Source: Sphingopyxis sp. JAI108 (lineage in GTDB: Bacteria > Pseudomonadota > Alphaproteobacteria > Sphingomonadales > Sphingomonadaceae). Taken from it: DNA of 64,000 nucleotides. The position numbers and the translations under genes were made by a program. The notes under the pieces are model-generated. The model was given only the letters and a program-made list of their open reading frames with translations. It ran no database searches and was not told the origin of the DNA. Location of the stretch: positions 62,001-126,000 of the forward strand of contig NZ_JACCCJ010000005.1 of assembly GCF_013410105.1 (NCBI RefSeq), given 5' to 3'. Below are positions 1 through 64,000 of this stretch, piece after piece (positions within the stretch are counted from its first letter, which is position 1; every line of letters starts with the position of its first letter).

Positions 1-108
1 CAAATCATCCCCGCCGAGAGACGCAGTCGAGCGGCCGCTTTCCTAGGATCGTCACGCAAAGCTGCCTGACCGCAAACGGCCAACTTTGTTGGGTGCGGCG
101 CGAAATTC

Positions 109-1494
109 TCATGACGCGAACTGTGAGGACATCGCCAGCGCGGCTTCATGCCGCTCCGCTTCAGTACGCTGCTCGGCATCATTCCGGACGTCGGTCAATA
201 CTCGCGCAACATTGCGTTTGATCGCCCAGCGCGCGATCGGACCCCAATAATATACAGGATCGATGCGCAGCACGTGATCTGCGGTGGCGATCAGTCGTGT
301 CCGCCCGTTCGGCAACGGCACAAGGTCGAACCGTGTCTCACCAGTGTCGAAGTACCCGATGAGATGAGGCGTGTGGAGCTGCCGGTACGGGCTCATCTCC
401 TCCATCGCGGGCGGTTGGCGGACAACGCGAAACGCCAGCGTTCGGCCGGGTTTCCAGATGGTGACACGCTCATCGGCGGTGCCGGTCGAAAAGACGCCAA
501 TACGGCGCGCGCCTTCGCCTTCGCCGGCAACGCGGCTTGCAACGGGATAGGCCAGTCCCGCCAAGCCAACTAGCCCTGGCGCTTCTGTGACTTGGCGGTC
601 GACGGTCAGGCTGCGCCATACCGCATCGGGCGACGCGGCGATGACGATGCTGGTGCGCGTTTCGATCGGCAGTTCGGGCGGCATCGCCGCGTCGAGCAGA
701 AAAATCAGCGGTAGAAGCGCGACACTGTAGAAAGGCTGGCGCGGATCGACTAGCCGCTTTGCCGCCGCGCGGCCGATGAAGCCGCCGATCAAGGCGAGCC
801 CAACCGCAAGCGGCAGGACTAGTATCACACACATCAGCCCTTCGAGCGCCAGCATCAGCAGCGCAACCGTGCCCAGCGCTCCCGCCGCCGCGACGGCGCC
901 GAAGGTCTCGGCGGCGCTGCGCACATGGCTGCGGTTGACGAGGAAGCCGGTAATCAGGCCGACGAGAAAGGGGGTCGCGACGAACAGGCCCCAGCCATAG
1001 GCGCCCATCGTCAGCGCGGAGACCGCGACTGCGGCGACGATCAGCGCGGTTCCGGAAAAAATGCCAATCGCGAGCTGGTAGGGCGGCGCGGGGTCGCCGA
1101 CCTGCTCGGGCGCGGCCTCCGCGCGGCGCGGCCACAGCAAAGCAAGCGCGAGGACAGCGAGAATCTGCAGGGTCGGGATCATGGTTGCCAGCGCCAGCCA
1201 GCCGCCACGTCCGAGCCGGTCGGCACGGCGTAGCGAGAGGCGGGCGAGGATTCCCGATATCGCCAGACAAAAGGCGAAGCCGCCAATCGCAGCGAGCGGT
1301 GGGATATCGGGTCGCATCGCGAGCTGGCGGATCGGGAACAGCCAGAACATATCGTTAATGGCGAGCGGAGTGCCGAGTACGCGACACGCAAGCGCGACCA
1401 TGGCGTGCTGCGACAGGATCAGCGCCAACGCGGCCAGCGCATAGAGGCCAGCGGTAGGCGCTTCGCTCCGGAGTCGTTGAAGTAGGTCGTTCAT
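109..1494 (-). CDS. Multi-spanning membrane protein with C-terminal SRPBCC domain
   Basis: A 461-residue protein. The first ~270 residues are a series of hydrophobic segments (about eight to nine likely membrane spans). They are followed by a soluble part from about residue 280 that starts with a typical SRPBCC/polyketide-cyclase strand (IVIAASPDAVWRSL) and probably binds a hydrophobic ligand. I chose the ATG at 1494 because it overlaps the stop of the upstream desaturase in an ATGA arrangement, which implies translational coupling; the reading frame is open further upstream but only inside the desaturase. The pairing with a desaturase suggests a role in membrane lipids (inference). The exact ligand cannot be told. 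Confidence 0.75.
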   Translation of the reverse strand: MNDLLQRLRSEAPTAGLYALAALALILSQHAMVALACRVLGTPLAINDMFWLFPIRQLAMRPDIPPLAAIGGFAFCLAISGILARLSLRRADRLGRGGWLALATMIPTLQILAVLALALLWPRRAEAAPEQVGDPAPPYQLAIGIFSGTALIVAAVAVSALTMGAYGWGLFVATPFLVGLITGFLVNRSHVRSAAETFGAVAAAGALGTVALLMLALEGLMCVILVLPLAVGLALIGGFIGRAAAKRLVDPRQPFYSVALLPLIFLLDAAMPPELPIETRTSIVIAASPDAVWRSLTVDRQVTEAPGLVGLAGLAYPVASRVAGEGEGARRIGVFSTGTADERVTIWKPGRTLAFRVVRQPPAMEEMSPYRQLHTPHLIGYFDTGETRFDLVPLPNGRTRLIATADHVLRIDPVYYWGPIARWAIKRNVARVLTDVRNDAEQRTEAERHEAALAMSSQFAS

Positions 1495-2456
1495 CGCACT
1501 GTCCCGGCGAGGACGGCGGGCGGCATCGCGTCCTTCCGTACGGGGCTCAGTCCGTTCCGCACGCCAAGCGTCGCGGGAGTCTGGACGTGCGAAATCAGTC
1601 CAACCCCCTCGCACAGGCGGATGAAGGCATAACCCCAGTCGCTCTGGCCGGGATGAAGGCCGATACGCGCCGATCCAGGATACGCGTGATGATTGTTATG
1701 CCATGCCTCACCCATCGTCGGAATCGCGGCCCAAGGGACATCGAACGCCTGCACCCCGTGCGCATCAACGGTCCAGTGCTGCGGTCCTCGATTATGTGCG
1801 AGATGGCCGACCAGCCAATGCCCGTGGTTAGCGACTGCGACGCGCGCGGCGACGCCCCACACGACCCAGCTCCAGCCGCCGATCGCGAGGAAGACCAGCG
1901 CAACGGGCAGTTGCTGCCAGCGCCACGTCGCCTTGAGCCAGCGGTAGAAGGGATCGCGGTCGAGTTCAACAAAATCGAACCTCGGGGGCCGATCGAGGTC
2001 GAGGCGGCAATAGATCTGCCACCAGGCGTCGCGGATGATGTGGGTCTTGTGCGCAAGGAAGGGGTGGCAATCGGTCTGCCGCTGCGCCCAGTCGCGCGTG
2101 TCGTGCGCGCGGATGATGCCATAGGGGCCCGCCATGCCGACGAAGGCGCCGAACCAGACGAGGGTGCGCGTCAGCCAGCGTCGCGCATTAAAGCTGCCGT
2201 GGATCATCATGCGGTGATATCCGACGCTGTGGCCGAGCAGCAGCGCCGCGCCGGTGGTAACGAAGAAGAGGAGGATCGCTGACGGCGTGACGAAGAAAGG
2301 GCCGGCTATCAGCGCGACAGCCGCCATGCCGCCGTTCCAGACGATGCTCGGCAAGTCGGCGCGGACGCGGCCGCTGCGCGGATCGGGTCCCTCCTCGTCG
2401 ATCAGGAAATTGACCGCATGGGGATCATCTTCGCTGCGCATTGCCCGACTCCTCAT
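1491..2456 (-). CDS. Membrane fatty-acid desaturase (acyl-CoA/acyl-lipid type)
   Basis: A 321-residue integral membrane diiron desaturase, which would insert a double bond into acyl chains. The histidine boxes are visible: HSVGYH at about residues 76-81, a second cluster in the segment HDTRDWAQRQTDCHPF, and WHNNHHAYPGSAR near the C terminus. Hydrophobic stretches flank the boxes. An alternative ATG lies five codons downstream (MRSEDDPH). It is the first gene of a two-gene unit with the SRPBCC membrane protein (4-nt overlap) and is divergent from an arsR-type regulator, whose palindromic operator lies only about 12 bases from this start codon. Confidence 0.88.
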   Translation of the reverse strand: MRSRAMRSEDDPHAVNFLIDEEGPDPRSGRVRADLPSIVWNGGMAAVALIAGPFFVTPSAILLFFVTTGAALLLGHSVGYHRMMIHGSFNARRWLTRTLVWFGAFVGMAGPYGIIRAHDTRDWAQRQTDCHPFLAHKTHIIRDAWWQIYCRLDLDRPPRFDFVELDRDPFYRWLKATWRWQQLPVALVFLAIGGWSWVVWGVAARVAVANHGHWLVGHLAHNRGPQHWTVDAHGVQAFDVPWAAIPTMGEAWHNNHHAYPGSARIGLHPGQSDWGYAFIRLCEGVGLISHVQTPATLGVRNGLSPVRKDAMPPAVLAGTVR

Positions 2457-2467
2457 TAAAAAGAATA

Positions 2468-2481
2468 TAAGTAATTACTTA
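2468..2481. promoter_or_regulatory. Palindromic operator for ArsR-type repressor
   Basis: The bases TAAGTAATTACTTA form a perfect 14-bp palindrome in an AT-rich gap between the divergent desaturase and arsR-family genes. ArsR-family repressors commonly bind AT-rich inverted repeats of this sort that overlap promoters. Its placement next to the desaturase start suggests repression of the desaturase unit and possibly autoregulation (inference). Confidence 0.6.
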
Positions 2482-2529
2482 AATAAATTATTGCTTGTCA
2501 AGAGGCTCGGCGATGCCCATTTTGGGACC

Positions 2530-2850
2530 ATGGAACGGGTTTTTCAGGCATTGGCATCGACGCCGCGGCGCAAGATATTGGCGTATCTGGCGCATGCCGA
2601 GCTAAGCGCGGGCGACATCGCCGCGCGGTTCGAGATGAGCAAACCGGCGGTGTCGCAGCATTTGTCGGTGCTCGAAAATGCCGGGCTGATCGAAAGCGAG
2701 AAGCGCGGCCAGTTCGTATTCTATCGCCTTTTGCCCGACGCGCTTACCAACGTGCTCAACGGTTATGTTCAGGAAGTCTGCCCGGTGTCGCGGCCGCTGA
2801 AAGCAGAATCGCGGGCGATCGCTGACAGACGAAGGCAGACGGGGAACTGA
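2530..2850 (+). CDS. ArsR/SdpR-family winged-helix repressor
   Basis: A 106-residue regulator starting MERVFQALASTPRRKILAYL. It shows the winged-helix core GDIAARFEMSKPAVSQHLSVL followed by the wing FVFYRLLP, as in ArsR/SdpR repressors. No metal-binding cysteine motif of the ELCVCDL type is present, so it is probably not a metal sensor. The open frame extends to 2254 but that part is antisense to the desaturase, so I start at the ATG at 2530, where the family's N-terminal helix begins. It is divergent from the desaturase gene. The signal sensed is unknown. Confidence 0.85.
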   Translation: MERVFQALASTPRRKILAYLAHAELSAGDIAARFEMSKPAVSQHLSVLENAGLIESEKRGQFVFYRLLPDALTNVLNGYVQEVCPVSRPLKAESRAIADRRRQTGN

Positions 2851-3000
2851 GGTCCCGCAAATAAACTCGGTCGTCATTTAGCGAATTCGCCGCCTACGTC
2901 GATGCGCTTGATTTACGTCACCAGCAGACCGGAAATTTGTATGTCAGCTTTAGCGATTTTCGCGTCAAAAAGCTGTCTGAGCGCAACCGGCCAGATCCAG

Positions 3001-4029
3001 CTAGCTTGTGCTAACGTCAACCTCCACGAGATTAGCACCTTCGTCACGCTCCAAAAGCCTGAAGCGACTTCCGACAAATTGTTCGATCAGACTGGCGGCT
3101 GTCCGCGTGTGCTCGCTGATCTTGACCGTTGTGAACGCCCCGCCGCGAGCAATAGCCATTGGGAGCAAAAGCTGATCCTGTAAATAGGGGCCCGCGAAGG
3201 CATCTGACGCAAGATAGCCTGCCATGCGCCTAGCCGCCGTCTTAGCTAGACGTTCGGCTGGGACGCCAATCTTGCCAAATGCCGACATCATTTCCGTCAC
3301 ATGCTCGAAGCTCGCCTCGAGCAGGAGCGCATTGCCCGGGCCCTGATCGGCGGGAAGCTGCCGTGTCACGAAGGCTTCCGCGGGCCAATCCATCAGGACC
3401 TTCTGTGCCGCTTTCAGCTCTCGATCCGCAACGTCAAAGGGGATACCCGCAACAATCGCGGTAACCTGCATCGGTCCGGCTGTACCGCGGTCGATGCACT
3501 TGATCGCGCGCAGCGGCGCGGGGTCGATATCGATTTCGATACGGCCGCCCCCACGCGGAAAGAAGCCGTGCCGAACCAGCTTTGCCGTAATGGTCGGCCC
3601 CATGCGGTTGATGACCGGGAGCAGAGTCCGCTCGATAAAGTCGAACGGGGGAGCTGCCAGTGCATGGGTGCCCCCCTCGATCACAAGCCGCGAGGGCACG
3701 CTTGCGAGCATCAGCGGCACAAGGACCGTCTGAAGTACGAGACCCGTGCTGCCGGCCGTGCCGACGGCAAAATGATAGTCGCCAGGCGTGACGGTGCCGG
3801 GCCGAAAGCTGATGCTGGTTGAACCTACGGCAAGACCGGAGCACTCTGCGTTACCGATTACGCATGCGGCTTCGATCGCGGTCACATGCTGACGCATAAG
3901 CCCCGGCTTTTCTCGCCCACCGCGGATATTTTCGATCGTGAAAGGCTCACCCGTCAGCAGTGACAGGGCGCATGCGTAGCGCAGAACCTGACCGCCGCCT
4001 TCGCCTTCTGATCCGTCAATCGTGATCAT
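3001..4029 (-). CDS. rtcA: RNA 3'-terminal phosphate cyclase RtcA
   Basis: A 342-residue protein that would convert RNA 3'-phosphate ends into 2',3'-cyclic phosphates using ATP. The N terminus carries the hallmark IDGSEGEGGGQVLR. GGREKPGLMRQH follows at about residues 37-48. The likely adenylylated histidine lies in ISEHTRTAASL (about residue 307). The length matches the family. It is the second gene of the rtcBA operon, 43 bases after rtcB, and is expected to follow sigma54/RtcR-dependent transcription from upstream of rtcB. Confidence 0.95.
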   Translation of the reverse strand: MITIDGSEGEGGGQVLRYACALSLLTGEPFTIENIRGGREKPGLMRQHVTAIEAACVIGNAECSGLAVGSTSISFRPGTVTPGDYHFAVGTAGSTGLVLQTVLVPLMLASVPSRLVIEGGTHALAAPPFDFIERTLLPVINRMGPTITAKLVRHGFFPRGGGRIEIDIDPAPLRAIKCIDRGTAGPMQVTAIVAGIPFDVADRELKAAQKVLMDWPAEAFVTRQLPADQGPGNALLLEASFEHVTEMMSAFGKIGVPAERLAKTAARRMAGYLASDAFAGPYLQDQLLLPMAIARGGAFTTVKISEHTRTAASLIEQFVGSRFRLLERDEGANLVEVDVSTS

Positions 4030-4072
4030 TTTTCTGTTCTTTTTTGAAAGTGGCCGAGGGCGGCGTGGAGGG

Positions 4073-5299
4073 TCACCCCTTCACGCACACTACCTGCTTC
4101 AGCGTATGGACGATCTCGACGAGGTCGGCCTGCGCCGCCATTACCGCCTCGATTGGCTTGTAGGCCCGGGGGGTCTCATCGATCACGCCTTCGTCCTTGC
4201 GGCATTCGACGCCTGCGGTGTCGGCGATATGCTCGTCGAGGGTGACGAGCTTCTTCGCCGCGGTGCGGCTCATGACGCGGCCAGCGCCATGGCTGCAGCT
4301 GTCGAACGACTCCGGGTTTCCGAGCCCGCGCACGATGAACGATTTCGCGCCCATCGAACCCGGAATGATTCCCATAGTGCCCTTGGCTGCACGCACCGCC
4401 CCCTTGCGGGTGACGAGCACATTCTCCCCGAAATGGTTCTCGCGCGTCATATAATTGTGATGGCAGTTCACCGCCTCGGCTTCGGCCTCGAAAGGCTTCG
4501 CGATCCGCTGCCGAAGTGCAGCAATAACGTTCGCCATCATCATGCGCCGGTTCAGCGCTGCAAAGTCCTGCGCCCAACCCACCGCTTCGACATATTCGTC
4601 GAAATGGTCCGTCCCTTCCGGAAAATAGGCGAGATCTTCATCGGGCAGGTTGATGAACCACTTGCGCATGTCCTTCTTCGCCAGTTCGATGAAGTAGGTG
4701 CCGATCGCATTGCCGACGCCTCGCGACCCCGAATGCAGCATCACCCACACGCGCGCATCCTGGTCGAGGCACAGCTCTATGAAATGGTTGCCCGTTCCGA
4801 GCGTCCCCAGATGCGTAAGATTGTTGGTGTTCTTCAGCCGTGGATGCTTGGCCACGATATGACCGAAACGCTCGGCGAGCGTCGCCCAGGCATCGACGAT
4901 GGCCTGCGGGGGATCGCCCCACGAACCATGGTCGCGCCGACCGCGACCGACCGAGCGGCCGTGCGGCACCGCGGCCTCAATTGCCGAACGGATTGCTTCC
5001 AGATTGTCGGGCAGATCGTGCGCCATCAGCGTTGTGCGCGCCGCCATCATGCCGCAACCGATGTCGACGCCTACCGCTGCCGGGATCACCGCGCCTTTGG
5101 TCGGGATGACCGACCCGACCGTCGCGCCGATGCCGACATGGACATCGGGCATCGCGGCGACATGCTTAAAGACGAACGGCATCTGCGCCGCCTTGCGCAG
5201 CTGCGCACGCGCCATGTCCTCGACGGGGACACCGCGGGTCCACATCTTCACCGGGCTTCCGCCCTCGACATTCAGCACTTCATAGGTCGTCTGGGTCAT
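4073..5299 (-). CDS. rtcB: RNA-splicing ligase RtcB
   Basis: A 408-residue GTP- and Mn2+-dependent RNA ligase that joins 2',3'-cyclic-phosphate or 3'-phosphate ends to 5'-OH ends. Visible motifs are the metal-binding GVDIGCGM (Asp79, Cys82), HSGSRGVGN, NCHHNYM and SCSHGAGRVMSR, whose His is the guanylylation site in the family. The ATG at 5299 is preceded by a strong Shine-Dalgarno AGGAGGT; the ORF extends upstream but the family N terminus begins here. It is the first gene of rtcBA, divergent from rtcR, with a sigma54 promoter about 160 bases upstream. Confidence 0.96.
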   Translation of the reverse strand: MTQTTYEVLNVEGGSPVKMWTRGVPVEDMARAQLRKAAQMPFVFKHVAAMPDVHVGIGATVGSVIPTKGAVIPAAVGVDIGCGMMAARTTLMAHDLPDNLEAIRSAIEAAVPHGRSVGRGRRDHGSWGDPPQAIVDAWATLAERFGHIVAKHPRLKNTNNLTHLGTLGTGNHFIELCLDQDARVWVMLHSGSRGVGNAIGTYFIELAKKDMRKWFINLPDEDLAYFPEGTDHFDEYVEAVGWAQDFAALNRRMMMANVIAALRQRIAKPFEAEAEAVNCHHNYMTRENHFGENVLVTRKGAVRAAKGTMGIIPGSMGAKSFIVRGLGNPESFDSCSHGAGRVMSRTAAKKLVTLDEHIADTAGVECRKDEGVIDETPRAYKPIEAVMAAQADLVEIVHTLKQVVCVKG

Positions 5300-5386
5300 G
5301 GCTGACCTCCTGCTTTCTCTTTGCGGCAAGCTACGCGTTGATGCGAGCATCGCCGAATATTCTTCACATCGGCTCAAATGCGTTCT

Positions 5387-5449
5387 GGGGCGGCCAGCCT
5401 ATTCCGGCCGCCCCATCGCTTCGTCCTGTCGGGAGACGTGAACCCCGAC
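5387..5449 (-). promoter_or_regulatory. Structured leader of rtcB mRNA (two hairpins)
   Basis: The predicted transcript from the sigma54 promoter would start near 5450 and have a leader of about 150 nt. Its first bases can form a 6-bp hairpin (GTCGGG with CCCGAC, 5449-5428). Further down is a 9-bp GC-only hairpin (GGGGCGGCC with GGCCGCCCC, 5414-5387, 10-nt loop). A shorter GATGC/GCATC stem follows nearer the start codon, at about 5339-5350. The stems are seen directly in the sequence. A role in mRNA stability or regulation is inference. Confidence 0.4.
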
Positions 5450-5460
5450 ACCCATATGAT

Positions 5461-5476
5461 TGCAGAAGCCGTGCCA
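5461..5476 (-). promoter_or_regulatory. Sigma54 (-24/-12) promoter for rtcBA
   Basis: On the minus strand the bases read TGGCACGGCTTCTGCA. The sigma54 consensus is TGGCACG-N4-TTGCW, so there is a single mismatch (C for the first T of the -12 box) and the GG-GC spacing is correct. It lies in the rtcB-rtcR intergenic space oriented toward rtcB, as expected for an RtcR-activated operon. The rest of the 320-base gap (5300-5619) holds the leader, a palindrome and the rtcR start region. Confidence 0.85.
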
Positions 5477-5510
5477 AGTGGAATCGCCACGCGCATATTC
5501 GCTACATTCC

Positions 5511-5526
5511 ATTGTTATATAACAAT
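5511..5526. promoter_or_regulatory. Candidate RtcR upstream activator site
   Basis: ATTGTTATATAACAAT is a perfect 16-bp palindrome located 35 bases upstream of the -24 box of the rtcB promoter. A bacterial enhancer-binding protein such as RtcR is expected to bind an inverted repeat in such a position. Assignment to RtcR is inference. An AT-rich stretch (5591-5619) just before the rtcR start may carry the rtcR promoter. Confidence 0.55.
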
Positions 5527-5619
5527 TTCTTTGACTGCGAATTCCGGCATCGCCGCTGCGCCTTCGCCAAGGTGAGAGATATCTGTATCGTCATTTATAT
5601 TTCTGTATAATATTTATTT

Positions 5620-7209
5620 ATGAAACCGCTCACCGTCATCGGCTTCCTTGGCTCGACACTCGACGCCGCCAAGTTCGGCCCCTCCCGTTGGAACAAGTGG
5701 CGGCCGACGGTCAGCATCTGCATGCAGGAAAATCTGCGCGTCGATCGCTTTGTCATGCTGCACGGCACCCATCACCGCCGCCTCGCTGAATATGTCGCCG
5801 ATGATATCCGGGATGTGTCCCCCGAGACTGAAGTAGCGCCGCATGTCCTGGACTTTGACGACCCTTGGGATTTCGAAGAGGTCTATGGAAAACTCCTCGA
5901 CTTCGCGCGCAGCTTTCCATTCGATCCCGACAATCAGGATTATCTGATCCACATTACAACCGGGACACACGTTGCGCAGATCTGTCTCTTCCTGCTGACT
6001 GAGGCGCGCTACTTGCCCGGCAGGCTACTCCAGACCCAACCGCAACGGGGTGTGCCGCAGCCAGTGGGGACGTGGGGCGCCATCGATCTCGACCTCTCGC
6101 GCTACGACAGCATAGCGACGCGCTTTGCGGAGGCGAGCGCCGAAAGCGCGAGCTTTCTCAAAAACGGCATCGAGACCCGCAACGCTGCCTTCAACCGCAT
6201 GATCGACGAGATCGAGCAAGTCGCAGTGCGCAGCCGTGCGCCGATCCTCCTCATGGGTCCAACGGGCGCGGGCAAAAGCCAGCTCGCGCGCAAAATCTAT
6301 GAGCTCAAGAAACTGCGGCACCAGATCGGCGGCGCTTTCGTCGAGGTGAACTGCGCGACCCTTAAGGGCGATAGCGCAATGTCGGCGCTGTTCGGGCACC
6401 GCAAAGGTGCTTTCACCGGCGCGGTCCAGGATCGTCCTGGGCTGCTCAAGACCGCCGACAAGGGCGTGCTCTTCCTCGACGAAATCGGCGAGCTCGGCCT
6501 CGATGAGCAGGCGATGATCCTGCGGGCGATCGAAGACGGGCTGTTCCTACCGGTAGGCTCTGACAAGGAAGCCGCGAGCGCATTTCAGCTCATTGCCGGC
6601 ACCAATCGTGACCTCGTCGACGAGGTGGCCGCAGGGCGTTTCCGCGAGGATCTGTTTGCGCGCCTCAACCTGTGGACATTCAGCCTTCCGGGGCTGGCGG
6701 AGCGCCGAGAGGATATCGCCCCCAACCTCGACTATGAACTCGAGCGATTTGCGGAGCGCGAGGGAACGCGGGTGACCTTCAACAAGGAAGCCCGCGATCG
6801 CTATCTGCGCTTCGCCGAAAATCCTGGATCACGCTGGCGCGGCAATTTTCGGGACCTCGCCGCCAGCGTTACGCGCATGGCAACGCTGAGCCAGACAGGG
6901 CGCATCGATGTCGACACCGTCGCGCTGGAAACGTCCCGGCTTCATTCGCTTTGGGCCGGCGACAAGAAGGTGGGGGATGGGCTCGAGGGTCTATTGTCGT
7001 CCGATCAGCTAGCCCAAATCGATCCGTTCGACCGCGTCCAGCTTGCCTATGTCGTTGGTATCTGCCGTAGCTGCGGTAGCCTTTCCGCTGCGGGGCGGCA
7101 ATTGTTCGCCGCCTCCCGGGAGCAGCGCGCATCGACAAATGACGCCGACCGACTGCGCAAATATCTTGCACGGTTCGATCTCGATTGGATCACCGTTACG
7201 GGCAAGTAG
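5620..7209 (+). CDS. rtcR: RtcR, CARF-AAA+ sigma54 activator of RNA repair
   Basis: A 529-residue bacterial enhancer-binding protein. The N-terminal ~180 residues (MKPLTVIGFLGSTLDAAKFG) are the RtcR sensory region, a CARF-type domain known in this family to respond to RNA ends or tRNA fragments. The AAA+ domain has Walker A GPTGAGKS (about residue 212), the sigma54-contacting loop GAFTGA (about 262) and Walker B LFLDEIGE (about 284). The C-terminal ~90 residues would hold the DNA-binding helix-turn-helix. It is divergent from rtcBA. The start codon follows an AT-rich stretch without a strong ribosome binding site, consistent with low expression. Confidence 0.95.
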   Translation: MKPLTVIGFLGSTLDAAKFGPSRWNKWRPTVSICMQENLRVDRFVMLHGTHHRRLAEYVADDIRDVSPETEVAPHVLDFDDPWDFEEVYGKLLDFARSFPFDPDNQDYLIHITTGTHVAQICLFLLTEARYLPGRLLQTQPQRGVPQPVGTWGAIDLDLSRYDSIATRFAEASAESASFLKNGIETRNAAFNRMIDEIEQVAVRSRAPILLMGPTGAGKSQLARKIYELKKLRHQIGGAFVEVNCATLKGDSAMSALFGHRKGAFTGAVQDRPGLLKTADKGVLFLDEIGELGLDEQAMILRAIEDGLFLPVGSDKEAASAFQLIAGTNRDLVDEVAAGRFREDLFARLNLWTFSLPGLAERREDIAPNLDYELERFAEREGTRVTFNKEARDRYLRFAENPGSRWRGNFRDLAASVTRMATLSQTGRIDVDTVALETSRLHSLWAGDKKVGDGLEGLLSSDQLAQIDPFDRVQLAYVVGICRSCGSLSAAGRQLFAASREQRASTNDADRLRKYLARFDLDWITVTGK

Positions 7210-7328
7210 ATGCGTGGAGCGCCGCCCGAAAGTGAGATCAACACGACATCTCCCCGATGCGCCTAAGAATGTCGGCTATCCGAATACTCGGCCGCAAAGC
7301 CGACAGGCTTCTAACGGCCAATCCTACA

Positions 7329-7796
7329 TTAATGATCGTGTGACGGTTCAATCGCGGTAGCTTTCGTCAAGTCTGGCACGATGAAGGACACGGATTTGCC
7401 AGTCAGAACCTTGTGCTCGGGCGTCGCCAGCTCGATCGTAATTTTATGGGGGCCGGCAGGCAGTCCGTTCACGACGACAGCGCCATTGTTACCGGCGTCC
7501 GCCCACCGCCAAGGCAGATCGTCAACGCTGACGTGAAGATGTCCGGCGCGTGGCGAGACGTCCACGGCGCTTGCTCCAAAGATCGGTAGGATCCGAAAAT
7601 GCTTCGTCCGGTAGGGAATGATGACTGCTCCCCGCGCAAGCGGACCGGCAAGCGGCGCATCGACGAACAGCTCGGCAGGCGGTTCGTTGCTAATCGGGAC
7701 GAATTGTGAAGCTTCGCGACTGGTGTCAATCGGCTGCGCGACTGCGGTCGTGGCCAACATCGAACCGAGCACGGCATAAAGCGCGGAGCGAATCAT
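7329..7796 (-). CDS. Exported DUF6130-family protein
   Basis: A 155-residue protein with an N-terminal signal peptide (MIRSALYAVLGSMLATTAVA, then QPID). The mature part is a small beta-rich domain with an HLHVSVDDLPWRWAD segment and a C-terminal HDH. I recognise the pattern as DUF6130, whose function is unknown. The ATG at 7796 overlaps the stop of the upstream cupin gene (ATGA), so the two are coupled. A degraded copy of its 3' end occurs at 61685-61778 in this window. Confidence 0.75.
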   Translation of the reverse strand: MIRSALYAVLGSMLATTAVAQPIDTSREASQFVPISNEPPAELFVDAPLAGPLARGAVIIPYRTKHFRILPIFGASAVDVSPRAGHLHVSVDDLPWRWADAGNNGAVVVNGLPAGPHKITIELATPEHKVLTGKSVSFIVPDLTKATAIEPSHDH

Positions 7797-8230
7797 CGCA
7801 ATTTCTCCTGCGTTTCGGATTCGCCCGTTGACACCTCGGCAGGAACGAGCAGCGGCTTGCCTTTTTCGACGATATAGGTCGCAAGTTCGGCGCCGTTGCT
7901 GGCGGTGCGATTGCGCGCCATATGGGCAACGCCCGCGGGAACGAAAAGAACCTGGCCGGCCGCGACGGTGACTGGCGGTTGACCCTCGAGCTGATATTCG
8001 AGCGTTCCCTCGATGACGTAGATGACTTCCTCGCCCGGATGGCGATGCCACGGTGCCACCGCTCCCGGGGCAATGTCGATGCGCGCCTGCACGGTTTCGC
8101 GGCCCGCGATCGACAGGTCGTGCCGCTGCAGGTCGGTGCGCGTGACGCCTGAGGGCGTGGGCGTTGCAGCGGATGCCGTGCCAGCCGTCAACAGGATGGC
8201 GGCTAACAGATTTGAGATTGCGTGCTTCAC
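7793..8230 (-). CDS. Exported cupin-domain protein
   Basis: A 145-residue protein with a signal peptide (MKHAISNLLAAILLTAGTASA). A single cupin fold has the metal-ligand motif WHRHPGEEVIYVIEGTLEY and the second motif PAGVAHMARN. It probably acts in the periplasm; the substrate is unknown. It sits in a unit with a DUF2798 membrane protein (1-nt gap upstream) and DUF6130 (4-nt overlap downstream). Confidence 0.82.
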   Translation of the reverse strand: MKHAISNLLAAILLTAGTASAATPTPSGVTRTDLQRHDLSIAGRETVQARIDIAPGAVAPWHRHPGEEVIYVIEGTLEYQLEGQPPVTVAAGQVLFVPAGVAHMARNRTASNGAELATYIVEKGKPLLVPAEVSTGESETQEKLR

Positions 8231-8231
8231 C

Positions 8232-8462
8232 TTAAGCCTCCTTGCCGATGACCCGGTCGATCCGGGCCTGCAAACGCGGGCCGATCAGAAGAATCGCGGG
8301 AATGACGATGACATAGGCGATCGCCCAGGACCGCAGCCATGTCCTGACAAAGCCAGTCGAAAAACCGAGATTGAGCGCGAGGAGCGTGAAGGAAATAATT
8401 CCCGTGGTCACGACTCCCATCAGGAGGGCGAAGGCGATCTTGCGTTTCATTTGGATGTTCAT
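8232..8462 (-). CDS. DUF2798 small membrane protein
   Basis: A 76-residue protein with two hydrophobic helices (FALLMGVVTTGIISFTLLAL and WAIAYVIVIPAILLIG) joined by a short linker, the typical two-helix DUF2798 layout. Function unknown. First gene of the DUF2798-cupin-DUF6130 unit, downstream of the ohr terminator. Confidence 0.8.
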   Translation of the reverse strand: MNIQMKRKIAFALLMGVVTTGIISFTLLALNLGFSTGFVRTWLRSWAIAYVIVIPAILLIGPRLQARIDRVIGKEA

Positions 8463-8496
8463 GATCGAGGTCCTTATTCATCCGCAGTTTGGCGGC

Positions 8497-8539
8497 AAAA
8501 ACCGTCGCGCCATGTCATGGCGACAGGCGCGACGGTTTT
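8497..8539 (-). terminator. Intrinsic terminator after ohr
   Basis: A 14-bp perfect stem (AAAACCGTCGCGCC with GGCGCGACGGTTTT, 14-nt loop) lies 8 bases after the ohr stop codon. Read on the minus strand the stem is followed by a T run. It separates the ohr unit from the DUF2798 unit. Confidence 0.85.
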
Positions 8540-8546
8540 GGGTGGG

Positions 8547-8957
8547 TCAGGCGATGTTGATGTCGACCGCGATATTGCCGCGCGTCGCCTTCGAATAAGG
8601 GCAGATCTCGTGCGCGCGGGCGGTCAGCGTTTCGGCGGTTTCGCGGTCGATGCCAGGCAGGCTGACGTTGAGGCGCGCGATCAGCGAAAAGCCCCCGTCG
8701 TCGAGCGCAAGATCGACTTCGGCGTCGATGGCGGCGTCGGCAGGCAGCCGCAATTTGTGTTCGCTGGCAGCCTTGCCAATCGCGCCGAGGAAGCAGGCCG
8801 ACCAGCCGGCCGCGAACAGCTGTTCGGGGTTGGTGCCGGTGCGGTTCGATCCGGGCGGCGACAGCGCGATATCGAGTTCGCCGTCCGAGCTGCGCGATGC
8901 GCCGTCGCGGCCGCCGGTGGTGTGCGTTTTTCCGGTATATACGATATTCTGTGACAT
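8547..8957 (-). CDS. ohr: Organic hydroperoxide resistance protein, Ohr/OsmC family
   Basis: A 136-residue thiol peroxidase that reduces organic hydroperoxides. It has both catalytic cysteines in their family contexts: WSACFLGAI (peroxidatic) and EICPYSKATRGN (resolving). The SPPGSNRTGTNPEQLF region matches Ohr rather than OsmC proper. It follows an SDR gene by 27 bases and ends at a strong terminator. No MarR-type OhrR lies next to it; the nearest regulator is a LysR gene upstream of the SDR. Confidence 0.92.
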   Translation of the reverse strand: MSQNIVYTGKTHTTGGRDGASRSSDGELDIALSPPGSNRTGTNPEQLFAAGWSACFLGAIGKAASEHKLRLPADAAIDAEVDLALDDGGFSLIARLNVSLPGIDRETAETLTARAHEICPYSKATRGNIAVDINIA

Positions 8958-8984
8958 GGTTTTACTCCTGCTAGGCTTCGGGGA

Positions 8985-9779
8985 TCAAGCGGCCAGGTAT
9001 CGGGCCGCGAGGGTGCTGGTGGACAATTCGCCCGCCATGGCCTGCCGGGCTGCCTCGAAGGCGGCCCAGCGGGATTCGTCGTGAAGACTGGGGATGGTCG
9101 CAAATTCGCCGCGCGCGAGGCCGGTCAGCGCGGCATCGACGAGCTGATCGGCGCGCATGACGATCTCGCGGGGCAGATGCTCGACGGGCGTGCCCGCGAT
9201 GTCCCAGAAATCGGTCGCGGTCGCGCCGGGCAGGACGACCTGTACATGGACCCCGGTGCCGTCGAGTTCGTGACGCAGGTTCTGGCTGAAGGCGAGCACG
9301 AAGGCCTTGGACCCGCCATAAACGCCGTTGAGCACCTCGGGGGCGACCGCGACGATCGAGGCGATGTTGACGATCGTGCCGCGGCCCCGCGCCACGAAGG
9401 CAGGTATGACCGCATAGGTCAGCCGCATCAGCGCCTCGACATTGAGCGACACCATCGCGCTCATCGTATCGACGTCGGCGTCGAGGGCGCGAGCGGTCGA
9501 TCCGATGCCGGCGTTATTGACCAGCAGGGTGATGCTGCGCTCGTTCGCGAGCCGCGCTTCGATCAGCCGAAGATCGCCCGCGTTCGCAAGGTCGGCGGGC
9601 AGCGTGTCGATCTGGCGGCCCGTGGCGTCGCGGATCGCTTTCGCCACCCGTTCGAGCTTGTCGGCGCTTCGGGCAACGAGGATCAGGTCATAGCCTTGGC
9701 GTGCCAGGCGATCGGCGTATAGCGCGCCGATACCGCTCGACGCGCCGGTGATGAGGGCAGTGCCCTTTGTTTCGTTCAT
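8985..9779 (-). CDS. Short-chain dehydrogenase/reductase (classical SDR)
   Basis: A 264-residue NAD(P)-dependent oxidoreductase. It shows the cofactor-binding TGASSGIG at about residues 11-18, NNAG, and the catalytic YGGSK (Tyr-x3-Lys) preceded by a conserved serine in NIASIV. The substrate cannot be predicted. It lies 137 bases downstream of a LysR gene on the same strand and 27 bases upstream of ohr, so these three genes probably form one regulatory cassette. Confidence 0.88.
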   Translation of the reverse strand: MNETKGTALITGASSGIGALYADRLARQGYDLILVARSADKLERVAKAIRDATGRQIDTLPADLANAGDLRLIEARLANERSITLLVNNAGIGSTARALDADVDTMSAMVSLNVEALMRLTYAVIPAFVARGRGTIVNIASIVAVAPEVLNGVYGGSKAFVLAFSQNLRHELDGTGVHVQVVLPGATATDFWDIAGTPVEHLPREIVMRADQLVDAALTGLARGEFATIPSLHDESRWAAFEAARQAMAGELSTSTLAARYLAA

Positions 9780-9916
9780 CGCTCTTCCTTTCCGAATAGG
9801 GACGGATGCCGACCAGCCGAGATGGACGGGGCGGACCAGAGCGATTTAGTCGGGCGGGAAAATGCCGGTAGCGGGCGAAAGCGAGAGCCAGCCTCTCAAT
9901 TGCAGCAAGGGCCGGG

Positions 9917-10819
9917 TCAGGGGCAGTCGAACCCCGCACATGCGGCGCGCAGTCGCGGGGTCGCCCAATCGATGAAAGCCCTGACCTTCAGCGGCAGCAA
10001 CCCCTGGCGCGGATAAACGATATGGACGGGGCGCGGCTCGCTGTCACAGTCGGGAAGCACGCGCACGAGCGCCCCCGACTGGATCTGTCCCGACAGCTGA
10101 TAGTCGAAGAGGCGCGCAATCCCGACCCCGCCGAGCGCCGCCGCGAGATTTCCCGCGGCGCTGTTGACGGCGATCCGCGTCCGCGGCACGCAGACCATCT
10201 CCTCGCCGTCGACGCGGTAGGTCCAGAACATTTGCCGGGTGCCGAAGAGGATGCCGTCGTGCCCGGGAAGGTCGCGCGGGTCGGTCGGTGTTCCGCGCCG
10301 CTTGAGATAGTCGGGACTGGCACATGTGATCAGGCGAAAGTCGCCTGTCTTGACCGCATAGAGCGCACTGTCGGCCAGATGGCCGAGGCGGATGGCGACG
10401 TCGATATGTTCATCGACCATATGGGTGCGCCGGTCGGAGGCGATGAGGTTCAGGGTGACTTCGGGATATTCGGCCATGAACGACAGCGCGATCGGCATCA
10501 CATGACGCGCGCCGAATTCGACCGGCATGGTGACCGTCAGTTCGCCGCGCGGGGTGTTATATTCGCCCGATGCGCGCCGTTCGGCCTCGTCGAGATCGGC
10601 AAGGATCCGCCGCGCGGAATCGACATAATCGCGCCCGGCATCGGTGAGCTGGATGTTGCGGCTGGTGCGGACGAGGAGGTTGGTGCCGAGATGCCGCTCG
10701 AGTTCGGCGACCTTGCGGCTGACGCTGGGGAGCGGCGCATTCAGCTTGCGGCTCCCCGCGGACAGGCTGCCCGCGTCGACGACCGCCAGAATCACCCGCA
10801 TGGCGTCAAGACGATCCAT
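9917..10819 (-). CDS. LysR-family transcriptional regulator
   Basis: A 300-residue LTTR. The N-terminal helix-turn-helix begins MDRLDAMRVILAVVDAGSLS and continues through PLPSVSRKVAELERHLG; the effector-binding domain follows. I use the ATG at 10819, where the family N terminus begins, instead of the upstream in-frame start. It precedes the SDR-ohr pair on the same strand and is probably their regulator (inference from position). Confidence 0.9.
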   Translation of the reverse strand: MDRLDAMRVILAVVDAGSLSAGSRKLNAPLPSVSRKVAELERHLGTNLLVRTSRNIQLTDAGRDYVDSARRILADLDEAERRASGEYNTPRGELTVTMPVEFGARHVMPIALSFMAEYPEVTLNLIASDRRTHMVDEHIDVAIRLGHLADSALYAVKTGDFRLITCASPDYLKRRGTPTDPRDLPGHDGILFGTRQMFWTYRVDGEEMVCVPRTRIAVNSAAGNLAAALGGVGIARLFDYQLSGQIQSGALVRVLPDCDSEPRPVHIVYPRQGLLPLKVRAFIDWATPRLRAACAGFDCP

Positions 10820-10904
10820 CTGTCTCCCTCTCTTGCCCGCACGCTGAATAGCGGAATTTGCCCGGTCGTCACAGCTGCAAGCAATTGCCGCTCGCGTCGC
10901 AAAC

Positions 10905-10939
10905 AAACACCCGCCATCGGCGATCAATGGCGGGTGTTT
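10905..10939 (-). terminator. Intrinsic terminator after the tautomerase gene
   Basis: A perfect 13-bp stem (AAACACCCGCCAT with ATGGCGGGTGTTT, 9-nt loop) lies 22 bases past the tautomerase stop. On the minus strand it is followed by TTTGTTTG. It separates the tautomerase/SDR unit from the next LysR gene. Confidence 0.85.
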
Positions 10940-10960
10940 TCGGGGGTGCGTTGACGAGAC

Positions 10961-11197
10961 TCAGCCCGGGGGACCAGCGAGCTTCTTTCGATATTCTGCG
11001 ACGGGCATTCCGCCCCAGCCCCAGTCCTCCATCTCGACTTCCTGGAAGATCACCCAGGTCCATTCGGGGGGCTTCTTGAGCACATCGAACAGAACCTGGC
11101 TCATTCCCTTATAGATAGCGGCTTTCTGCTCGGGGGTTACATGATCGACACCGGCTTCGGTGCCCTCCTTGGTGACTTGTACGGTTACGATCGGCAT
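10961..11197 (-). CDS. 4-oxalocrotonate tautomerase-family enzyme
   Basis: A 78-residue protein. The sequence begins MPIVTVQVTKEG, and the exposed Pro1 after removal of Met is the catalytic base in this superfamily. Length and the MPVAEYRKK tail fit small tautomerases. I choose the ATG at 11197 because only that start gives the N-terminal proline. It follows an SDR gene by 25 bases and ends at a strong terminator. Confidence 0.85.
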   Translation of the reverse strand: MPIVTVQVTKEGTEAGVDHVTPEQKAAIYKGMSQVLFDVLKKPPEWTWVIFQEVEMEDWGWGGMPVAEYRKKLAGPPG

Positions 11198-11222
11198 GAT
11201 CTGTCTCCTCGCTCTCGCCGGA

Positions 11223-11933
11223 TCAGTGGCCGGCTGACTGGCCGCCATCGACATGGAGGATTTCGCCCGTCACGAAACCGGCGCTTTCAAGATACAGCAC
11301 GGCCTCGACGATGTCCGAAATATCGCCCATCCGGCCGACAGGGTGCAGCGCCGACAGGAAGTCGTGGGTTTCGGGGGTGTGCATCGGCGTCTTGATCACG
11401 CCCGGCGATACGGCATTCACGCGGATACCACGCGTCGCATATTCGATCGCCAAGCTCTTGCTCGCGGCGTTGATGCCGCCCTTTGACAGTGAAGCGAGCA
11501 CTGACGGCACCTGCGACAGGGCATGATCGACGAGGCTCGTCGTAATGCTGACGACATGGCCGCGGCCAAGCTTTTCCATCGCCGCGATGGCCGCCTGGGT
11601 GATGTAATAGAATCCGTTGATGTTGGTCGAGACGACATCGGCATATTGCTGTGCGCTGTAATCGGTGAACGGACCGGCGAGGAAAATGCCGGCGTTGTTG
11701 ACCAGCGTATCGACGCGCCCGAATTTTTCGATCGCTGCGGCGATCACGCGCGGCCCGGTTTCGGGATCGCCGATGTCGCCGGCGATCGTCAGGATATCGG
11801 GATTGTTCGAGGGCTGGATCGAGCGCGACGTCGCGACGACGCGATAGTTGCGATCGAGATAGGCGCTGACGAGGGCCGCGCCGATCCCCTGTGATGCGCC
11901 GGTGATGACGACGACTTTCTTTCCATTGCTCAT
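11223..11933 (-). CDS. Short-chain dehydrogenase/reductase
   Basis: A 236-residue classical SDR. It has TGASQGIG at the dinucleotide fold and NNAG at about residue 80. A conserved TTS precedes the active-site region, but the usual Tyr-x3-Lys is replaced by SLSKGGINAASKSLA: lysine is present and tyrosine appears to be missing. The C terminus, TGEILHVDGGQSAGH, is typical. The Ser for Tyr change may alter or abolish standard dehydrogenase chemistry. Start chosen at the ATG at 11933, with the GK-VVVITGA strand close behind. It sits between a LysR gene and a tautomerase gene. Confidence 0.85.
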   Translation of the reverse strand: MSNGKKVVVITGASQGIGAALVSAYLDRNYRVVATSRSIQPSNNPDILTIAGDIGDPETGPRVIAAAIEKFGRVDTLVNNAGIFLAGPFTDYSAQQYADVVSTNINGFYYITQAAIAAMEKLGRGHVVSITTSLVDHALSQVPSVLASLSKGGINAASKSLAIEYATRGIRVNAVSPGVIKTPMHTPETHDFLSALHPVGRMGDISDIVEAVLYLESAGFVTGEILHVDGGQSAGH

Positions 11934-12036
11934 GATATTTGACCTTTCTTCGGATGAATGCGGGCCAAATTTCATTGGTCCGGCCGGCGCAATCCGCGTC
12001 GACAGGACCTATCTAGGGCAGGTCGTTTTCCGTGAT

Positions 12037-12077
12037 AATCTAGACAGATTGACAGACATCATGCCGATTAACGGCAT
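12037..12077. promoter_or_regulatory. Two inverted repeats between LysR and SDR genes
   Basis: AATCT-AGAC-AGATT (12037-12050) and ATGCCG-ATTAA-CGGCAT (12061-12077) lie in the 150-base gap between the LysR gene and the SDR it precedes. LysR proteins bind short interrupted palindromes, so either could be an operator. The second, 7 bases after the LysR stop, could instead be a weak hairpin terminator. Confidence 0.35.
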
Positions 12078-12083
12078 AATAGC

Positions 12084-13013
12084 CTAGAGCTTGCTAGCGT
12101 CGAGAGCCAACCGGTTGAACGCGGTACGCAGCCGCGGTGCGGCAAAATCGATGAAGGCGCGGACTTTCGGTACGGCTTGGCGCCCGGCGGGCGTCAGCAG
12201 GTGCGCCGGCTGGACCGGCGGCTCGGCGTCGGCGAGCACGACCTGCAAACGCCCCGCCCTCACTTCTTGCGCGACATGATAGGAATAGACTCGGGTCAAC
12301 CCGCCCCCGGCCACCGCCGACGCGACCGCCGCGCGCACGCTGTTGACGATGAGGCGGGGCGCGAAGTGAACGGTCCGCGCGGCGCCGGATTTGCCGGTGG
12401 CGGAGAAGGCCCAGGATTCCAGCCCAAAATGGGTCAGCGAAATGATCTGGTGTCCGACGATGTCGCCGGGCGCTTCGATCGGCGGATGCTGTGCCAGATA
12501 ATGCGGCGCGGCAACGATGACCCGGCGCACCCCGTCGCCGACTCGCGTTGCGAGCAGCGATGAATCGGGCAGCTCCGCGACCCGGAGCGCGATATCGACG
12601 CCTTCGTCGATCAGGTTGACCGACCGGTCCACCAGAAGCAGGCGCGCCGTGACCAGTGGATAGGCATCGAGAAAATCGTCGAGGATGGTACGCAATATTT
12701 CCTCACCACTGATGGGCGGCGCGGTGAGCGTCAGCAGCCCGCGCGGTGCCGCACGCTCGCCCCCGGCGAGAAGATCGGCCTCCTCGAGCTCGGCGAGAAT
12801 GCGGCGGCACGATGCCGCATAGTGCTGGCCTGTGTCGCTTAAGCGGATGCTGCGGGTCGTGCGGTGGAGCAGTTCGGCGCCGACATGGGCCTCCAGCGAC
12901 GCGATCGCGCGACTGATTGCGGTCGGCGAACGGCGGAGGCGACGCGCTGCGCCCGCGAGGCTGCCCTCGTCGACCGCCGTCACAAATATCTTCATCGCAT
13001 CGATGCGGTCCAT
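12084..13013 (-). CDS. LysR-family transcriptional regulator
   Basis: A 309-residue LTTR starting MDRIDAMKIFVTAVDEGSLA, with the helix-turn-helix continuing through RSPTAISRAIASLEAHVG and then an effector domain. It resembles the LysR protein at 9917-10819 in its opening residues and in gene context. Probably controls the SDR-tautomerase pair downstream (inference). Confidence 0.9.
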   Translation of the reverse strand: MDRIDAMKIFVTAVDEGSLAGAARRLRRSPTAISRAIASLEAHVGAELLHRTTRSIRLSDTGQHYAASCRRILAELEEADLLAGGERAAPRGLLTLTAPPISGEEILRTILDDFLDAYPLVTARLLLVDRSVNLIDEGVDIALRVAELPDSSLLATRVGDGVRRVIVAAPHYLAQHPPIEAPGDIVGHQIISLTHFGLESWAFSATGKSGAARTVHFAPRLIVNSVRAAVASAVAGGGLTRVYSYHVAQEVRAGRLQVVLADAEPPVQPAHLLTPAGRQAVPKVRAFIDFAAPRLRTAFNRLALDASKL

Positions 13014-13172
13014 CGCCCATCCGAAAACAGCTTTGAAAGTTTGATGCTACATGCGGCGCGCGGATTGGTCGAGCGTTGGCCATCCAGCGTGCCAGACCAC
13101 GGCAGAAAAATGCCTGCGACCGAGAATTTGAAGCGTTTCGTCCGTGGCCATGTTGGCCTCAGGAGAACGATC

Positions 13173-13592
13173 ATGGGAAGGTCAGAATTTGACTATTCGA
13201 TGCCCCGTCCGGCGTGGAATGCCGGCAGGAAGGTTGGAACAAAGCGCCCACTGAAACCTCGCCAGATATGGGCCATTCGCTTTCATCTCGATCGCGAGCA
13301 CCGACTTAGAGACCGGGCGCTGTTTGATCTTGCGATCGACAGCAAACTGCGGGGCTGTGATCTGGTGAAAATCAAGATCGGCGATCTAGTGACGGGTGGA
13401 GAATTGCGAACGCGGGCAATCGTAATTCAGCAGAAGACGGGTAAGCCAGTTCAATTCGAAATAATGTCGGACGCGCGAGGGAGCCTGCTGGCGTGGCTCG
13501 AGCGTCGGGGCGGATCGATCGAGGACTATGCGTTCCCCAGCCGCATCGACCACTCTGCCCATATGAGCACGCGGCAATATGCGCGTCTCGTG
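13173..13592 (+). pseudogene. Tyrosine recombinase/integrase, 3'-truncated
   Basis: The reading frame starts at an ATG preceded by AGGAG and encodes the N-terminal ~140 residues of a small phage-type integrase (PRPAWNAGRK, LKPRQIWAIRFHLD, RALFDLAIDSKLRGCDLVKI). It includes the first catalytic-domain arginine region (SKLRGCDLV). The homology stops after TRQYARLV at 13592, where the sequence changes into the antisense of a serine recombinase gene. The C-terminal His-x2-Arg and Tyr of the active site are therefore missing. The frame stays open to 13853 by chance. A second, more degraded piece of the same family is at 61780-61866. Confidence 0.75.
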
Positions 13593-14784
13593 CCACATAG
13601 GCGCGCTTGCGCGTCGTCTGTTCCTGCCGCCGGTCCAGAACGGCGGACAGGATGGTCTCCAGCCGATCGGGCCGGAGAAGCTCGTCCTCCAAATTCTTTG
13701 CTATCAGGTCGTCCAGCTTCTCCATTGGCACTGTCATGCCCGTGCAGGCAGTTGGTCCTTGCCGCGCCTTGGTCGAGCCGGCGTAATAGCGATACTGCCC
13801 GCCCTTGCCGGTGCGAATGGTCATGGCGCCCCCGCACTTGGCGCAATGGATGAGCCCGGTAAGCAGCGTAGGGCCGCTCACGACGCGAGGCGGCACCTTC
13901 TTGGGGTTGCGGGCCTGCAAATGTGCCTGCACCGCGTCAAACGTCTCCTGATCGATGATCGGAGGCGCCTCGACCACGACGGCCTCAGACTTCGGCTTAA
14001 GCTTCCTGTCCTTGCCGCGCCGATTGAACTCGTGGCGTCCGGTATAGGTCGTGCGGGTCAGTATCTGGTGGACGGCACCGAGGCCCCAGCGCCCGCCGTC
14101 GCGGGTGCGAATGGACCTTTCGTTGAGCCGCGCGGCAATGGCCTTGACCCCCATCGAGCCTGACACGCCATCGCCCTCTAGGGCGAGCCGGAAGATGGTT
14201 CGCACAGTCTCCGCATTGAAGGGGTCGATCTGCAGCCGCTCCTTGACCTTCGCGCCGCGTTGTTCCGCCGCGACGACACGGTAGCCGATCGGTGGCAGCG
14301 AGCTGTTCCAGAAGCCTTGCCGCGCATTCTCGCGCATTGCGCGCAGCACGTGCTTGGCGGTCTCTTTTGACTGATACTCGTCGAACAGTGCCATGATCTG
14401 GCGCATCATGACGTGCATCGGATCGTCGCCCATCTCCTGCGTGATGGAGACGAGCTTCACGCCATTCTTGGCGAGCTTTCTGACATAGAACTCCAGCTCG
14501 AAATGATCGCGAAAGAAGCGGGAGAAGCTGTGGACCGCAACGAGGTCGAACGGCGCCGGTTTGGATGTCCCCGCCTCGATCAGCCTCTGGAACTCGGGGC
14601 GGCGGTCATTCGTCGCAGAGGCGCCCGATTCAACTTAGGTGTCGACGACCTTGAGGCCCCGCGCCGCGCACCAGCCTTCACCTTGCCGTCGCTGGTCGGG
14701 GATCGATACGTCATGCTCGGCCTGCCGCGCGGTCGAGACGCGAAGCGCCGCGCGCGCCCCCGTGATGGTCTGCGGCGCGGTCAT
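13593..14784 (-). pseudogene. Large serine recombinase, nonsense-mutated and 3'-truncated
   Basis: From the ATG at 14784 the frame reads MTAPQTITGARAALRVSTAR, with the catalytic serine of the resolvase fold at residue 17. Codon 50 (14635-14637) is TAA where the context VVDT-stop-VESGA suggests a tyrosine codon was lost. The frame then continues through the resolvase domain, the recombinase domain and a zinc-ribbon (HCAKCGGAM ... ACTGM). The 3' end is replaced at about 13593-13605 by the integrase fragment. A product could restart at 14460, but it would lack the catalytic serine, so the gene is very probably dead. Confidence 0.8.
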
Positions 14785-14805
14785 GGCAGTCTCCGTAAGG
14801 TCAGA

Positions 14806-15198
14806 TCAAAGGGGCGAGGAAAACAGCTCGTCGAAAAGGTCGCCGAACCAGCGCTCAAACACTTCGACTTCGGCAAGCGTGACCGGAACGGGATTGGGCC
14901 AGTCGTTGACGACGCGCCACGTCGAGAGGTCGTGCTTGGGAGGCCGACCGGGAACGGGCCAAGGCTTGCCGAGCAGGGTTCCAAGCTGCTCGGATGCGCT
15001 GGGCGCTCGCCCGGGGGGGGGGGGGGCGGGCCATGCCGCAACGGTCGCGCAGTTCATGGTGCGATGGAACAGCAATCCGCCTTTTCGCGGCGCGCGTGCA
15101 ACGATGGAGAAGAAAGACAGGCCATAGGAAAGATCGGTTGCGGGCGCCGCCGCCGCTTTCGGGCCTCGGTTCGGCCTCGGTCTGCGAATCACCGTCAT
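14806..15198 (-). CDS. Hypothetical protein upstream of the recombinase
   Basis: A 130-residue frame starting MTVIRRPRPNRGPKAAA. It has a proline-rich middle encoded by a run of 14 C on the coding strand, and a C terminus (LSTWRVVNDWPNPVPVTLAE, then VEVFERWFGDLFDELF) with the composition of a real protein. It lies 22 bases before the recombinase start and 19 bases after a sigma-like gene, in one apparent operon. No function recognised. The homopolymer makes it prone to frameshift. Confidence 0.55.
   Translation of the reverse strand: MTVIRRPRPNRGPKAAAAPATDLSYGLSFFSIVARAPRKGGLLFHRTMNCATVAAWPAPPPPGRAPSASEQLGTLLGKPWPVPGRPPKHDLSTWRVVNDWPNPVPVTLAEVEVFERWFGDLFDELFSSPL
15013..15026. repeat. G14 homopolymer inside a gene
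   Basis: Fourteen consecutive G on the plus strand (C14 in the coding sense) lie inside the hypothetical gene 14806-15198. The frame is open on both sides at this length; a change of one base would fuse the N terminus to another frame. It may be a contingency tract or a place for assembly error. Confidence 0.9.
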
Positions 15199-15217
15199 TA
15201 CCGCCCATGCCAGACGG

Positions 15218-15523
15218 CTATTTGGAAAGTTCGCGGGCAGGTTCTTCCCTTGCCTTGCGAATAGTCCATAACGCCCGGACCATTTCCCGCTCGACCGCTT
15301 TTTCGCTGATGCCGAGTCGATGTGCGATGCGGTCGTAACCCAGATTATCGAAGCGGTGCATAAGGAACACATCGCGGGTGCGCTTTGGCAGGCGCGCAAT
15401 GGCCCACTCGACTCGCCTGATCTCCGGATCGACATTTTCATCGAACCTTGGAACGATCGGCGGCGGCACGAGCAGGTTACGGATCGTACGCGCAAAGCGG
15501 GCGGCCATGTTGTCGTCAGCCAT
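15218..15523 (-). CDS. Sigma-70 region 4-like DNA-binding protein
   Basis: A 101-residue protein with a sigma region 4 type helix-turn-helix: EWAIARLPKRTRDVFLMHRF then YDRIAHRLGISEKAVEREMV. It lacks an obvious region 2, so it is not a full sigma factor. Such stand-alone proteins occur on integrative elements of alphaproteobacteria. It overlaps the preceding gene by 8 nt and is part of the minus-strand operon leading to the recombinase. Confidence 0.75.
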   Translation of the reverse strand: MADDNMAARFARTIRNLLVPPPIVPRFDENVDPEIRRVEWAIARLPKRTRDVFLMHRFDNLGYDRIAHRLGISEKAVEREMVRALWTIRKAREEPARELSK

Positions 15524-15974
15524 GAGCCTTCCCCCGCCGGGGGCGAGCGTGGCCTGTCACTCCCTGTACATGATCGAGCAAGTCACGGAGCAGCGGTGGA
15601 ATGTCAGGTAGCAGTTCAGAGGCCGGGGGCCGTGACCCGTCAAGGCTCGGATTGCGCCACACGTTATAGGGTGACAGCACCGGGGTCAGCCGCTCCAGTT
15701 CCGGGGAGTGATAGTTGAGGCCGGTCGCGTTGGCATATGCCAGTGCCTTGCCGATATGCAGGCCGATGTTCCGGGCGCACCATCTATCATCAAAGCCGAT
15801 GTCCAGCAGATGCGAGCTTAGCGCCATCTGGGCCACGATGCCGGTCTGGTAGAGAAGATCGCCTGTATCGGGGAAACGCAAGTCCGCAATGGCGAGGTAG
15901 AAACTCTCGCCGTTTCGATAACGGGATCGGCTTAGAATTCGGCCCTCCCGTGTTCGACCGATGAGGATAGGCAT
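15516..15974 (-). CDS. Hypothetical protein of the mobile island
   Basis: A 152-residue protein from the ATG at 15974 (MPILIGRTREGRILSRSRYR); no family recognised. It has a hydrophobic middle (GDLLYQTGIVAQMALSSHLL) and a C terminus rich in Pro and Arg. The frame is open upstream to 16148. An upstream GTG or ATG start is possible because residues before Met (SRRETLAATSLLPGAL) look protein-like, so the N terminus is uncertain. Overlaps the sigma-like gene by 8 nt. Confidence 0.5.
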   Translation of the reverse strand: MPILIGRTREGRILSRSRYRNGESFYLAIADLRFPDTGDLLYQTGIVAQMALSSHLLDIGFDDRWCARNIGLHIGKALAYANATGLNYHSPELERLTPVLSPYNVWRNPSLDGSRPPASELLPDIPPLLRDLLDHVQGVTGHARPRRGKAHG

Positions 15975-16115
15975 TCGGTTAACCACCGGTGACGCAAAGT
16001 TTGAAAGAGCGCCAGGGAGAAGAGAGGTGGCGGCGAGCGTCTCTCGCCGCGAGAGCGTCACGCATCGCTTGGCTGCGTTTTGGCAATCATCGGGTATCTC
16101 CCGCTGTAATAGTAA

Positions 16116-16171
16116 CCGATATCGGATATACGTCAGCCCGAACTTCAAGGCAATAAGCGATATCTCTTATT
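16116..16171. promoter_or_regulatory. Paired GATATC-centred palindromes, candidate RHH operator
   Basis: CCGATATCGG (16116-16125, perfect) and AATAAG-C-GATATC-T-CTTATT (16152-16171, 20 bp with one mismatched pair) share a GATATC core. The cores are 41 bases apart, about four helical turns. They lie between the minus-strand island operon and a plus-strand ribbon-helix-helix gene, a typical position for an autoregulatory operator. Confidence 0.5.
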
Positions 16172-16215
16172 AGGGTTGTGATTGCGCGACCCACTGGTCC
16201 GGTTAGGTCGATCCT

Positions 16216-16392
16216 ATGGGAAGACCGCCGCTAAAAGTGAAATCTACGGTTGTTCGCCTGCCAGAAGGCATGGGTAAACGAATCGACAATCTCGTTGGAA
16301 AGCAGCGTCGCGCCGCATTTATCCGTGACGTTGTTGAGCGAGAGGTTGAGCGGCTGGAACAGAAGCAGCGGGAGATGGGGCTGCTCAAATAG
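16216..16392 (+). CDS. Ribbon-helix-helix (CopG/Arc-like) DNA-binding protein
   Basis: A 58-residue protein too short for most gene callers. After a basic N terminus the strand STVVRLPEGM is followed by two helices (GKRIDNLVGKQRRAAFIRDV and VEREVERLEQKQREMG), the ribbon-helix-helix layout. Such proteins are repressors or antitoxins. No toxin gene follows; the next frame is a KAP-like fragment. It is divergent from the island operon, with two palindromes in between. Confidence 0.7.
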   Translation: MGRPPLKVKSTVVRLPEGMGKRIDNLVGKQRRAAFIRDVVEREVERLEQKQREMGLLK

Positions 16393-16406
16393 GCGGGCTA
16401 GGATAG

Positions 16407-17069
16407 GCGAAGACTGCGCCGGGCGGATGCACGTCGCGTTTTTTCGGCCGCTATTTCCAGCTCCTGATTCCAGATGGAATGGTGTCGGAATCTGATTTTG
16501 CAGACTTGGTCGACGCTGCCGCCGACGGCGTCGCGCTCGCTGCTGCGATTGACGGCTTTCGCGCGAGAGGCGCCCTTCCAGCGTTGGTTGCACGCTTCGA
16601 CGAAGCGGTCGATCAACTTCCGCTCGAACATTTCGAACGGCTGATGCCTGCAATCTTCGGCCTTGGCGAGGAACTGAGCAGTGCGCCAGGTTCGGACAGT
16701 CCGTTCAACACGCCCTTCATTTCCGCGTGGCGCTCGGCCACGTGGTTCCTGCGGCGTATTGAGGATCGAAAGGAACGCGCCCGCATTCTTTCGGCGGCAA
16801 TGGTCGAGACGCAGGCGCTAGCAGTGCCTTCTGTGCTTATCAGCCTCGAGGCTGAAGCACTCGAAAAGGACGAGCCGTCCCGTGCGCCTGAGCTCGACGC
16901 AGAGGACGTAGAAAAACTAAAGCAGGCTTGGCTCCAGATCATGACGGATCGCGCTGATAACGATCCGACCATCCTCGATCATGATCGGCTGGTCGGACAC
17001 CTCTATCATTGGCAGGATTATGCAGGGAGTATTGGCGCTGGCGTAAGTTGGCGCACTTTGACCAAATAA
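16407..17069 (+). pseudogene. C-terminal fragment of a KAP-like P-loop protein
   Basis: A frame open from 16407 without a good start codon (first ATG at 16479, 196 residues). The upstream residues RFFGRYFQLLIPDG and the following helical region resemble the C-terminal part of KAP-family NTPases. The N-terminal part, where the Walker A and B motifs would be, is absent, so I read it as the remaining 3' end of a gene cut by a deletion. KAP proteins occur in phage-defence and mobile contexts. The family assignment is from memory of the pattern and moderate at best; an intact small hypothetical gene is the alternative. Confidence 0.4.
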
Positions 17070-17203
17070 ACTGCAGCTGCGGGCTTACGTTGCAACGCGG
17101 CATTCGCTTGGATTGCGCCACCGCCGGATTTGTCTTTGTCCATTGACCGAGCAGTCGGCGGTTTCCGCCTCGCACCCGATGCTGAGAGTGGGCGAGCGGG
17201 CGG

Positions 17204-17309
17204 GTGGTTGGGCTCAAGATATCCACTGTCGGGCGTCATCGTTTCGGCAGGCGACATGCTGATCGAGATCGTTCCGCAAGGCAGGGCCCTGGCCTGCCGG
17301 TCGACATAA
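17204..17309 (+). pseudogene. Remnant of a HlyD-family membrane fusion protein
   Basis: The bases encode VVGLKISTVG and then, one frame over, GVIVSAGDMLIEIVPQG before a stop. Together this resembles the C-terminal beta-barrel of type I secretion adaptors (typical pattern: V-x-L-K-V-x-T-x-G-G-V-V-x-x-G-x-x-L-x-x-I-V-P). A frameshift at about 17231 and the lack of any upstream HlyD sequence show it is a scar. No ABC transporter gene lies nearby. Confidence 0.4.
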
Positions 17310-17333
17310 TTTCATGGCGATAAACAAATGCCC

Positions 17334-18773
17334 TCATGCGCCCAGCGAAGTTTGGAGCGAACCCAGCCAAGGCAGGTAATTGCGAAACCGGTCGTGTGTT
17401 CGATGAATCGCCGAGCGAACCTGCTGAGCGCTCGGCGTATAGACGGCGCGGGGGTTCTTTTCCGGCGCGAGGCAAGCTTCCGCAAAAGGAAGCCGCAACT
17501 GATCGAGCAGAGCGGGTATCTCGCGGTCCGGGTCGGATACGAGCCGCTCATAGTCGACGTCGCACAATCTTTCGGTTGCGGAGGCTTGGGCAATTTCCAT
17601 CATACGGCGATAGGATTGGTAATATCGGCCGACGTCCGCCAGTGCGTTCGGAAAATCGGTATTGCGATTGAAATGGGTGGTGAAGGCAGAAAAGCCACAC
17701 GCCATCGGATCGCGGCGCACGTCGACGATGCGCGCATCCGGCATGATCCGGCGAATAAGCGCAACAAATCGCCAGTTGGCGGGCATTTTGTCCGTGAAAA
17801 ATGGGCGGACGGTGCGGCGATAGCGGCCGGCTCTCGCCAGATAATCCGCGCCGAGTTGTTCGGCCTGGCCCTGCGTCAACAAATGCAGGCGGCCGACGAA
17901 GGCCGCAGGGTTGTCGAAAGCGCCGATCGATGCGGCGACATCCTCGAGCGCGAACAGTTCCCCGAGACCCTCGACTTCCGGATGGCTGGCGAGGATCTGT
18001 TCCACCAAAGTGGATCCCGAGCGCGGCATGCCGACGATAAAGATCGCGCCATGCGCTTCGGCGGGAACGTCTTCGACCGCCGCGAAAAAGGATGGTTGCA
18101 AAATCCGATGCGCCTCGACGAAGGCAGCAAGCCGCGCTCCGTCATGGGGAATGATGGAGTCCCGCAAGGCGTTGGCCTTGGCGTAATTGTCGAACGACCG
18201 GGCGAAATCTCCCCGGTCGCCCAGTGCCCGGCCAAGTGCGAAGGAAACTTGGATCCGTTGATGAGGGTCAGGGGCCAACCGCGACGCCCGCTCCATTTCT
18301 TCGATATCGCCATCGGAAAAGGGCGCGCCGCGCAAATTGGCGATCCCGAGCCAGGCTGCGCCCATTTCTGGCGCGCGCGCAACGGCGCCTCGATAAGCGG
18401 CGGCGGCGTCGGATGTCATGCCGAGGGCTGCGAGGTCATGTCCGAAATTGGACCAGAGAACCGGCACCTCCGGCGCCATGGCAACGAGCTTGCGATGGAG
18501 ATCGATCGCTTCGCCGGCGCGCCGCTCGGCGGAGAGAACGCCCGCCTTTAACGATAGCGGCCAGATGCTCGATGGCCGCTGCCGCGCCTCATGGTCGAGG
18601 TGAAACAGGGCTTCGTCGATGCGCCCCGCGCTGCACAGATAGGATATGAAGCCGGTATGCGCGCGAGCGGAATCCGGTTCGGCCCCAATGGCCTGGCGTA
18701 GTCGCCGCTCGTCGTCGGAGCCGAGTGAATTCACAGCCTTGGATCGCGGCTCGAAAGTAACATCATGACGCAC
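17334..18773 (-). CDS. TPR-containing sulfotransferase-family protein
   Basis: A 479-residue protein. The first ~220 residues are tetratricopeptide-type helical repeats. From about residue 250 there is a sulfotransferase domain with the 5'-phosphosulfate loop GMPRSGSTLVEQIL and a likely 3'-phosphate-binding segment VDVRRDPMACGFSAF. It would move sulfate from PAPS to a hydroxyl or tyrosine acceptor; the acceptor is unknown. It is divergent from the giant autotransporter gene across a 481-base gap with an FNR-type box. Confidence 0.88.
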   Translation of the reverse strand: MRHDVTFEPRSKAVNSLGSDDERRLRQAIGAEPDSARAHTGFISYLCSAGRIDEALFHLDHEARQRPSSIWPLSLKAGVLSAERRAGEAIDLHRKLVAMAPEVPVLWSNFGHDLAALGMTSDAAAAYRGAVARAPEMGAAWLGIANLRGAPFSDGDIEEMERASRLAPDPHQRIQVSFALGRALGDRGDFARSFDNYAKANALRDSIIPHDGARLAAFVEAHRILQPSFFAAVEDVPAEAHGAIFIVGMPRSGSTLVEQILASHPEVEGLGELFALEDVAASIGAFDNPAAFVGRLHLLTQGQAEQLGADYLARAGRYRRTVRPFFTDKMPANWRFVALIRRIMPDARIVDVRRDPMACGFSAFTTHFNRNTDFPNALADVGRYYQSYRRMMEIAQASATERLCDVDYERLVSDPDREIPALLDQLRLPFAEACLAPEKNPRAVYTPSAQQVRSAIHRTHDRFRNYLPWLGSLQTSLGA

Positions 18774-19254
18774 ATTATCGGTGCGCTCGCCCGCAGCGCA
18801 AGTAACCAGCAGCGGCGCAGCGACGCAATCCGGTGGATCGCCGGATGTTACCCGGCCTCAGTCTCTCCCATCGATACGGTAACACACCCCCATTCACTGT
18901 CATTCGGTAACCTGCTGATAATAATTTGATTTATATCAAGCTCTGCACTGGCTTTCGATTCTGCGGAGATCGGGCCGGACGGACCGCCGTTTAGCTCGCC
19001 TTGCGCAAGGGAGGTACGAGCGACGCGGAGGCAAGCCTCCAGAGGAAGCGTGTTCGTGGGACGAACGTCGATTCTGGGGCGGGATTTGAGAAAAGGGGGG
19101 TGAATGATCGAAGATCGCACGGCTTTGCCCGTCATGCTCGACCCTGCAAACGTCGCACTCCATGCGCCGCGCCATCCCCTGTCGAACCCGACCACCTCTG
19201 CCAATCTCCCCAGCTCGCCCGCCCCGCGGGCCATTTCGCGTTCAAGGAAAGCTC
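18774..19254. other. 481-base divergent intergenic region
   Basis: This gap between the divergent sulfotransferase and autotransporter genes contains no convincing gene. It holds the FNR/FixK-type box at 18926-18939. The part after 19000 is purine-rich, with a GGGAGG and an AAAAGGGGGG run. The autotransporter start at 19255 has a near Shine-Dalgarno AAGGAAA. The transcription start could lie anywhere after the box, leaving a leader of up to about 290 nt. Confidence 0.6.
18926..18939. promoter_or_regulatory. Perfect FNR/FixK-type box
   Basis: TTGATTTATATCAA matches the FNR/FixK consensus TTGAT-N4-ATCAA at every defined position. It lies 152 bases from the sulfotransferase start and 315 bases before the autotransporter start. 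It is the only such perfect site I noticed in a promoter region of the window. Which direction it controls is not decided by the sequence. Confidence 0.7.
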
Positions 19255-22200
19255 ATGGCCGATAACAGCATGAACCGTGGAAATGTCGCCGGCGCTCGGG
19301 CCCGTTCGCGGTGGCTTCTTTGCAGTGCATCGCTTGCCGCGGTGCTCGCCTGCGTTCCCGTGGCGGCACATGCCGAAGATCGCTATTGGGACGCCAACGG
19401 CACCGCCGTGGGTTCGGGCGGTAGCGGGACGTGGAACCTCGCCAACCTCAACTGGAGCCCCAATGGCGACGGGGTCAGCGGACCGTTCGTCGAGCCGTGG
19501 GTCAATGGCGATCTCGACAATGCGATCTTCGGTGGCACTGCCGGGACGATAACGGTCGGTGTTCCTGTCACCGTCGGTAACATCACCTTCAGCTCGGCGG
19601 GCTATGTGCTGAACGGCAGCACGATCACGCTCGGCGATGCCGATTCCACCATCACGACGGCGACGGGGATCAGCACGATCAATTCGATTGTCGCGGGTTC
19701 GAACGGGCTTATCAAGGTCGGCAATGGCGCGCTGATCCTGAACGGCGTCAACAGTTTCACAGGCGATATCAATATCAACGCGGGCAGCCTTTATGCCGCT
19801 GCCGACAGTGCCCTCGGTGCAGCGGGCAACAATATCTTCACCGCCGCAGCGTCCAATGTGCGCCTGTCGATTGCGGGTGCCGGCACCGCCCGCACCGTAA
19901 CGATCGGCACCGGTGGCAATCTGATCCTCGAGGGGACAGGATCGGGGTCGGCGCGGATCCGCGGTGACGGGTCGGTGCAGCTTGCCGCAAGCGGTATCAC
20001 GATGAGCAACGATCTCAGCGACTATACCGGCCGCACCGTCTTCCAGGGCTGCAACGGCGTCTGCTCGACGCGCTTCACCTCGATTGCCAATCTTGGCCAA
20101 GCCAGCTCGCTCGGCGCGCCGGTCACGGTAGAGGACGGCACGATCGTCTTCAACCAGCAGAGCCAGTATAGCGACAGCATCATCTATCTCGGCGACGGCG
20201 ACAGCTCGAACCGCAATTGGGACATCAACGGGAATAACGCCCAGATTCGCAACCAGGGGACCGGCACGCTCGAGATAACCGGGAATATCGATATCTCGGC
20301 GGCCGGGGCATTCAATGCCGAAACCGCCGACATCCACCTGCTCGGCGTACTCAGCGGCGGAGCCTATGGTTTCAGTGCGCTGGCGGGGCGCCATATCGCG
20401 CTCGGCGACGCGAACAGCTTTACCGGGCAGGCGACGCTTGCGGGCGAGATTCGCCTTGGCAAGCTTGCCGACATTGGCAGCGAGAGTTCGCTCGGCGCGG
20501 GCACGACGATCGGACTCAGCAACGGAACGCTGAGCTACACCGGCGCGGGCGACGCCAGCAATCGCGAGTGGCTGGTCAACGGGACCGCCAATGCGATCCG
20601 CAACGACGGCACCGGCGCGCTCGATCTGTCGGGCGCGCTCGCCTTCAACGTGGCGAATCCCAATCCTGATACGCTGACTTTCGGCGGAACCTTCGCCGGG
20701 ACCAATAGCTTCTCGGGCGTCATGTCCGGCAACGGCAACATCGTCGCCGATAGCGCGGGGACATGGGTGCTTGGCGGCGCGAATGTACAGCGCGGAACGG
20801 TGACGGTGAACGGCGGCACATTGCGCGCCGGAACCGCTGGTGCTTTCGGCAACGCGACGGGATTCATCGTCAACGGCGGTACTCTCGACCTTGGCGGTTT
20901 CGACCTTGTCGCGCCGTCGCTGACGGGCAGCGGCGGAACGGTGGCGCTCGGCGGATCGACGCTCACCGTCGCGGCAGCGACGGCGCAAAGTTTCGGGGGC
21001 AGCATCGCGGGCAGCGGCGGACTGACAAAGTCCGGCGCGGGCACACTGACGCTGACGGGCGCGAACAGCTACACCGGCGCGACGACGATTTCGGGCGGCC
21101 GGCTCGCGCTCGATTTCGCGGGTGCCGGCGGTCCGGCGTCGGACATTATTTCATCGGCATCGCATCTGGTGCTGTCGGGCGGTGCGCTCGACGTGCTGGG
21201 CGCGGCGGGCGAAGCCAACGGCCAGACCTTCGACGGGCTGACGGTCAGCGCGGGCAGCAACACGCTGCGCGCGGTCAGCGGGGCTGGCGGCACGGTCGAT
21301 CTGAACCTTGGCGCGATCAACCGCACGGGCGGGCTGGTCAATTTCGTGCTGCCCGGCGCGGGGGCGATCACGACAAGCAATCTCGACGGCGTACTCGGCG
21401 GCTGGGCGACGATCAACGGATCGGATTATGCAAAGGTTGTCGGCGGCAATATCGTCGCGTTCGACGCAAGCGATTATACTGACAAGGACGATGCGGGAAC
21501 CTGGGCCGATGGCGAGATCGTCAGCGACGCCGCCGGGGCAGCGAATTCGCCTTTCTTCGGAACGGTCGGCAGCGACGTCACGCTGGGCGGGCTGCGCTAT
21601 TCGGCGGCGGCGGGATCGACCGTCACCGTCGGCGCGGGCAACCGGCTGGGCGTCGAGGGGACAATCATCGTCGCGCCAAGCGTCGGCGCGGCGAACCAGG
21701 CGATCAACGGCGGCGAACTGACTAGCGGCGTCGCGGGCGGCACGCTCGGCATCCAGCACAATGGCGGCGGCACCTTCACCATCGGGTCGGCGATCGTCGA
21801 CGGCGGGGGGGTGACCTCCTTTGCCAAGGGCGGCGCGGGCCGCGTCACGCTGTCGGGAACGAATAGCTATACCGGCGCGACGACGCTGACCGACGGGGTG
21901 CTTCAGATTTCCAGCGTCGGAAATGGCGGCGTGGTATCGGGCATCGGCGCCTCCTCGGCGGACTCGTCGAACCTCGTCCTCGAAGGCGGCACGCTCCAAT
22001 ATACCGGAGGCACGGCAAGCAGCGATCGCGGCTTCACATTGGTCAATGGCGGCGCTGCGCGAACGATCGATGTCGCCGCGGCGGGCACCGACCTGACTTT
22101 CTCGGGCGTCGTGACAAGCTTTGACGATGCCGGTTTCACCAAGGCGGGCGCGGGCACGCTGACACTCGCCAACGCCGCCAACGACTATATCGGGGTGACC

Positions 22201-25200
22201 ACCGTCGCAGGCGGAACGCTCGCGGTGAACACGCTCACCGACGGCGGGATCGCGAGCGGGATTGGCGCTGCGAGCAATGCGTCGGAGAATATCGTTCTCA
22301 CCAATGGAGGGCAGCTGCGCTATACGGGCGGCACGGCCACGACCGACCGCGGCTTCACACTCGCAAGCGGCAACGGCCGCATCGACGTCGAGCAGGCGAG
22401 CACGACGCTAACGATCAGCGGCGTCGCGACGGGTTCGGGCAATAATTTCATCAAGGACGGTGCCGGCACGCTCGTCCTCACCGGCACCAACACGTACACA
22501 GGCGAGACGATTGTAACCGCGGGGACGCTGCGCGCGGGATCGGCTCTGGCGTTCGGTCCGGGCGGGCGCTATATGACCGTCGATGCGGGGGCGACGCTCG
22601 ACCTAGGCGGCTATGATATCAATATCGCGGCGATTATCGGCGGCGGACTTGTCGATCTGGGCGGGCAAACACTGACGACTGCGGGTGGTCCCGGCGTTTT
22701 TACCGGGCGGATCACCGGCACCGGCGGTTTCACGCGCGGCGCGGGCAGCTACACGCAGACGATCAGTGGCTGCAACAACGACTATACCGGCGTCACGACG
22801 ATCAGCGGCGGGCTTGCGATCGACTGCATCGCCGACGGCGGGCAGGCGAGCAGCATCGGCGCCTCGTCGTCGGCCGCCGCAAATCTCGTCTTTGCAGGCG
22901 GGACACTGGCTTATACCGGGGCCAGCGCGTCGACTGATCGCGGCTTCGCGTTGACCGGCAATGGCGCGATCAACGTGGTCGATTCCGCTGCCGTGCTGGA
23001 ATTTTCCGGTATTGTCACCGGCGGCGGGCAACTGGCCAAGACTGGTGCCGGGACCTTGCTCCTGTCGGGGACGAACAGTTCGACCGGAGCTCTGCGCATC
23101 ATCAATGGTACTGTTCGCACGGGATCGACGGCCGCGTTGGGAAGCGGCCCGATGACGCTCGATAACACCGCCGGCGTCCTGCTCGACGTCGATGGTTATG
23201 ACAATGATGTCCGCTATCTGACAGGCGGCGGCGTGCTCGGCGGTAACATCGCCCTTGGCGCAGCGACGTTGACAATCACCACGGGGGGCAGCGCCGCCGC
23301 CGTTTACGGCGGTGCGATCTCGGGCAGCGGTGGCCTGGTGAAGGACGGCGGCAGCTATCAGGAACTGTCGGGCTGTGCGAGCAGCTATGCCGGGGCAACC
23401 GTGATCAACGCCGGCATTCTCGGGGTTGCCTGCCTCGACGATGGCGGCGCGAACAGTTCGATCGGTTCGTCATCGGGCGCGGCGAGCAATCTCGTCCTGA
23501 ACGGTGGCACGCTGCGATATGTCGGCGTCGGCGGAGCGACGAACCGCCAGTTCACGCTTGGCGCATCGACCACGAGCAAGCTCGACGCATCGGGCACCGG
23601 GGCGATTGCCTTCACTCACGCGGGTCCGCTGACCTTTGCAAGCGCCAATACGGCGCAGACGCTGACGCTGGGCGGCACCAACACGGGCAACAATGATCTC
23701 GCCGCGCAGATCACCAACAATGGCTCGGGTATCACGCGCCTGACCAAGACCGATGCGGGCACATGGCTGCTCACCAACGCGGGCAGCACCTACACCGGCA
23801 TCACGACGATCAGCGGCGGCGTCCTTGGGGTCGACAAGCTGGCCGACGGCGGGATGGCGAGCAGCATCGGCGCATCGTCGGCCGCCGCGTCGAACCTCGT
23901 CATCGGCAATGGATCGACGCTGCGCTACACCGGTGCGGGCGATACCACGAACCGTCTGTTCACCCTGTCGGCGGGCGTCACCTTCATCGAATCGTCGGGC
24001 ACGGGCGCGATCGTCTTCACTGACACCGGACCGGTGACGCTGGCGAACAACAATCAGGCGCGCACCATCGCGCTTGGCGGCACCAACACGGGAAACAACA
24101 CGCTGGCGGGGTCAATCGGCAACGCCGGATCGGGCGTCACCACGCTGGCGAAGAACGACAGCGGCACCTGGGTTCTTACTGGCAACCACAGCTATACCGG
24201 TTCGACCAACATCAACGGCGGGACGCTGTTTGTCGGGGGCGGCGGCACGACGGGCTCGATCGCAAGTGCGCTCGTCAACAATTTCGGCACGCTCGGGTTC
24301 AACCGCAGCGACCTTTTGTCCTATGGCGGGCAGATCGTCGGCACCGGAGCGCTGCGACAGGCGGGGACGGGGACGACCGTCCTTACCGGCACCAACACCT
24401 ACACCGGCGGCACGACGATCGAGGCGGGCACGCTCCAGCTCGGCAATGGCGGGACGACGGGCAGCATCGTCGGCGATGTCGTCGATAACGGCGTGCTGGT
24501 GTTCAACCGATCGGATCTCGTGACTTTCGCCGGCCTCATTTCGGGCAGCGGCGCCGTGCGGCAGGTCGGAAGTGGCACGACGGTGCTTTCGGGCATCAAC
24601 AGCTACGCTGGCGGCACGTCGATCGTGGGAGGTACGTTGCAGGTGTCGGCCGACGCCAATCTGGGCGACGCCGCCGGCGGTCTCATTTTCTCCGGCGGCA
24701 CGCTGCGCACGACCGCATCCTTTGCGAGCGCGCGCAGCAGCAGCCTGACCGGCGCGGGCACTATCCTGACCGATGGCGGGACGATCTTCGCGCTGGGCGG
24801 CGTGATTTCGGGCGCGGGCGGCCTCACCAAGTCCGGCACGGGCATTTTGACGCTGAGCGGCAACAACAGCTATGCTGGCGCGACCAACGTGAACGCAGGT
24901 ACGCTGCGCATCAATGGCGACCAATCCGCGGCGACGGGCCTTGTGACGGTGGCGTCAGGCGCGACGCTGGCGGGCAGCGGGACGATCGGCGGCAGCGTCA
25001 ATGTGCTGAACGGCGGCATCCTCGCGCCTGGCAACAGCCCCGGCACGTTGGATATCAACGGCGACCTGTCGCTGGCGGGCGGTTCGATCCTGAACTTCGA
25101 ATTCGGCGAAGCCGGTGTCGTCGGTGGAGCACTCAACGATCTGGTCAACGTCGGTGGCAATTTGACACTTGATGGCACGATCAACGTCACCTCGTCGAGC

Positions 25201-28200
25201 GGCGGCTATTTCGGCGGCGGCATCTACCGCGTCTTCAACTATGCCGGGACGCTCACCGACAACGGGCTCGCGCTGGGATCGATGCCGGCGGGAAGCGACG
25301 TCACCGTCCAGACGTCGGTTGCGGGACAGGTCAACCTGATCAACAGTGAGGGCCTTGCGCTCAGCTTCTGGGACGGCGACGCCGGACCCAAGTTCGACGA
25401 TCTGGTCAACGGCGGCAGCGGCAGCTGGCATCTCAGCGGCGCCGACAACAACTGGACCGGCGCCGACGGCGCGATCAACGCGGCCTATGCCGACGGCACC
25501 TTTGCGATTTTCGCGGGCGCGCCCGGCACGGTCACGGTGAACAATAGCGACGGCGCGGTCACCGCGACGGGGATGCAGTTCGCGACCGACGGTTATCTGA
25601 TCGACGGCGCGCCGTTGACGCTGGTCGGTCCTGAATCGGTCGTTCGCGTTGGCGACGGCACCGCGGCGGGTGCAGGTTTCACCGCGACGATCAGCGCTGA
25701 CCTCACCGGTGCGTCGCAGTTGGTAAAGACCGATGCCGGCACGCTCGTGCTCACGGGCGCGAACAGCTACACCGGCGGCACCCGGATCGAGGGCGGCGTC
25801 ATTTCGGTCGAGAATGACAGCTTCCTCGGCGATGCCGGTAGCACGATCACGCTTGATGGCGGCACCTTGCGAATGACGGGCGCCAGTTCGGTCAATGCGC
25901 GCACCTACATTATTGGCGCGAACGGCGGTGCGATCGACATTGCAAATGCCGCAACGTCGAACGGCGTCCTCGATGCCATGACAGGAAGCGGCGGATTTAC
26001 AAAACTCGGCGACGGTTCGCTCGCGCTCGCTGGCGAGAACAGCTATACCGGCGGCACGACGATCGAGGCCGGTACGCTGCAAATCGGCGGTTTGGGCGGC
26101 GCGACCGGCTCGATCATCGGCGACGTGGTCAACAATGCCCGCCTCACCTTCAACCGCTCGAATGCCTATACCTATGCGGGCTCGATCACCGGCACTGGCA
26201 GCGTTCAGGTAGCAAGCACCGGCGTGACCACGCTGACCGGCGACAGCAATTATGGCGCCGGGACGCTCATCAATGGTCTGGGCGGCGAGCTTCGTATCGT
26301 CGGCGGGGCCAATGTCATTTCCGGGGGTTCCACGACGATGGGGCGCTCGACGCTGAGCGTCGACGGCGCGAATTCGGTCTTCAGCACGACCGCCATTGGC
26401 GGGACTATTGCCTTCGCCGGCTCGACCGTGGTGAACGTAACGGACGGCGGCACGCTCCGGATCAGGGCGGGCGACCTGGATCTGCGAGGCACTCTCAACG
26501 TCGCGACCCGGATCAACATCACCGGCGCGAACTCGCTGGCTGATGTGGCGGGCGGCATTCGCGGGAGCGCGACCTTCAACGCTCCCTTCAGCCTGACGAT
26601 CGGCGCGGGCGGGACGCTGCGCACCGCGGGGGAGAGCCAGATCGGCACCGCGACCAGCAACACCAATCCCATCGCCGTCGCGATCGCTGCCGCGGGTTCC
26701 AACTGGACGAGCACCGGTTCGTTGCTGATGACCGCCGGCAATTTCACTGTCGATCAGGGCGGCACGGCGAGCTTTGCGTCGGCGACCTTCGGTGCCGCGC
26801 CGCAGGCCGCAAACCTGACAGTGTCGGGCGCGGGCTCCAGCTTCGCCACGACGGGTGACCTGATTATCGGTAGCGGGACTGGCACTGCGGTTCTGACGGT
26901 TGCCGACGGCGGCCGGACGGTCGCCGGCTCAGGCCTCCAGATTGCGGCCCAAGCCGGTTCGACCGGCACCGTAAATATCGGCGGCGTCGAAGGCGGTTTG
27001 GCCGCCGCGGCGGGCTTCATCGAGGGCAACATAACTTTCGGGTCCGGCGCGGGCGAGTTGAACTTCAACCACACCGGCACCGACCATCTCTTCGCCAACA
27101 GCATGTCGGGCGCGGGTTCGATCGACCATGCGGCCGGCACGACGCGGCTGACCGGTGACAGCTCGGCCTTTACCGGCACGACGTCGGTCGCAGGCGGTAC
27201 GCTGCTCGTCGACGGCATCCTTGGCGACGCGTCGAGCGGCGTCAGCGTAGCGACGGGCGGCACGCTTGGCGGCACCGGCACGCTCGGCGGCAATGTCGCC
27301 ATCCTCGATGGCAACCTCAATCCGGGTAACGTCGGCGGGATTCCGGGCAGGCTGACGATCGCCGGCGACTTAAACCTCGCCCCGGCCGCGACGCTCAACG
27401 TCGACTTTGGTCAGGCGAATGTCGTTGGCGGCGCGTACAACGACCTGATCGATGTGGGCGGCGACCTCGTTCTCGGCGGGACACTCAATGTACAGGAGGC
27501 CCTTGGGGGTAATTTCGAACCGGGCGTCTATCGCGTCATCAACTATGGGGGGACGCTGACCGACAACGGTTTGACGGTCAATGCAGGCTATTTCGTGCAG
27601 ACCTCGGTCGCGAACCAGGTCAATCTGGTGAACACCACCGGCCTCACGATGCGCTTCTGGGACGGTGTCAACGGCGGCAAGAATGACGGGGTGATCACGG
27701 GCGGGGACGGCCTGTGGCAGGCAAGTGGCGGCAACGACAACTGGACCGAGTTCGACGGATCGGCGAACGCGCCGTTCACCGATGCGGCCTTCGCGGTCTT
27801 TTCGGGTGTCGGTGGCGCGGTAACCGTCGACGGCTCGCTCGGCGCGGTCACGGCATCGGGGATGCAGTTCGCCAGCGACGGCTATGTCATCGCGGGCGCC
27901 GATATCGCGCTCGTTGAAGCAGAGGCGATCATTCGCGTCGGTGACGGCTCGATTGGCGGTGCGGACTATAGCGCCACCATCGCGTCGAACCTGACCGGCA
28001 TCGGCGATGTCATCAAGACCGACCTCGGAACGCTCGTGCTGACGGGCGACAACAGTTTCGTGGGCGAAACCAACGTCCGGGGCGGCGAACTGCGGCTCGC
28101 GGACGGCGGCACGCTGAACAATGCGGACGGCATGATCGGCCGCGAAAGCGGCGAGCAGGGCGTCGTCACCGTCACGGGCACCGACGGCAGCGGCAGCGCC

Positions 28201-31200
28201 TCGACCTGGACCAACACGGGTATCCTCCGTGTCGGCCGCCTTGGCTCCGGTACGCTGGGCATCCTCGATGGCGGCATCGTGACCGTCGCGGACATCGCTT
28301 ATATCGGCGACGACGTCGGCAGCCAGGGGACAGTCAATGTTTCGGGGCAGGACGCCAATGGCAATGCCTCGACCTGGACCGGGGCGAGCGACATCGTCGT
28401 CGGCGAGTTCGGCAGCGGCACGCTGAACATCACCGCAGGCGGTCAGGTCGGCAACCAGTCGGGCTGGATCGGCTCCAATGCCGGCAGCCAGGGGATCGTC
28501 AATGTCTCGGGTGTCGGCGCCAACGGCGCCGCCTCGACCTGGACGAACAATGGCGATGTGCTGGTCGGTTATGACGGCAACGGGACGTTGAATATCGCCG
28601 ACGGCGGCAAGGTCGTCAGCGTCGGCGGCCAGATCGGCGCCAATTCCGACGGCGTTGGTGAGGTGCTCGTAACCGGCGTCGGCTCGTCGTGGGAAAACAG
28701 CGGACGGATCAACGTCGGCCTGTTCGGCGCCGGAACGCTGCGCATTGAAAATGGCGCGACGGTCACCGGCAACGACGCGATCATCGGGGCTTCCGGAAAC
28801 GGCAACGCGATCATATCCGGCGCCGGCACGTCGTGGATCAACACCCATCAACTGAGCGTCGGTAGCTTTGGCACCGGCTCCATGCGCATCGAGAACGGTG
28901 CGAGCGTCACCAGCAATCAAGCTTATATCGGCGCCAATTCCACTGGCAGCGTCGTCGTGACCGGGGCAGGGTCGAACTGGCTGGTCACCGATTTCTCGAT
29001 GACCGTCGGCAATGAGGGCGCGGGCTCGCTGCTGGTCGAAAACGGCGGGCTGGTCCGGGCCGAGGGCGGCTTCGCGCTCGGCGTCGCGGCGGGTTCCAGC
29101 GGAACTGTGACCATTGCGGGCACGACGGGCAACCGTGGTGTTGTCGAGACCAGCCAGATCGGGGGCGGTTTGGGTACGGTCGATTTCTCGCTCGACGGCG
29201 GCGTGCTCCGCGCGACGCAGGATGAAGGCGAGTTCTTCGCCGATTTCGGTGCGAACGACGTCACGCTCGGCACAAACGGTGGCATCATCGATACCGACGG
29301 TCACAATATCGGCATTGCGCCGCGCTTTGCCGGCGCGGGCGGGCTGACGAAGGACGGCCTCGGCACGCTGACGCTGACGGGTGCCAACAGCTATGCCGGA
29401 GCCACATTCGTCAACGCGGGCACTTTGCTGGTCAATGGCGACCAGTCGGCGGCGACCGGCCTGATGACGGTGTTCGCGGGCGCGACGCTCGGTGGCACCG
29501 GCACGATCGGCGGAGATGTCGCCATGCTCGACGGCGCCATCCTTGCGCCGGGAGAAAGTGCCGGCACGCTGACGGTCGGCGGCAATCTGTCGCTCGCCGG
29601 TGGTTCGATCCTGAATTACGAGTTCGGACAGGCCGATGTCGCTGGCGGTGCGCTCAACGACCTGGTCAATGTCGGTGGCGATCTGACGCTCGACGGGACG
29701 ATCAATGTGACGGTCGCGGCGGGGGGCAGCTTCGGCCCCGGCATTTACCGCGTGTTCAACTATGGCGGCGCGCTGATCGACAACGGGCTGACGCTGGGGA
29801 CAATCCCTGGCGGCACCGGCGGCGTTTCGGTCCAGACCGCGATCGCGGGCCAGGTCAATCTCGTCAATTCGCAGGGGCTGACGCTCAGCTTCTGGGACGG
29901 CGCGGTCGGGCCCAAATATGACGGCGTACTCAACGGCGGCGATGGGGTGTGGCGCGTCGCGGGCGGCCTCAATAACTGGACCGATGCGGACGGTTCGATC
30001 AACGCCGATTATGCGCAGGACAGCTTCGCGGTCTTCGCGGGCGCGCCGGGCACCGTCACGATCGACAACGGCGGCGGTAACGTCCTCGCTTCGGGCATGC
30101 AGTTTGCGAGCGACGGCTATGTCGTGGCGGGCGACACGCTGACGCTGACCGGCGCGCAGGCGATCGTTCAGGTCGGCGACGGCAGCGTCGCGGGCGCGGG
30201 CTATACCGCGACCATCGACGCACAGATCGCGGGCACGGCAGAGCTGCTCAAGACCGACGCGGGCACGCTCGTCCTGACCGGCGCGAACAGCTACAGCGGC
30301 GGCACGCTGATCAACGGCGGCACCGTCCGGATCGGCAGCGACTCCAATCTGGGCGATGCGAGCGGCGGGCTGTCGCTCGGCGGCGGCGCACTTCACACCA
30401 CCGCCGATATCGTTTCGGGCCGGACCGTCACGCTGATCGGCGACGGCGTGTTCCGCAGCGATACGGGCACCACGCTGACGCTGACCGGCCCGGTCGGCGG
30501 GGCTGGCGGCCTCACCAAGGCGGGTGCGGGCACACTGGCGCTCGGCGGCAGTGGATCCTTCGCCGGCGCGACGACGGTCGAAGCGGGCACGCTGTTCGTC
30601 AACGGCGACTATTCGGCGGCGACCGGCGGGACAAGCGTCGCCGCCGGCGCGACGCTGGGCGGCACGGGGACGATCGGCGGCAATGTCGACTTCGCGAGCG
30701 GGGCCTCCCTCGCGCCGGGCGCAGGCGGAACGGGCACGCTGGCCATCGGCGGCAATCTTTCGCTTGCGGCCGGAACGCAGCTCGATTTCGAATTCGGGCA
30801 GGCGGGTGTCACGGGCGGCGCGCTCAACGATCTCGTCAACGTTGGCGGCGATCTGGTCCTCGACGGTGTGCTCAACGTCAGCGTCCCGACGGGCGGCGCG
30901 TTCGACGTCGGCATCTATCGCCTGTTCAACTACGGCGGCACGCTGACGAACAACGGTGTGACGTTCGGCACCATGCCGACGGGCGCCAGCACCGCCGTCC
31001 AGACTTCGGTCGCGGGGCAGGTTAATCTGGTCAACTCGGGCGAGCTGACGCTGAACTTCTGGGACGGCGCCGCCGGACCAAAGGTCGACGGCGTGATCAA
31101 CGGTGGTGATGGCGTGTGGCAAAGCAGCGCCGGAAACAGCAACTGGACCGACGCGACGGGTAACCTCAGCGCGCCCTACGCCGATGGGGCCTTTGCGGTC

Positions 31201-33216
31201 TTCGGCGGAACCGCGGGCACGGTCACGGTCGATAACGCACCGGGCGCCGTGTCGGTCACCGGCATGCAGTTTGCGGCCGACGGCTATGTCATCACCGGCG
31301 AATCGGTCGCGCTCGACGGGGCGCAGGCGGTGATGCGCGTCGGCGACGGCAGCACGGCGGGCGCGGGCTTCACCGCGACGATCGCTTCGGCGCTCACCGG
31401 CACCGCGCAGCTGGTCAAAACCGATGCGGGGACGCTCGTCCTCGGCGGCACCAACAGCTATACCGGCGGCACACAGATCGTTGGCGGCACAATCCGCATC
31501 TCGAACGATGCCAATCTCGGCGCGGCGAGCGGCGACCTTACACTCGATGGCGGCACGCTCGAAACGAGTGCCGACCTCACCAGTGCGCGCGGCATCGTCG
31601 TCGGCGGCGGGGGCACGATCGCGACCGCGTCCGATACCATCTTTACATATAATGGCCTCTTTTCGGGCACGGGCGGACTGACCAAGAGTGGTGCGGGCAC
31701 CCTGCTCGTTACCGCCGACAACAGCGGCTTCGGTGGCAACACGACCGTCGCGGGCGGCACGCTGGCCGTGCAGGGAAGCCTTGGCGGCGCCGTCACCGTC
31801 GGCGCGGCGGGCCGCGTCGAAGGCGCAGGGCGCGTCGGCAGTCTGGTCAACGCCGGCGTCGTCGCACCGGGCAGCGGCATCGGCTCGCTCACCGTGGCGG
31901 GCGACTATACCGGCAACGGCGGCCTGCTCGAGATCGAGGCCGTACTCGGCGGTGATGCCTCGGCGGCTGACCGCCTGGTTGTGAATGGCGCCACGTCGGG
32001 CAACACGCGCGTCACGGTGATCAATCGCGGCGGCATCGGCGGCCAGACGGTCGAGGGGATCAAGATCGTCGATGTCGCGGGCGCATCGAACGGCAGCTTC
32101 ACGCTCGAGGGCGACTATCTGTTCGAAGGCGAGCAGGCTGTGGTGCTGGGCGCCTATGGCTATCGCCTCTACAAAAATGGGATATCGACGCCGCAGGACG
32201 GCGACTGGTACCTCCGCTCTGCGCTGCTCGACCCCGGCGAGAATCCAGAAGGTCCGCTCTATCAGCCGGGTGTCCCCGTCTATGAAGCCTATGTCGGCGC
32301 ACTGCAGTCACTGAACCGTCTGCCGACCCTTCAACAACGCGTCGGCAACCGTTCGTGGGCTGCGTCGCCGATCGCCGGTGCGGGCCTGTGGGGTCGCTTC
32401 GAATCCGAGCGCCAGCGGCCGGAAGCCGTGGCATCGACGAGCGGCGCCGACCGCAAACTCAACCAGTGGCAGGCGCAGCTCGGGCTCGATGCGGTGCTGG
32501 CAGAGCGCGGCGACGGTGCCGCGCTCGTCGGGGGGCTGACCGCCCATTATGGCAAGGCGGACAGCAGCGTCGCTTCGATCTTCGGCAACGGCACCATCGA
32601 TACGCAGGGCTATGGCGTCGGCGCGACGATGACCTGGTACGGGCCGAAGGGCTTTTATGTCGACGGGCAGGTCAAGCTCAGCTGGTTCGACAGCGATCTG
32701 GAATCGAACATCCTTGGGGATCTTGTCCGCGGCAACAAGGGCGACGGCCAGGCTTTCAGCCTCGAACTCGGCAAGCAGACGCCCATCGGCCGCAACCTGT
32801 CGGTCACGCCGCAGGTGCAGATGAGCTATGCCAAGGTCGCTTTCGATCGTTTCGCCGATCCTTCGGCGGCCGCGGTTTCGGTCGGGAAGGGCGAAAGTCT
32901 GAAAACCCGCTGGGGCCTGGCGATCGACCATCAGACAAGCTGGAAGGGCCGCGCGGGCGATACGCGCCGCACTCGCCTCTACACCGTCATGAACCTCAGC
33001 TACGAATGGCTCGACGGCGCGGTAGCCGATGTGTCGGGAACGCCGATCGTCAATCGCGACCATCGTCTGTCGGGTGAATTGGGGCTTGGCGGCAGCTACA
33101 GCTGGGGTGACGACCGCTTCACCCTCTATACCGAAGTGTCGGGCGATACGGCGATCGCCGATTTTGGCGCGGGCTATACCCTGAAAGGTACAGCTGGGTT
33201 CCGGGTGCGGTTCTGA
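19255..33216 (+). CDS. Giant PATR-repeat autotransporter (type Va secretion)
   Basis: A 4,653-residue protein, very large for a classical autotransporter. The ATG at 19255 follows AAGGAAA; a signal peptide with a long charged N region ends about WLLCSASLAAVLACVPVAAHA. The passenger (about residues 40-4370) is a predicted right-handed beta-helix. It holds well over twenty passenger-associated transport repeats of the type KTGAGTLTLTGANSYTGGT, plus longer duplicated modules listed separately. The C-terminal ~270 residues are a beta-barrel translocator (from GAGLWGRFESERQR) ending in FRVRF with the terminal Phe. It is rich in Gly, Thr, Ala and Asp. The likely role is surface adhesion or biofilm (inference from family). 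Very long open frames on the opposite strand are by-products of its codon use. Confidence 0.93.
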   Translation: MADNSMNRGNVAGARARSRWLLCSASLAAVLACVPVAAHAEDRYWDANGTAVGSGGSGTWNLANLNWSPNGDGVSGPFVEPWVNGDLDNAIFGGTAGTITVGVPVTVGNITFSSAGYVLNGSTITLGDADSTITTATGISTINSIVAGSNGLIKVGNGALILNGVNSFTGDININAGSLYAAADSALGAAGNNIFTAAASNVRLSIAGAGTARTVTIGTGGNLILEGTGSGSARIRGDGSVQLAASGITMSNDLSDYTGRTVFQGCNGVCSTRFTSIANLGQASSLGAPVTVEDGTIVFNQQSQYSDSIIYLGDGDSSNRNWDINGNNAQIRNQGTGTLEITGNIDISAAGAFNAETADIHLLGVLSGGAYGFSALAGRHIALGDANSFTGQATLAGEIRLGKLADIGSESSLGAGTTIGLSNGTLSYTGAGDASNREWLVNGTANAIRNDGTGALDLSGALAFNVANPNPDTLTFGGTFAGTNSFSGVMSGNGNIVADSAGTWVLGGANVQRGTVTVNGGTLRAGTAGAFGNATGFIVNGGTLDLGGFDLVAPSLTGSGGTVALGGSTLTVAAATAQSFGGSIAGSGGLTKSGAGTLTLTGANSYTGATTISGGRLALDFAGAGGPASDIISSASHLVLSGGALDVLGAAGEANGQTFDGLTVSAGSNTLRAVSGAGGTVDLNLGAINRTGGLVNFVLPGAGAITTSNLDGVLGGWATINGSDYAKVVGGNIVAFDASDYTDKDDAGTWADGEIVSDAAGAANSPFFGTVGSDVTLGGLRYSAAAGSTVTVGAGNRLGVEGTIIVAPSVGAANQAINGGELTSGVAGGTLGIQHNGGGTFTIGSAIVDGGGVTSFAKGGAGRVTLSGTNSYTGATTLTDGVLQISSVGNGGVVSGIGASSADSSNLVLEGGTLQYTGGTASSDRGFTLVNGGAARTIDVAAAGTDLTFSGVVTSFDDAGFTKAGAGTLTLANAANDYIGVTTVAGGTLAVNTLTDGGIASGIGAASNASENIVLTNGGQLRYTGGTATTDRGFTLASGNGRIDVEQASTTLTISGVATGSGNNFIKDGAGTLVLTGTNTYTGETIVTAGTLRAGSALAFGPGGRYMTVDAGATLDLGGYDINIAAIIGGGLVDLGGQTLTTAGGPGVFTGRITGTGGFTRGAGSYTQTISGCNNDYTGVTTISGGLAIDCIADGGQASSIGASSSAAANLVFAGGTLAYTGASASTDRGFALTGNGAINVVDSAAVLEFSGIVTGGGQLAKTGAGTLLLSGTNSSTGALRIINGTVRTGSTAALGSGPMTLDNTAGVLLDVDGYDNDVRYLTGGGVLGGNIALGAATLTITTGGSAAAVYGGAISGSGGLVKDGGSYQELSGCASSYAGATVINAGILGVACLDDGGANSSIGSSSGAASNLVLNGGTLRYVGVGGATNRQFTLGASTTSKLDASGTGAIAFTHAGPLTFASANTAQTLTLGGTNTGNNDLAAQITNNGSGITRLTKTDAGTWLLTNAGSTYTGITTISGGVLGVDKLADGGMASSIGASSAAASNLVIGNGSTLRYTGAGDTTNRLFTLSAGVTFIESSGTGAIVFTDTGPVTLANNNQARTIALGGTNTGNNTLAGSIGNAGSGVTTLAKNDSGTWVLTGNHSYTGSTNINGGTLFVGGGGTTGSIASALVNNFGTLGFNRSDLLSYGGQIVGTGALRQAGTGTTVLTGTNTYTGGTTIEAGTLQLGNGGTTGSIVGDVVDNGVLVFNRSDLVTFAGLISGSGAVRQVGSGTTVLSGINSYAGGTSIVGGTLQVSADANLGDAAGGLIFSGGTLRTTASFASARSSSLTGAGTILTDGGTIFALGGVISGAGGLTKSGTGILTLSGNNSYAGATNVNAGTLRINGDQSAATGLVTVASGATLAGSGTIGGSVNVLNGGILAPGNSPGTLDINGDLSLAGGSILNFEFGEAGVVGGALNDLVNVGGNLTLDGTINVTSSSGGYFGGGIYRVFNYAGTLTDNGLALGSMPAGSDVTVQTSVAGQVNLINSEGLALSFWDGDAGPKFDDLVNGGSGSWHLSGADNNWTGADGAINAAYADGTFAIFAGAPGTVTVNNSDGAVTATGMQFATDGYLIDGAPLTLVGPESVVRVGDGTAAGAGFTATISADLTGASQLVKTDAGTLVLTGANSYTGGTRIEGGVISVENDSFLGDAGSTITLDGGTLRMTGASSVNARTYIIGANGGAIDIANAATSNGVLDAMTGSGGFTKLGDGSLALAGENSYTGGTTIEAGTLQIGGLGGATGSIIGDVVNNARLTFNRSNAYTYAGSITGTGSVQVASTGVTTLTGDSNYGAGTLINGLGGELRIVGGANVISGGSTTMGRSTLSVDGANSVFSTTAIGGTIAFAGSTVVNVTDGGTLRIRAGDLDLRGTLNVATRINITGANSLADVAGGIRGSATFNAPFSLTIGAGGTLRTAGESQIGTATSNTNPIAVAIAAAGSNWTSTGSLLMTAGNFTVDQGGTASFASATFGAAPQAANLTVSGAGSSFATTGDLIIGSGTGTAVLTVADGGRTVAGSGLQIAAQAGSTGTVNIGGVEGGLAAAAGFIEGNITFGSGAGELNFNHTGTDHLFANSMSGAGSIDHAAGTTRLTGDSSAFTGTTSVAGGTLLVDGILGDASSGVSVATGGTLGGTGTLGGNVAILDGNLNPGNVGGIPGRLTIAGDLNLAPAATLNVDFGQANVVGGAYNDLIDVGGDLVLGGTLNVQEALGGNFEPGVYRVINYGGTLTDNGLTVNAGYFVQTSVANQVNLVNTTGLTMRFWDGVNGGKNDGVITGGDGLWQASGGNDNWTEFDGSANAPFTDAAFAVFSGVGGAVTVDGSLGAVTASGMQFASDGYVIAGADIALVEAEAIIRVGDGSIGGADYSATIASNLTGIGDVIKTDLGTLVLTGDNSFVGETNVRGGELRLADGGTLNNADGMIGRESGEQGVVTVTGTDGSGSASTWTNTGILRVGRLGSGTLGILDGGIVTVADIAYIGDDVGSQGTVNVSGQDANGNASTWTGASDIVVGEFGSGTLNITAGGQVGNQSGWIGSNAGSQGIVNVSGVGANGAASTWTNNGDVLVGYDGNGTLNIADGGKVVSVGGQIGANSDGVGEVLVTGVGSSWENSGRINVGLFGAGTLRIENGATVTGNDAIIGASGNGNAIISGAGTSWINTHQLSVGSFGTGSMRIENGASVTSNQAYIGANSTGSVVVTGAGSNWLVTDFSMTVGNEGAGSLLVENGGLVRAEGGFALGVAAGSSGTVTIAGTTGNRGVVETSQIGGGLGTVDFSLDGGVLRATQDEGEFFADFGANDVTLGTNGGIIDTDGHNIGIAPRFAGAGGLTKDGLGTLTLTGANSYAGATFVNAGTLLVNGDQSAATGLMTVFAGATLGGTGTIGGDVAMLDGAILAPGESAGTLTVGGNLSLAGGSILNYEFGQADVAGGALNDLVNVGGDLTLDGTINVTVAAGGSFGPGIYRVFNYGGALIDNGLTLGTIPGGTGGVSVQTAIAGQVNLVNSQGLTLSFWDGAVGPKYDGVLNGGDGVWRVAGGLNNWTDADGSINADYAQDSFAVFAGAPGTVTIDNGGGNVLASGMQFASDGYVVAGDTLTLTGAQAIVQVGDGSVAGAGYTATIDAQIAGTAELLKTDAGTLVLTGANSYSGGTLINGGTVRIGSDSNLGDASGGLSLGGGALHTTADIVSGRTVTLIGDGVFRSDTGTTLTLTGPVGGAGGLTKAGAGTLALGGSGSFAGATTVEAGTLFVNGDYSAATGGTSVAAGATLGGTGTIGGNVDFASGASLAPGAGGTGTLAIGGNLSLAAGTQLDFEFGQAGVTGGALNDLVNVGGDLVLDGVLNVSVPTGGAFDVGIYRLFNYGGTLTNNGVTFGTMPTGASTAVQTSVAGQVNLVNSGELTLNFWDGAAGPKVDGVINGGDGVWQSSAGNSNWTDATGNLSAPYADGAFAVFGGTAGTVTVDNAPGAVSVTGMQFAADGYVITGESVALDGAQAVMRVGDGSTAGAGFTATIASALTGTAQLVKTDAGTLVLGGTNSYTGGTQIVGGTIRISNDANLGAASGDLTLDGGTLETSADLTSARGIVVGGGGTIATASDTIFTYNGLFSGTGGLTKSGAGTLLVTADNSGFGGNTTVAGGTLAVQGSLGGAVTVGAAGRVEGAGRVGSLVNAGVVAPGSGIGSLTVAGDYTGNGGLLEIEAVLGGDASAADRLVVNGATSGNTRVTVINRGGIGGQTVEGIKIVDVAGASNGSFTLEGDYLFEGEQAVVLGAYGYRLYKNGISTPQDGDWYLRSALLDPGENPEGPLYQPGVPVYEAYVGALQSLNRLPTLQQRVGNRSWAASPIAGAGLWGRFESERQRPEAVASTSGADRKLNQWQAQLGLDAVLAERGDGAALVGGLTAHYGKADSSVASIFGNGTIDTQGYGVGATMTWYGPKGFYVDGQVKLSWFDSDLESNILGDLVRGNKGDGQAFSLELGKQTPIGRNLSVTPQVQMSYAKVAFDRFADPSAAAVSVGKGESLKTRWGLAIDHQTSWKGRAGDTRRTRLYTVMNLSYEWLDGAVADVSGTPIVNRDHRLSGELGLGGSYSWGDDRFTLYTEVSGDTAIADFGAGYTLKGTAGFRVRF
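21900..24190 (+). repeat. Five tandem IGASS/NLVL modules of the passenger
   Basis: Five copies of a module with the pattern G-x-x-S-x-IGASS ... NLVL-x-GGTL-x-YTG ... R-x-FTL begin near 21922, 22240, 22837, 23440 and 23850. Spacing is 300-600 bases and copies are diverged, so the duplications are old. The last two copies share an additional LGGTNTGNN segment, which marks them as the most recent duplication pair. Confidence 0.75.
25353..31302 (+). repeat. Four internal copies of the N-terminal FWDG-MQFA module
   Basis: A module of about 255 bases runs from LxLxFWDG through NW(T) and FAG-x-x-GTVTV to GMQFAxDGYxIxG. It occurs at 25353-25608, 27643-27900, 29877-30135 and 31047-31302. A fifth, diverged copy starts the mature passenger (RYWDANGTA near 19378). 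Each internal copy follows an NLSLAGGSILNFEFG/NDLVNVGG block, so a unit of about 1.2-2.3 kb has been duplicated repeatedly. Confidence 0.8.
28085..29120 (+). repeat. Seven short beta-helix repeats (TWTN-VG-GTL-IG type)
   Basis: About seven repeats of 39-47 residues read S-x-W-x-N-x-G-x-x-x-VG-x-x-G-x-GTL-x-I-x-x-G-G and end in an IG(A/S)N motif followed by V-x-V-x-G. They form a block different from the PATR-type repeats around it. Confidence 0.7.
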
Positions 33217-33368
33217 TCACTAACCCGAATGATGCGGGAAGGTGGGTCGTTTACCCGTCTTCATATGAAAGCTGACGATAAGGTGGAGACGCAACGCCCT
33301 GACTTGTCTTGGCCGTCCGCTTCGCGCGATTCTCTGCTGAGGTCCGTGACCGGCGATGCTCGGTCTGG

Positions 33369-34073
33369 TCAGGGAAGGTCGATGAGCAAAACTTCCGCAT
33401 CGGAATCGGCCTCAATCGACAACATGCCTTCCGATGTCAGCGCGGCGCCGTCGCCCTCGCGCATTTCGGTTCCATTCAAACCGACAATGCCGCCAACGAC
33501 CTGGACCCAATAGCCGCGCTTCGGGTCGAGTTCGCGTGCGATCGCCTTGCCGTCGTCGAGCCGGGCTATCGCCATGACGGTATCCTGGCGCAGCGTTAGC
33601 GATCCTTCGCGTCCGTCGCCGCTCGCGATGGTGACCCAACGGTTGCGCCCTTCATCGGCGGCGAAGGATTTTTGGTCGTAAGAAGACGGCCCCCCGAACT
33701 CGGACGGGATGATCCATATCTGGAGGAGGTGGGCGCGTTCATCGGCGCTCGGATTGCGTTCGCTATGGCGGATGCCCGTGCCCGCGCTCATCCGCTGGAC
33801 CTCGCCCGCGCGGATGGTCGCGCTGTTGCCGAGGTCGTCGCGATGCTCGATGGCACCCTTCAGCACGATGGTCACGATCTCCATATCTTCGTGACCATGC
33901 TCGGAGAGTCCGGCGCCGGGGACGACTCGGTCTTCGTTGAGCACCCGCAAGGCACGAAAGCCCATATGCTTGGGGTCGTTATAGTCGGCGAAGGAAAAGC
34001 TGTGCCAGGCGTCGATCTGGCCGCCCTGGTGGCGGCCGCGGGCACCGCGGTCCCGGAAACGGATCATCGTCAT
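33369..34073 (-). CDS. Pirin-family protein
   Basis: A 234-residue bicupin of the pirin (YhhW-like) family. The metal site HGHEDMEIV and the signature MSAGTGIRHSERNPS are visible. Start chosen at the ATG at 34073 because GGGGGAGA precedes it. Some family members degrade quercetin or act as redox-sensitive cofactors. It follows a second pirin gene by 46 bases on the same strand. Confidence 0.88.
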   Translation of the reverse strand: MTMIRFRDRGARGRHQGGQIDAWHSFSFADYNDPKHMGFRALRVLNEDRVVPGAGLSEHGHEDMEIVTIVLKGAIEHRDDLGNSATIRAGEVQRMSAGTGIRHSERNPSADERAHLLQIWIIPSEFGGPSSYDQKSFAADEGRNRWVTIASGDGREGSLTLRQDTVMAIARLDDGKAIARELDPKRGYWVQVVGGIVGLNGTEMREGDGAALTSEGMLSIEADSDAEVLLIDLP

Positions 34074-34119
34074 TCTCCCCCTTGGGAGCGCCACCGGCCG
34101 GGCGGCGCTCCGGGCTTTG

Positions 34120-34818
34120 TCAGGCCGCGTCGACGAGGACGATTTCGCTGTCCTCGATCGCGGTCACGCGAAGTACCTCCATATCGCTGATCGCGGCACC
34201 GTCGCGGGCATTCACGCGGACGTCGTCGATCTGCACCGCGCCCTTTGCCGGGACGAGATAGGCCTTGCGATCCTTGCCTAACGGATATTCCGCCGTCTCG
34301 CCCGCGCGGAGCGTCGCGCCGACGACGCGGGCGTCGGTGCGGATCGGCAGCGCGTCATTATCGTTATCGTAGCCCGAGGCCAGCGTCACGAACTTGCCCG
34401 AACGCTCACCCTTGGGAAAGGGCTTCGCGCCCCACTGCGGCGCTTCGCCGTCGCGGGTCGGAATGATCCAGATCTGGAAAATCTTGGTCGTGACGTCCTC
34501 CAGATTATATTCCGAATGGCGGATACCGGTGCCGGCGCTCATCACCTGCACGTCGCCCGCCTCGGTGCGGCCCTTGTTGCCGAGGTTGTCCTGATGGGTG
34601 ATCGCGCCTTCGCGGACATAGGTGATGATTTCCATGTCGCGGTGCGGGTGCGGCGGAAAGCCGGTCTGCGGCTGGATCGTGTCGTCGTTCCACACGCGCA
34701 GATTGCCCCAGCTGGTGCGGGCGGGATCGTGATAGCCGGCGAAGGAAAAATGATGCTTGGCGTCGAGCCAGCCGTGATTGGCACCGCCGAGGCTGTCGAA
34801 AGGGCGAAGTTCGATCAT
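34120..34818 (-). CDS. Pirin-family protein
   Basis: A 232-residue pirin bicupin with HPHRDMEIITYV and MSAGTGIRHSEYNLED, the metal-binding and signature motifs. A paralogue of the downstream neighbour, with about the same length. It is the first gene of a two-pirin operon, divergent from a LysR gene across 113 bases that contain two palindromes. Confidence 0.9.
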   Translation of the reverse strand: MIELRPFDSLGGANHGWLDAKHHFSFAGYHDPARTSWGNLRVWNDDTIQPQTGFPPHPHRDMEIITYVREGAITHQDNLGNKGRTEAGDVQVMSAGTGIRHSEYNLEDVTTKIFQIWIIPTRDGEAPQWGAKPFPKGERSGKFVTLASGYDNDNDALPIRTDARVVGATLRAGETAEYPLGKDRKAYLVPAKGAVQIDDVRVNARDGAAISDMEVLRVTAIEDSEIVLVDAA

Positions 34819-34882
34819 CTTGTATCTCCATGGCTGGCAGGGATCGGCCGCCGTCGAGAAGGCATTTAGGCATTGCGGGCTT

Positions 34883-34908
34883 CACTGTTCAGTGAGATAA
34901 AATTTATC
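34883..34908. promoter_or_regulatory. Double palindrome, candidate LysR operator
   Basis: CACTG-TT-CAGTG (34883-34894) and GATAAAATTTATC (34896-34908, odd-centred palindrome) lie side by side in the gap between the divergent pirin and LysR genes. The second is nearly repeated at 43066-43079 (GGATAAAATTATCC). CAG precedes both GATAAAATT cores at the same distance. Confidence 0.55.
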
Positions 34909-34931
34909 GAAACGTTCGAGGAAGTTGAATA

Positions 34932-35861
34932 GTGAATAATCCCGGGACGCCGACACTGGACCAGCTTCGCATCTTTCTAGCGATCGTCGATACCGGAAGT
35001 TTCGCTGCTGCCGGGCGCCGGCTCAATCGCGCGGTATCGGTGATCAGCTATGGCATTTCCAATCTAGAGGCGCAGCTCGGCCTCATGCTCTTCGAACGCG
35101 AAGGGACGCGCAAGCCGCAACTCACCGTCGCGGGCCGCGCTCTCCTTTCGGAGGCGCGGGCGATTTCGGTCGGTATCGATGGTCTGCGTGCCAAGGTTAA
35201 GGGGATGCTCGACGGTCTGGAAGCCGAGGTCGATCTGGCGGTCGACGTGATGCTGCCATCCGAGCGGCTCGGCAGGGTCTTGAGGACCTTTGCCGCGGAA
35301 TTCCCGACGGTGCAGCTTCGGCTCCATGTCGAGGCGCTCGGTGCGATCACGGCGATGGTTCTCGATCGCAAGGCTATTCTCGGGATATCGGGGCCACTCG
35401 CGGCCGGGGTCGAGGGGGTCGAATGCGTTGCGGCGGGATCGATCCCGATGGTGCCGGTGGCGGCGCCCGATCATCCGCTCGGACGGATGGAGCGTATCCC
35501 GCCCGGGGCGGGGCGCGATTATACGCAGCTCGTTCTCACCGACAGGTCACGCTTTACCGAGGGGCGCGACTATTCGGTGATGAGCCCGAAGACCTGGCGC
35601 CTTGCCGACCTTGGCGCCAAACATGCGCTGCTGCGCGAAGGGGTCGGGTGGGGCAATATGCCCCTGCCGATGATTGAGTCCGATCTGGTTGCCGGCGTGC
35701 TCGTCCAGCTTGCCATGCCGGACCATCCGGGCGGCACCTATCGTTTTGCCGGCGTCTGGCGGCGCGATACGCCGCCGGGACCGGCGGCGTCGTGGCTGCT
35801 CGAACAGTTTGTTACTCTCGGACAGCATGATGCGGAGCTTGCCGGGATGATCGATCTTTAG
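34932..35861 (+). CDS. LysR-family transcriptional regulator
   Basis: A 309-residue LTTR. The N-terminal helix-turn-helix runs LDQLRIFLAIVDTGSFAAAG and RAVSVISYGISNLEAQLGLM, with a standard effector domain after it. Start at 34932 is GTG or an equivalent in-frame codon just after TTGAATA; the family N terminus begins here. It is divergent from the pirins and convergent with, by a 4-nt overlap, the porin that ends the seven-gene operon. It is a good candidate regulator for both (see the shared palindrome). Confidence 0.9.
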   Translation: MNNPGTPTLDQLRIFLAIVDTGSFAAAGRRLNRAVSVISYGISNLEAQLGLMLFEREGTRKPQLTVAGRALLSEARAISVGIDGLRAKVKGMLDGLEAEVDLAVDVMLPSERLGRVLRTFAAEFPTVQLRLHVEALGAITAMVLDRKAILGISGPLAAGVEGVECVAAGSIPMVPVAAPDHPLGRMERIPPGAGRDYTQLVLTDRSRFTEGRDYSVMSPKTWRLADLGAKHALLREGVGWGNMPLPMIESDLVAGVLVQLAMPDHPGGTYRFAGVWRRDTPPGPAASWLLEQFVTLGQHDAELAGMIDL

Positions 35862-37216
35862 AGCTTCAGCATCGCCTCGGCGCCGACCATGTGGATCGTG
35901 CGCGCGGGCCCCGTGTCGCGGATATAGGGACCGGGGCGAAAGGCCGAGAGCGAGGCGTTGAAGGAGAGGAGAGCATTCGCCTGCCAGCCCGCCGAAATCT
36001 CGACCTGGTCGCCGATGTGCCGCGCATCGCTGCCGCCTGACGGACGGATGAGCCCGCCTGGGATGTCGTAAACGCCATCGCCCCGGCTTTCGCGCCAGAA
36101 ACGCGCGGCGACCAGTTCGACCGTCACGCCTTTGCCCAGATCGAAATCGACGCTGGGGTGGAAATTGACGATGTTGCGCGGTCCGACCGGCGACAGTTCG
36201 CCGAAATATTTACCTTTGGGAAACAGCGCGTTGAAGGTGCCGAGCCGGCGGTCGGCGGGGTCGTGGTCGCCGCTCGCGATATTGGCGCGCAGGCGAAAGC
36301 GCGGTTTGAGCGGCGCTTGCGGAAAGCTCCATGCGGTCTCGGTGGCAAGCGACCATGCACGGATGCGGTCACCGTCGAAGTGCCCGCGCTGGAGCATGGC
36401 CTCCCAGTTCCAGCCGAGGTCGCCGCGCTTGCCGAAGAAGCGCACGCCGAACGTGTGGCGCGTCTCGCGGCCGGTGCGGTCGGCAAAGCGGGCCTCTTCA
36501 TTTTTATAGCCCAGCCAATAGGCGTCGATGCCGGTATCTGTCGCGGGCGCTATGGTCGCATAGACGCCGTCGAGCCGCCGTGTCTTCGAGGCCCGATCGT
36601 CCAAATCGCCGCCGCCCACCGTGACGGGTCGCAGGTGGAATGCGTCGATACGGATCGGGCCCCGATCGACGACGGCGCGAACGCCGTCGAGGGGCTGCGG
36701 AATGTTCGGGCCATAGCGGACGCCGATAAGCCGCTCGGATCCGAGCGCCACGAGCTCGCGCCCGCCGCGCACGGTCAGGCTGCCGTGGCCCCCAAGTGGC
36801 ACGCGTATATCGGCAAAGCCCTGCAGCAGGTCGATCCCGGTTTCGTCCACCGGTCCCTTGCCCGCGCCGACGCCGCGTGCATAGCCAGCGATGCCCTGCA
36901 CGAAGACGCGCGCCGGGCCGGCATGAAGGTCGGCGTGCGGCATGACGCGCAGCCAGAGATAGCCATCGTCGGGCGCGGGCGGGTCGCCCCACAGATTGTC
37001 GTCGAACCCTTCGAACCGTGCCCTGGCCTCGCCGCCAAGCGTCAAGTAGGCCGCGCCATCGATGGTCAGCGGGATATATTTGGCTTCGCGCCACCCCTCG
37101 CGTGGCGCCGCTGACAGCCCGGACCAATCCTCGTCATAGCGATGGTTTGTCTGCTCGGCCTCCTGCGCCGCAGCCATCTTGGGGAGCAGCGCGGCGAGGA
37201 GGAAGAGAATACGCAT
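35858..37216 (-). CDS. AlgE-type outer-membrane porin (alginate export family)
   Basis: A 452-residue protein with a signal peptide (MRILFLLAALLPKMAAAQ) and alternating amphipathic strands of a large beta-barrel (LTLGGEARARFEGFDDNLWG). It matches the alginate-export porin family, whose members pass anionic or aromatic small molecules. The C terminus MVGAEAMLKL is strand-like. Last gene of the operon; its ATG overlaps the MFS stop by one base (TGATG). Confidence 0.82.
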   Translation of the reverse strand: MRILFLLAALLPKMAAAQEAEQTNHRYDEDWSGLSAAPREGWREAKYIPLTIDGAAYLTLGGEARARFEGFDDNLWGDPPAPDDGYLWLRVMPHADLHAGPARVFVQGIAGYARGVGAGKGPVDETGIDLLQGFADIRVPLGGHGSLTVRGGRELVALGSERLIGVRYGPNIPQPLDGVRAVVDRGPIRIDAFHLRPVTVGGGDLDDRASKTRRLDGVYATIAPATDTGIDAYWLGYKNEEARFADRTGRETRHTFGVRFFGKRGDLGWNWEAMLQRGHFDGDRIRAWSLATETAWSFPQAPLKPRFRLRANIASGDHDPADRRLGTFNALFPKGKYFGELSPVGPRNIVNFHPSVDFDLGKGVTVELVAARFWRESRGDGVYDIPGGLIRPSGGSDARHIGDQVEISAGWQANALLSFNASLSAFRPGPYIRDTGPARTIHMVGAEAMLKL

Positions 37217-38805
37217 CAGTGCTGGGTGACGAAGTGGCGCACGAGCGGCGGCGTGTCGCTAGTCTGGAAGGCGCGCAATGCCTCCTGCTGCACGCGGTCG
37301 GCATTGGTGACACGGTCATGCTGGCGCAGATGCTCCAGCCAGCTTTCGACGGTGAAGCTCTCGATTACCGTGCCGGGCGCGGCGGTGTCCTCGTAAATGC
37401 CCCAGTGGATCGCGCCATCGCGGCGGCGGATACGCTGCATCTTCTGCATTTCGGTGAAGAAGGCGGGCACCTTTGCCGGGTCGATACGATATTCGACCGT
37501 CACCAGCACCGGGCCGCTGTCATGCTCGACATCTACATCGCCATCGACGATCGGCGCCGGCCAATGCGCGGACGGCGCGAGGTCCAGCGTGCTCGCCTTG
37601 TCGAGCGGGAAGCGCCATGCGAGTGCCATCCCGGCGAGGGCGAGCAGTGCCGCCGCGGCGAGCAAGGTTGACGGTACGCCGATGCGCGACGCGATCGACC
37701 CCCAGAGCGCCGATCCTCCCGCCATCGATCCCTGAAAGACGAGCAGATAGATGGCGAGCGCGCGCGCCTTGACCCAGCCGGGCGAGGTCGCCTGCGCACC
37801 GCCGTTGAGCGAAGCCATCATCGCGATCCAGGCTAGGCCCGCGACGAAAAGCGCCGCCGAAGCCGTCCAGAAGCCATCCGCAAGCGAGAGGGCCGCCATC
37901 GCTGCCGCGAGCAGGGTCGACGCGGCGAGCGTGATCATATTTGCTCCCATGCGTCCGCGCATCTTTGGCATCAGTATCGCGCCACCGATCGCGCCGAGCC
38001 CCATGAAGGTCAGGAGCCCGCCGTAGCCTGCGGGGCCGAGCCCGAGGTCGCGCCGTGCGATGATCGGCAGCAGCGCCCAAAGCCCGCTGGCGAAAACGAA
38101 GAAGCCGACCGAGCGGATCAGCACCACCTGTAGCTCGGGCGCGCGCATCGCATAGCGCAGCCCTGCGCGCATCGCGCCGACCATATGCTCGGCGGGGAGG
38201 TGGCGGTCGGGGACCGCGCGGCGCCAACGGAAAAGGACGATGATGACGCCGACGACCGACAATGCGTTGACGGCAAACACGGCGGCGGGCCCCGAGGCGG
38301 CGATGATGACGCCCCCGAGCGCGGGGCCGATCGCGCGCGCGATGTTGACCCCGAGCGAGTTAAGCGCGACCGCCTGTTGCAAAGCCTTCGGCTGCACCAG
38401 TTCGGGGACGATTGCCTGAAACGCCGGAGCGGAAAAGGCCGCGCCGACCGCGATCACGGCTGTGAACACGAGCAACACCCAGGCTGTGGTAAGCCCCGCA
38501 AGTGTGATCGCCGCGAGACCGGCTGCACCGGCAAGGCCGAAGACTTGTGCCGCGATCAGCAGGCGCCGCCGGTCGACGATGTCGGCAAGGGCGCCGGCGG
38601 GAAGCGCGAGAGCGAACATCGGAAATGTCGTCGCGGCCTGAACCAGCGCGACCATCAACGGGTCTGGCGAAAGCGAGGTCATCAGCCAGCCCGCACCGAC
38701 ATCGTGCATCCAGGTGCCGACATTGGAGACGATGGTCGCGATCCAGAGCGCACGGAACATGGGGCTGGCGAGCGGGCGCTCGGTTGCGGGGGCGGCGGCG
38801 CTCAT
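37216..38805 (-). CDS. MFS transporter with C-terminal monooxygenase-like domain
   Basis: A 529-residue inner-membrane protein with about 11-12 hydrophobic spans in residues 15-410, of the EntS/MFS_3 type. It is followed by a soluble domain (LVTVEYRIDPAKVPAFFTEM) resembling dimeric alpha-beta barrel antibiotic-biosynthesis monooxygenase folds. This fusion is common in the MFS_3 family. The partner porin downstream suggests export or import across both membranes. Overlaps its neighbours by 4 nt and 1 nt. Confidence 0.85.
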   Translation of the reverse strand: MSAAAPATERPLASPMFRALWIATIVSNVGTWMHDVGAGWLMTSLSPDPLMVALVQAATTFPMFALALPAGALADIVDRRRLLIAAQVFGLAGAAGLAAITLAGLTTAWVLLVFTAVIAVGAAFSAPAFQAIVPELVQPKALQQAVALNSLGVNIARAIGPALGGVIIAASGPAAVFAVNALSVVGVIIVLFRWRRAVPDRHLPAEHMVGAMRAGLRYAMRAPELQVVLIRSVGFFVFASGLWALLPIIARRDLGLGPAGYGGLLTFMGLGAIGGAILMPKMRGRMGANMITLAASTLLAAAMAALSLADGFWTASAALFVAGLAWIAMMASLNGGAQATSPGWVKARALAIYLLVFQGSMAGGSALWGSIASRIGVPSTLLAAAALLALAGMALAWRFPLDKASTLDLAPSAHWPAPIVDGDVDVEHDSGPVLVTVEYRIDPAKVPAFFTEMQKMQRIRRRDGAIHWGIYEDTAAPGTVIESFTVESWLEHLRQHDRVTNADRVQQEALRAFQTSDTPPLVRHFVTQH

Positions 38806-39209
38806 GCCTTGCGCTCCTGCAGGATCGGAGCGAGCATCAGCCCGCCGATCAGGCCGACATGTTCGAGGAAGGTGTTGCGTTCATGAAAGCGCGTCACCGG
38901 GTCGGCGACCTGCCAGAAAGGATGCGCGATCAGCGTTGCGGCGGCGGTGAAGACGCCGAGTGCGCCCGCCCCGAGCCAGGCCTGACGCCCGAGGATGATC
39001 AGCAGCGAGCCGCCGACCTGCACCGCGATTGTCAGCGCGACGACAAGCGCGGCTGGTTCAAGACCGAAATGTCTGGCTTCGCCGAGCGCGCCGCCGAGAT
39101 CGAACAGCTTGGCGATGCCGCTGGTCCAATAGGGAAGGGTGAGAACAGCTGCGGAGAGGGTCGCAAAGCGGCGGTCGCCGAGCAGGCGGGTGATGGGTGC
39201 GGGCGTCAT
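38802..39209 (-). CDS. DoxX-family membrane protein
   Basis: A 135-residue protein with four hydrophobic helices (ATLSAAVLTLPYWTSGIAKL; VVALTIAVQVGGSLLIILG and others), the DoxX/DoxD-like layout. Members of the family take part in quinone-linked or thiosulfate redox reactions, but the role here is unknown. Its stop overlaps the MFS start by 4 nt. Confidence 0.8.
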   Translation of the reverse strand: MTPAPITRLLGDRRFATLSAAVLTLPYWTSGIAKLFDLGGALGEARHFGLEPAALVVALTIAVQVGGSLLIILGRQAWLGAGALGVFTAAATLIAHPFWQVADPVTRFHERNTFLEHVGLIGGLMLAPILQERKA

Positions 39210-39212
39210 CGT

Positions 39213-41147
39213 TCAGACCGCCCAGCAGCCGCAGCCGAAGGCTCCCCAGAAGCTCTGGACGTCCGCTGCCGGAACATTGGCGCCGAGCGCCGCGGCATGG
39301 TCATGGCCATGGACATTGCACGCGCTGGCGCAGCCGCATGCCGAAGCGAGCTTCTTCGCTGCACCTGCGGTGGGGCGATGATAGCCCCCAAAGGTCGCGA
39401 CGGGCGACCAGTCGGGCATCGGCTTGGGTAGAGCAGGGGCGATCGGGCTATAATCGCCCTCGCCATGGACGATTTTGCCGCCGAGAATGGTCAGCACCGC
39501 GCGAAGGTGAACGATGTCGCTTTCGGCAACGCTGAAATAGTCTTCCGACAGGAGAGCGAGATCGGCGAGCTGGCCTTTCTTGATCTGCCCCTTCTTGCCG
39601 ACTTCGTTCGAAAACCATGTGTTCTTCTCGGTCCACAGGCGGAGCGCCGTTTCGCGGTCGAGGCGGTTGCGGACAGGATAGAGCGTTGTGCCGCCCAGCG
39701 TCGTTCCCGTGACGAGCCACGACAGCGAAACCCAGGGATTATAGCTTGCGACACGCGTCGCGTCGGTGCCCGCGCCGACGGGAATGCCCGCCTCCATCAT
39801 CCGTTTGATCGGGGGGGTCGCCTCGGCCGCCTTGGCTCCATAGCGTTCGATGAAATATTCGCCCTGGAACATCATCCGGTGCTGGACCGCGATGCCGCCG
39901 CCCAATGCGGCGATGCGGTCGATATTGCGCTCGCTGATCGTCTCGGCATGGTCGAAGAACCAGTTGAGGCCTTGAAGCGGGATGTCGCGATTGACCTTTT
40001 CGAACACATCGAGTGCGCGCGAAATCGTCTGGTCATAGGTCGCGTGGAGCCGCCAAGGCCATTTGCGTTCGGCCAGCAGGCGGACGACGGGTTCGAGGTC
40101 GCTTTCCATATTCGCCGGCATCTCGGGGCGCTCGACGCGGAAATCCTCGAAGTCGGCGGCCGAATAGACGAGCATCTCGCCCGCGCCATTGTGGCGATAG
40201 CTGTCGTCGCCGTCGCCGGGCTTCACTTGGCTGGACCAGGTCGCGAAATCCTTGAGCTCTTCCTTCGGCTTTTGCGTGAAGAGGTTGTACGCAATGCGCA
40301 GCGTCAGTTCGCCGTCCTTGTGCAGCTTTTCGATGATCTGATAATCGTCGGGATAGTTCTGGAACCCGCCACCCGCGTCGATGACGCTGGTCACGCCGAG
40401 CGAATTGAGCTCGCGCATGAAATGCTTCGTCGAATTGACCTGATAGTCTTCGGGCAGCTTTGGCCCCTTGGCGAGCGTCGCATAGAGGATCACCGCATTG
40501 GGCTGCGCGAGCAAAAGCCCAGTGGGGTTGCCCGCCGCGTCGCGGACGATCTCGCCGCCCGGCGGGTTCGGTGTGTCCTTCGTATAGCCGACGGCGCGTA
40601 GCGCTGCGGCGTTGAGCAGCGCGCGGTCGTAAAGGTGGAGGATGAACACCGGCGTGTCGGGCGCGGCCGCGTTGATCTCATCGAGAGTGGGCAGGCGCTT
40701 TTCGGCGAACTGATGTTCGGTGAAGCCGCCGACGACGCGCACCCATTGCGGAGGCGGGGTGTTCGCGGCCTGCTTCTTCAGCATCGCCATCGCGTCGGCA
40801 AGGCTCGGCACGCCGTCCCAGCGCAATTCCATATTATAATTAAGGCCGCCGCGGATGACGTGGATGTGGCTGTCGATCAGTCCGGGGATCAGGCGGCGGC
40901 CCTTCGCGTCGATGACCCTCGCATCGGGGCCGGCGGCGGCGCGGACCACCTGCTCGCTGCCGACGCTCAGGAATTTGCCGCCGCGGATCGCGACAGCCTG
41001 TGCCTCGGGATTGGCCTTGTCGAGCGTGGTCACCCTGGCATTGACGATAACGAGGTCGGGCTGGGTCATGGCGATGCTTTCCGTGGCGGTGAGAAGGGCG
41101 GTGGTAGCGGCGCCGGCAAGCGCCTGGCGGCGGGTAATCGGGTTCAT
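39213..41147 (-). CDS. Tat-exported YtcJ-like amidohydrolase
   Basis: A 644-residue protein. The start at 41147 gives a Tat signal (NPITRRQALAGAATTALLTA). The metal-dependent TIM-barrel begins with IDSHIHVIRGG and continues through DHAETISERN and GAGTDATRVASYNPW, the pattern of YtcJ-like hydrolases. The last ~45 residues are an unusual tail rich in Cys and His (CGCASACNVHGHDH, then FGCGCWAV), which could bind a metal. Overlaps the XapX stop by 4 nt, and ends 3 bases before the DoxX gene. Confidence 0.85.
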   Translation of the reverse strand: MNPITRRQALAGAATTALLTATESIAMTQPDLVIVNARVTTLDKANPEAQAVAIRGGKFLSVGSEQVVRAAAGPDARVIDAKGRRLIPGLIDSHIHVIRGGLNYNMELRWDGVPSLADAMAMLKKQAANTPPPQWVRVVGGFTEHQFAEKRLPTLDEINAAAPDTPVFILHLYDRALLNAAALRAVGYTKDTPNPPGGEIVRDAAGNPTGLLLAQPNAVILYATLAKGPKLPEDYQVNSTKHFMRELNSLGVTSVIDAGGGFQNYPDDYQIIEKLHKDGELTLRIAYNLFTQKPKEELKDFATWSSQVKPGDGDDSYRHNGAGEMLVYSAADFEDFRVERPEMPANMESDLEPVVRLLAERKWPWRLHATYDQTISRALDVFEKVNRDIPLQGLNWFFDHAETISERNIDRIAALGGGIAVQHRMMFQGEYFIERYGAKAAEATPPIKRMMEAGIPVGAGTDATRVASYNPWVSLSWLVTGTTLGGTTLYPVRNRLDRETALRLWTEKNTWFSNEVGKKGQIKKGQLADLALLSEDYFSVAESDIVHLRAVLTILGGKIVHGEGDYSPIAPALPKPMPDWSPVATFGGYHRPTAGAAKKLASACGCASACNVHGHDHAAALGANVPAADVQSFWGAFGCGCWAV

Positions 41148-41392
41148 GCGTCGCGCTCCTTTCCGGTGGGCGGCGTCCCCAAAATCTGCGGGGCGCAATC
41201 TTGGTGAAAATAGCGAGCCAGTTCGGGTCTGTCGGCCAGCCGCTTTGCCAAGGGGATGATATGCTCGCCGAGCAGGATTCCAGCGAGACCGACCAAAGCG
41301 ACGATCGGCGGGGCGGGAGAACGGACGCCGAGCAGGTTGTAGATGACACCGACCAGCAATCCGGCACCAAGCGAGACGAGGTATATCTTCAT
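41144..41392 (-). CDS. XapX-domain membrane protein (DUF1427)
   Basis: An 82-residue protein with two hydrophobic helices and the central motif LGVRSPAPP between them, which defines the XapX family. The C-terminal tail HQDCAPQILGTPP is soluble. Function unknown, but this family commonly neighbours amidohydrolases. Coupled by a 4-nt overlap to the amidohydrolase. Confidence 0.82.
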   Translation of the reverse strand: MKIYLVSLGAGLLVGVIYNLLGVRSPAPPIVALVGLAGILLGEHIIPLAKRLADRPELARYFHQDCAPQILGTPPTGKERDA

Positions 41393-41414
41393 CGTCCGTT
41401 CTCCCTTTTCAGCC

Positions 41415-42251
41415 TCAGCTCTGAACGAATGCGAGCAGGTCGCGGTTGATGACGTCGGCGTTGACCGTCAGCATGCCGTGGCTGAAGCCCTCGTAGATTT
41501 TAAGCGTCGCGTTCGGCAGGATTTCGGCCTGCAACACCGCCGCGTTCTTGTAGGGTACGATCTGGTCGTCGTCGCCGTGCAGCACGAGCGTCGGTACGCT
41601 AATCGCCTTGAGGTCGTCGGTCTGGTCAGTCTCCGAGAAGGCCTTTACCCCGTCGTAGTGCGCCTTGGCGCTGCCCATCATGCCCTGGCGCCACCAATTG
41701 TCGATCACGGCGGGGATGACGTTCGCGCCGTCGCGATTGAAGCCGTAGAAGGGCCCGGACGGGAGATCGCGGAAGAATTTCGCGCGGTTCGCAGCCAGTT
41801 CGCTGCGAATGCCGTCGAACACCTCGATCGGCAGCCCGCCCGGATAACGGGCGGTCTTGAGCATGATGGGCGGCACAGCCGAAACCAGTACGGCCTTGGC
41901 GACGCGGCCCTGCGGGATGCCATAGCGCGCAACATAGGCAGCGACTTCGCCGCCACCCGTCGAATGGCCGATGTGGACCGCATTTTTGAGCTCGAGATGT
42001 TCCATGACGGCGGCTGCATCAGCCGCATAATGGTCCATGTCATGGCCTTCGCTGACTTGCGCCGACCGGCCGTGGCCGCGGCGATCGTGCGCGACGACGC
42101 GGTAGCCTTTGGCGAGGAAGAAGAGCATCTGGATGTCCCAGTCATCCGACGACAGCGGCCAACCGTGATGGAAGACGATGGGCTGCGCGTCCTTTGGCCC
42201 CCAGTCCTTGTAGAAGATTTCGACACCGTCGTTGGTGGTAACGTAGCCCAT
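41415..42251 (-). CDS. Alpha/beta hydrolase, non-haem chloroperoxidase type
   Basis: A 278-residue hydrolase. Visible are the oxyanion region HHGWPLSSDDWD, HDRRGHGRS and the nucleophile elbow GHSTGGG (Ser at about 97). LHGDDDQIVPY carries the acid, and the catalytic His is in EGFSHGML. The length and motifs match cofactor-free haloperoxidase/perhydrolase-type enzymes. Probably cytoplasmic. Second gene of the operon. Confidence 0.88.
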   Translation of the reverse strand: MGYVTTNDGVEIFYKDWGPKDAQPIVFHHGWPLSSDDWDIQMLFFLAKGYRVVAHDRRGHGRSAQVSEGHDMDHYAADAAAVMEHLELKNAVHIGHSTGGGEVAAYVARYGIPQGRVAKAVLVSAVPPIMLKTARYPGGLPIEVFDGIRSELAANRAKFFRDLPSGPFYGFNRDGANVIPAVIDNWWRQGMMGSAKAHYDGVKAFSETDQTDDLKAISVPTLVLHGDDDQIVPYKNAAVLQAEILPNATLKIYEGFSHGMLTVNADVINRDLLAFVQS

Positions 42252-42319
42252 GGTTTCGTCCTTTCATTTGGTCGGGAAATGCGGGCCGGATGTGGCGCCC
42301 TCCGGCCCATCGGGCAAAA

Positions 42320-42979
42320 TCAGTGGCCGCCCTCGGAAGCGCCGAACATCGCCTTGGCATAGGTGATGCCGAGGCCGTAGCCGCCGCCCCATTTGCGGGC
42401 GATACCGGTGGTGAGGTCATAGGTTTCGGCGCGCGCCCAATCGCGCTGCAGTTCGAGCAGATATTGCAGCGAAGTGATGGGCTTAGCACCGGCCTGGATC
42501 ATCCGTTCGACGGCGCGTTCATGGGCCTCTTCCGAAATGTCGCCGCTGGCGTCGGTGATGACATAGGCTTCGAAGCCCTGTTCGAGTGCCGAAAGGACCG
42601 GGCCGACGATGCAGACCGAGGTCCACAGACCCGCGAAAACGATGCGGTCCTTGCCAATCCGGTTGACCTCGTCGATCACCGCGGCGTCTTCCCATGTGTT
42701 CATGCTCGTACGGTCGAGCAGCGCCTGGCCCGGAAAAGCGTCGGTGATCTCGTCGAACATCGGACCCGAAAAGCTTTTCTCTGCGACCGTGGTCAGGATG
42801 GTGGGCACGTTGAAGCCGGCGGCGCCGTTCGCGACGAGCGCGGCATTGTTGCGCAGGAGTTCGGGTGCGATCGACTTGGTGGCGAAGGCCATCTGCGACT
42901 GGAAATCGATAAGGACCAGCGCGTGGTTGCCGGGGTCCAGCAGCGTCTTCGCGGGGGTAGGGGTGGCTTTGATCGACAT
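42320..42979 (-). CDS. Isochorismatase-family hydrolase (YcaC-like)
   Basis: A 219-residue cysteine hydrolase. It has the Asp of the triad in ALVLIDFQSQM and the nucleophile Cys in AGLWTSVCIVGP. I use the ATG at 42979 (MSIKATPTP), preceded by AGGAGTTG, rather than the one three codons upstream. It opens the seven-gene operon. Substrate unknown. Confidence 0.88.
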   Translation of the reverse strand: MSIKATPTPAKTLLDPGNHALVLIDFQSQMAFATKSIAPELLRNNAALVANGAAGFNVPTILTTVAEKSFSGPMFDEITDAFPGQALLDRTSMNTWEDAAVIDEVNRIGKDRIVFAGLWTSVCIVGPVLSALEQGFEAYVITDASGDISEEAHERAVERMIQAGAKPITSLQYLLELQRDWARAETYDLTTGIARKWGGGYGLGITYAKAMFGASEGGH

Positions 42980-43474
42980 GGGCAACAACTCCTGTTGGAT
43001 GATCCTGACACCCGAACCGTTCGGGCTGAGGCGGGTTTAGACAGGAGAGTTTGTGCGAAACAGACGGATAAAATTATCCATTATATTCTAAAAAATAGAA
43101 AGGTATGTCGATCGGGCGAAATCCGGGGAAGATGTTGCGCTGACAGGCGCAACTGGACGCACTCTGGTTGGCAGCCGTTATGGCTGTCCGGGTGCTATGC
43201 TGGCAGGCCCGTCCATCGTGACAGACGGGTCGTCGCCTTCTGGACAGCTCAACCCCGGCGAGACGGACATTAATGGAGATCATCCAAGCGGGAAGGCTTG
43301 CGGCTACTGCCCTGTTCGGTACGGCGCCTCGGGTAAGAACGCCAGTCCAAGTGCTGCTGCCTGTCCAACATAGGATAAGCTGTGGCGTAGTCGACCATGC
43401 AATTATCGCTGGTCCGCGAAACTTGCCCGGTCGCCGGGGGTTGAGAAGGCATCCCCAATTTCAGGAGCAAATCG
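42980..43474. other. 495-base divergent intergenic region
   Basis: This gap between the seven-gene operon and the catalase contains no convincing gene. It holds two palindromes near the operon (43066-43100). A 7-bp inverted repeat GTTGCGC-tgacag-GCGCAAC lies at 43134-43153. A weak match to the alphaproteobacterial general-stress EcfG promoter is in front of the catalase: GAAAC at 43418-43422, 17 bases, then GTT at 43440, with one mismatch to GGAAC. Confidence 0.5.
43066..43100. promoter_or_regulatory. Palindromes upstream of the seven-gene operon
   Basis: GGATAA-AA-TTATCC (43066-43079) and TTCTA-AAAAA-TAGAA (43086-43100) sit about 90 bases upstream of the isochorismatase start. The second contains the LysR-type T-N11-A pattern. 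The first repeats the core of the palindrome beside the LysR gene at 34.9 kb. Confidence 0.5.
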
Positions 43475-45628
43475 ATGGCCAAGAAATCTGCGCCCACCCC
43501 CGCTAGCGTCAATTCTCTCGAGGATCACCAGCCGGGGAGCGGCCAGACGGCGGTCAAGGCTTCCAATGGCAATGGCGGCGAGCTTCATCAGCAGATCGCG
43601 CATGACGAAGATCATCGCGACGGCCGGGCACACCTCACCGACAATTTCGGACATCGGATTGCCGACAATCAAAACTCGCTGAAGGCGGGCGAGCGCGGAC
43701 CCACGCTGCTCGAGGACTTTGTCCTCCGCGAGAAGATTTTCAACTTCGATCACGAGCGTATTCCCGAGCGGATCGTCCATGCCCGCGGGTCGGGTGCGCA
43801 TGGGGTCTTTGAATGTACGCGCGCGATCCCCGACCTGACCAAAGCCGATATTTTCCAGGAAGCGGGCAAGACCTGTCCGGTATTCGTGCGCTTCTCGACC
43901 GTCGCGGGCGGAGCCGGGTCGGTCGACACGCCGCGCGACGTGCGCGGATTTGCGGTCAAGCTTTATACCGAGGCGGGCAATTGGGATCTGGTCGGCAATA
44001 ATATCCCTGTCTTCTTCATCCAGGACGCGATGAAGTTTCCCGATCTCGTTCACAGTGTGAAGATGGAGGCTGACCGCGGCTATCCGCAAGCGGCGAGCGC
44101 GCACGACACCTTCTGGGATTTCATCGGACTGATGCCCGAGGCCACCCACATGATCATGTGGGCGATGTCCGATCGCGCGATCCCGCGCAGCTTTCGCATG
44201 ATGGAAGGTTTCGGCGTCCATACGTTCCGCTTCGTCAACGCGAAGGGGAGGGGGAAATTCATCAAGTTCCACTGGAAGCCTGTTCTCGGGCTGCAATCGA
44301 CGGTGTGGGACGAGGCGGTCAAGATAGCGGGCGCCGACCCTGACTATCAGCGTCGCGATCTCTTCGAGGCGATCGACGGCGGCGACTTCCCCGCCTGGGA
44401 TCTTGGCATCCAGGTTTTCGACGAGGATTTTGCGGCGAACCAGCCCTATGATGTTCTCGACGCGACCAAGCTCATCCCCGAAGAGGATGTGCCGGTCGAG
44501 ATCATCGGCCGCATGACGCTCAATCGCAACGTCGACAATTTCTTCGCCGAAACCGAGCAGGTCGCGTTCCTGCCCTCGAACATCATCCCCGGCATCGATT
44601 TCAGCAACGACCCGCTGCTCCAGGGACGGCTCTTCTCCTATCTCGATACGCAGAAGTCGCGCCTCGGGACCACCAACTTCCACCAGATCCCGGTCAATGC
44701 GCCCAAATGCCCCTTCCACAATTTCCAGCGCGACGGGATGATGCAAACGCTCGTTCCGCAAGGCCGTGCCAATTATGAGCCCAACAGCCTTGCCGAGGCT
44801 GGCGAGGACGGCGGACCGCGCGCGTGCCCCCAAACGGGGTTTGCAACCTTCCCGGTCAACGACGAGCGCAATGACGCCGGAGAGAAATTGCGCATTCGTG
44901 CAAGCCTGTTCGCCGACCATTTCAGCCAGGCGCGTCTCTTCTATCGGTCGCAAACCGAGAATGAGCAGGCGCATATCGCGTCGGCGCTGGTATTCGAACT
45001 GTCGAAGGTGACGCTCGACCATGTGCGTGCGCGTGTCGTCGGCCAGCTTCGCAATGTCGACGAAGACCTTGCGAAGCGCGTTGCACAGGGGCTTGCGATC
45101 GACTTGCCGCCCAAGATCAAGGCGGCAAAAGCGCCGATCGATATGGCGCCCTCCGACGCGCTGTCGATCCAGAAGGTCGGTTATCCCGACTTCGAAGGTC
45201 GCAAGGTCGCGATCCTCTTTGCCGAAGGGTCGGACCTCGCGGCGATCGACCGGCTCAGGAAGCAGATCGAAAAGGCGGGGGGCACTGCTTTTCTCGTCGC
45301 GCCCAAGGTGGGCGGAATTGCCGTCAAAGGCGGAACGCTGAAGGCTGACGGACAACTCGCGGGTTCGCCGTCGGTGCTGTTCGATGCCGTGGCTTCGGTG
45401 CTTGCGCCCGACCAGGCAGAAGCGCTGGCGACGCAGGGCGCAGCGGTGCAATGGTTCATGGACGCATTCGGCCATTGCAAGACGATCGCCCATGATGCTG
45501 CATCGCAGCCGCTGCTCGACAAGGCTGGTGTCGAGAAGGACGAAGGGGTGGTGGACTTGGCGGAGTTCATCAAGGTCGGAACGCGGCGCCATTGGGCGCG
45601 CGAGGCGAAGGTGCGCGACCTCGCGTGA
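43475..45628 (+). CDS. katE: Large-subunit (clade II, HPII-type) catalase
   Basis: A 717-residue haem catalase that breaks down H2O2. It has [15 protein letters not shown] (distal His), [14 protein letters not shown] and [20 protein letters not shown]. The proximal haem-ligand Tyr region [14 protein letters not shown] is also present. The extra C-terminal ~150 residues form the flavodoxin-like (GATase1-like) domain of large-subunit catalases. AGGAG precedes the ATG. Monocistronic; a possible EcfG promoter is noted in the intergenic entry. Confidence 0.95.
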
Positions 45629-45865
45629 ATCGGCGGCCAGTCTTTGCCCAACAAAAAGACCCGCCAGTGGCTCGCCTTTAAGCGGCGTCTGAGGCTTTTT
45701 GGAGTCTCGGTCAATCAGGCGCCGGGTTTTACGAGCGGCAAGTGGACCGCAACGAGGGTATATCAGCCATCAGCCGGGCAGCGCTTCCGCTTTGCGCCCA
45801 TGTCGATCGTTCGCAGCCTCGCTCAAATCATTCGAAAGCGGCCATTCAGTCGGGATATGTGGGGG

Positions 45866-48643
45866 TCATTCTTGTACAGTGGGACGAACGTTCGAGGCGG
45901 AGATGTCCAAGCGTCCTTTTCGCGAACCGCTCAACGGTATGCGCAATTCATAGGCGCCGTCGTGGATCGCGATCGCCTCGATCGATCGGTTGTTCCAGGT
46001 CGCGCGATACCGCTCCCCGGGTGCGAGCGTTGCCAGAACGCTGATAAACCCGTCGTTTCGCGCGCTGTGGATCGCCAGGTCTGCGGTGATGCCGCGCTTG
46101 TCCGGCCGGGTGGTCTGCGACCGGACCCATATGTCATAGCCGGTGCTCAGCCGGCCCGGGACGAAATAGGCCTGAAACCAGTTGGCGATCGGCGATGACA
46201 GGCCCGAAAACTGGTGCCAGCCCGTGCCCTGACCCGTTGCAACCTCGAAATGTTCGGCGGAGGACCAGCTCGCGTCGGCCTCGGTCTGATAGGCGTCCAG
46301 CGCCGTGCGCGCGATCTGCCAGGCAAAGCCGCCCTCGCCCTGATCGAGCAGCGCCTTCCACACGAACCACTGGTGCGGGAACCAAACAGTCCCGTTCCAA
46401 TAGCCATCGGGACGATAATAGGATGCCGAACGGTCGACGGCGGTGAGCCCGACAGGCGTTAACAGCTTTGCCGGGTCGCGCAGGTTCGCGAGGATGGCGC
46501 GGGTCTGCTCGGGTGTCGTGATGCCTGCGATCAGCGGCTGGACGCCGTCGAGCGTGCGGTTCCAGTTTTCGCCGTCGGGGGTGCGGAGCAGCCCTTCGGG
46601 ACGGCCTGCCGCATCGTGGAGGACATAGCCGAAATAGCCGGTCGCGGGGTCCCAGGCGTTCGCCTGCACCGCGCGGGTCAGGCGCGCAATGTCGGCGTCA
46701 TATTGCGCGAAGTCGCGCGTCCGTCCCAGCTCGAGCGCCGCCATGCGCAGCGTTTTGGCTGCGCGGATCGCGTGCGCGGTGGTGACCATCGGCGCGGCGC
46801 GCGCCTGCAGCTTTGCCGCGTGTACCCTCACCTGCGGTGGTAGATCGTCCCAGCCGCCGGAATTATAGAAATAATCCCAGCTTTTCAGAAGTCCGGACGG
46901 CAGCGCCGCGATCGTCGAGCCTTCGACCCGGCCGAGCAGGAAATCATAATAATGGCGCAGGCGGGGATAATTGTCGGCCAGCATCCGCCGGTCCTGGGTG
47001 CGGTTCCAGAGCTCCAGATATTGATGATGCTGCACTGGCAGCGGTGTGCCGTGATGGATGAAGGCGGATTGAGCGCGGGGCGGCGTCGTATAGGCGCGCA
47101 GCACGTCGGCGCTGAGGCGCGGCGCGACGTCGGCCATTCCGATACCGATGAAGCCCGAATCCCAAGTGTAGAGCGAATCCCACCATTTGCCGGGCGTGAA
47201 ATGCCGGATGTACTGGTCCTGCGTATAGACTGGATAGACGATGTTCATCAGCAGATTGGCGCCGATCAACTGGCGTGCCAGCATGAACCGCCGGCCGGCG
47301 GGAAGGGGATCGGCGATTGCCGCACGCGCCTTGCCCCGTGCCCATGCGCGTTCCAGCGCGGCGGTATCGGGGTGGCCGTCGAGCGTGCGCTCGACGGCCT
47401 CGCGCGAGCCTGTCGACACCAGCGCCCAGATCGTCTCCCTGCCGCCGGCGGCGACCGGCGTGCCGCCGAACAGCAGATTGGCATAATGACCCCGGCCATC
47501 GCCCTGCGCGACCGTCAGCGTTTTGCTGTGGCTGCGCCGGGCGAAGAAGAAATCGAGCGTCCCGTTGCGAAATTCGCGGATACGCACTCCCGGCCGGAAC
47601 CAGCGCAGGCCGTACCAGGCATCGGCCTGCCGATATTTGAGTAGCAGCGATTGCTCGGCGGGTCCCTTCGCCATCTCCGGGCGGGTGTCGGCGTCCTCCG
47701 GCGGAAAGCTCACCGCCGACGCGGATGAGGCGGGTACGAAGGCGATCCCTTCGAGGTCGACCGCGCCCGCCGGACGGAGCGTCAGCGCGCGCGTGCCGAC
47801 GGCGAGCGGCATCGTCCACGTCCCGCCGTCGGGGGCGGAGGGAAGCGACACGCCTCCGGCGTCGGCCAGCGCGACCTGCGTCTTGGCGCGATAGCGCAGC
47901 ACCGCGACCTCGGTTCCGGCGGGAACCGCATAGGTCGCCGTGTCTCCCGCCGCCATGCGCAGCGCGCGGCCATCTACCAGCCCGTCCTCGCGGACCTCGC
48001 CGCGCAACCAGCCATCGTAAACGAGCCACTCCGACGGTGTCGGCCGCGCCCGGCGATGCGCTCGATAATGAACCCCCGACACCCATGTGCCGCCCGCCGG
48101 AACGCTGGCGCGCAAGATGCGCCGCGGCGTCAGCACGCTGCCGGGCGCCCGGTTGGGACGTTGCATCGAAGCCAGAAGATTGAGCGTCATTGTTTTCGCC
48201 CGCGTGCCGCCGTTGACCAGATCGACGCGGATCAGCCGTGCATCCGATGCCGGGTCCAGCGCGGCAAACGCGATCTCGGCATAGACCTGCTGCCCTTCCA
48301 GTTTCTGGCGATACGAATGATAGGACAGGTCGGGCGCCGCTTCCCAGGCGACGAAACCGGTGTTGAGCGACGCATTGGGGACATCGGGCGTCGACGTCGT
48401 GTGCGGCCCGGCGAACAGGGTGATGTCGAACCGCATTCCCGACGCCAGATCCGGAATGTGCGACACGCCCAGATAGGCGTTGGAATAGGGGCCCCAGCGG
48501 GGCAGATTCAGGTCATGGCTCCGTGCGTCGATGCCGGAGCCTTTCTGCGCGTGCGGTTCCGCGAGCGTTGAAGACAACAGGCCAAGGACGGCGGCGGCGG
48601 TGATCGCGGCGCGGGCCGTCCAGCGGTTGCAGATGGTTGTCAC
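45866..48643 (-). CDS. Exported trehalase/MGH1-like glycoside hydrolase
   Basis: A 925-residue protein. I choose the GTG at 48643 because GGGGAGGA lies 8 bases upstream and a signal peptide follows (RAAITAAAVLGLLSSTLAEP). The N-terminal half is a beta-sandwich. The C-terminal half has features of an (alpha/alpha)6 barrel (GKWWDSLYTWDSGFIGIGMA, then YYRPDGYWNGTVWFPHQWF), as in trehalase-like/MGH1 glycosidases. Substrate unknown; the divergent sulfatase suggests a sulfated or complex glycan (inference). Confidence 0.78.
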   Translation of the reverse strand: MTTICNRWTARAAITAAAVLGLLSSTLAEPHAQKGSGIDARSHDLNLPRWGPYSNAYLGVSHIPDLASGMRFDITLFAGPHTTSTPDVPNASLNTGFVAWEAAPDLSYHSYRQKLEGQQVYAEIAFAALDPASDARLIRVDLVNGGTRAKTMTLNLLASMQRPNRAPGSVLTPRRILRASVPAGGTWVSGVHYRAHRRARPTPSEWLVYDGWLRGEVREDGLVDGRALRMAAGDTATYAVPAGTEVAVLRYRAKTQVALADAGGVSLPSAPDGGTWTMPLAVGTRALTLRPAGAVDLEGIAFVPASSASAVSFPPEDADTRPEMAKGPAEQSLLLKYRQADAWYGLRWFRPGVRIREFRNGTLDFFFARRSHSKTLTVAQGDGRGHYANLLFGGTPVAAGGRETIWALVSTGSREAVERTLDGHPDTAALERAWARGKARAAIADPLPAGRRFMLARQLIGANLLMNIVYPVYTQDQYIRHFTPGKWWDSLYTWDSGFIGIGMADVAPRLSADVLRAYTTPPRAQSAFIHHGTPLPVQHHQYLELWNRTQDRRMLADNYPRLRHYYDFLLGRVEGSTIAALPSGLLKSWDYFYNSGGWDDLPPQVRVHAAKLQARAAPMVTTAHAIRAAKTLRMAALELGRTRDFAQYDADIARLTRAVQANAWDPATGYFGYVLHDAAGRPEGLLRTPDGENWNRTLDGVQPLIAGITTPEQTRAILANLRDPAKLLTPVGLTAVDRSASYYRPDGYWNGTVWFPHQWFVWKALLDQGEGGFAWQIARTALDAYQTEADASWSSAEHFEVATGQGTGWHQFSGLSSPIANWFQAYFVPGRLSTGYDIWVRSQTTRPDKRGITADLAIHSARNDGFISVLATLAPGERYRATWNNRSIEAIAIHDGAYELRIPLSGSRKGRLDISASNVRPTVQE

Positions 48644-48741
48644 GCTATCGTCCTCCCCTGCAGGCCGTGCCCGCGGCCACGTTCGTTTCGACAGCGCTTC
48701 ATGACGCTCTTCCACTTGCCACTTTTTAAATTGGCATATCT

Positions 48742-48755
48742 ATAATATATATTAT
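48742..48755. promoter_or_regulatory. AT-rich 14-bp palindrome between glycosidase and sulfatase
   Basis: ATAATATATATTAT is a perfect palindrome in the 173-base divergent gap. It is flanked by GGCATA (48733) and TATGCC (48753), a second pair of inverted arms. It may be an operator or simply the -10 region of the sulfatase promoter. Similar AT-rich stretches precede the ApbE unit (GTATATATAC, 50258-50267) and the TonB receptor (about 53895-53920). Confidence 0.35.
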
Positions 48756-48816
48756 GCCTTTGTCGGACAACAGAGCAAAGAGCGCGGTGACGGCCGCGAT
48801 GATTGAGGGAAGATAG

Positions 48817-50226
48817 ATGCCAAAGGACTTCACGCGCCGCGAACTCGTCGGCGTGGCCGCGGCTGCTGCGGCCGCGCCATCGCTTTTCGACGCGGCGCGC
48901 GCCAGCGCGATCCAGCCGTCGCGGCGCACCAACATCGTCTATATCCATTCGCACGATTCGGGCCGTTACCTGTCGCCCTATGGTTATGCGGTGCCGACGC
49001 CGCGCCTCCTTGGCCTTGCCCGCGAGGGTGTATTGTTCCGGCAGATGCATTGTGCCTCGCCGAGCTGCTCCGCCAGCCGGGCGGCGATGCTGACGGGCCA
49101 GTCGTCGCACAGCAGCGGGATGCTCGGGCTCACGCATCGCGGCTGGGACCTTGCGCATCCCGAACGCCATCTGGTGCATACGCTAGGCCGGGCAGGCTAT
49201 GCCACCATGCTTGCGGGGCTTCAGCATGTCGCGCGCGACGCCGCGTCGATCGGCTATAGCCAAATCCTTCCGCATCAAAGCAATATGGTGCGCGACGTGG
49301 CGCCCGGAGCGGCGGCATTTCTCCGCAGCCCGGCGGCAAAGGCTCAGCCGTTTTTCCTCGATATCGGATTTGAGGAAACCCACCGGCCCTTGCACCCGGC
49401 GGTGGACGACCCCGCTTTCATCCTGCCGCCGGCCCCCATTCCCGACACGCCCGAAAGCCGCCGCGACATGGCCGAATATCATGCCAGCGCCCGCGCGCTC
49501 GACAAGGGCGTCGGGCTTATCCTCGATGCGCTTCAGGCGGCGGGGCTGGCGGACAATACCCTGGTCATCAGCACGACGGATCATGGCCTGCCGTTTCCGA
49601 CGATGAAGGGCGAATTGCGCGATGGCGGCACCGGGGTTTCGATGATCATGCGGGGCCCGGGTGCATTCGCCGGTCCCAAGGTTTCCGACGCCCTGCTGTC
49701 GCAAATCGACCTGTTTCCGACGCTGTGCGAATATCTTGGAATTGCGCCGCCCGATTGGCTGGAAGGCCAATCCTATCTGCCCGTCGTCGATGGGCGAAAG
49801 GCGGAAGTGAACGAGGCGATATTCACCGAGCTGACTTTCCACGCGGCCTATGAGCCGAAGCGCGCGGTGCGAACGCAGCGGTACAAATATATCCGGCGTT
49901 TCGATGGACGTCGGACGCCCGTGGTCGTCAATTGTGACGGCGGACTGACCAAGGCCCAGTGGCTGAAGCGCGGCTGGGCCGGCTATCCCCTGGTGGCGGA
50001 CGAGGCGGGCGAAGAATTGTTCGACCTCCATTTCGATCCGACCGAACAGCGCAATCTTGTCGCGCTGCCGGAACTGGCGCCGGTGTTGGAGGATATGCGC
50101 TCGCGGCTGAGCGAGTGGATGCGCCGGACGCAGGATCCCTTGCTCGACGGCCCTGTTGCCGTGCCTCCGGGTGTTCGGTCCGATCCGCCCGATCCCCGGC
50201 CGGCCGGCGCGACGCGCAGGGAATAG
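48817..50226 (+). CDS. Exported type I sulfatase
   Basis: A 469-residue sulfatase. A Tat-like signal (FTRRELVGVAAAAAAAPSLF) precedes the catalytic domain. The formylglycine motif is C-S-A-S-R at residues 84-88 (SCSASRAAMLTGQ), so maturation by a formylglycine-generating enzyme is needed. Metal-site residues appear in IHSHDSGR and TTDHGLPF. The overall pattern is closest to N-sulfoglucosamine sulfohydrolase-like sulfatases (moderate certainty). GGGAAG lies before the ATG. Divergent from the glycosidase. Confidence 0.88.
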   Translation: MPKDFTRRELVGVAAAAAAAPSLFDAARASAIQPSRRTNIVYIHSHDSGRYLSPYGYAVPTPRLLGLAREGVLFRQMHCASPSCSASRAAMLTGQSSHSSGMLGLTHRGWDLAHPERHLVHTLGRAGYATMLAGLQHVARDAASIGYSQILPHQSNMVRDVAPGAAAFLRSPAAKAQPFFLDIGFEETHRPLHPAVDDPAFILPPAPIPDTPESRRDMAEYHASARALDKGVGLILDALQAAGLADNTLVISTTDHGLPFPTMKGELRDGGTGVSMIMRGPGAFAGPKVSDALLSQIDLFPTLCEYLGIAPPDWLEGQSYLPVVDGRKAEVNEAIFTELTFHAAYEPKRAVRTQRYKYIRRFDGRRTPVVVNCDGGLTKAQWLKRGWAGYPLVADEAGEELFDLHFDPTEQRNLVALPELAPVLEDMRSRLSEWMRRTQDPLLDGPVAVPPGVRSDPPDPRPAGATRRE

Positions 50227-50319
50227 AAGGTCCGCTGAGACGCGATATTTAATTATCGTATATATACTATTGCAGATGGTTCCGAGGCCCTTTAGGCTTG
50301 ATGCAGGAGAGGCGCGAAC

Positions 50320-50379
50320 ATGACGGCGGCCAAGGCTTCGCTGGCTGCTAGCTCGCCCCAAGCGGCTGTGAGGGAATAA
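50320..50379 (+). CDS. 19-residue micro-ORF with strong RBS
   Basis: ATG at 50320, 10 bases after GGAGAGG, encodes MTAAKASLAASSPQAAVRE. Its stop TAA overlaps by one base the start of the next short frame (TAATG). Together with the next frame it leads, without gaps, into the ApbE-like gene. It could be a leader ORF for translational coupling or the remnant of a lost gene start. Confidence 0.35.
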   Translation: MTAAKASLAASSPQAAVRE

Positions 50380-50465
50380 TGGTGACGCGATCAATCGCCA
50401 CCCGCGGAACTGTCATGAAGCTGCGATCGGCCCAAAAACCATGCTGTCCGGCGACGGGCAGATGA
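50379..50465 (+). CDS. 28-residue micro-ORF overlapping the ApbE-like start
   Basis: ATG at 50379 encodes 28 residues (ending QKPCCPATGR). Its TGA overlaps the ATG of the ApbE-like gene at 50462 (ATGA). No own Shine-Dalgarno is visible, so ribosomes would have to arrive from the micro-ORF before it. Real expression is uncertain. Confidence 0.3.
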   Translation: MVTRSIATRGTVMKLRSAQKPCCPATGR

Positions 50466-51301
50466 CCGACGATATGGTCGAAACAGGCGTCGAGCGCTTC
50501 GCCGCTATGGGGACGCGGATCGAGCTTCACCAGTTCGGGCGGGCGGCGCCCGATGCGCTGCTGGCGGCGCGTCGCGCCATCGAAGCTGTCGACGACGCGC
50601 TGACGATCCACCGCCCGTCGGCGACAACCGCGGTCAACGACCGGCTGATGGCCGGCGAGTTCGCGATGACCGAAAATCCGGTGCTGCTCGACGCATTGGC
50701 GGCGATCGCGGAGGCTTGGCACGCGACCGACGGCCTGTTCGATCCGACGGTCGGCAGCGGCGGGGCGGCGGCCTGGCCGGGGCTATCGGTGGACCGCGGT
50801 TCCGGGCGCATCGAGACTGGCCGGCCGGTCGCCTTTGACTTCGGGGGCTTCGGCAAGGGTTTCGCGCTTGATCGCGCTGCCGCAGCCATGCGCGCGGCCG
50901 GTGTCACATCGGCATTCCTGTCGGCGGGGGAGAGTTCGGTCGCGGTGATTGGCGAGCATCCGCTCGGCGGCGCATGGCCCGTCGCGATACCGCATCCGCT
51001 TGATCCCGAAAGCTGGCTCGTCGAGCTATCGCTGCGCGATGAAGCGCTTTCGGTTTCATCCACTATCGGTGACGGCGCGGCCGCGCCGGGGCGCAGCCCG
51101 ATGATCCGTCCTTCCGACGGCATGATCGTCACCGCTGCCGCAACCGCGGTGGCGGTCGACGCCTCGGGCGCAGCGGCCGAGGCGATGAGCACGGCGCTGT
51201 TGGTCGCGGATCCCGATGCCGCGCAGCGACTGATCGCAGCCGATCCGACGCGCCGTTTCACCTTCGCCTTTGACGACCCCTCCCGCCGAATGACGGCATA
51301 A
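50462..51301 (+). CDS. Divergent ApbE-like FAD:protein FMN transferase
   Basis: A 279-residue protein from the ATG at 50462; an in-frame ATG at 50441 is the alternative. ApbE features are FAAMGTRIELH at the N terminus, HRPSATTAVND, GLFDPTVGS and FDFGGFGKGFALDRAA. However, the region where ApbE proteins normally have His-x-x-Asp-Pro reads SPMIRPSDG, so the usual residues are changed and catalysis is uncertain. No signal peptide is apparent, which is unusual for a periplasmic flavin transferase. It is followed by two Gfo/Idh/MocA genes. Confidence 0.75.
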   Translation: MTDDMVETGVERFAAMGTRIELHQFGRAAPDALLAARRAIEAVDDALTIHRPSATTAVNDRLMAGEFAMTENPVLLDALAAIAEAWHATDGLFDPTVGSGGAAAWPGLSVDRGSGRIETGRPVAFDFGGFGKGFALDRAAAAMRAAGVTSAFLSAGESSVAVIGEHPLGGAWPVAIPHPLDPESWLVELSLRDEALSVSSTIGDGAAAPGRSPMIRPSDGMIVTAAATAVAVDASGAAAEAMSTALLVADPDAAQRLIAADPTRRFTFAFDDPSRRMTA

Positions 51302-51316
51302 TTGAAAGATCGACAG

Positions 51317-52576
51317 ATGACCGACAGTGATTTTACCCTTTCGCGCCGCAAATTCCTCGATCGGATCGCGATGGCATCGGCCGGCGCGGCGATGGCTGCG
51401 GCGGCACCCTGGGCGGCGATCGCGCAGACGCCCGTCGCCACCGGAAACCGCGTGCGCTTGGGGGTCATTGGCACCGGCGATCGCGGCCGTGCGCTGATCC
51501 AGAACATCGCGAAGACGCGCAACTGCACCGTCGCCGCGATCTGCGACAATTATGCGCCCAATATGGATCGCGCGCGCAAGCTCGTGCCCGCCGATACGCC
51601 GGGGTTCAGCGATCACCGGGCCATGCTGGATGCGCGCGGGATCGACGCGGTGGTCATCGCGACGCCGCTCGACCTTCACGCATCGCATACGTTCGATGTC
51701 CTCGACGCCGGGCTGCACGTCTGGTGCGAGAAGGCGATGGCGCGTAGCATCGCCGACTGCGGCGCGATGATCGAAAACGCGCGCGCGAAGGGCAAGGTGC
51801 TCCAGATCGGGCACCAGCGCATGTTCCACCCGACATATCTGAACGCGCTGAAGCGCGCCAAGTCGGGCGAGATCGGCGAAATTACGCAAATCCGCGCCAG
51901 CTGGCACCGCAACAACAAATGGCGGCGCAACGTGCCCGCCGACGCCACAGACGAGCAGATCAACTGGCGACTGTATCGCGACCGGTCGGCGGGATTGATG
52001 ACCGAACTGGCCACGCACCAGCTTCAGGTGTGCAACTGGTTCCTTGACGGCGTCCCGACGCGGGTGATCGGATCGGGCAGCATCTGTTTCTGGAAAGACG
52101 GGCGCGAAGTGTACGACCATGTTGCGCTGATCTACGAATATGGCGACGGGCGCAAAGCCATCTATTCCTCGCTCCTCAACAACGCACGCTACGGCTGCGA
52201 GGAGCAGATTCAGGGCAGCACGGGCACCATCGAGCCCGAACTCGGCAGGATCTATCAGGAAGTGTTGCCCAAGCAGCTCGCGCTTCAGCGCATGCAACAG
52301 GATGTCGCGCGGGGGCACAAGCGCACGGTCCCGATCGGCGGCGCGACTTGGTTCCCCGAGCTGCCGGTGACCACGCCGGGGGAATCGCTGGGCTGGGGCG
52401 AGTATGACGAGACGATGCTTCAGTTCGAAGGGTTCGGCGAGGCGGTCCGCAGCGGCCGCGAAGTCCCCGGCCTGTTGCAGCAGGCCTATTATGCCAGCGT
52501 CGCTTCGCTGATGGGCGAACAGGCGATGGACAGCGGTGAGGCGGTCGAATGGCCGCGCTCGCTGGTTACGTTCTGA
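51317..52576 (+). CDS. Tat-exported Gfo/Idh/MocA oxidoreductase
   Basis: A 419-residue protein. A Tat signal (TLSRRKFLDRIAMASAGAAM) precedes a Rossmann fold (RLGVIGTGDRGRALI). The catalytic-site segment CEKAMARS corresponds to the family E-K-P with Ala replacing Pro. The second domain contains DRSAGLMTELATHQLQVCNW, with the His expected in the active site. Likely periplasmic NAD(P)-linked sugar oxidation or reduction, with tightly held cofactor as in glucose-fructose oxidoreductase (inference). Start chosen at the ATG at 51317 because it opens the Tat signal. Confidence 0.87.
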   Translation: MTDSDFTLSRRKFLDRIAMASAGAAMAAAAPWAAIAQTPVATGNRVRLGVIGTGDRGRALIQNIAKTRNCTVAAICDNYAPNMDRARKLVPADTPGFSDHRAMLDARGIDAVVIATPLDLHASHTFDVLDAGLHVWCEKAMARSIADCGAMIENARAKGKVLQIGHQRMFHPTYLNALKRAKSGEIGEITQIRASWHRNNKWRRNVPADATDEQINWRLYRDRSAGLMTELATHQLQVCNWFLDGVPTRVIGSGSICFWKDGREVYDHVALIYEYGDGRKAIYSSLLNNARYGCEEQIQGSTGTIEPELGRIYQEVLPKQLALQRMQQDVARGHKRTVPIGGATWFPELPVTTPGESLGWGEYDETMLQFEGFGEAVRSGREVPGLLQQAYYASVASLMGEQAMDSGEAVEWPRSLVTF

Positions 52577-52601
52577 ACCGGTTTCAGCGGGAATGTCTGC
52601 C

Positions 52602-53756
52602 ATGACCTCGATCGATCGCCGCGCGCTGCTTGCTGGCGGCGGTTTTGCCGCCGTCATGGCGAGCGACGTGTTCGCCCAATCGGCCCCGCCGCCGAAGGCG
52701 CGCGCGGGGAGGGGGGCGCCGCGCGAGCCCGACGCATCGGCGCGCCACCGCATCCGCTTTGCGGTCATCGGGCTCGACCATTCGCATATCTATGGCATGA
52801 CCGACGCGCTGATCCGGGGCGGCGGCACGCTGGTGGCGATGCACGCCGCCGATCCGGCGCAGGTCGCGCCGTTTCGCCGGCGCTACGGCGACGTAAAGGT
52901 TGCGCGCAGCGAGGCGGAGATTCTGGATGACCCCACGATACAATTGGTCGCCAGCGCGTCGATTCCCGATCTGCGCGCGCCGTTGGGCATTCGGGTCATG
53001 CGTGCCGGCAAGGATTTCCTGGCCGACAAGCCCGGCATCACCGGCCTGAAACAGCTCGCCGCCGTGCGCGACGCGGTGCGCGAGACGCGGCGCAAGTTCG
53101 CGATCCTCTATTCCGAACGCTTCGAAGTGCGCGCAGCGGTCCGCGCGGGGGAGCTGGTCAAGGCGGGCGCGATCGGCCAGGTGCTCCAGACCATCAACCT
53201 TGCGCCGCACCGGCTGAACGCACCGAGCCGCCCGGACTGGTTCTGGGACACCGCGCGCTACGGCGGCATCCTGACCGACATCGGCAGCCATCAGGCGGAC
53301 CAGTTCCTCTTTTACACCGGATCGACGGAGGCCCGCGTCGTGGCGTCGCAGGCGGGCAATATGGCGATGCCCGACCGGCCGCAATTCGAGGATTTCGGCG
53401 ACATGATGCTGAGCGGAAACGGCGGCACGGGTTATGTGCGGGTCGATTGGCACACGCCCGACGGCCTCCCGACCTGGGGCGACGGGCGGCTGTTCATCAT
53501 CGGCACCGAGGGATCGATCGAGCTGCGCAAATATATCGACGTGGCGGGGCGGCCGGGCGGCAACCACCTGTTCCTGACCGACCGCAAGGGCGTGCAATAT
53601 ATGGATTGCAGCAAGGTCCCGTTGCCGTTCGGACCGCAGTTCGTCAGCGACGTCGTCGAACGTACCGATGTCGCGCAGGATCAGGCGCAGGCGTTGCTGG
53701 CGGCGGAACTGGTGCTGACCGCGCAGAAGAACGCCTTGCGTCCAGGCCGTGTCTGA
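52602..53756 (+). CDS. Second exported Gfo/Idh/MocA oxidoreductase
   Basis: A 384-residue protein with a Tat-like signal (TSIDRRALLAGGGFAAVMAS). The Rossmann fold is FAVIGLDHSHIYGMT, the catalytic Lys lies in DFLADKPGITGL, and the second-domain motif is GGILTDIGSHQADQFLFY. The glycine motif GLDHSH is atypical for this fold but occurs in exported members. Only 25 bases from the preceding oxidoreductase, so the two are co-transcribed. Start at 52602, 9 bases after AGCGGGA; an ATG at 52593 is possible. Confidence 0.87.
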   Translation: MTSIDRRALLAGGGFAAVMASDVFAQSAPPPKARAGRGAPREPDASARHRIRFAVIGLDHSHIYGMTDALIRGGGTLVAMHAADPAQVAPFRRRYGDVKVARSEAEILDDPTIQLVASASIPDLRAPLGIRVMRAGKDFLADKPGITGLKQLAAVRDAVRETRRKFAILYSERFEVRAAVRAGELVKAGAIGQVLQTINLAPHRLNAPSRPDWFWDTARYGGILTDIGSHQADQFLFYTGSTEARVVASQAGNMAMPDRPQFEDFGDMMLSGNGGTGYVRVDWHTPDGLPTWGDGRLFIIGTEGSIELRKYIDVAGRPGGNHLFLTDRKGVQYMDCSKVPLPFGPQFVSDVVERTDVAQDQAQALLAAELVLTAQKNALRPGRV

Positions 53757-53966
53757 CTGGCATGAGCGGCGCGGGTGCGCCGCTTCTCGCCGTTTCGACC
53801 CGATGCCCTCAAGCGGGGTTTTCAGGTGATGCGCCGGCGTGCCGCCGCTCGACATGGGTTGTTTTCATGAATTATGGCGCAACCGGATTGCGAGATATGA
53901 TTTATCGCATTATACAGTCATGCAAGCGCGATGGTTCAACGATGCGCTACAAGGAAGGGGATGATG

Positions 53967-56771
53967 ATGAGCAAGGCGTCCAAAGCGGTCGTGTCGGTTT
54001 CGTTGCTGCCGCTGGTGGCGGGCCTGATGATTTCCGAAGCAGCCGCATCGGAAGGGCAGACGCGTCCGTCCGAAGCGATTTCGGGCGATGCGGTCGCATC
54101 GGCGGACCAGGCAAATAGCGATCCGCAGCCCGCCGGTTCGGACGCGGAAATCGTTGTCACCGGAACGATTCGCCGGAGCCTTGAGGCGGCGGCCGAGATC
54201 AAGCGCGATTCGGTTCAGGTCGTGGATTCGATCGTTGCCGAGGAAATCGGCAAATTCCCCGACCCGACGACCGCCGCCGCGCTTCAGCGCGTGCCGGGCG
54301 TGCAGGTGACCGTGGGCGCCAACAACGAGATCACGGGCGTCGTGATTCGCGGGCTGGGCGATATTCTGACCACCCTCGACGGCCGCGAATTCTTTTCCAC
54401 CACCGGCAGAACCTTTTCCTTTCAGGACCTTCCCGCCGAAGCCTTGTCGCGGGTCGACGTCATCAAATCCGCGACCGCCGACCTCATCGAGGGCGGGATT
54501 GCAGGCAACACCGACCTTCAGTTGAACAAGCCGTTCAAGTTTCGCGACCCGACGATCGTCGTTACCGCGCGCGGAAATTACGCGACCAATGTCGAAAAGC
54601 TCAATCCGCAGTTCGGGCTCCTCGCCACCGACCGCTGGGACACCGGCATTGGCGAGATCGGCGCGCTGTTGAACGTCTCGTGGAGCCGTACCGACTATAA
54701 CCGGCCTTATCTCTATGCCCCCGTCCGCCGTTCTACCGCGACGGCGCCGTTCAACTTGCCGGGCTATGCGTCGCAGAACGTCGCGGGCGGGCTCAATGAA
54801 TATGGCTATTTCGAACGTCCGCAGGCGAATGCGGCGATCCAGTGGCAGGCGACGCCCGAACTCGAAATCTATTTCGACGGGCTTTACGCGGGCTATCGCG
54901 CGAAGCAGCAATCGGCCTTTGTCGAGGCCCAGTTGTTCAGCCCGGGCACGACGATCTCGAACCCTGTTACGAACGACAACTGCTTTCGCGCGCGCGTGAA
55001 TGCCGCCGGGTTCAACCCGACGACGGCCCAGATCGAAGCGGGAGAGTTCACGCTGCAGGACCTTTGCGAGCTCGACAGCGCGACCTATGGCAACACCACT
55101 TCGTTCGTCAGCACCCAGGCGCGCGATCAGAAGACCGACAATTACCTCTTTGGCGGCGGGTTCATTTTCGAACGGGGCCCGGGCCGCGTAAAATTCGACC
55201 TCGCATATCAGGAATCGACCTTCATCAATGAAGTGGTGATCGTCGATGTCGGCAAGCGGCTGGATGAGGTCGTGGTCGAAAGCAACGCCGGCATCGGGGC
55301 GCAGTATGAATTTACCGGAAACCCGCTGAACGACCCCACGGATTTCAGGCTCCGGAACGGGCTGAACCAGAATTTCAGTCGCGCGGACGGGTCGCTGTTC
55401 CAGGTACGCATGGACGCCGAGTTCGAGGTTGGGGGCTTGCTCGACCAGCTTCAGCTGGGCCTTCGCTTCGCCGATCGCGGCGCGACATCTAACCAGGCGC
55501 TCGTCAACCGCGCGGCACCCGGCGGCGATTCGAATACGCTGCTCAGTTCACTGGATCTGCCGTCCGACTTCCTCATTGAAGTCCCCGGCATTCCCCGGCT
55601 GAACGGTGGTGCGCCCCGTTTGTCGCCCAATCCCGATTATCTGCGATCGGCTGAGGGGCGCGACCGGCTGCGCGAAATTTACGGCGTCGCGCTGGGCGAC
55701 CCTGTTTATCAGCCGGAGCGGCGCTTCGACGCAAAGGAACGGACCTTCGCCGGCTATATTCAGGCGAAATATGAAGTCGAGCTTGGCGGGCCGCTCGTCC
55801 TCGATGGGGTTATCGGCGTCCGGCCGACGCTGACGGACCGGCAGATCGAAGGCGCGGGCGTGGTGAGCGGCGTGGTGACTCCGGTTCGTGCGAAGACGTC
55901 CGATATCGATATACTTCCCAATGCCAGCGCGCGTATCCAGTTCGGCGGCGGGCTGCAGGCCAGAGCGACCTATTCGAAAACGATCCGCCGCCCCGATTTC
56001 GGTTCGCTCAATCCGGGTTTGAGCTACATTGTGGCGACCAATCCGAACGTCCAGAATTCGGGATCGGCAGGCAATCCGAACCTGCGCCCGCAAAAGTCCG
56101 AAAGCTTCGACGCGACGCTCGAATATTATTGGAAGAGCGGCTTCGTCGCCGTGGCGGGCTATTATCGCGACATCACGGATCGCGTCATCAGCGCACCGTC
56201 GCTCGAATTCATCGACGGCATCGGATATAATATCACGCGTCCCCGCAACGTCGGCGAAGCGAAGCTCAAGGGAGTCGAAGTCAGCGGTCAGACCTTCTTC
56301 GATTTCCTGCCCGGCGCTCTGTCCGGCTTCGGCGTCTCGGGCAACTTCACCTATGCCGATTCCGAAGTCGGCGGCGACGACCGGCTTGCTGGCCTGCCGC
56401 TTCAGGGCGTCAGCAAATATAATTTCAACGCCGGACTATTCTACGACAAGTTCGGTTTGTCGGCGCGTCTCGTCTACACCTATCGGTCGAGCTATTATGA
56501 CGGCGACACGACCGGGCTCAATCTGGTTCGTCCCATCACCGACGCCGAACTGGCGGCCGGTGTCACCCCGACCAACCTGAACTATGTCCGCCCGGGCGGG
56601 CGCCTCGATTTCGGGATCGGCTATGAGCTGAACGATAATCTGCGGGTCGATGTCGGCGGTACCAATATCCTAGGCAATAAATATCGCAGCTATTTCAACC
56701 CGACTGGGTTCAACCGCGATATCCGCTGGGACGACACGATCTACACCGCCGGGATCCGGGCACGCTTCTAA
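53967..56771 (+). CDS. TonB-dependent outer-membrane receptor
   Basis: A 934-residue receptor. Three ATGs lie in a row after AAGGAAGGGG; the third (53967) has the best spacing. A signal peptide (LLPLVAGLMISEAAAS) is followed by a TonB-box-like EIVVTGTIRRS. The plug shows IGKFPDPTTAAALQRVPGV, and the beta-barrel ends in AGIRARF with the terminal Phe. The plug pattern fits the proteobacterial carbohydrate-type receptors. It probably imports the product released by the sulfatase/glycosidase pair (inference). Confidence 0.92.
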   Translation: MSKASKAVVSVSLLPLVAGLMISEAAASEGQTRPSEAISGDAVASADQANSDPQPAGSDAEIVVTGTIRRSLEAAAEIKRDSVQVVDSIVAEEIGKFPDPTTAAALQRVPGVQVTVGANNEITGVVIRGLGDILTTLDGREFFSTTGRTFSFQDLPAEALSRVDVIKSATADLIEGGIAGNTDLQLNKPFKFRDPTIVVTARGNYATNVEKLNPQFGLLATDRWDTGIGEIGALLNVSWSRTDYNRPYLYAPVRRSTATAPFNLPGYASQNVAGGLNEYGYFERPQANAAIQWQATPELEIYFDGLYAGYRAKQQSAFVEAQLFSPGTTISNPVTNDNCFRARVNAAGFNPTTAQIEAGEFTLQDLCELDSATYGNTTSFVSTQARDQKTDNYLFGGGFIFERGPGRVKFDLAYQESTFINEVVIVDVGKRLDEVVVESNAGIGAQYEFTGNPLNDPTDFRLRNGLNQNFSRADGSLFQVRMDAEFEVGGLLDQLQLGLRFADRGATSNQALVNRAAPGGDSNTLLSSLDLPSDFLIEVPGIPRLNGGAPRLSPNPDYLRSAEGRDRLREIYGVALGDPVYQPERRFDAKERTFAGYIQAKYEVELGGPLVLDGVIGVRPTLTDRQIEGAGVVSGVVTPVRAKTSDIDILPNASARIQFGGGLQARATYSKTIRRPDFGSLNPGLSYIVATNPNVQNSGSAGNPNLRPQKSESFDATLEYYWKSGFVAVAGYYRDITDRVISAPSLEFIDGIGYNITRPRNVGEAKLKGVEVSGQTFFDFLPGALSGFGVSGNFTYADSEVGGDDRLAGLPLQGVSKYNFNAGLFYDKFGLSARLVYTYRSSYYDGDTTGLNLVRPITDAELAAGVTPTNLNYVRPGGRLDFGIGYELNDNLRVDVGGTNILGNKYRSYFNPTGFNRDIRWDDTIYTAGIRARF

Positions 56772-56849
56772 AAGGCAAATGACCTTGGGCGTCGGTCGAT
56801 ATGACCGGCGGCCAAGGCTGGGCGCCGGCAAGTCGGTGAACATGAATTG

Positions 56850-58430
56850 CTAAGCCAGAAAGTCTCGAATGCGCTCGATTGCGCGCGCCCACGCAGGCTC
56901 CTTTTCGAGCAGGAGGTGATTGTGGCTTTCGAGCGCCACGAATTCGGCCTTCGGGATGCGCGCTGCGAGTTCGCGACCCGCGGCGAATGGTATTACCGCG
57001 TCGTCGCGCGCGTGTAGAACGAGCGTCGGCACCGAAACCTGCTCCAGCAGCGCGCGAACGTCGATGCGCGCAAAAGCCTCCTGCAGTCGCACCGCGTTGT
57101 CGGGCGAGGTCGACATTCGCTGCAATTCGTTGAACCACCGATGATCGGCGGCGTTCGCGTCGGGAAAGAACAGGCTGGTGAACATCTGCCGGAAGGCGGG
57201 ATTGTCCTGGCCCCAACCCTGCCGCGTCAACGTCAGCATCGCCTCACGCCGCGCGATCTCCTCGGCCGATCCGCGCAGGCGCCATCCGGCCGCATAGCCA
57301 CCGAAAAGGATCAATCTGCGAACCCGCTCGGGGTGCCGCACGGCATAGGCAATGGAAACGCTGCACCCTTGTGAAATCCCGAGGAGGTCGAAGCGATCGA
57401 GCCCAGCGGCATCGACCACGCTCACAAGATCATCGACAAAGGCGTCGAACGAGATGTCGGCGGTGTTCCAGTCGGAGAGTCCGTTGGCGCGCTCATCATA
57501 ACGCACGAGCCTGCGTTCGCGAATGATGGCGCGCAGCCAGTGCCGCCACATCGGACTTTCCCAGTCATAGTCGAGATGGTTGAGCCAGTTCGCGGTTTTC
57601 ACGAGCGCAGGGCCTTCGCCGACTACCGAATAGGCGAGTCCCGTTCCGTCGGAGGCGGTGCAGAAGCGGACATGATGGGGGGGCAGCCGGGCGTCGGAAT
57701 CATCCGTTTCAGTGATATTGGCTCCTCCAGCTGCGGCCGGGGCGCGCATCGCGGTCGGAACGGCGATCGCGGCTTCGTCGAGCTTGCGGACGCCCAGCGC
57801 ACGCTGCGCGTCTGCTTCGCTACGCCGGCCGGTGCGATCGAGCAGGTCGATCAACGCAACGCGGGCGAGCGCATCATAAGGATCGATTTCCACCCATAGG
57901 CGCGCAACTTCGAGCGCGCGTTCGGGGTCGATCGGACGGCGGATCAGTTCGCGCAGGATCGCCGCCTGCCAGCGCCGGACATCCTCGCGCATCGCCGCCA
58001 GCCACGCTTGGTAACCGTCGCATCGCGGCAACTCGAGATCGGCCAGCAGCTCGCCCTGAAGTGCGGCGGCGCGGTTCAGGGCGACCGTGTCGATCTTGCG
58101 GATATCGTCGGTGCCGACCGTGGCCAGCCGCCGCCAGTCGATGTCGATGTCCGAGCATTCGAGCCGAACCGTCTCGCGGTCTGCGACGAGCCGCGTCCGT
58201 TCGTCGTCCACGACACCGCGCAGTTTGGACAGGCTCCACCGCAGCGCGCCGCGCGGATCGTCGGGAATATCCCACAGCATGCTGCACAGATGGTCGCGCC
58301 GCACCGCGCGGTCGGTGATCGCGAGATAGGCGAGCAGGGCGCGCGTCTTGCGCGAGGAGGGGAGCGCCACGGGCAGGCCGTCGCGCTCCAGTTCCATCGC
58401 GCGCAGCAGGTTGAGCGATACCGAGGTCAT
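56850..58430 (-). CDS. BTAD-type regulator fused to alpha/beta hydrolase
   Basis: A 526-residue fusion. Residues 1-100 look like an OmpR/SARP-type winged helix (SSRKTRALLAYLAITDRAV and GALRWSLSKLRGVVDDERT). Residues ~110-240 are a helical bacterial-transcriptional-activator domain. From ~260 there is an alpha/beta hydrolase with the nucleophile elbow GISQGCSVS, acid in HARDDAVIPF and His in ESHNHLLLEKEP. I start at 58430 after GGGGGGCAAG; the upstream extension covers the divergent promoter. Hydrolase-fold regulators may sense a small ester or lactone (inference). It probably controls the divergent cluster at 58.6-61.6 kb. Confidence 0.85.
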   Translation of the reverse strand: MTSVSLNLLRAMELERDGLPVALPSSRKTRALLAYLAITDRAVRRDHLCSMLWDIPDDPRGALRWSLSKLRGVVDDERTRLVADRETVRLECSDIDIDWRRLATVGTDDIRKIDTVALNRAAALQGELLADLELPRCDGYQAWLAAMREDVRRWQAAILRELIRRPIDPERALEVARLWVEIDPYDALARVALIDLLDRTGRRSEADAQRALGVRKLDEAAIAVPTAMRAPAAAGGANITETDDSDARLPPHHVRFCTASDGTGLAYSVVGEGPALVKTANWLNHLDYDWESPMWRHWLRAIIRERRLVRYDERANGLSDWNTADISFDAFVDDLVSVVDAAGLDRFDLLGISQGCSVSIAYAVRHPERVRRLILFGGYAAGWRLRGSAEEIARREAMLTLTRQGWGQDNPAFRQMFTSLFFPDANAADHRWFNELQRMSTSPDNAVRLQEAFARIDVRALLEQVSVPTLVLHARDDAVIPFAAGRELAARIPKAEFVALESHNHLLLEKEPAWARAIERIRDFLA

Positions 58431-58575
58431 CTTGCCCCCCGAGGTGACCGTGGAAAATAGCAAATCCGCGCGCTCACGGCAATTCACACGCTTTTTACCA
58501 CGGCGCTTGCCACGACCGGGTCTCAAGAGGGGCCATCGGCGGCCCCGACCGCCTTTGCAAACGAGGAGTATCGAC

Positions 58576-58677
58576 ATGAGGAATAACGACTTCCCGATCG
58601 CGCCGATGATGGGGGCGCTTCTGGTTGCCGTACTGAGCAGCTTGCTGATCGTCGGCAGCGCCACCGCAGTCGCCTGA
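58576..58677 (+). CDS. 33-residue single-span membrane peptide
   Basis: ATG at 58576 follows a strong GAGGAG at 7-nt spacing. The sequence is MRNNDFPIAPMMGAL, then a hydrophobic helix VAVLSSLLIVGSATAVA to the stop. It is 22 bases from the diiron-protein start and so is the first gene of the cluster. It could be a membrane peptide or a short exported peptide, as ATAVA resembles a signal-peptidase site. No family recognised. Confidence 0.6.
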   Translation: MRNNDFPIAPMMGALLVAVLSSLLIVGSATAVA

Positions 58678-58699
58678 GCGCGCGGCAAGGAGATCGACC

Positions 58700-59611
58700 A
58701 TGTATCTCGACGCAGCGTTCAAGAGCGCCGTTGCCGCATCGCAGCGGGCGCCGTGGCAGATCGAGGACGTCATCGGAGACGATGACGTCCTCGATTTCTC
58801 GCGACCCTTTCTGCCCGAAGCGCTGGCGCGCACGTCGTCGCTCACCGCGCTCGACGCCGATGAGCGGTTGCTGGTCAATCATATCCGTGCGCACGAATAT
58901 CTGGGCATCTTCGGGCTGGTCGAGGAATTCATCCTGCCGTTCGTCCTCGATCATGCCCGGCCGCAGCTTGGCGACGACGATGACCGGACCCGCGCACTGC
59001 TTCAGTTCGCGAGCGAGGAAGCCAAGCATATCCAGCTGTTCAAGCGCTTTCACACCGCCTTTGAGGCTGGGTTCGGCCACGCTTGCCCGCTGATCGGTCC
59101 ACCGGCGGAAGTCGCGCGCGTGGTGCTGGGTCACGATCCCCTGTCGGTGGCGCTGACGGTGCTGCAGATCGAATGGATGACGCAGGCCCATTATGTCGAA
59201 AGCGTCCGCGGCGACCCCGATCTCGATCCGCTGTTCAAGAGTCTTCTTCGCCATCACTGGATCGAGGAGGCGATGCACGCGCGGCTCGATACGCTGATGG
59301 TCGAGGCGCTTGCGCGGGGCCGCGATGCCGACGCGATCGAAAGCGCGTTCGCGGGCTATCTCGAAATCGTCGCCTATCTCGACGCGGGGCTCGCCGCCCA
59401 GACCGAAATCAACCTCGGCATATTCGAGCGGGCTGCGGGCCGGACACTCGACAGCGCCGGCCATGGCAAATTTCTCGCCGGACAGCGGCAGGCGGCGCGC
59501 TGGACCTTCCTCGGTTCGGGCATGTCCCATCCCCGGTTCCGCGCCACCCTCGGCCAGATCGCACCCGCCGCATTGGCCAGGCTGGATGCCGTCGCGCCTG
59601 CATATTTCTGA
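58700..59611 (+). CDS. AurF-like diiron oxygenase family protein
   Basis: A 303-residue helical protein with ferritin-like/AurF ligand pairs: EYLGIFGLVEEF, FASEEAKHIQLF (E-E-x-x-H) and HHWIEEAMHARLD (E-E-x-x-H), plus further Glu in QIEWMTQAH. It would use O2 on a small substrate; relatives oxidise arylamines to nitro compounds. Near AGGAG at 58688. It lies between the membrane peptide and an osmC-type gene, all on the plus strand with gaps under 45 bases. Confidence 0.85.
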   Translation: MYLDAAFKSAVAASQRAPWQIEDVIGDDDVLDFSRPFLPEALARTSSLTALDADERLLVNHIRAHEYLGIFGLVEEFILPFVLDHARPQLGDDDDRTRALLQFASEEAKHIQLFKRFHTAFEAGFGHACPLIGPPAEVARVVLGHDPLSVALTVLQIEWMTQAHYVESVRGDPDLDPLFKSLLRHHWIEEAMHARLDTLMVEALARGRDADAIESAFAGYLEIVAYLDAGLAAQTEINLGIFERAAGRTLDSAGHGKFLAGQRQAARWTFLGSGMSHPRFRATLGQIAPAALARLDAVAPAYF

Positions 59612-59651
59612 TCAACCGAATTTTTAAAGAGCAACAAAAAGGAGTTAAAAA

Positions 59652-60215
59652 ATGGTCGCAACCACCACCTACGCCGACATCAATGGCCTCGATCTGGGCG
59701 CGCTCGGCGCGATGGTCGACAGCATCCGCGAGGATGCCGCCCAAGGGATCGTGCGGTTCCGCGTCAAGACGCGCTGGACCGGCCAGACGCGCAGCGAGAC
59801 GACGATCGAAGGCTATGAGTTTGCCGGCGAACATGTCGGACGCCGCTTCAAGATCGTCGCCGACGAACCGAGCGAGCTCATGGGCCAGAATACGGCGCCC
59901 AATCCGCAGGAACTGCTGATGACCGCACTCAATGCCTGCATGATGGTCGGCTATGTGGCCAACGCTGCGCTGCAGGGCATCGAACTCGACGCGGTCGAGA
60001 TCGAAACCCACGGCCAGCTCGACCTTCGTGGCTTTCTGGGCCTCGACGACAATGTCTCGCCCGGATACCGCGAGCTCGATTATACCGTGCGCATCGGCGG
60101 GACGGGCACAGCCGAGCAGTTCGACGCCATCCACCAGGCGGTGATGAAGACGTCGCCCAATTTTTTCAACCTCAACCAGCCGATCCGCATGAACGGCCGG
60201 CTGGAAATTCTCTGA
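59652..60215 (+). CDS. OsmC-family protein lacking the second cysteine
   Basis: A 187-residue OsmC-fold protein. The peroxidatic-type cysteine is present in LMTALNACMMVGYV. The position of the resolving cysteine reads KTSPNFFNLNQPIR with no Cys, so the standard two-cysteine peroxidase cycle is not possible. A strong AAGGAG lies before the ATG. It differs clearly from the ohr gene at 8.5 kb. It may bind or reduce a product of the diiron enzyme using an external thiol (inference). Confidence 0.85.
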   Translation: MVATTTYADINGLDLGALGAMVDSIREDAAQGIVRFRVKTRWTGQTRSETTIEGYEFAGEHVGRRFKIVADEPSELMGQNTAPNPQELLMTALNACMMVGYVANAALQGIELDAVEIETHGQLDLRGFLGLDDNVSPGYRELDYTVRIGGTGTAEQFDAIHQAVMKTSPNFFNLNQPIRMNGRLEIL

Positions 60216-60286
60216 TCGCTTTTGCCGATCGGCTCGTCACCGGGCGTGCGCTCTGCACGCCCGGCAACCACTGGAAAGTCACGACA

Positions 60287-61621
60287 ATGTTGAACGATCG
60301 TTACGGTAACCGCGTCTCCACCAGCTCGACGGCGGCGCTCGCCCATTACGACGAGGCGCTGTTACTCAACCGCCTGTACCGGGGCGATCCGATCGCCGCG
60401 CTCGACGCGGCGCTCGCCGAGGATCCCGGCTTTACCATGGCCTGGGCGGCGCGGGCTCAGATCCTCGTCCAGCAGGGCGACCGCGCCTATCTTGAGGAAA
60501 CCGAGCGTTCGCTCGATGCGGGTGTCGCTAGCGGCGGCACCGACGACGAGCGCGCGCACCTGGCGGCGGCGGCCCACTGGGCGCGCGGACGAATCGAGCG
60601 CAGCGTGAGCGGCTTCATGGCGATCGCGCGCGACAATCCGCGCGATATGATGGCGCTGCAGACCGCGCATCTGGGTCATTTCTATCTCGGGCGCGCGTCC
60701 GACCTGCGCGACGGCCCACTTCAGGCGTTGCGCGCGTTCGGGCGCGGCGACGACGGTTATCACGCGGTGCTGGGCATGGCGGCCTTCGGGCTCGAGGAAT
60801 GCGGCGATTATGGCCGGGCCGAAGCGCTGGGAAGCGAGGCGGTCGCGATAGATCCGCGCGATGCCTGGGCGCTGCATGCGGTGGCGCATGTTCACGAGAT
60901 GCGCGGCGACACCGATAGCGGGATGACGTGGCTCAACGGCAACGACGAGGCGATGGCGGCCGAATGCGGCTTTTCCTATCACAATTGGTGGCATCTCGCG
61001 CTGCTTCATCTCGATCGTAACGAGCATGATGCTGCGCTGGCGCTCTATGACAGCCGCATCCGGCCCGACCCGGACGGCGATGCGCTGCTTCAGTGGATCG
61101 ATGCGTCGGCGCTGCTGTGGCGACTGCACCTCGACGCAGTCGACACCGGCGACCGGTTTGCGCGGCTTGCCGATCGCTGGCAGCGCGCGAGCGACGACCG
61201 TTGGTACGCGTTCAACGATTGCCATGCGATCATGGCCTTCATCGGGGCCGGGCGCCTCGACGATGCTCGGACCTGCCTCGCTTCGTTGACGCGGGCCGCG
61301 GACCAGGACGACGACAATGCTTTCGTTGCACGATCGATCGGTCTTCCGGTGGCGGCCGCCCTGATCGCCTTTGCAGAAGGGCACTATGGAGAGGCTTCCG
61401 AAGCGTTGATCGCGATCCGCGGAATGGCGGCGCGTTTTGGCGGGTCGCATGCACAGCGCGACATTCTGTCGCTTACCGCGCTCCACGCGGCAAAACGCGG
61501 CAAAATGACGTCCGCCGCCGCCGCTCTGCTTGCCGAACGGCGATTTCACAAGCCTGCGAGTCCGTGGGTCACTCGCCTTGCCGATGACAAGATGGAGGGC
61601 AGATTCCTGACGATATCCTAG
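60287..61621 (+). CDS. TTC38-like tetratricopeptide protein
   Basis: A 444-residue all-helical protein. TPR-like helices run through the whole length (DPGFTMAWAARAQILVQQGD; DPRDAWALHAVAHVHEMRGD). The signature segment FSYHNWWHLALLHLDRNEHD and the following Asp- and Trp-rich part match the TTC38 family, conserved from bacteria to animals and without known function. No signal peptide. Last gene of the cluster, 71 bases after osmC, followed by a hairpin. Confidence 0.82.
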   Translation: MLNDRYGNRVSTSSTAALAHYDEALLLNRLYRGDPIAALDAALAEDPGFTMAWAARAQILVQQGDRAYLEETERSLDAGVASGGTDDERAHLAAAAHWARGRIERSVSGFMAIARDNPRDMMALQTAHLGHFYLGRASDLRDGPLQALRAFGRGDDGYHAVLGMAAFGLEECGDYGRAEALGSEAVAIDPRDAWALHAVAHVHEMRGDTDSGMTWLNGNDEAMAAECGFSYHNWWHLALLHLDRNEHDAALALYDSRIRPDPDGDALLQWIDASALLWRLHLDAVDTGDRFARLADRWQRASDDRWYAFNDCHAIMAFIGAGRLDDARTCLASLTRAADQDDDNAFVARSIGLPVAAALIAFAEGHYGEASEALIAIRGMAARFGGSHAQRDILSLTALHAAKRGKMTSAAAALLAERRFHKPASPWVTRLADDKMEGRFLTIS

Positions 61622-61633
61622 GTCGGGGCCACA

Positions 61634-61666
61634 GCTGCTTTCCGGCCTGCTTTTCCGGAAAGCAGC
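61634..61666 (+). terminator. Hairpin after the TPR gene
   Basis: A perfect 12-bp stem (GCTGCTTTCCGG with CCGGAAAGCAGC, 9-nt loop) starts 12 bases after the stop. No T run follows on the plus strand, so it is at best a weak intrinsic terminator or an mRNA-end stabiliser. Confidence 0.45.
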
Positions 61667-61684
61667 GCGGCAACCAACGGCCGC

Positions 61685-61778
61685 TCAATGATGGTGCGAC
61701 GGCCCATCCGCGGTCACTTCACCTAAGTCCGGGACGATGAAGGACACGGGTGTGCCGGTCAGAACCTTGTTCGGGCGT
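61685..61778 (-). pseudogene. Degraded 3' end of a DUF6130 gene
   Basis: The ~94 bases align with the last part of the intact DUF6130 gene (7331-7425). They share GATGAAGGACACGG, GTCAGAACCTTGT and CGGGCGTC, and end in the same kind of His-rich C terminus plus stop. Two bases are missing after CCTTGT, shifting the frame. Nothing upstream of it is preserved; it abuts an integrase fragment. Confidence 0.7.
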
Positions 61779-61779
61779 C

Positions 61780-61866
61780 CCGCTGAAACCCCGACAGATA
61801 CGGGCCATTTGTTTCCATCTGGATCGTGAGCATCGACTTTGAGACCGGGCGCTGTTTGATCTTTCC
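61780..61866 (+). pseudogene. Internal fragment of a tyrosine integrase gene
   Basis: These ~87 bases match 13251-13337 of the truncated integrase (CTGAAACC-C-GACAGATACGGG and GAGACCGGGCGCTGTTTGAT). Translated they give LKPRQIRAICFHLDREHRL, a TGA stop, and then DRALFDL. It has neither start nor catalytic domain and is a scar of a past insertion or recombination. Confidence 0.75.
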
Positions 61867-61891
61867 GTGGCGCCCGACCTCCTGAACGGGA

Positions 61892-63388
61892 TCAGTGCGG
61901 AACCGCGCCGAGTTCGACTCCCGTCTTGTCGTGCAGTGCGAATTTGTCGACGATGTCGGCGCTGGCGCGATTATAGCCGACGACCTCGACCGAGCGGCCT
62001 TCGCGCCGCAGACGTGCGATGATCTTGTCAAGCGCGCCGACCCCCGAAATGTCCCAGAAATGGGCGGCTGACACGTCGATGAGGATGCTCGACGCGGTTT
62101 CTTCCATCTGGAAGCTGCGTGTGAAGCGGTCGACCGAGGCGAAGAAAATCTGGCCGGTCACGAAATAGGTCGCGCTGTTTCCGTCGGGACCGGTCTCGCG
62201 GCGCACCTCGAACATGCGCTGTACCTTGGCGGCGAAAAAGATGCCCGACAGCAACACGCCGGCGAGGACGCCGAGCGAGAGATCGTGCGTCGCCACGACG
62301 ACGACCACGGTCGTCACCATGACGATCGATGACGTCGGAGGATGGCGCCGGAGGTTGGCGATCGAGTTCCAGCTGAACGTCCCGATCGACACCATGATCA
62401 TGACCGCGACGAGCGCGGGCATCGGCATCCGGCCGACATAGGGGCCAAGCAATGCGAGCAGGATCAGCAGCGTCGCACCGGCGGTGAAGGTGGAAAGCCG
62501 CGTGCGACCGCCGGACGTCACGTTGATGACCGACTGGCCGATCATCGCGCAACCGCCCATGCCGCCCACGAAGGCAGCGGCGATATTGGCGCTGCCTTGT
62601 CCCGCGCACTCGCGGCGCTTGTCGCTGTCACTGTGCGTCATGTCGTCGACGATCTGTGCGGTGAGGAGGGATTCGAGGAGGCCCACCGCGGCCATCGTCA
62701 GCGAATAGGGAAGGATGATCCGCAGCGTCTCCAGCGTCAGCGGCACATTGGGCAGAACGATGCTCGGCAACCCCTGGGGCAGCTGGCCCATGTCGCCAAC
62801 GGTGTTCACTGGCAGGCCAAAGCCGATGCTGATGGCAGACAGGATAAGAATGGCGACCAGGGGCGAAGGCACCGCCTTGGTCAGGCGCGGAAGCAGGTAG
62901 ATGATCGCGAGCCCGCCGGCGATCATCGCATAGGCTTCCCAGGTCACGTTGGTGAGCTGCGGGAGCTGCGCCATGAAGATGAGGATCGCCAGCGCGTTGA
63001 CGAACCCGGTGATGACCGAGCGCGACACGAATTGCATGACGAGGTCGAGCCGCAGCAGGCCGGCGATAATCTGGAGGATGCCCATCAGGATCGTCGCGGC
63101 GAAAAGATATTCGACGCCATGTTCGCGGACGAGCGGGACGACGAGCACGGCGACCGCGGCGGTCGCGGCCGAGATCATCCCGGGCCGGCCCCCCGTGAAG
63201 GAGATGACGATCGCGATCGCGATCGAGGCATAAAGGCCGACACGCGGATCGACGCCGGCGATGATCGAAAAGCCGATCGCTTCGGGGATCAGTGCGAGCG
63301 CGACGACGACGCCTGCGAGAATATCGGCGCGCGCGGTTGCCGCGCCGGCGAACCATTGCTGGCGATATGGGGTAAATCCGTTGAACAT
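61892..63388 (-). CDS. SulP-family anion transporter with STAS domain
   Basis: A 498-residue membrane transporter. About 10-14 hydrophobic segments occupy residues 20-400, with the family pattern GVVVALALIPEAIGFSIIAG near the start and VGGMGGCAMIGQSVIN in the middle. The STAS domain (SSILIDVSAAHFWDISGVGA) lies at the C terminus. It carries sulfate, bicarbonate or a related anion; which one cannot be told. It is preceded by a LuxR-type gene on the same strand, 176 bases away. Confidence 0.92.
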   Translation of the reverse strand: MFNGFTPYRQQWFAGAATARADILAGVVVALALIPEAIGFSIIAGVDPRVGLYASIAIAIVISFTGGRPGMISAATAAVAVLVVPLVREHGVEYLFAATILMGILQIIAGLLRLDLVMQFVSRSVITGFVNALAILIFMAQLPQLTNVTWEAYAMIAGGLAIIYLLPRLTKAVPSPLVAILILSAISIGFGLPVNTVGDMGQLPQGLPSIVLPNVPLTLETLRIILPYSLTMAAVGLLESLLTAQIVDDMTHSDSDKRRECAGQGSANIAAAFVGGMGGCAMIGQSVINVTSGGRTRLSTFTAGATLLILLALLGPYVGRMPMPALVAVMIMVSIGTFSWNSIANLRRHPPTSSIVMVTTVVVVVATHDLSLGVLAGVLLSGIFFAAKVQRMFEVRRETGPDGNSATYFVTGQIFFASVDRFTRSFQMEETASSILIDVSAAHFWDISGVGALDKIIARLRREGRSVEVVGYNRASADIVDKFALHDKTGVELGAVPH

Positions 63389-63564
63389 GAAAAGCTCACA
63401 TCAAGACACATGGCGCGGGCAAGGCCGCGTTCATATTTGCATGTGCGATGTTGTCCGGCGGATCGGCGGCCGGAATAGCCACCCGGAGTTGCACCGGGTC
63501 CTTGCGAATGCAGGCCCTCTATCCCGATGCAGACTTCAATTGCAATCCCCGGCGGACGCTTCGA

Positions 63565-63882
63565 TCATTTGAGTTCGAAGAGTGTCGGTTCATCGGGCGG
63601 CGGCGTTTCGATGACGAGCAGGCCGAGGTGCATGGCCTGCGTAATCAGGTGCGCGCGGTTGCGCGCGTTCAGTTTCAGTCGCACATTTTCGATATGCCGT
63701 TCGACGGTGCGCGGTGCGATATTGATCTCGAGCGCGATCTGCTTGGCCGAGCAGCCGACGGCCACCAGCTCCAGTATTTGATGTTCACGAAAGGTCAAAT
63801 GCGGTTCGACGTTCAAAGCATTTTGATGCACGGTGCAATCCCCTGACACCCAAGGCGTGGACTCTTTGCGACCGACGAGCAT
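63565..63882 (-). CDS. LuxR-type helix-turn-helix regulator
   Basis: A 105-residue protein whose C-terminal half is a LuxR/GerE DNA-binding domain: LTFREHQILELVAVGCSAKQ and APRTVERHIENVRLKLNARN. The N-terminal ~35 residues have no recognisable receiver or ligand domain. The start is the only ATG in frame (63882); a GTG at 63909 after AGCAGGT is a good alternative. It is upstream of, and may regulate, the SulP transporter. Nothing further was seen between 63910 and 64000 except an AT-rich promoter-like stretch. Confidence 0.8.
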   Translation of the reverse strand: MLVGRKESTPWVSGDCTVHQNALNVEPHLTFREHQILELVAVGCSAKQIALEINIAPRTVERHIENVRLKLNARNRAHLITQAMHLGLLVIETPPPDEPTLFELK

Positions 63883-64000
63883 CTTTTGCGCGGCAAAGCC
63901 GCCACCCACCTGCTCTAGCGGGCAGCATATCCCTTTGCGCGCTGTTTAGCAATTAACGTAAGCTAATTAAGTATCTGGCGGCACGGATAATGCCAATATC

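Follow-up and report, generated by a model that had tools for sequence, protein, structure and literature searches.

A 64,000-nucleotide stretch of the genome of Sphingopyxis sp. JAI108 (hereafter the window) contains five adjacent genes: a regulator (REG), a micropeptide (PEP), an AurF-like diiron protein, an OsmC protein and a TPR protein (TTC). The question raised by this locus is which of the genes belong together and what they might do in combination. All five were confirmed between positions 56850 and 61621 (Table 1). We consider it reasonably probable, from comparisons of sequences and loci, that PEP, the AurF-like gene and the OsmC gene, joined here by TTC, constitute a small inducible oxidation operon under a dedicated one-component switch. 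The hydrolase domain of REG would bind, and probably cleave, a small ester- or lactone-like ligand, after which the SARP half of REG is predicted to activate the operon by binding three 12-bp repeats in the divergent promoter region. The AurF-like enzyme would then oxidise a small substrate with O2 at its seven-ligand diiron site, the chemistry of its family making an amine nitrogen the likeliest target, and the one-cysteine OsmC protein may react with, reduce or trap the reactive species so formed or a related compound that reacts with thiols. The transmembrane micropeptide, to go by its association in locus counts, would act as a membrane partner where a hydrolase-type switch, AurF and OsmC are combined, and TTC would be an accessory.

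Table 1. Features of the locus, in window coordinates
Feature	Position	Strand	Basis
REG regulator, 526 aa, ATG at 58430	56850..58430	-	Pfam PF00561, AfsR/EmbR profile match, AF2 model
Divergent promoter region, 145 bp, between REG and the peptide gene	58431..58575		Coordinates
Predicted operator, three 12-bp direct repeats	58483..58514	+	Comparison of loci; genome scan
PEP micropeptide, 33 aa, single TM	58576..58677	+	SD, same place in 13 loci, shuffle control, codon changes
AurF-like diiron protein, 303 aa	58700..59611	+	PF11583, ligand columns, AF2, structural comparison
One-Cys OsmC protein, 187 aa	59652..60215	+	PF02566, alignment, 2opl match
Hairpin, 10 base pairs, no T-run, in the OsmC/TTC gap	60240..60264	+	Folding score
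TTC, TPR protein, 444 aa	60287..61621	+	TPR-type matches in Pfam and PDB
Strong hairpin region 3' of TTC	61622..61700	+	z -3.4

The four genes from PEP to TTC lie on the same strand with intergenic gaps of 22, 40 and 71 nt, an arrangement consistent with an operon; no electron-donor gene was found within it, and a simple scan of the locus found no sigma-70-like promoter. Judged by comparison of loci, REG, PEP, the AurF-like gene and the OsmC gene are one unit to which TTC is a local addition, so that the grouping of five genes proposed in the initial annotation stands for the first four, which recur as a unit in other genera, but not for TTC, which is an irregular member. The refuting condition set in the initial annotation, that the genes should rarely be together elsewhere, does not therefore hold for regulator, peptide, diiron gene and OsmC gene. 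The substrate might, as was suggested there, be a lipid, a peptide or a secondary metabolite. Regulators fused to a hydrolase turn up repeatedly next to these genes rather than once, and a single cysteine is usual in this branch of OsmC proteins. The suggestion that the system is undescribed agrees with the open-licence literature searched, from which the gene combination is absent: no paper there brings AurF and OsmC together, none joins 'arylamine N-oxygenase' with 'OsmC family', and nothing on this system was returned for OsmC with diiron, AurF with globin or cyclase, SARP or BTAD with hydrolase, or TTC38 with StaR.

Pfam and the fold led to the assignment of the diiron protein to the AurF family. 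The PF11583 score is 29.6 bits against a curated cut-off of 29.6, which places the protein only just within the profile. The seven predicted metal ligands (E75, E107, H110, E158, H186, E190 and H193, in the pattern E, ExxH, E, H-x3-ExxH) are each missing from no more than one of 52 close rows, L054 being gapped at E107/H110 and L040 having Gly at E158, and a second AurF subfamily has all of them in each of its 10 rows. A C-terminal AurF fragment (L057) was dropped from the counts, as were five duplicates (L100, L101, L105, L106 and L107, equal to L034, L055, L033, L046 and L056, respectively), recognised by the length of the contig and their position on it. In structural comparison, the AF2 model (pLDDT 94) is closest to AurF (2jcd, Z 20.1) and CmlI (Z 20.0), with the next family at 16.2 among the families listed; Foldseek E-values place R2-like ligand-binding oxidases (1.3e-4) above AurF (3.5e-4), while TM-scores favour AurF and CmlI. 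A sequence search of the PDB with the profile of the family returned two matches, neither of them meaningful (best E 0.006). The ligands, the nearest fold and the Pfam score at its cut-off together uphold, at the level of sequence and model, the original designation as an AurF-like diiron oxygenase. The protein appears to share with the N-oxygenases AurF, CmlI and AzoC and with DnfA both the fold (Z 20) and the full set of seven metal ligands, the third His among them, and in the portions of the published accounts available the ligand lists of AzoC and DnfA match its own; it differs from AurF and CmlI in sequence, with about 13% identity in the structural alignment, and in having an OsmC partner. 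Of 385 genomes sampled from the class to which the window belongs, 24 carry the family (E 1e-40). Of the 26 class-level matches, wide flanks were taken for all except G386, G397, G466 and G468 (second subfamily) and G000 and G103, the latter two being in the set before class-level sampling. This orphan family is now tied to a partner protein, a type of regulator and a predicted operator, which makes its function approachable by simple genetics.

A different chemistry, which we regard as rather unlikely, would make the locus a reactive-nitrogen module, in which the substrate oxidised by the AurF-like protein is hydroxylamine or a similar nitrogen compound, the OsmC protein handles S-nitroso or N-oxide by-products and the switch senses a related stress. 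DnfA, whose seven-ligand site is of the same kind, turns hydroxylamine into N2 according to the part of its description available (PMC9478400), and a bacterial globin gene lies 3' of AurF or OsmC in five loci (L031, L032, L051, L056 and L109), four of which have a cyclase behind the globin, with an HNOBA match in the L031 cyclase. The globin loci are, however, only five, with L031 and L032 close relatives; the examined stretches of the window and the sphingomonad loci hold no globin, and the proteins scanned include none recognisable as a regulator of nitrogen stress.

In the inducible operon that we favour, REG is the switch. Its C-terminal part (about residues 250-526) matches Pfam Abhydrolase_1 with an E-value of 1.4e-17 over residues 292-512, which, together with the opposite strands of REG and PEP, confirms the claim of a regulator with an alpha/beta hydrolase divergent from a 33-residue peptide; the triad S353-D477-H505 is invariant in all 13 aligned rows. 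The N-terminal half alone (about residues 1-220) has no Pfam match, but a profile built from 13 sequences matches AfsR (8hvr, E 3.9e-6) over its positions 2-218, and also EmbR (2fez, E 5.8e-5); designed TPR proteins outscore both, but only across the last ~55 positions. Pfam detects BTAD in 3 of the 13 regulator rows, four of which lack the N-terminus, and not in the REG of the window itself. The AF2 model has a mean pLDDT of 84 and a pTM of 0.55. By these matches REG is a SARP-type, AfsR-like DNA-binding half joined to an alpha/beta hydrolase with an intact triad. It would share with the SARP regulators AfsR and EmbR an N-terminal DNA-binding and BTAD region and direct-repeat sites upstream of targets, but it is fused to a hydrolase, is located outside Streptomyces and has a repeat unit of 12 bp where that of classical SARPs is 11 bp. 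The hydrolase domain has the fold and intact Ser-Asp-His triad both of hydrolase-fold receptors (D14/KAI2, RsbQ) and of esterases and enol-lactonases (PcaD); unlike the receptors it is fused to a DNA-binding domain, and its scores are closest to esterases and lactonases rather than to receptors.

In relatives the hydrolase domain is joined to AraC or winged-helix domains instead of the SARP half, which makes three kinds of DNA-binding domain joined to a hydrolase ahead of these genes. Because different DNA-binding domains carry it beside the same genes, the hydrolase is the likely sensor, and as such provides a handle for ligand discovery. In L016 the domain fused to the winged helix groups with the BTAD-fused hydrolase domains of L012 and L013 (99/99 in the ABH tree), and the three also group in the AurF tree (90/95, on an unstarred branch). 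The mirroring of the hydrolase-domain and AurF trees is weak (mirror-tree correlation r 0.36), the AraC-fused hydrolase domains share only 41-43% identity with that of the window, and four loci (L102, L103, L104 and L117) have a hydrolase-fused regulator but neither OsmC nor peptide. It seems quite improbable that the locus is a signalling loop, in which the AurF-like and OsmC proteins would produce or alter a small signal molecule containing nitrogen, to be read by the REG hydrolase, with the fast-evolving micropeptide as membrane sensing partner. Plant D14/KAI2 receptors, which read their hormones, offer an analogy for such a loop.

The predicted operator for the SARP half of REG consists of three 12-bp direct repeats, TTCACACG-n4-TTACCACG-n4-TTGCCACG, and in phase with these a fourth CACG lies at 58475. 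Allowing up to one mismatch, the genome of the window has no other such site. The repeats were first noticed in the window alone and afterwards scored across loci. A score of at least 15 is reached by all 18 loci that have a SARP/BTAD gene within 5 kb and by 2 of 43 others, and a score of at least 17 by 14 of the 18 and 1 of the 43. The Fisher values of these counts are not independent tests, since the repeat unit was refined on the same loci and the loci are related. L054, BTAD-less in an earlier repeat scan, is counted among the 18 after a better search, and L052, without upstream sequence, was left out of the operator and peptide counts. A good site is present in L020, where the stretch examined holds no BTAD gene, and another lies upstream of OsmC-TTC in a genome without AurF (G057), under a BTAD-hydrolase regulator. 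The repeats are absent from the winged-helix locus L016, which scores 12 of 21, with 180 of 200 shuffles as good.

SARP sites are direct repeats upstream of target genes, and SARPs control natural-product clusters, according to the portion of a published account available (PMC10972967); AurF, CmlI and AzoC act in such pathways, again from partial accounts. The locus could on these grounds be a tailoring cassette for secondary metabolism, which we consider distinctly improbable: the cluster is flanked in the window by a TonB receptor, a Gfo/Idh oxidoreductase, a sulfate-type permease and a LuxR-type protein, and there is no NRPS or PKS match among the scanned part of the neighbours in related loci.

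The OsmC protein is the proposed partner of the AurF-like enzyme. This protein (PF02566; nearest solved structure 2opl, E 4.6e-56) does have the one cysteine noted in the initial annotation, C96. Where a second would lie it has S168-P169, a pair unchanged in 27 of 27 rows, and it is therefore no classical two-Cys peroxidase; as a special feature the single cysteine was rejected, because 2opl also carries Ser-Pro at that position. The protein thus resembles the 2opl branch of the OsmC/Ohr family, and differs from Ohr/OsmC thiol peroxidases in the missing second redox cysteine and in the linkage of its gene to AurF. The subject of PMC4069020, in the part of that paper available, is not an OsmC protein. 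Among 199 genomes of the family, AurF occurs in 9 and OsmC (E<1e-20) in 12, including all 9, and OsmC adjoins AurF in 9 of 9. Among close loci it adjoins AurF in 29 of the 49 that are assessable, in terms of downstream sequence only, some contigs being short upstream; L028 and L048 (contig ends) and L054 (400-bit cut) are omitted. OsmC is not beside AurF in the other 20, nor in L054, and hence AurF does not need OsmC. These loci, and the 3 of 199 genomes with OsmC and no AurF, would suit a passenger pairing devoid of joint function, which is nevertheless very improbable, as the adjacency recurs across records of several phyla (including Acidobacteria-labelled L023-L026 and Planctomycetota-labelled L039 and L050, in the latter two with OsmC divergent from AurF instead of following it) and, within the second AurF subfamily, in 4 of the 10 loci examined.

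PEP is preceded by GAGGAG, and its 33 residues with a single predicted TM agree with its annotation as a membrane peptide. By criteria fixed after a first look at the loci, an SD-preceded hydrophobic micro-ORF lies upstream of AurF in 13 of 18 hydrolase-regulator loci (17 with the fused regulator, and L111 with an adjacent hydrolase gene) against 0.05 expected from Markov shuffles, and in 13 of 13 loci combining hydrolase-fused regulator, AurF and OsmC against 1 of 48 others. Between the window and its relative L019 there are 7 synonymous and 3 non-synonymous codon changes; outside this Sphingopyxis pair identity to the window peptide is 9-27%, with no invariant column. The micropeptide is, on these alignments, conserved by position and not by sequence, and is a candidate small membrane protein of a kind missed by sequence searches. 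As a general AurF subunit it was rejected, 47 of 61 AurF loci being without a candidate. A RiPP-like precursor oxidised by the AurF-like enzyme would also be small, first in the operon and next to an oxidase, but the lack of sequence conservation, the one hydrophobic stretch and the presence of a candidate in just 14 of 61 AurF loci leave that idea, which we rejected, hardly any probability.

The remaining gene, TTC, putatively that of a TTC38/StaR-like protein, gives no matches in Pfam, NCBIfam and the PDB beyond weak ones and those of TPR type. The hairpin in the gap before it may weaken read-through from OsmC (the z of the whole gap is -1.7, which is weak), and the hairpin region after it, which has no T-run and is not in the terminator scan, is possibly the operon end. 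Among AurF loci TTC occurs only in the window's species (the window and G201) and one congener (G252, the same as L019), where by its distribution it is an accessory gene of the operon. It was rejected as a core member, the only other case beside these genes being G057, where it accompanies regulator and OsmC; in G017 and G007 it lies apart from the cluster.

The cluster headed by REG, a regulator with an N-terminal SARP-type half and a C-terminal alpha/beta hydrolase, forms a genuine module of regulator and enzymes that recurs in other genomes, and the predicted wiring of this module (regulator, operator and operon) is supported by comparison. The window spans bases 62001-126000 of contig C5 in a 4.05-Mb genome, and the initial annotation located the five genes of the cluster correctly: REG, on the minus strand, is followed on the plus strand by genes for a 33-residue transmembrane micropeptide, an AurF-like diiron protein, an OsmC protein and a TPR protein (TTC), with gaps of 22, 40 and 71 nt. 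Pfam upheld the assignments as alpha/beta hydrolase, OsmC, TPR and AurF, the last with a score right at the cut-off. The proposal that the five genes form one unit stands for the regulator, peptide, AurF-like gene and OsmC, which recur in other genomes, but not for TTC, whose distribution across the family and genus makes it only optional.

Regulator, predicted operator, flanking genes and longest open frame in the window
Feature	Coordinates	Strand	Remarks
Open frame	19162-33216	plus	4684 aa; longest listed within bases 1-53500
Gfo/Idh oxidoreductase	52536-53756		flanking gene
TonB receptor	53931-56771		flanking gene; Xanth-Caul type
REG	56850-58430	minus	Pfam alpha/beta hydrolase
Predicted operator	58483-58514		between REG and peptide gene
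SulP-type permease with STAS	61892-63388		flanking gene
Short LuxR-type HTH protein	63568-63909		flanking gene

The AurF-like gene is present in 9 of 199 genomes of the family, the window's own counted, and in all nine an OsmC homologue is the adjoining downstream gene; the corresponding OsmC branch, at E<1e-20, is found in 12 family genomes, all nine AurF-like carriers among them. Since only 3 of 80 genus genomes carry the AurF-like gene (the window's own and a same-species genome included), it is an accessory gene in the genus. A profile search found AurF-like genes in 24 of 385 class genomes, 13 of them via a more distant subfamily, and a contig scan added 39 further loci, most of them MAGs, which by record title belong to Sphingomonadales, other Alphaproteobacteria, Acidobacteria and Planctomycetota. 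The AurF-OsmC pairing recurs far beyond a single lineage: OsmC adjoins AurF in 29 of the 49 close loci that could be judged (51 scored above 400 bits) and in 4 of 10 examined loci of the distant subfamily. As AurF without adjoining OsmC is nonetheless common (20 of the 49), the pairing is not obligatory. None of the open papers searched has a text that contains both AurF and OsmC.

The window alone first showed four CACG spaced 12 bp apart, and after testing on other loci the predicted pattern became three units TTNCCACG with a 12-bp period. All 18 loci with a gene for BTAD, a domain of SARP-type regulators, within 5 kb score at least 15/21, compared with 2 of 43 other loci, and 14 of the 18 score at least 17, compared with 1 of 43, an association of the putative operator with BTAD genes that is strong but not independent, because the unit was refined on loci later counted and because the loci share ancestry. 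Two of the 18 (L108 and L109) have the BTAD gene downstream of AurF, and another locus (L020) has a good site and no BTAD gene in the sequence stretch covered. In an earlier set of 15 BTAD loci, lower scores result with other periods or on the reverse strand, and the score is attained by none of 200 shuffles in 14 loci and by 3 of 200 in the other (L044). In its own genome the site occurs once at up to one mismatch, and a backward control pattern gave no occurrence. PMC10972967 describes direct repeats as a known SARP binding mode with a classical unit of 11 bp, of which the predicted 12-bp unit would be a variation.

Candidate peptides were defined as hydrophobic ORFs, 24-65 codons long and with a Shine-Dalgarno match, in the 300 bp upstream of AurF. 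Of the 18 loci whose regulator is hydrolase-fused or which, like L111, have an adjoining hydrolase gene, 13 carry such an ORF, where second-order Markov shuffles predict 0.05; of the 43 other loci, one does (L049). The 13 are not a phylogenetically independent count, because 12 of them are from the window's family or sphingomonad records; in the sole outsider (L046) the peptide is further from AurF. These 13, and no other loci, combine a hydrolase-fused regulator with AurF and OsmC; the remaining five of the 18 (L102, L103, L104, L111 and L117) are without OsmC. Beyond the Sphingopyxis pair (the window and its relative L019), the peptides share 9-27% identity with that of the window; within the pair there are seven synonymous and three non-synonymous codon changes. 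The micropeptide is probably translated, with a membrane role that would not depend on its exact sequence.

All 13 aligned relatives keep the triad Ser353, Asp477 and His505 of REG's hydrolase half, whose closest folds are those of esterases, PHB depolymerase and enol-lactonase, with D14/KAI2/RsbQ lower down. A 13-sequence profile aligns the N-terminal half along its length with AfsR and EmbR, although both are outscored by designed proteins in short TPR stretches. Among relatives, an AraC-type domain (from Pfam in L015 and L018, from a profile in L017) or a Trans_reg_C domain (from Pfam in L016, from a profile in L102, L103, L104 and L117) can be fused to the hydrolase instead, and BTAD regions beside the same AurF gene also carry TPR, AAA or cyclase partners. 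L016 clusters with L012 and L013, both BTAD-fused, in the hydrolase tree (99/99) and with less support in the AurF tree (90/95); the best reading is that the DNA-binding half was exchanged in situ. Since the AraC-fused hydrolase domains are distant, at 41-43% identity to the window's, they may be separate recruitments. The domain swapping and the intact triad point to a sensing role for the hydrolase domain.

High-identity TTC is confined in the genus to the three AurF carriers, and two distant copies (~30% identity) are located elsewhere. At E 1e-40 it occurs in 4 of 199 family genomes: the window's own, G017 (66% identity), G057 (62%) and G007 (37%). No other cluster member was found within 13-15 kb around TTC in G017 and G007. 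In G057 OsmC and TTC lie opposite a BTAD-hydrolase regulator, separated from it by a stretch with an operator-like site (18/21), and neither AurF nor a peptide candidate was found at this locus. This scatter and the G057 arrangement mark TTC as an optional component that goes with the regulator and OsmC.

The AlphaFold model of the diiron protein is confident (pLDDT 94), and its best VIA-align matches are AurF (Z 20.1) and CmlI (Z 20.0), the next family reaching 16.2; Foldseek E-values place R2-like oxidases first and AurF ninth, while TM-scores favour AurF/CmlI. Seven metal ligands are listed for AzoC (PMC6783550) and DnfA (PMC9478400), and spacing and conservation map them to E75, E107, H110, E158, H186, E190 and H193; E75 was taken as the first ligand in preference to E76, since position 76 is Arg in the distant subfamily. 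The family is predicted to be equipped for AurF-type chemistry; the cluster's reaction we infer from the protein families only. OsmC has one cysteine, with Ser-Pro at the second position in 27 of 27 aligned rows, so a two-cysteine peroxidase cycle is unavailable, and the single thiol could react with an electrophile, a hydroperoxide or an N-oxide. The cluster might instead act on reactive nitrogen, a reading supported by the bacterial globin that follows AurF or OsmC in five loci (L031 9522-11013, L032, L051 8916-10447, L056 9629-10006 and L109), in four of which a class III cyclase comes after the globin; such neighbours could be a sign of O2 or NO chemistry, but no globin was found at the window's cluster.

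A Phenylobacterium MAG (L053) has two AurF-like copies within 9 kb (1754-2641 and 9210-10103), with a methyltransferase after the first. Genome G366 (L056 and L104), whose contig C41 corresponds to the Desertibaculum record containing L056, also has two AurF-like genes, one with BTAD and OsmC, the other with a Trans_reg_C-hydrolase regulator and without OsmC. Distant TTC homologues of two other genus members (L128 and L129) each adjoin a similar 848-aa protein, and in L046 an SBP56 selenium-binding protein gene (10385-11848) lies 2.4 kb downstream of the AurF start.
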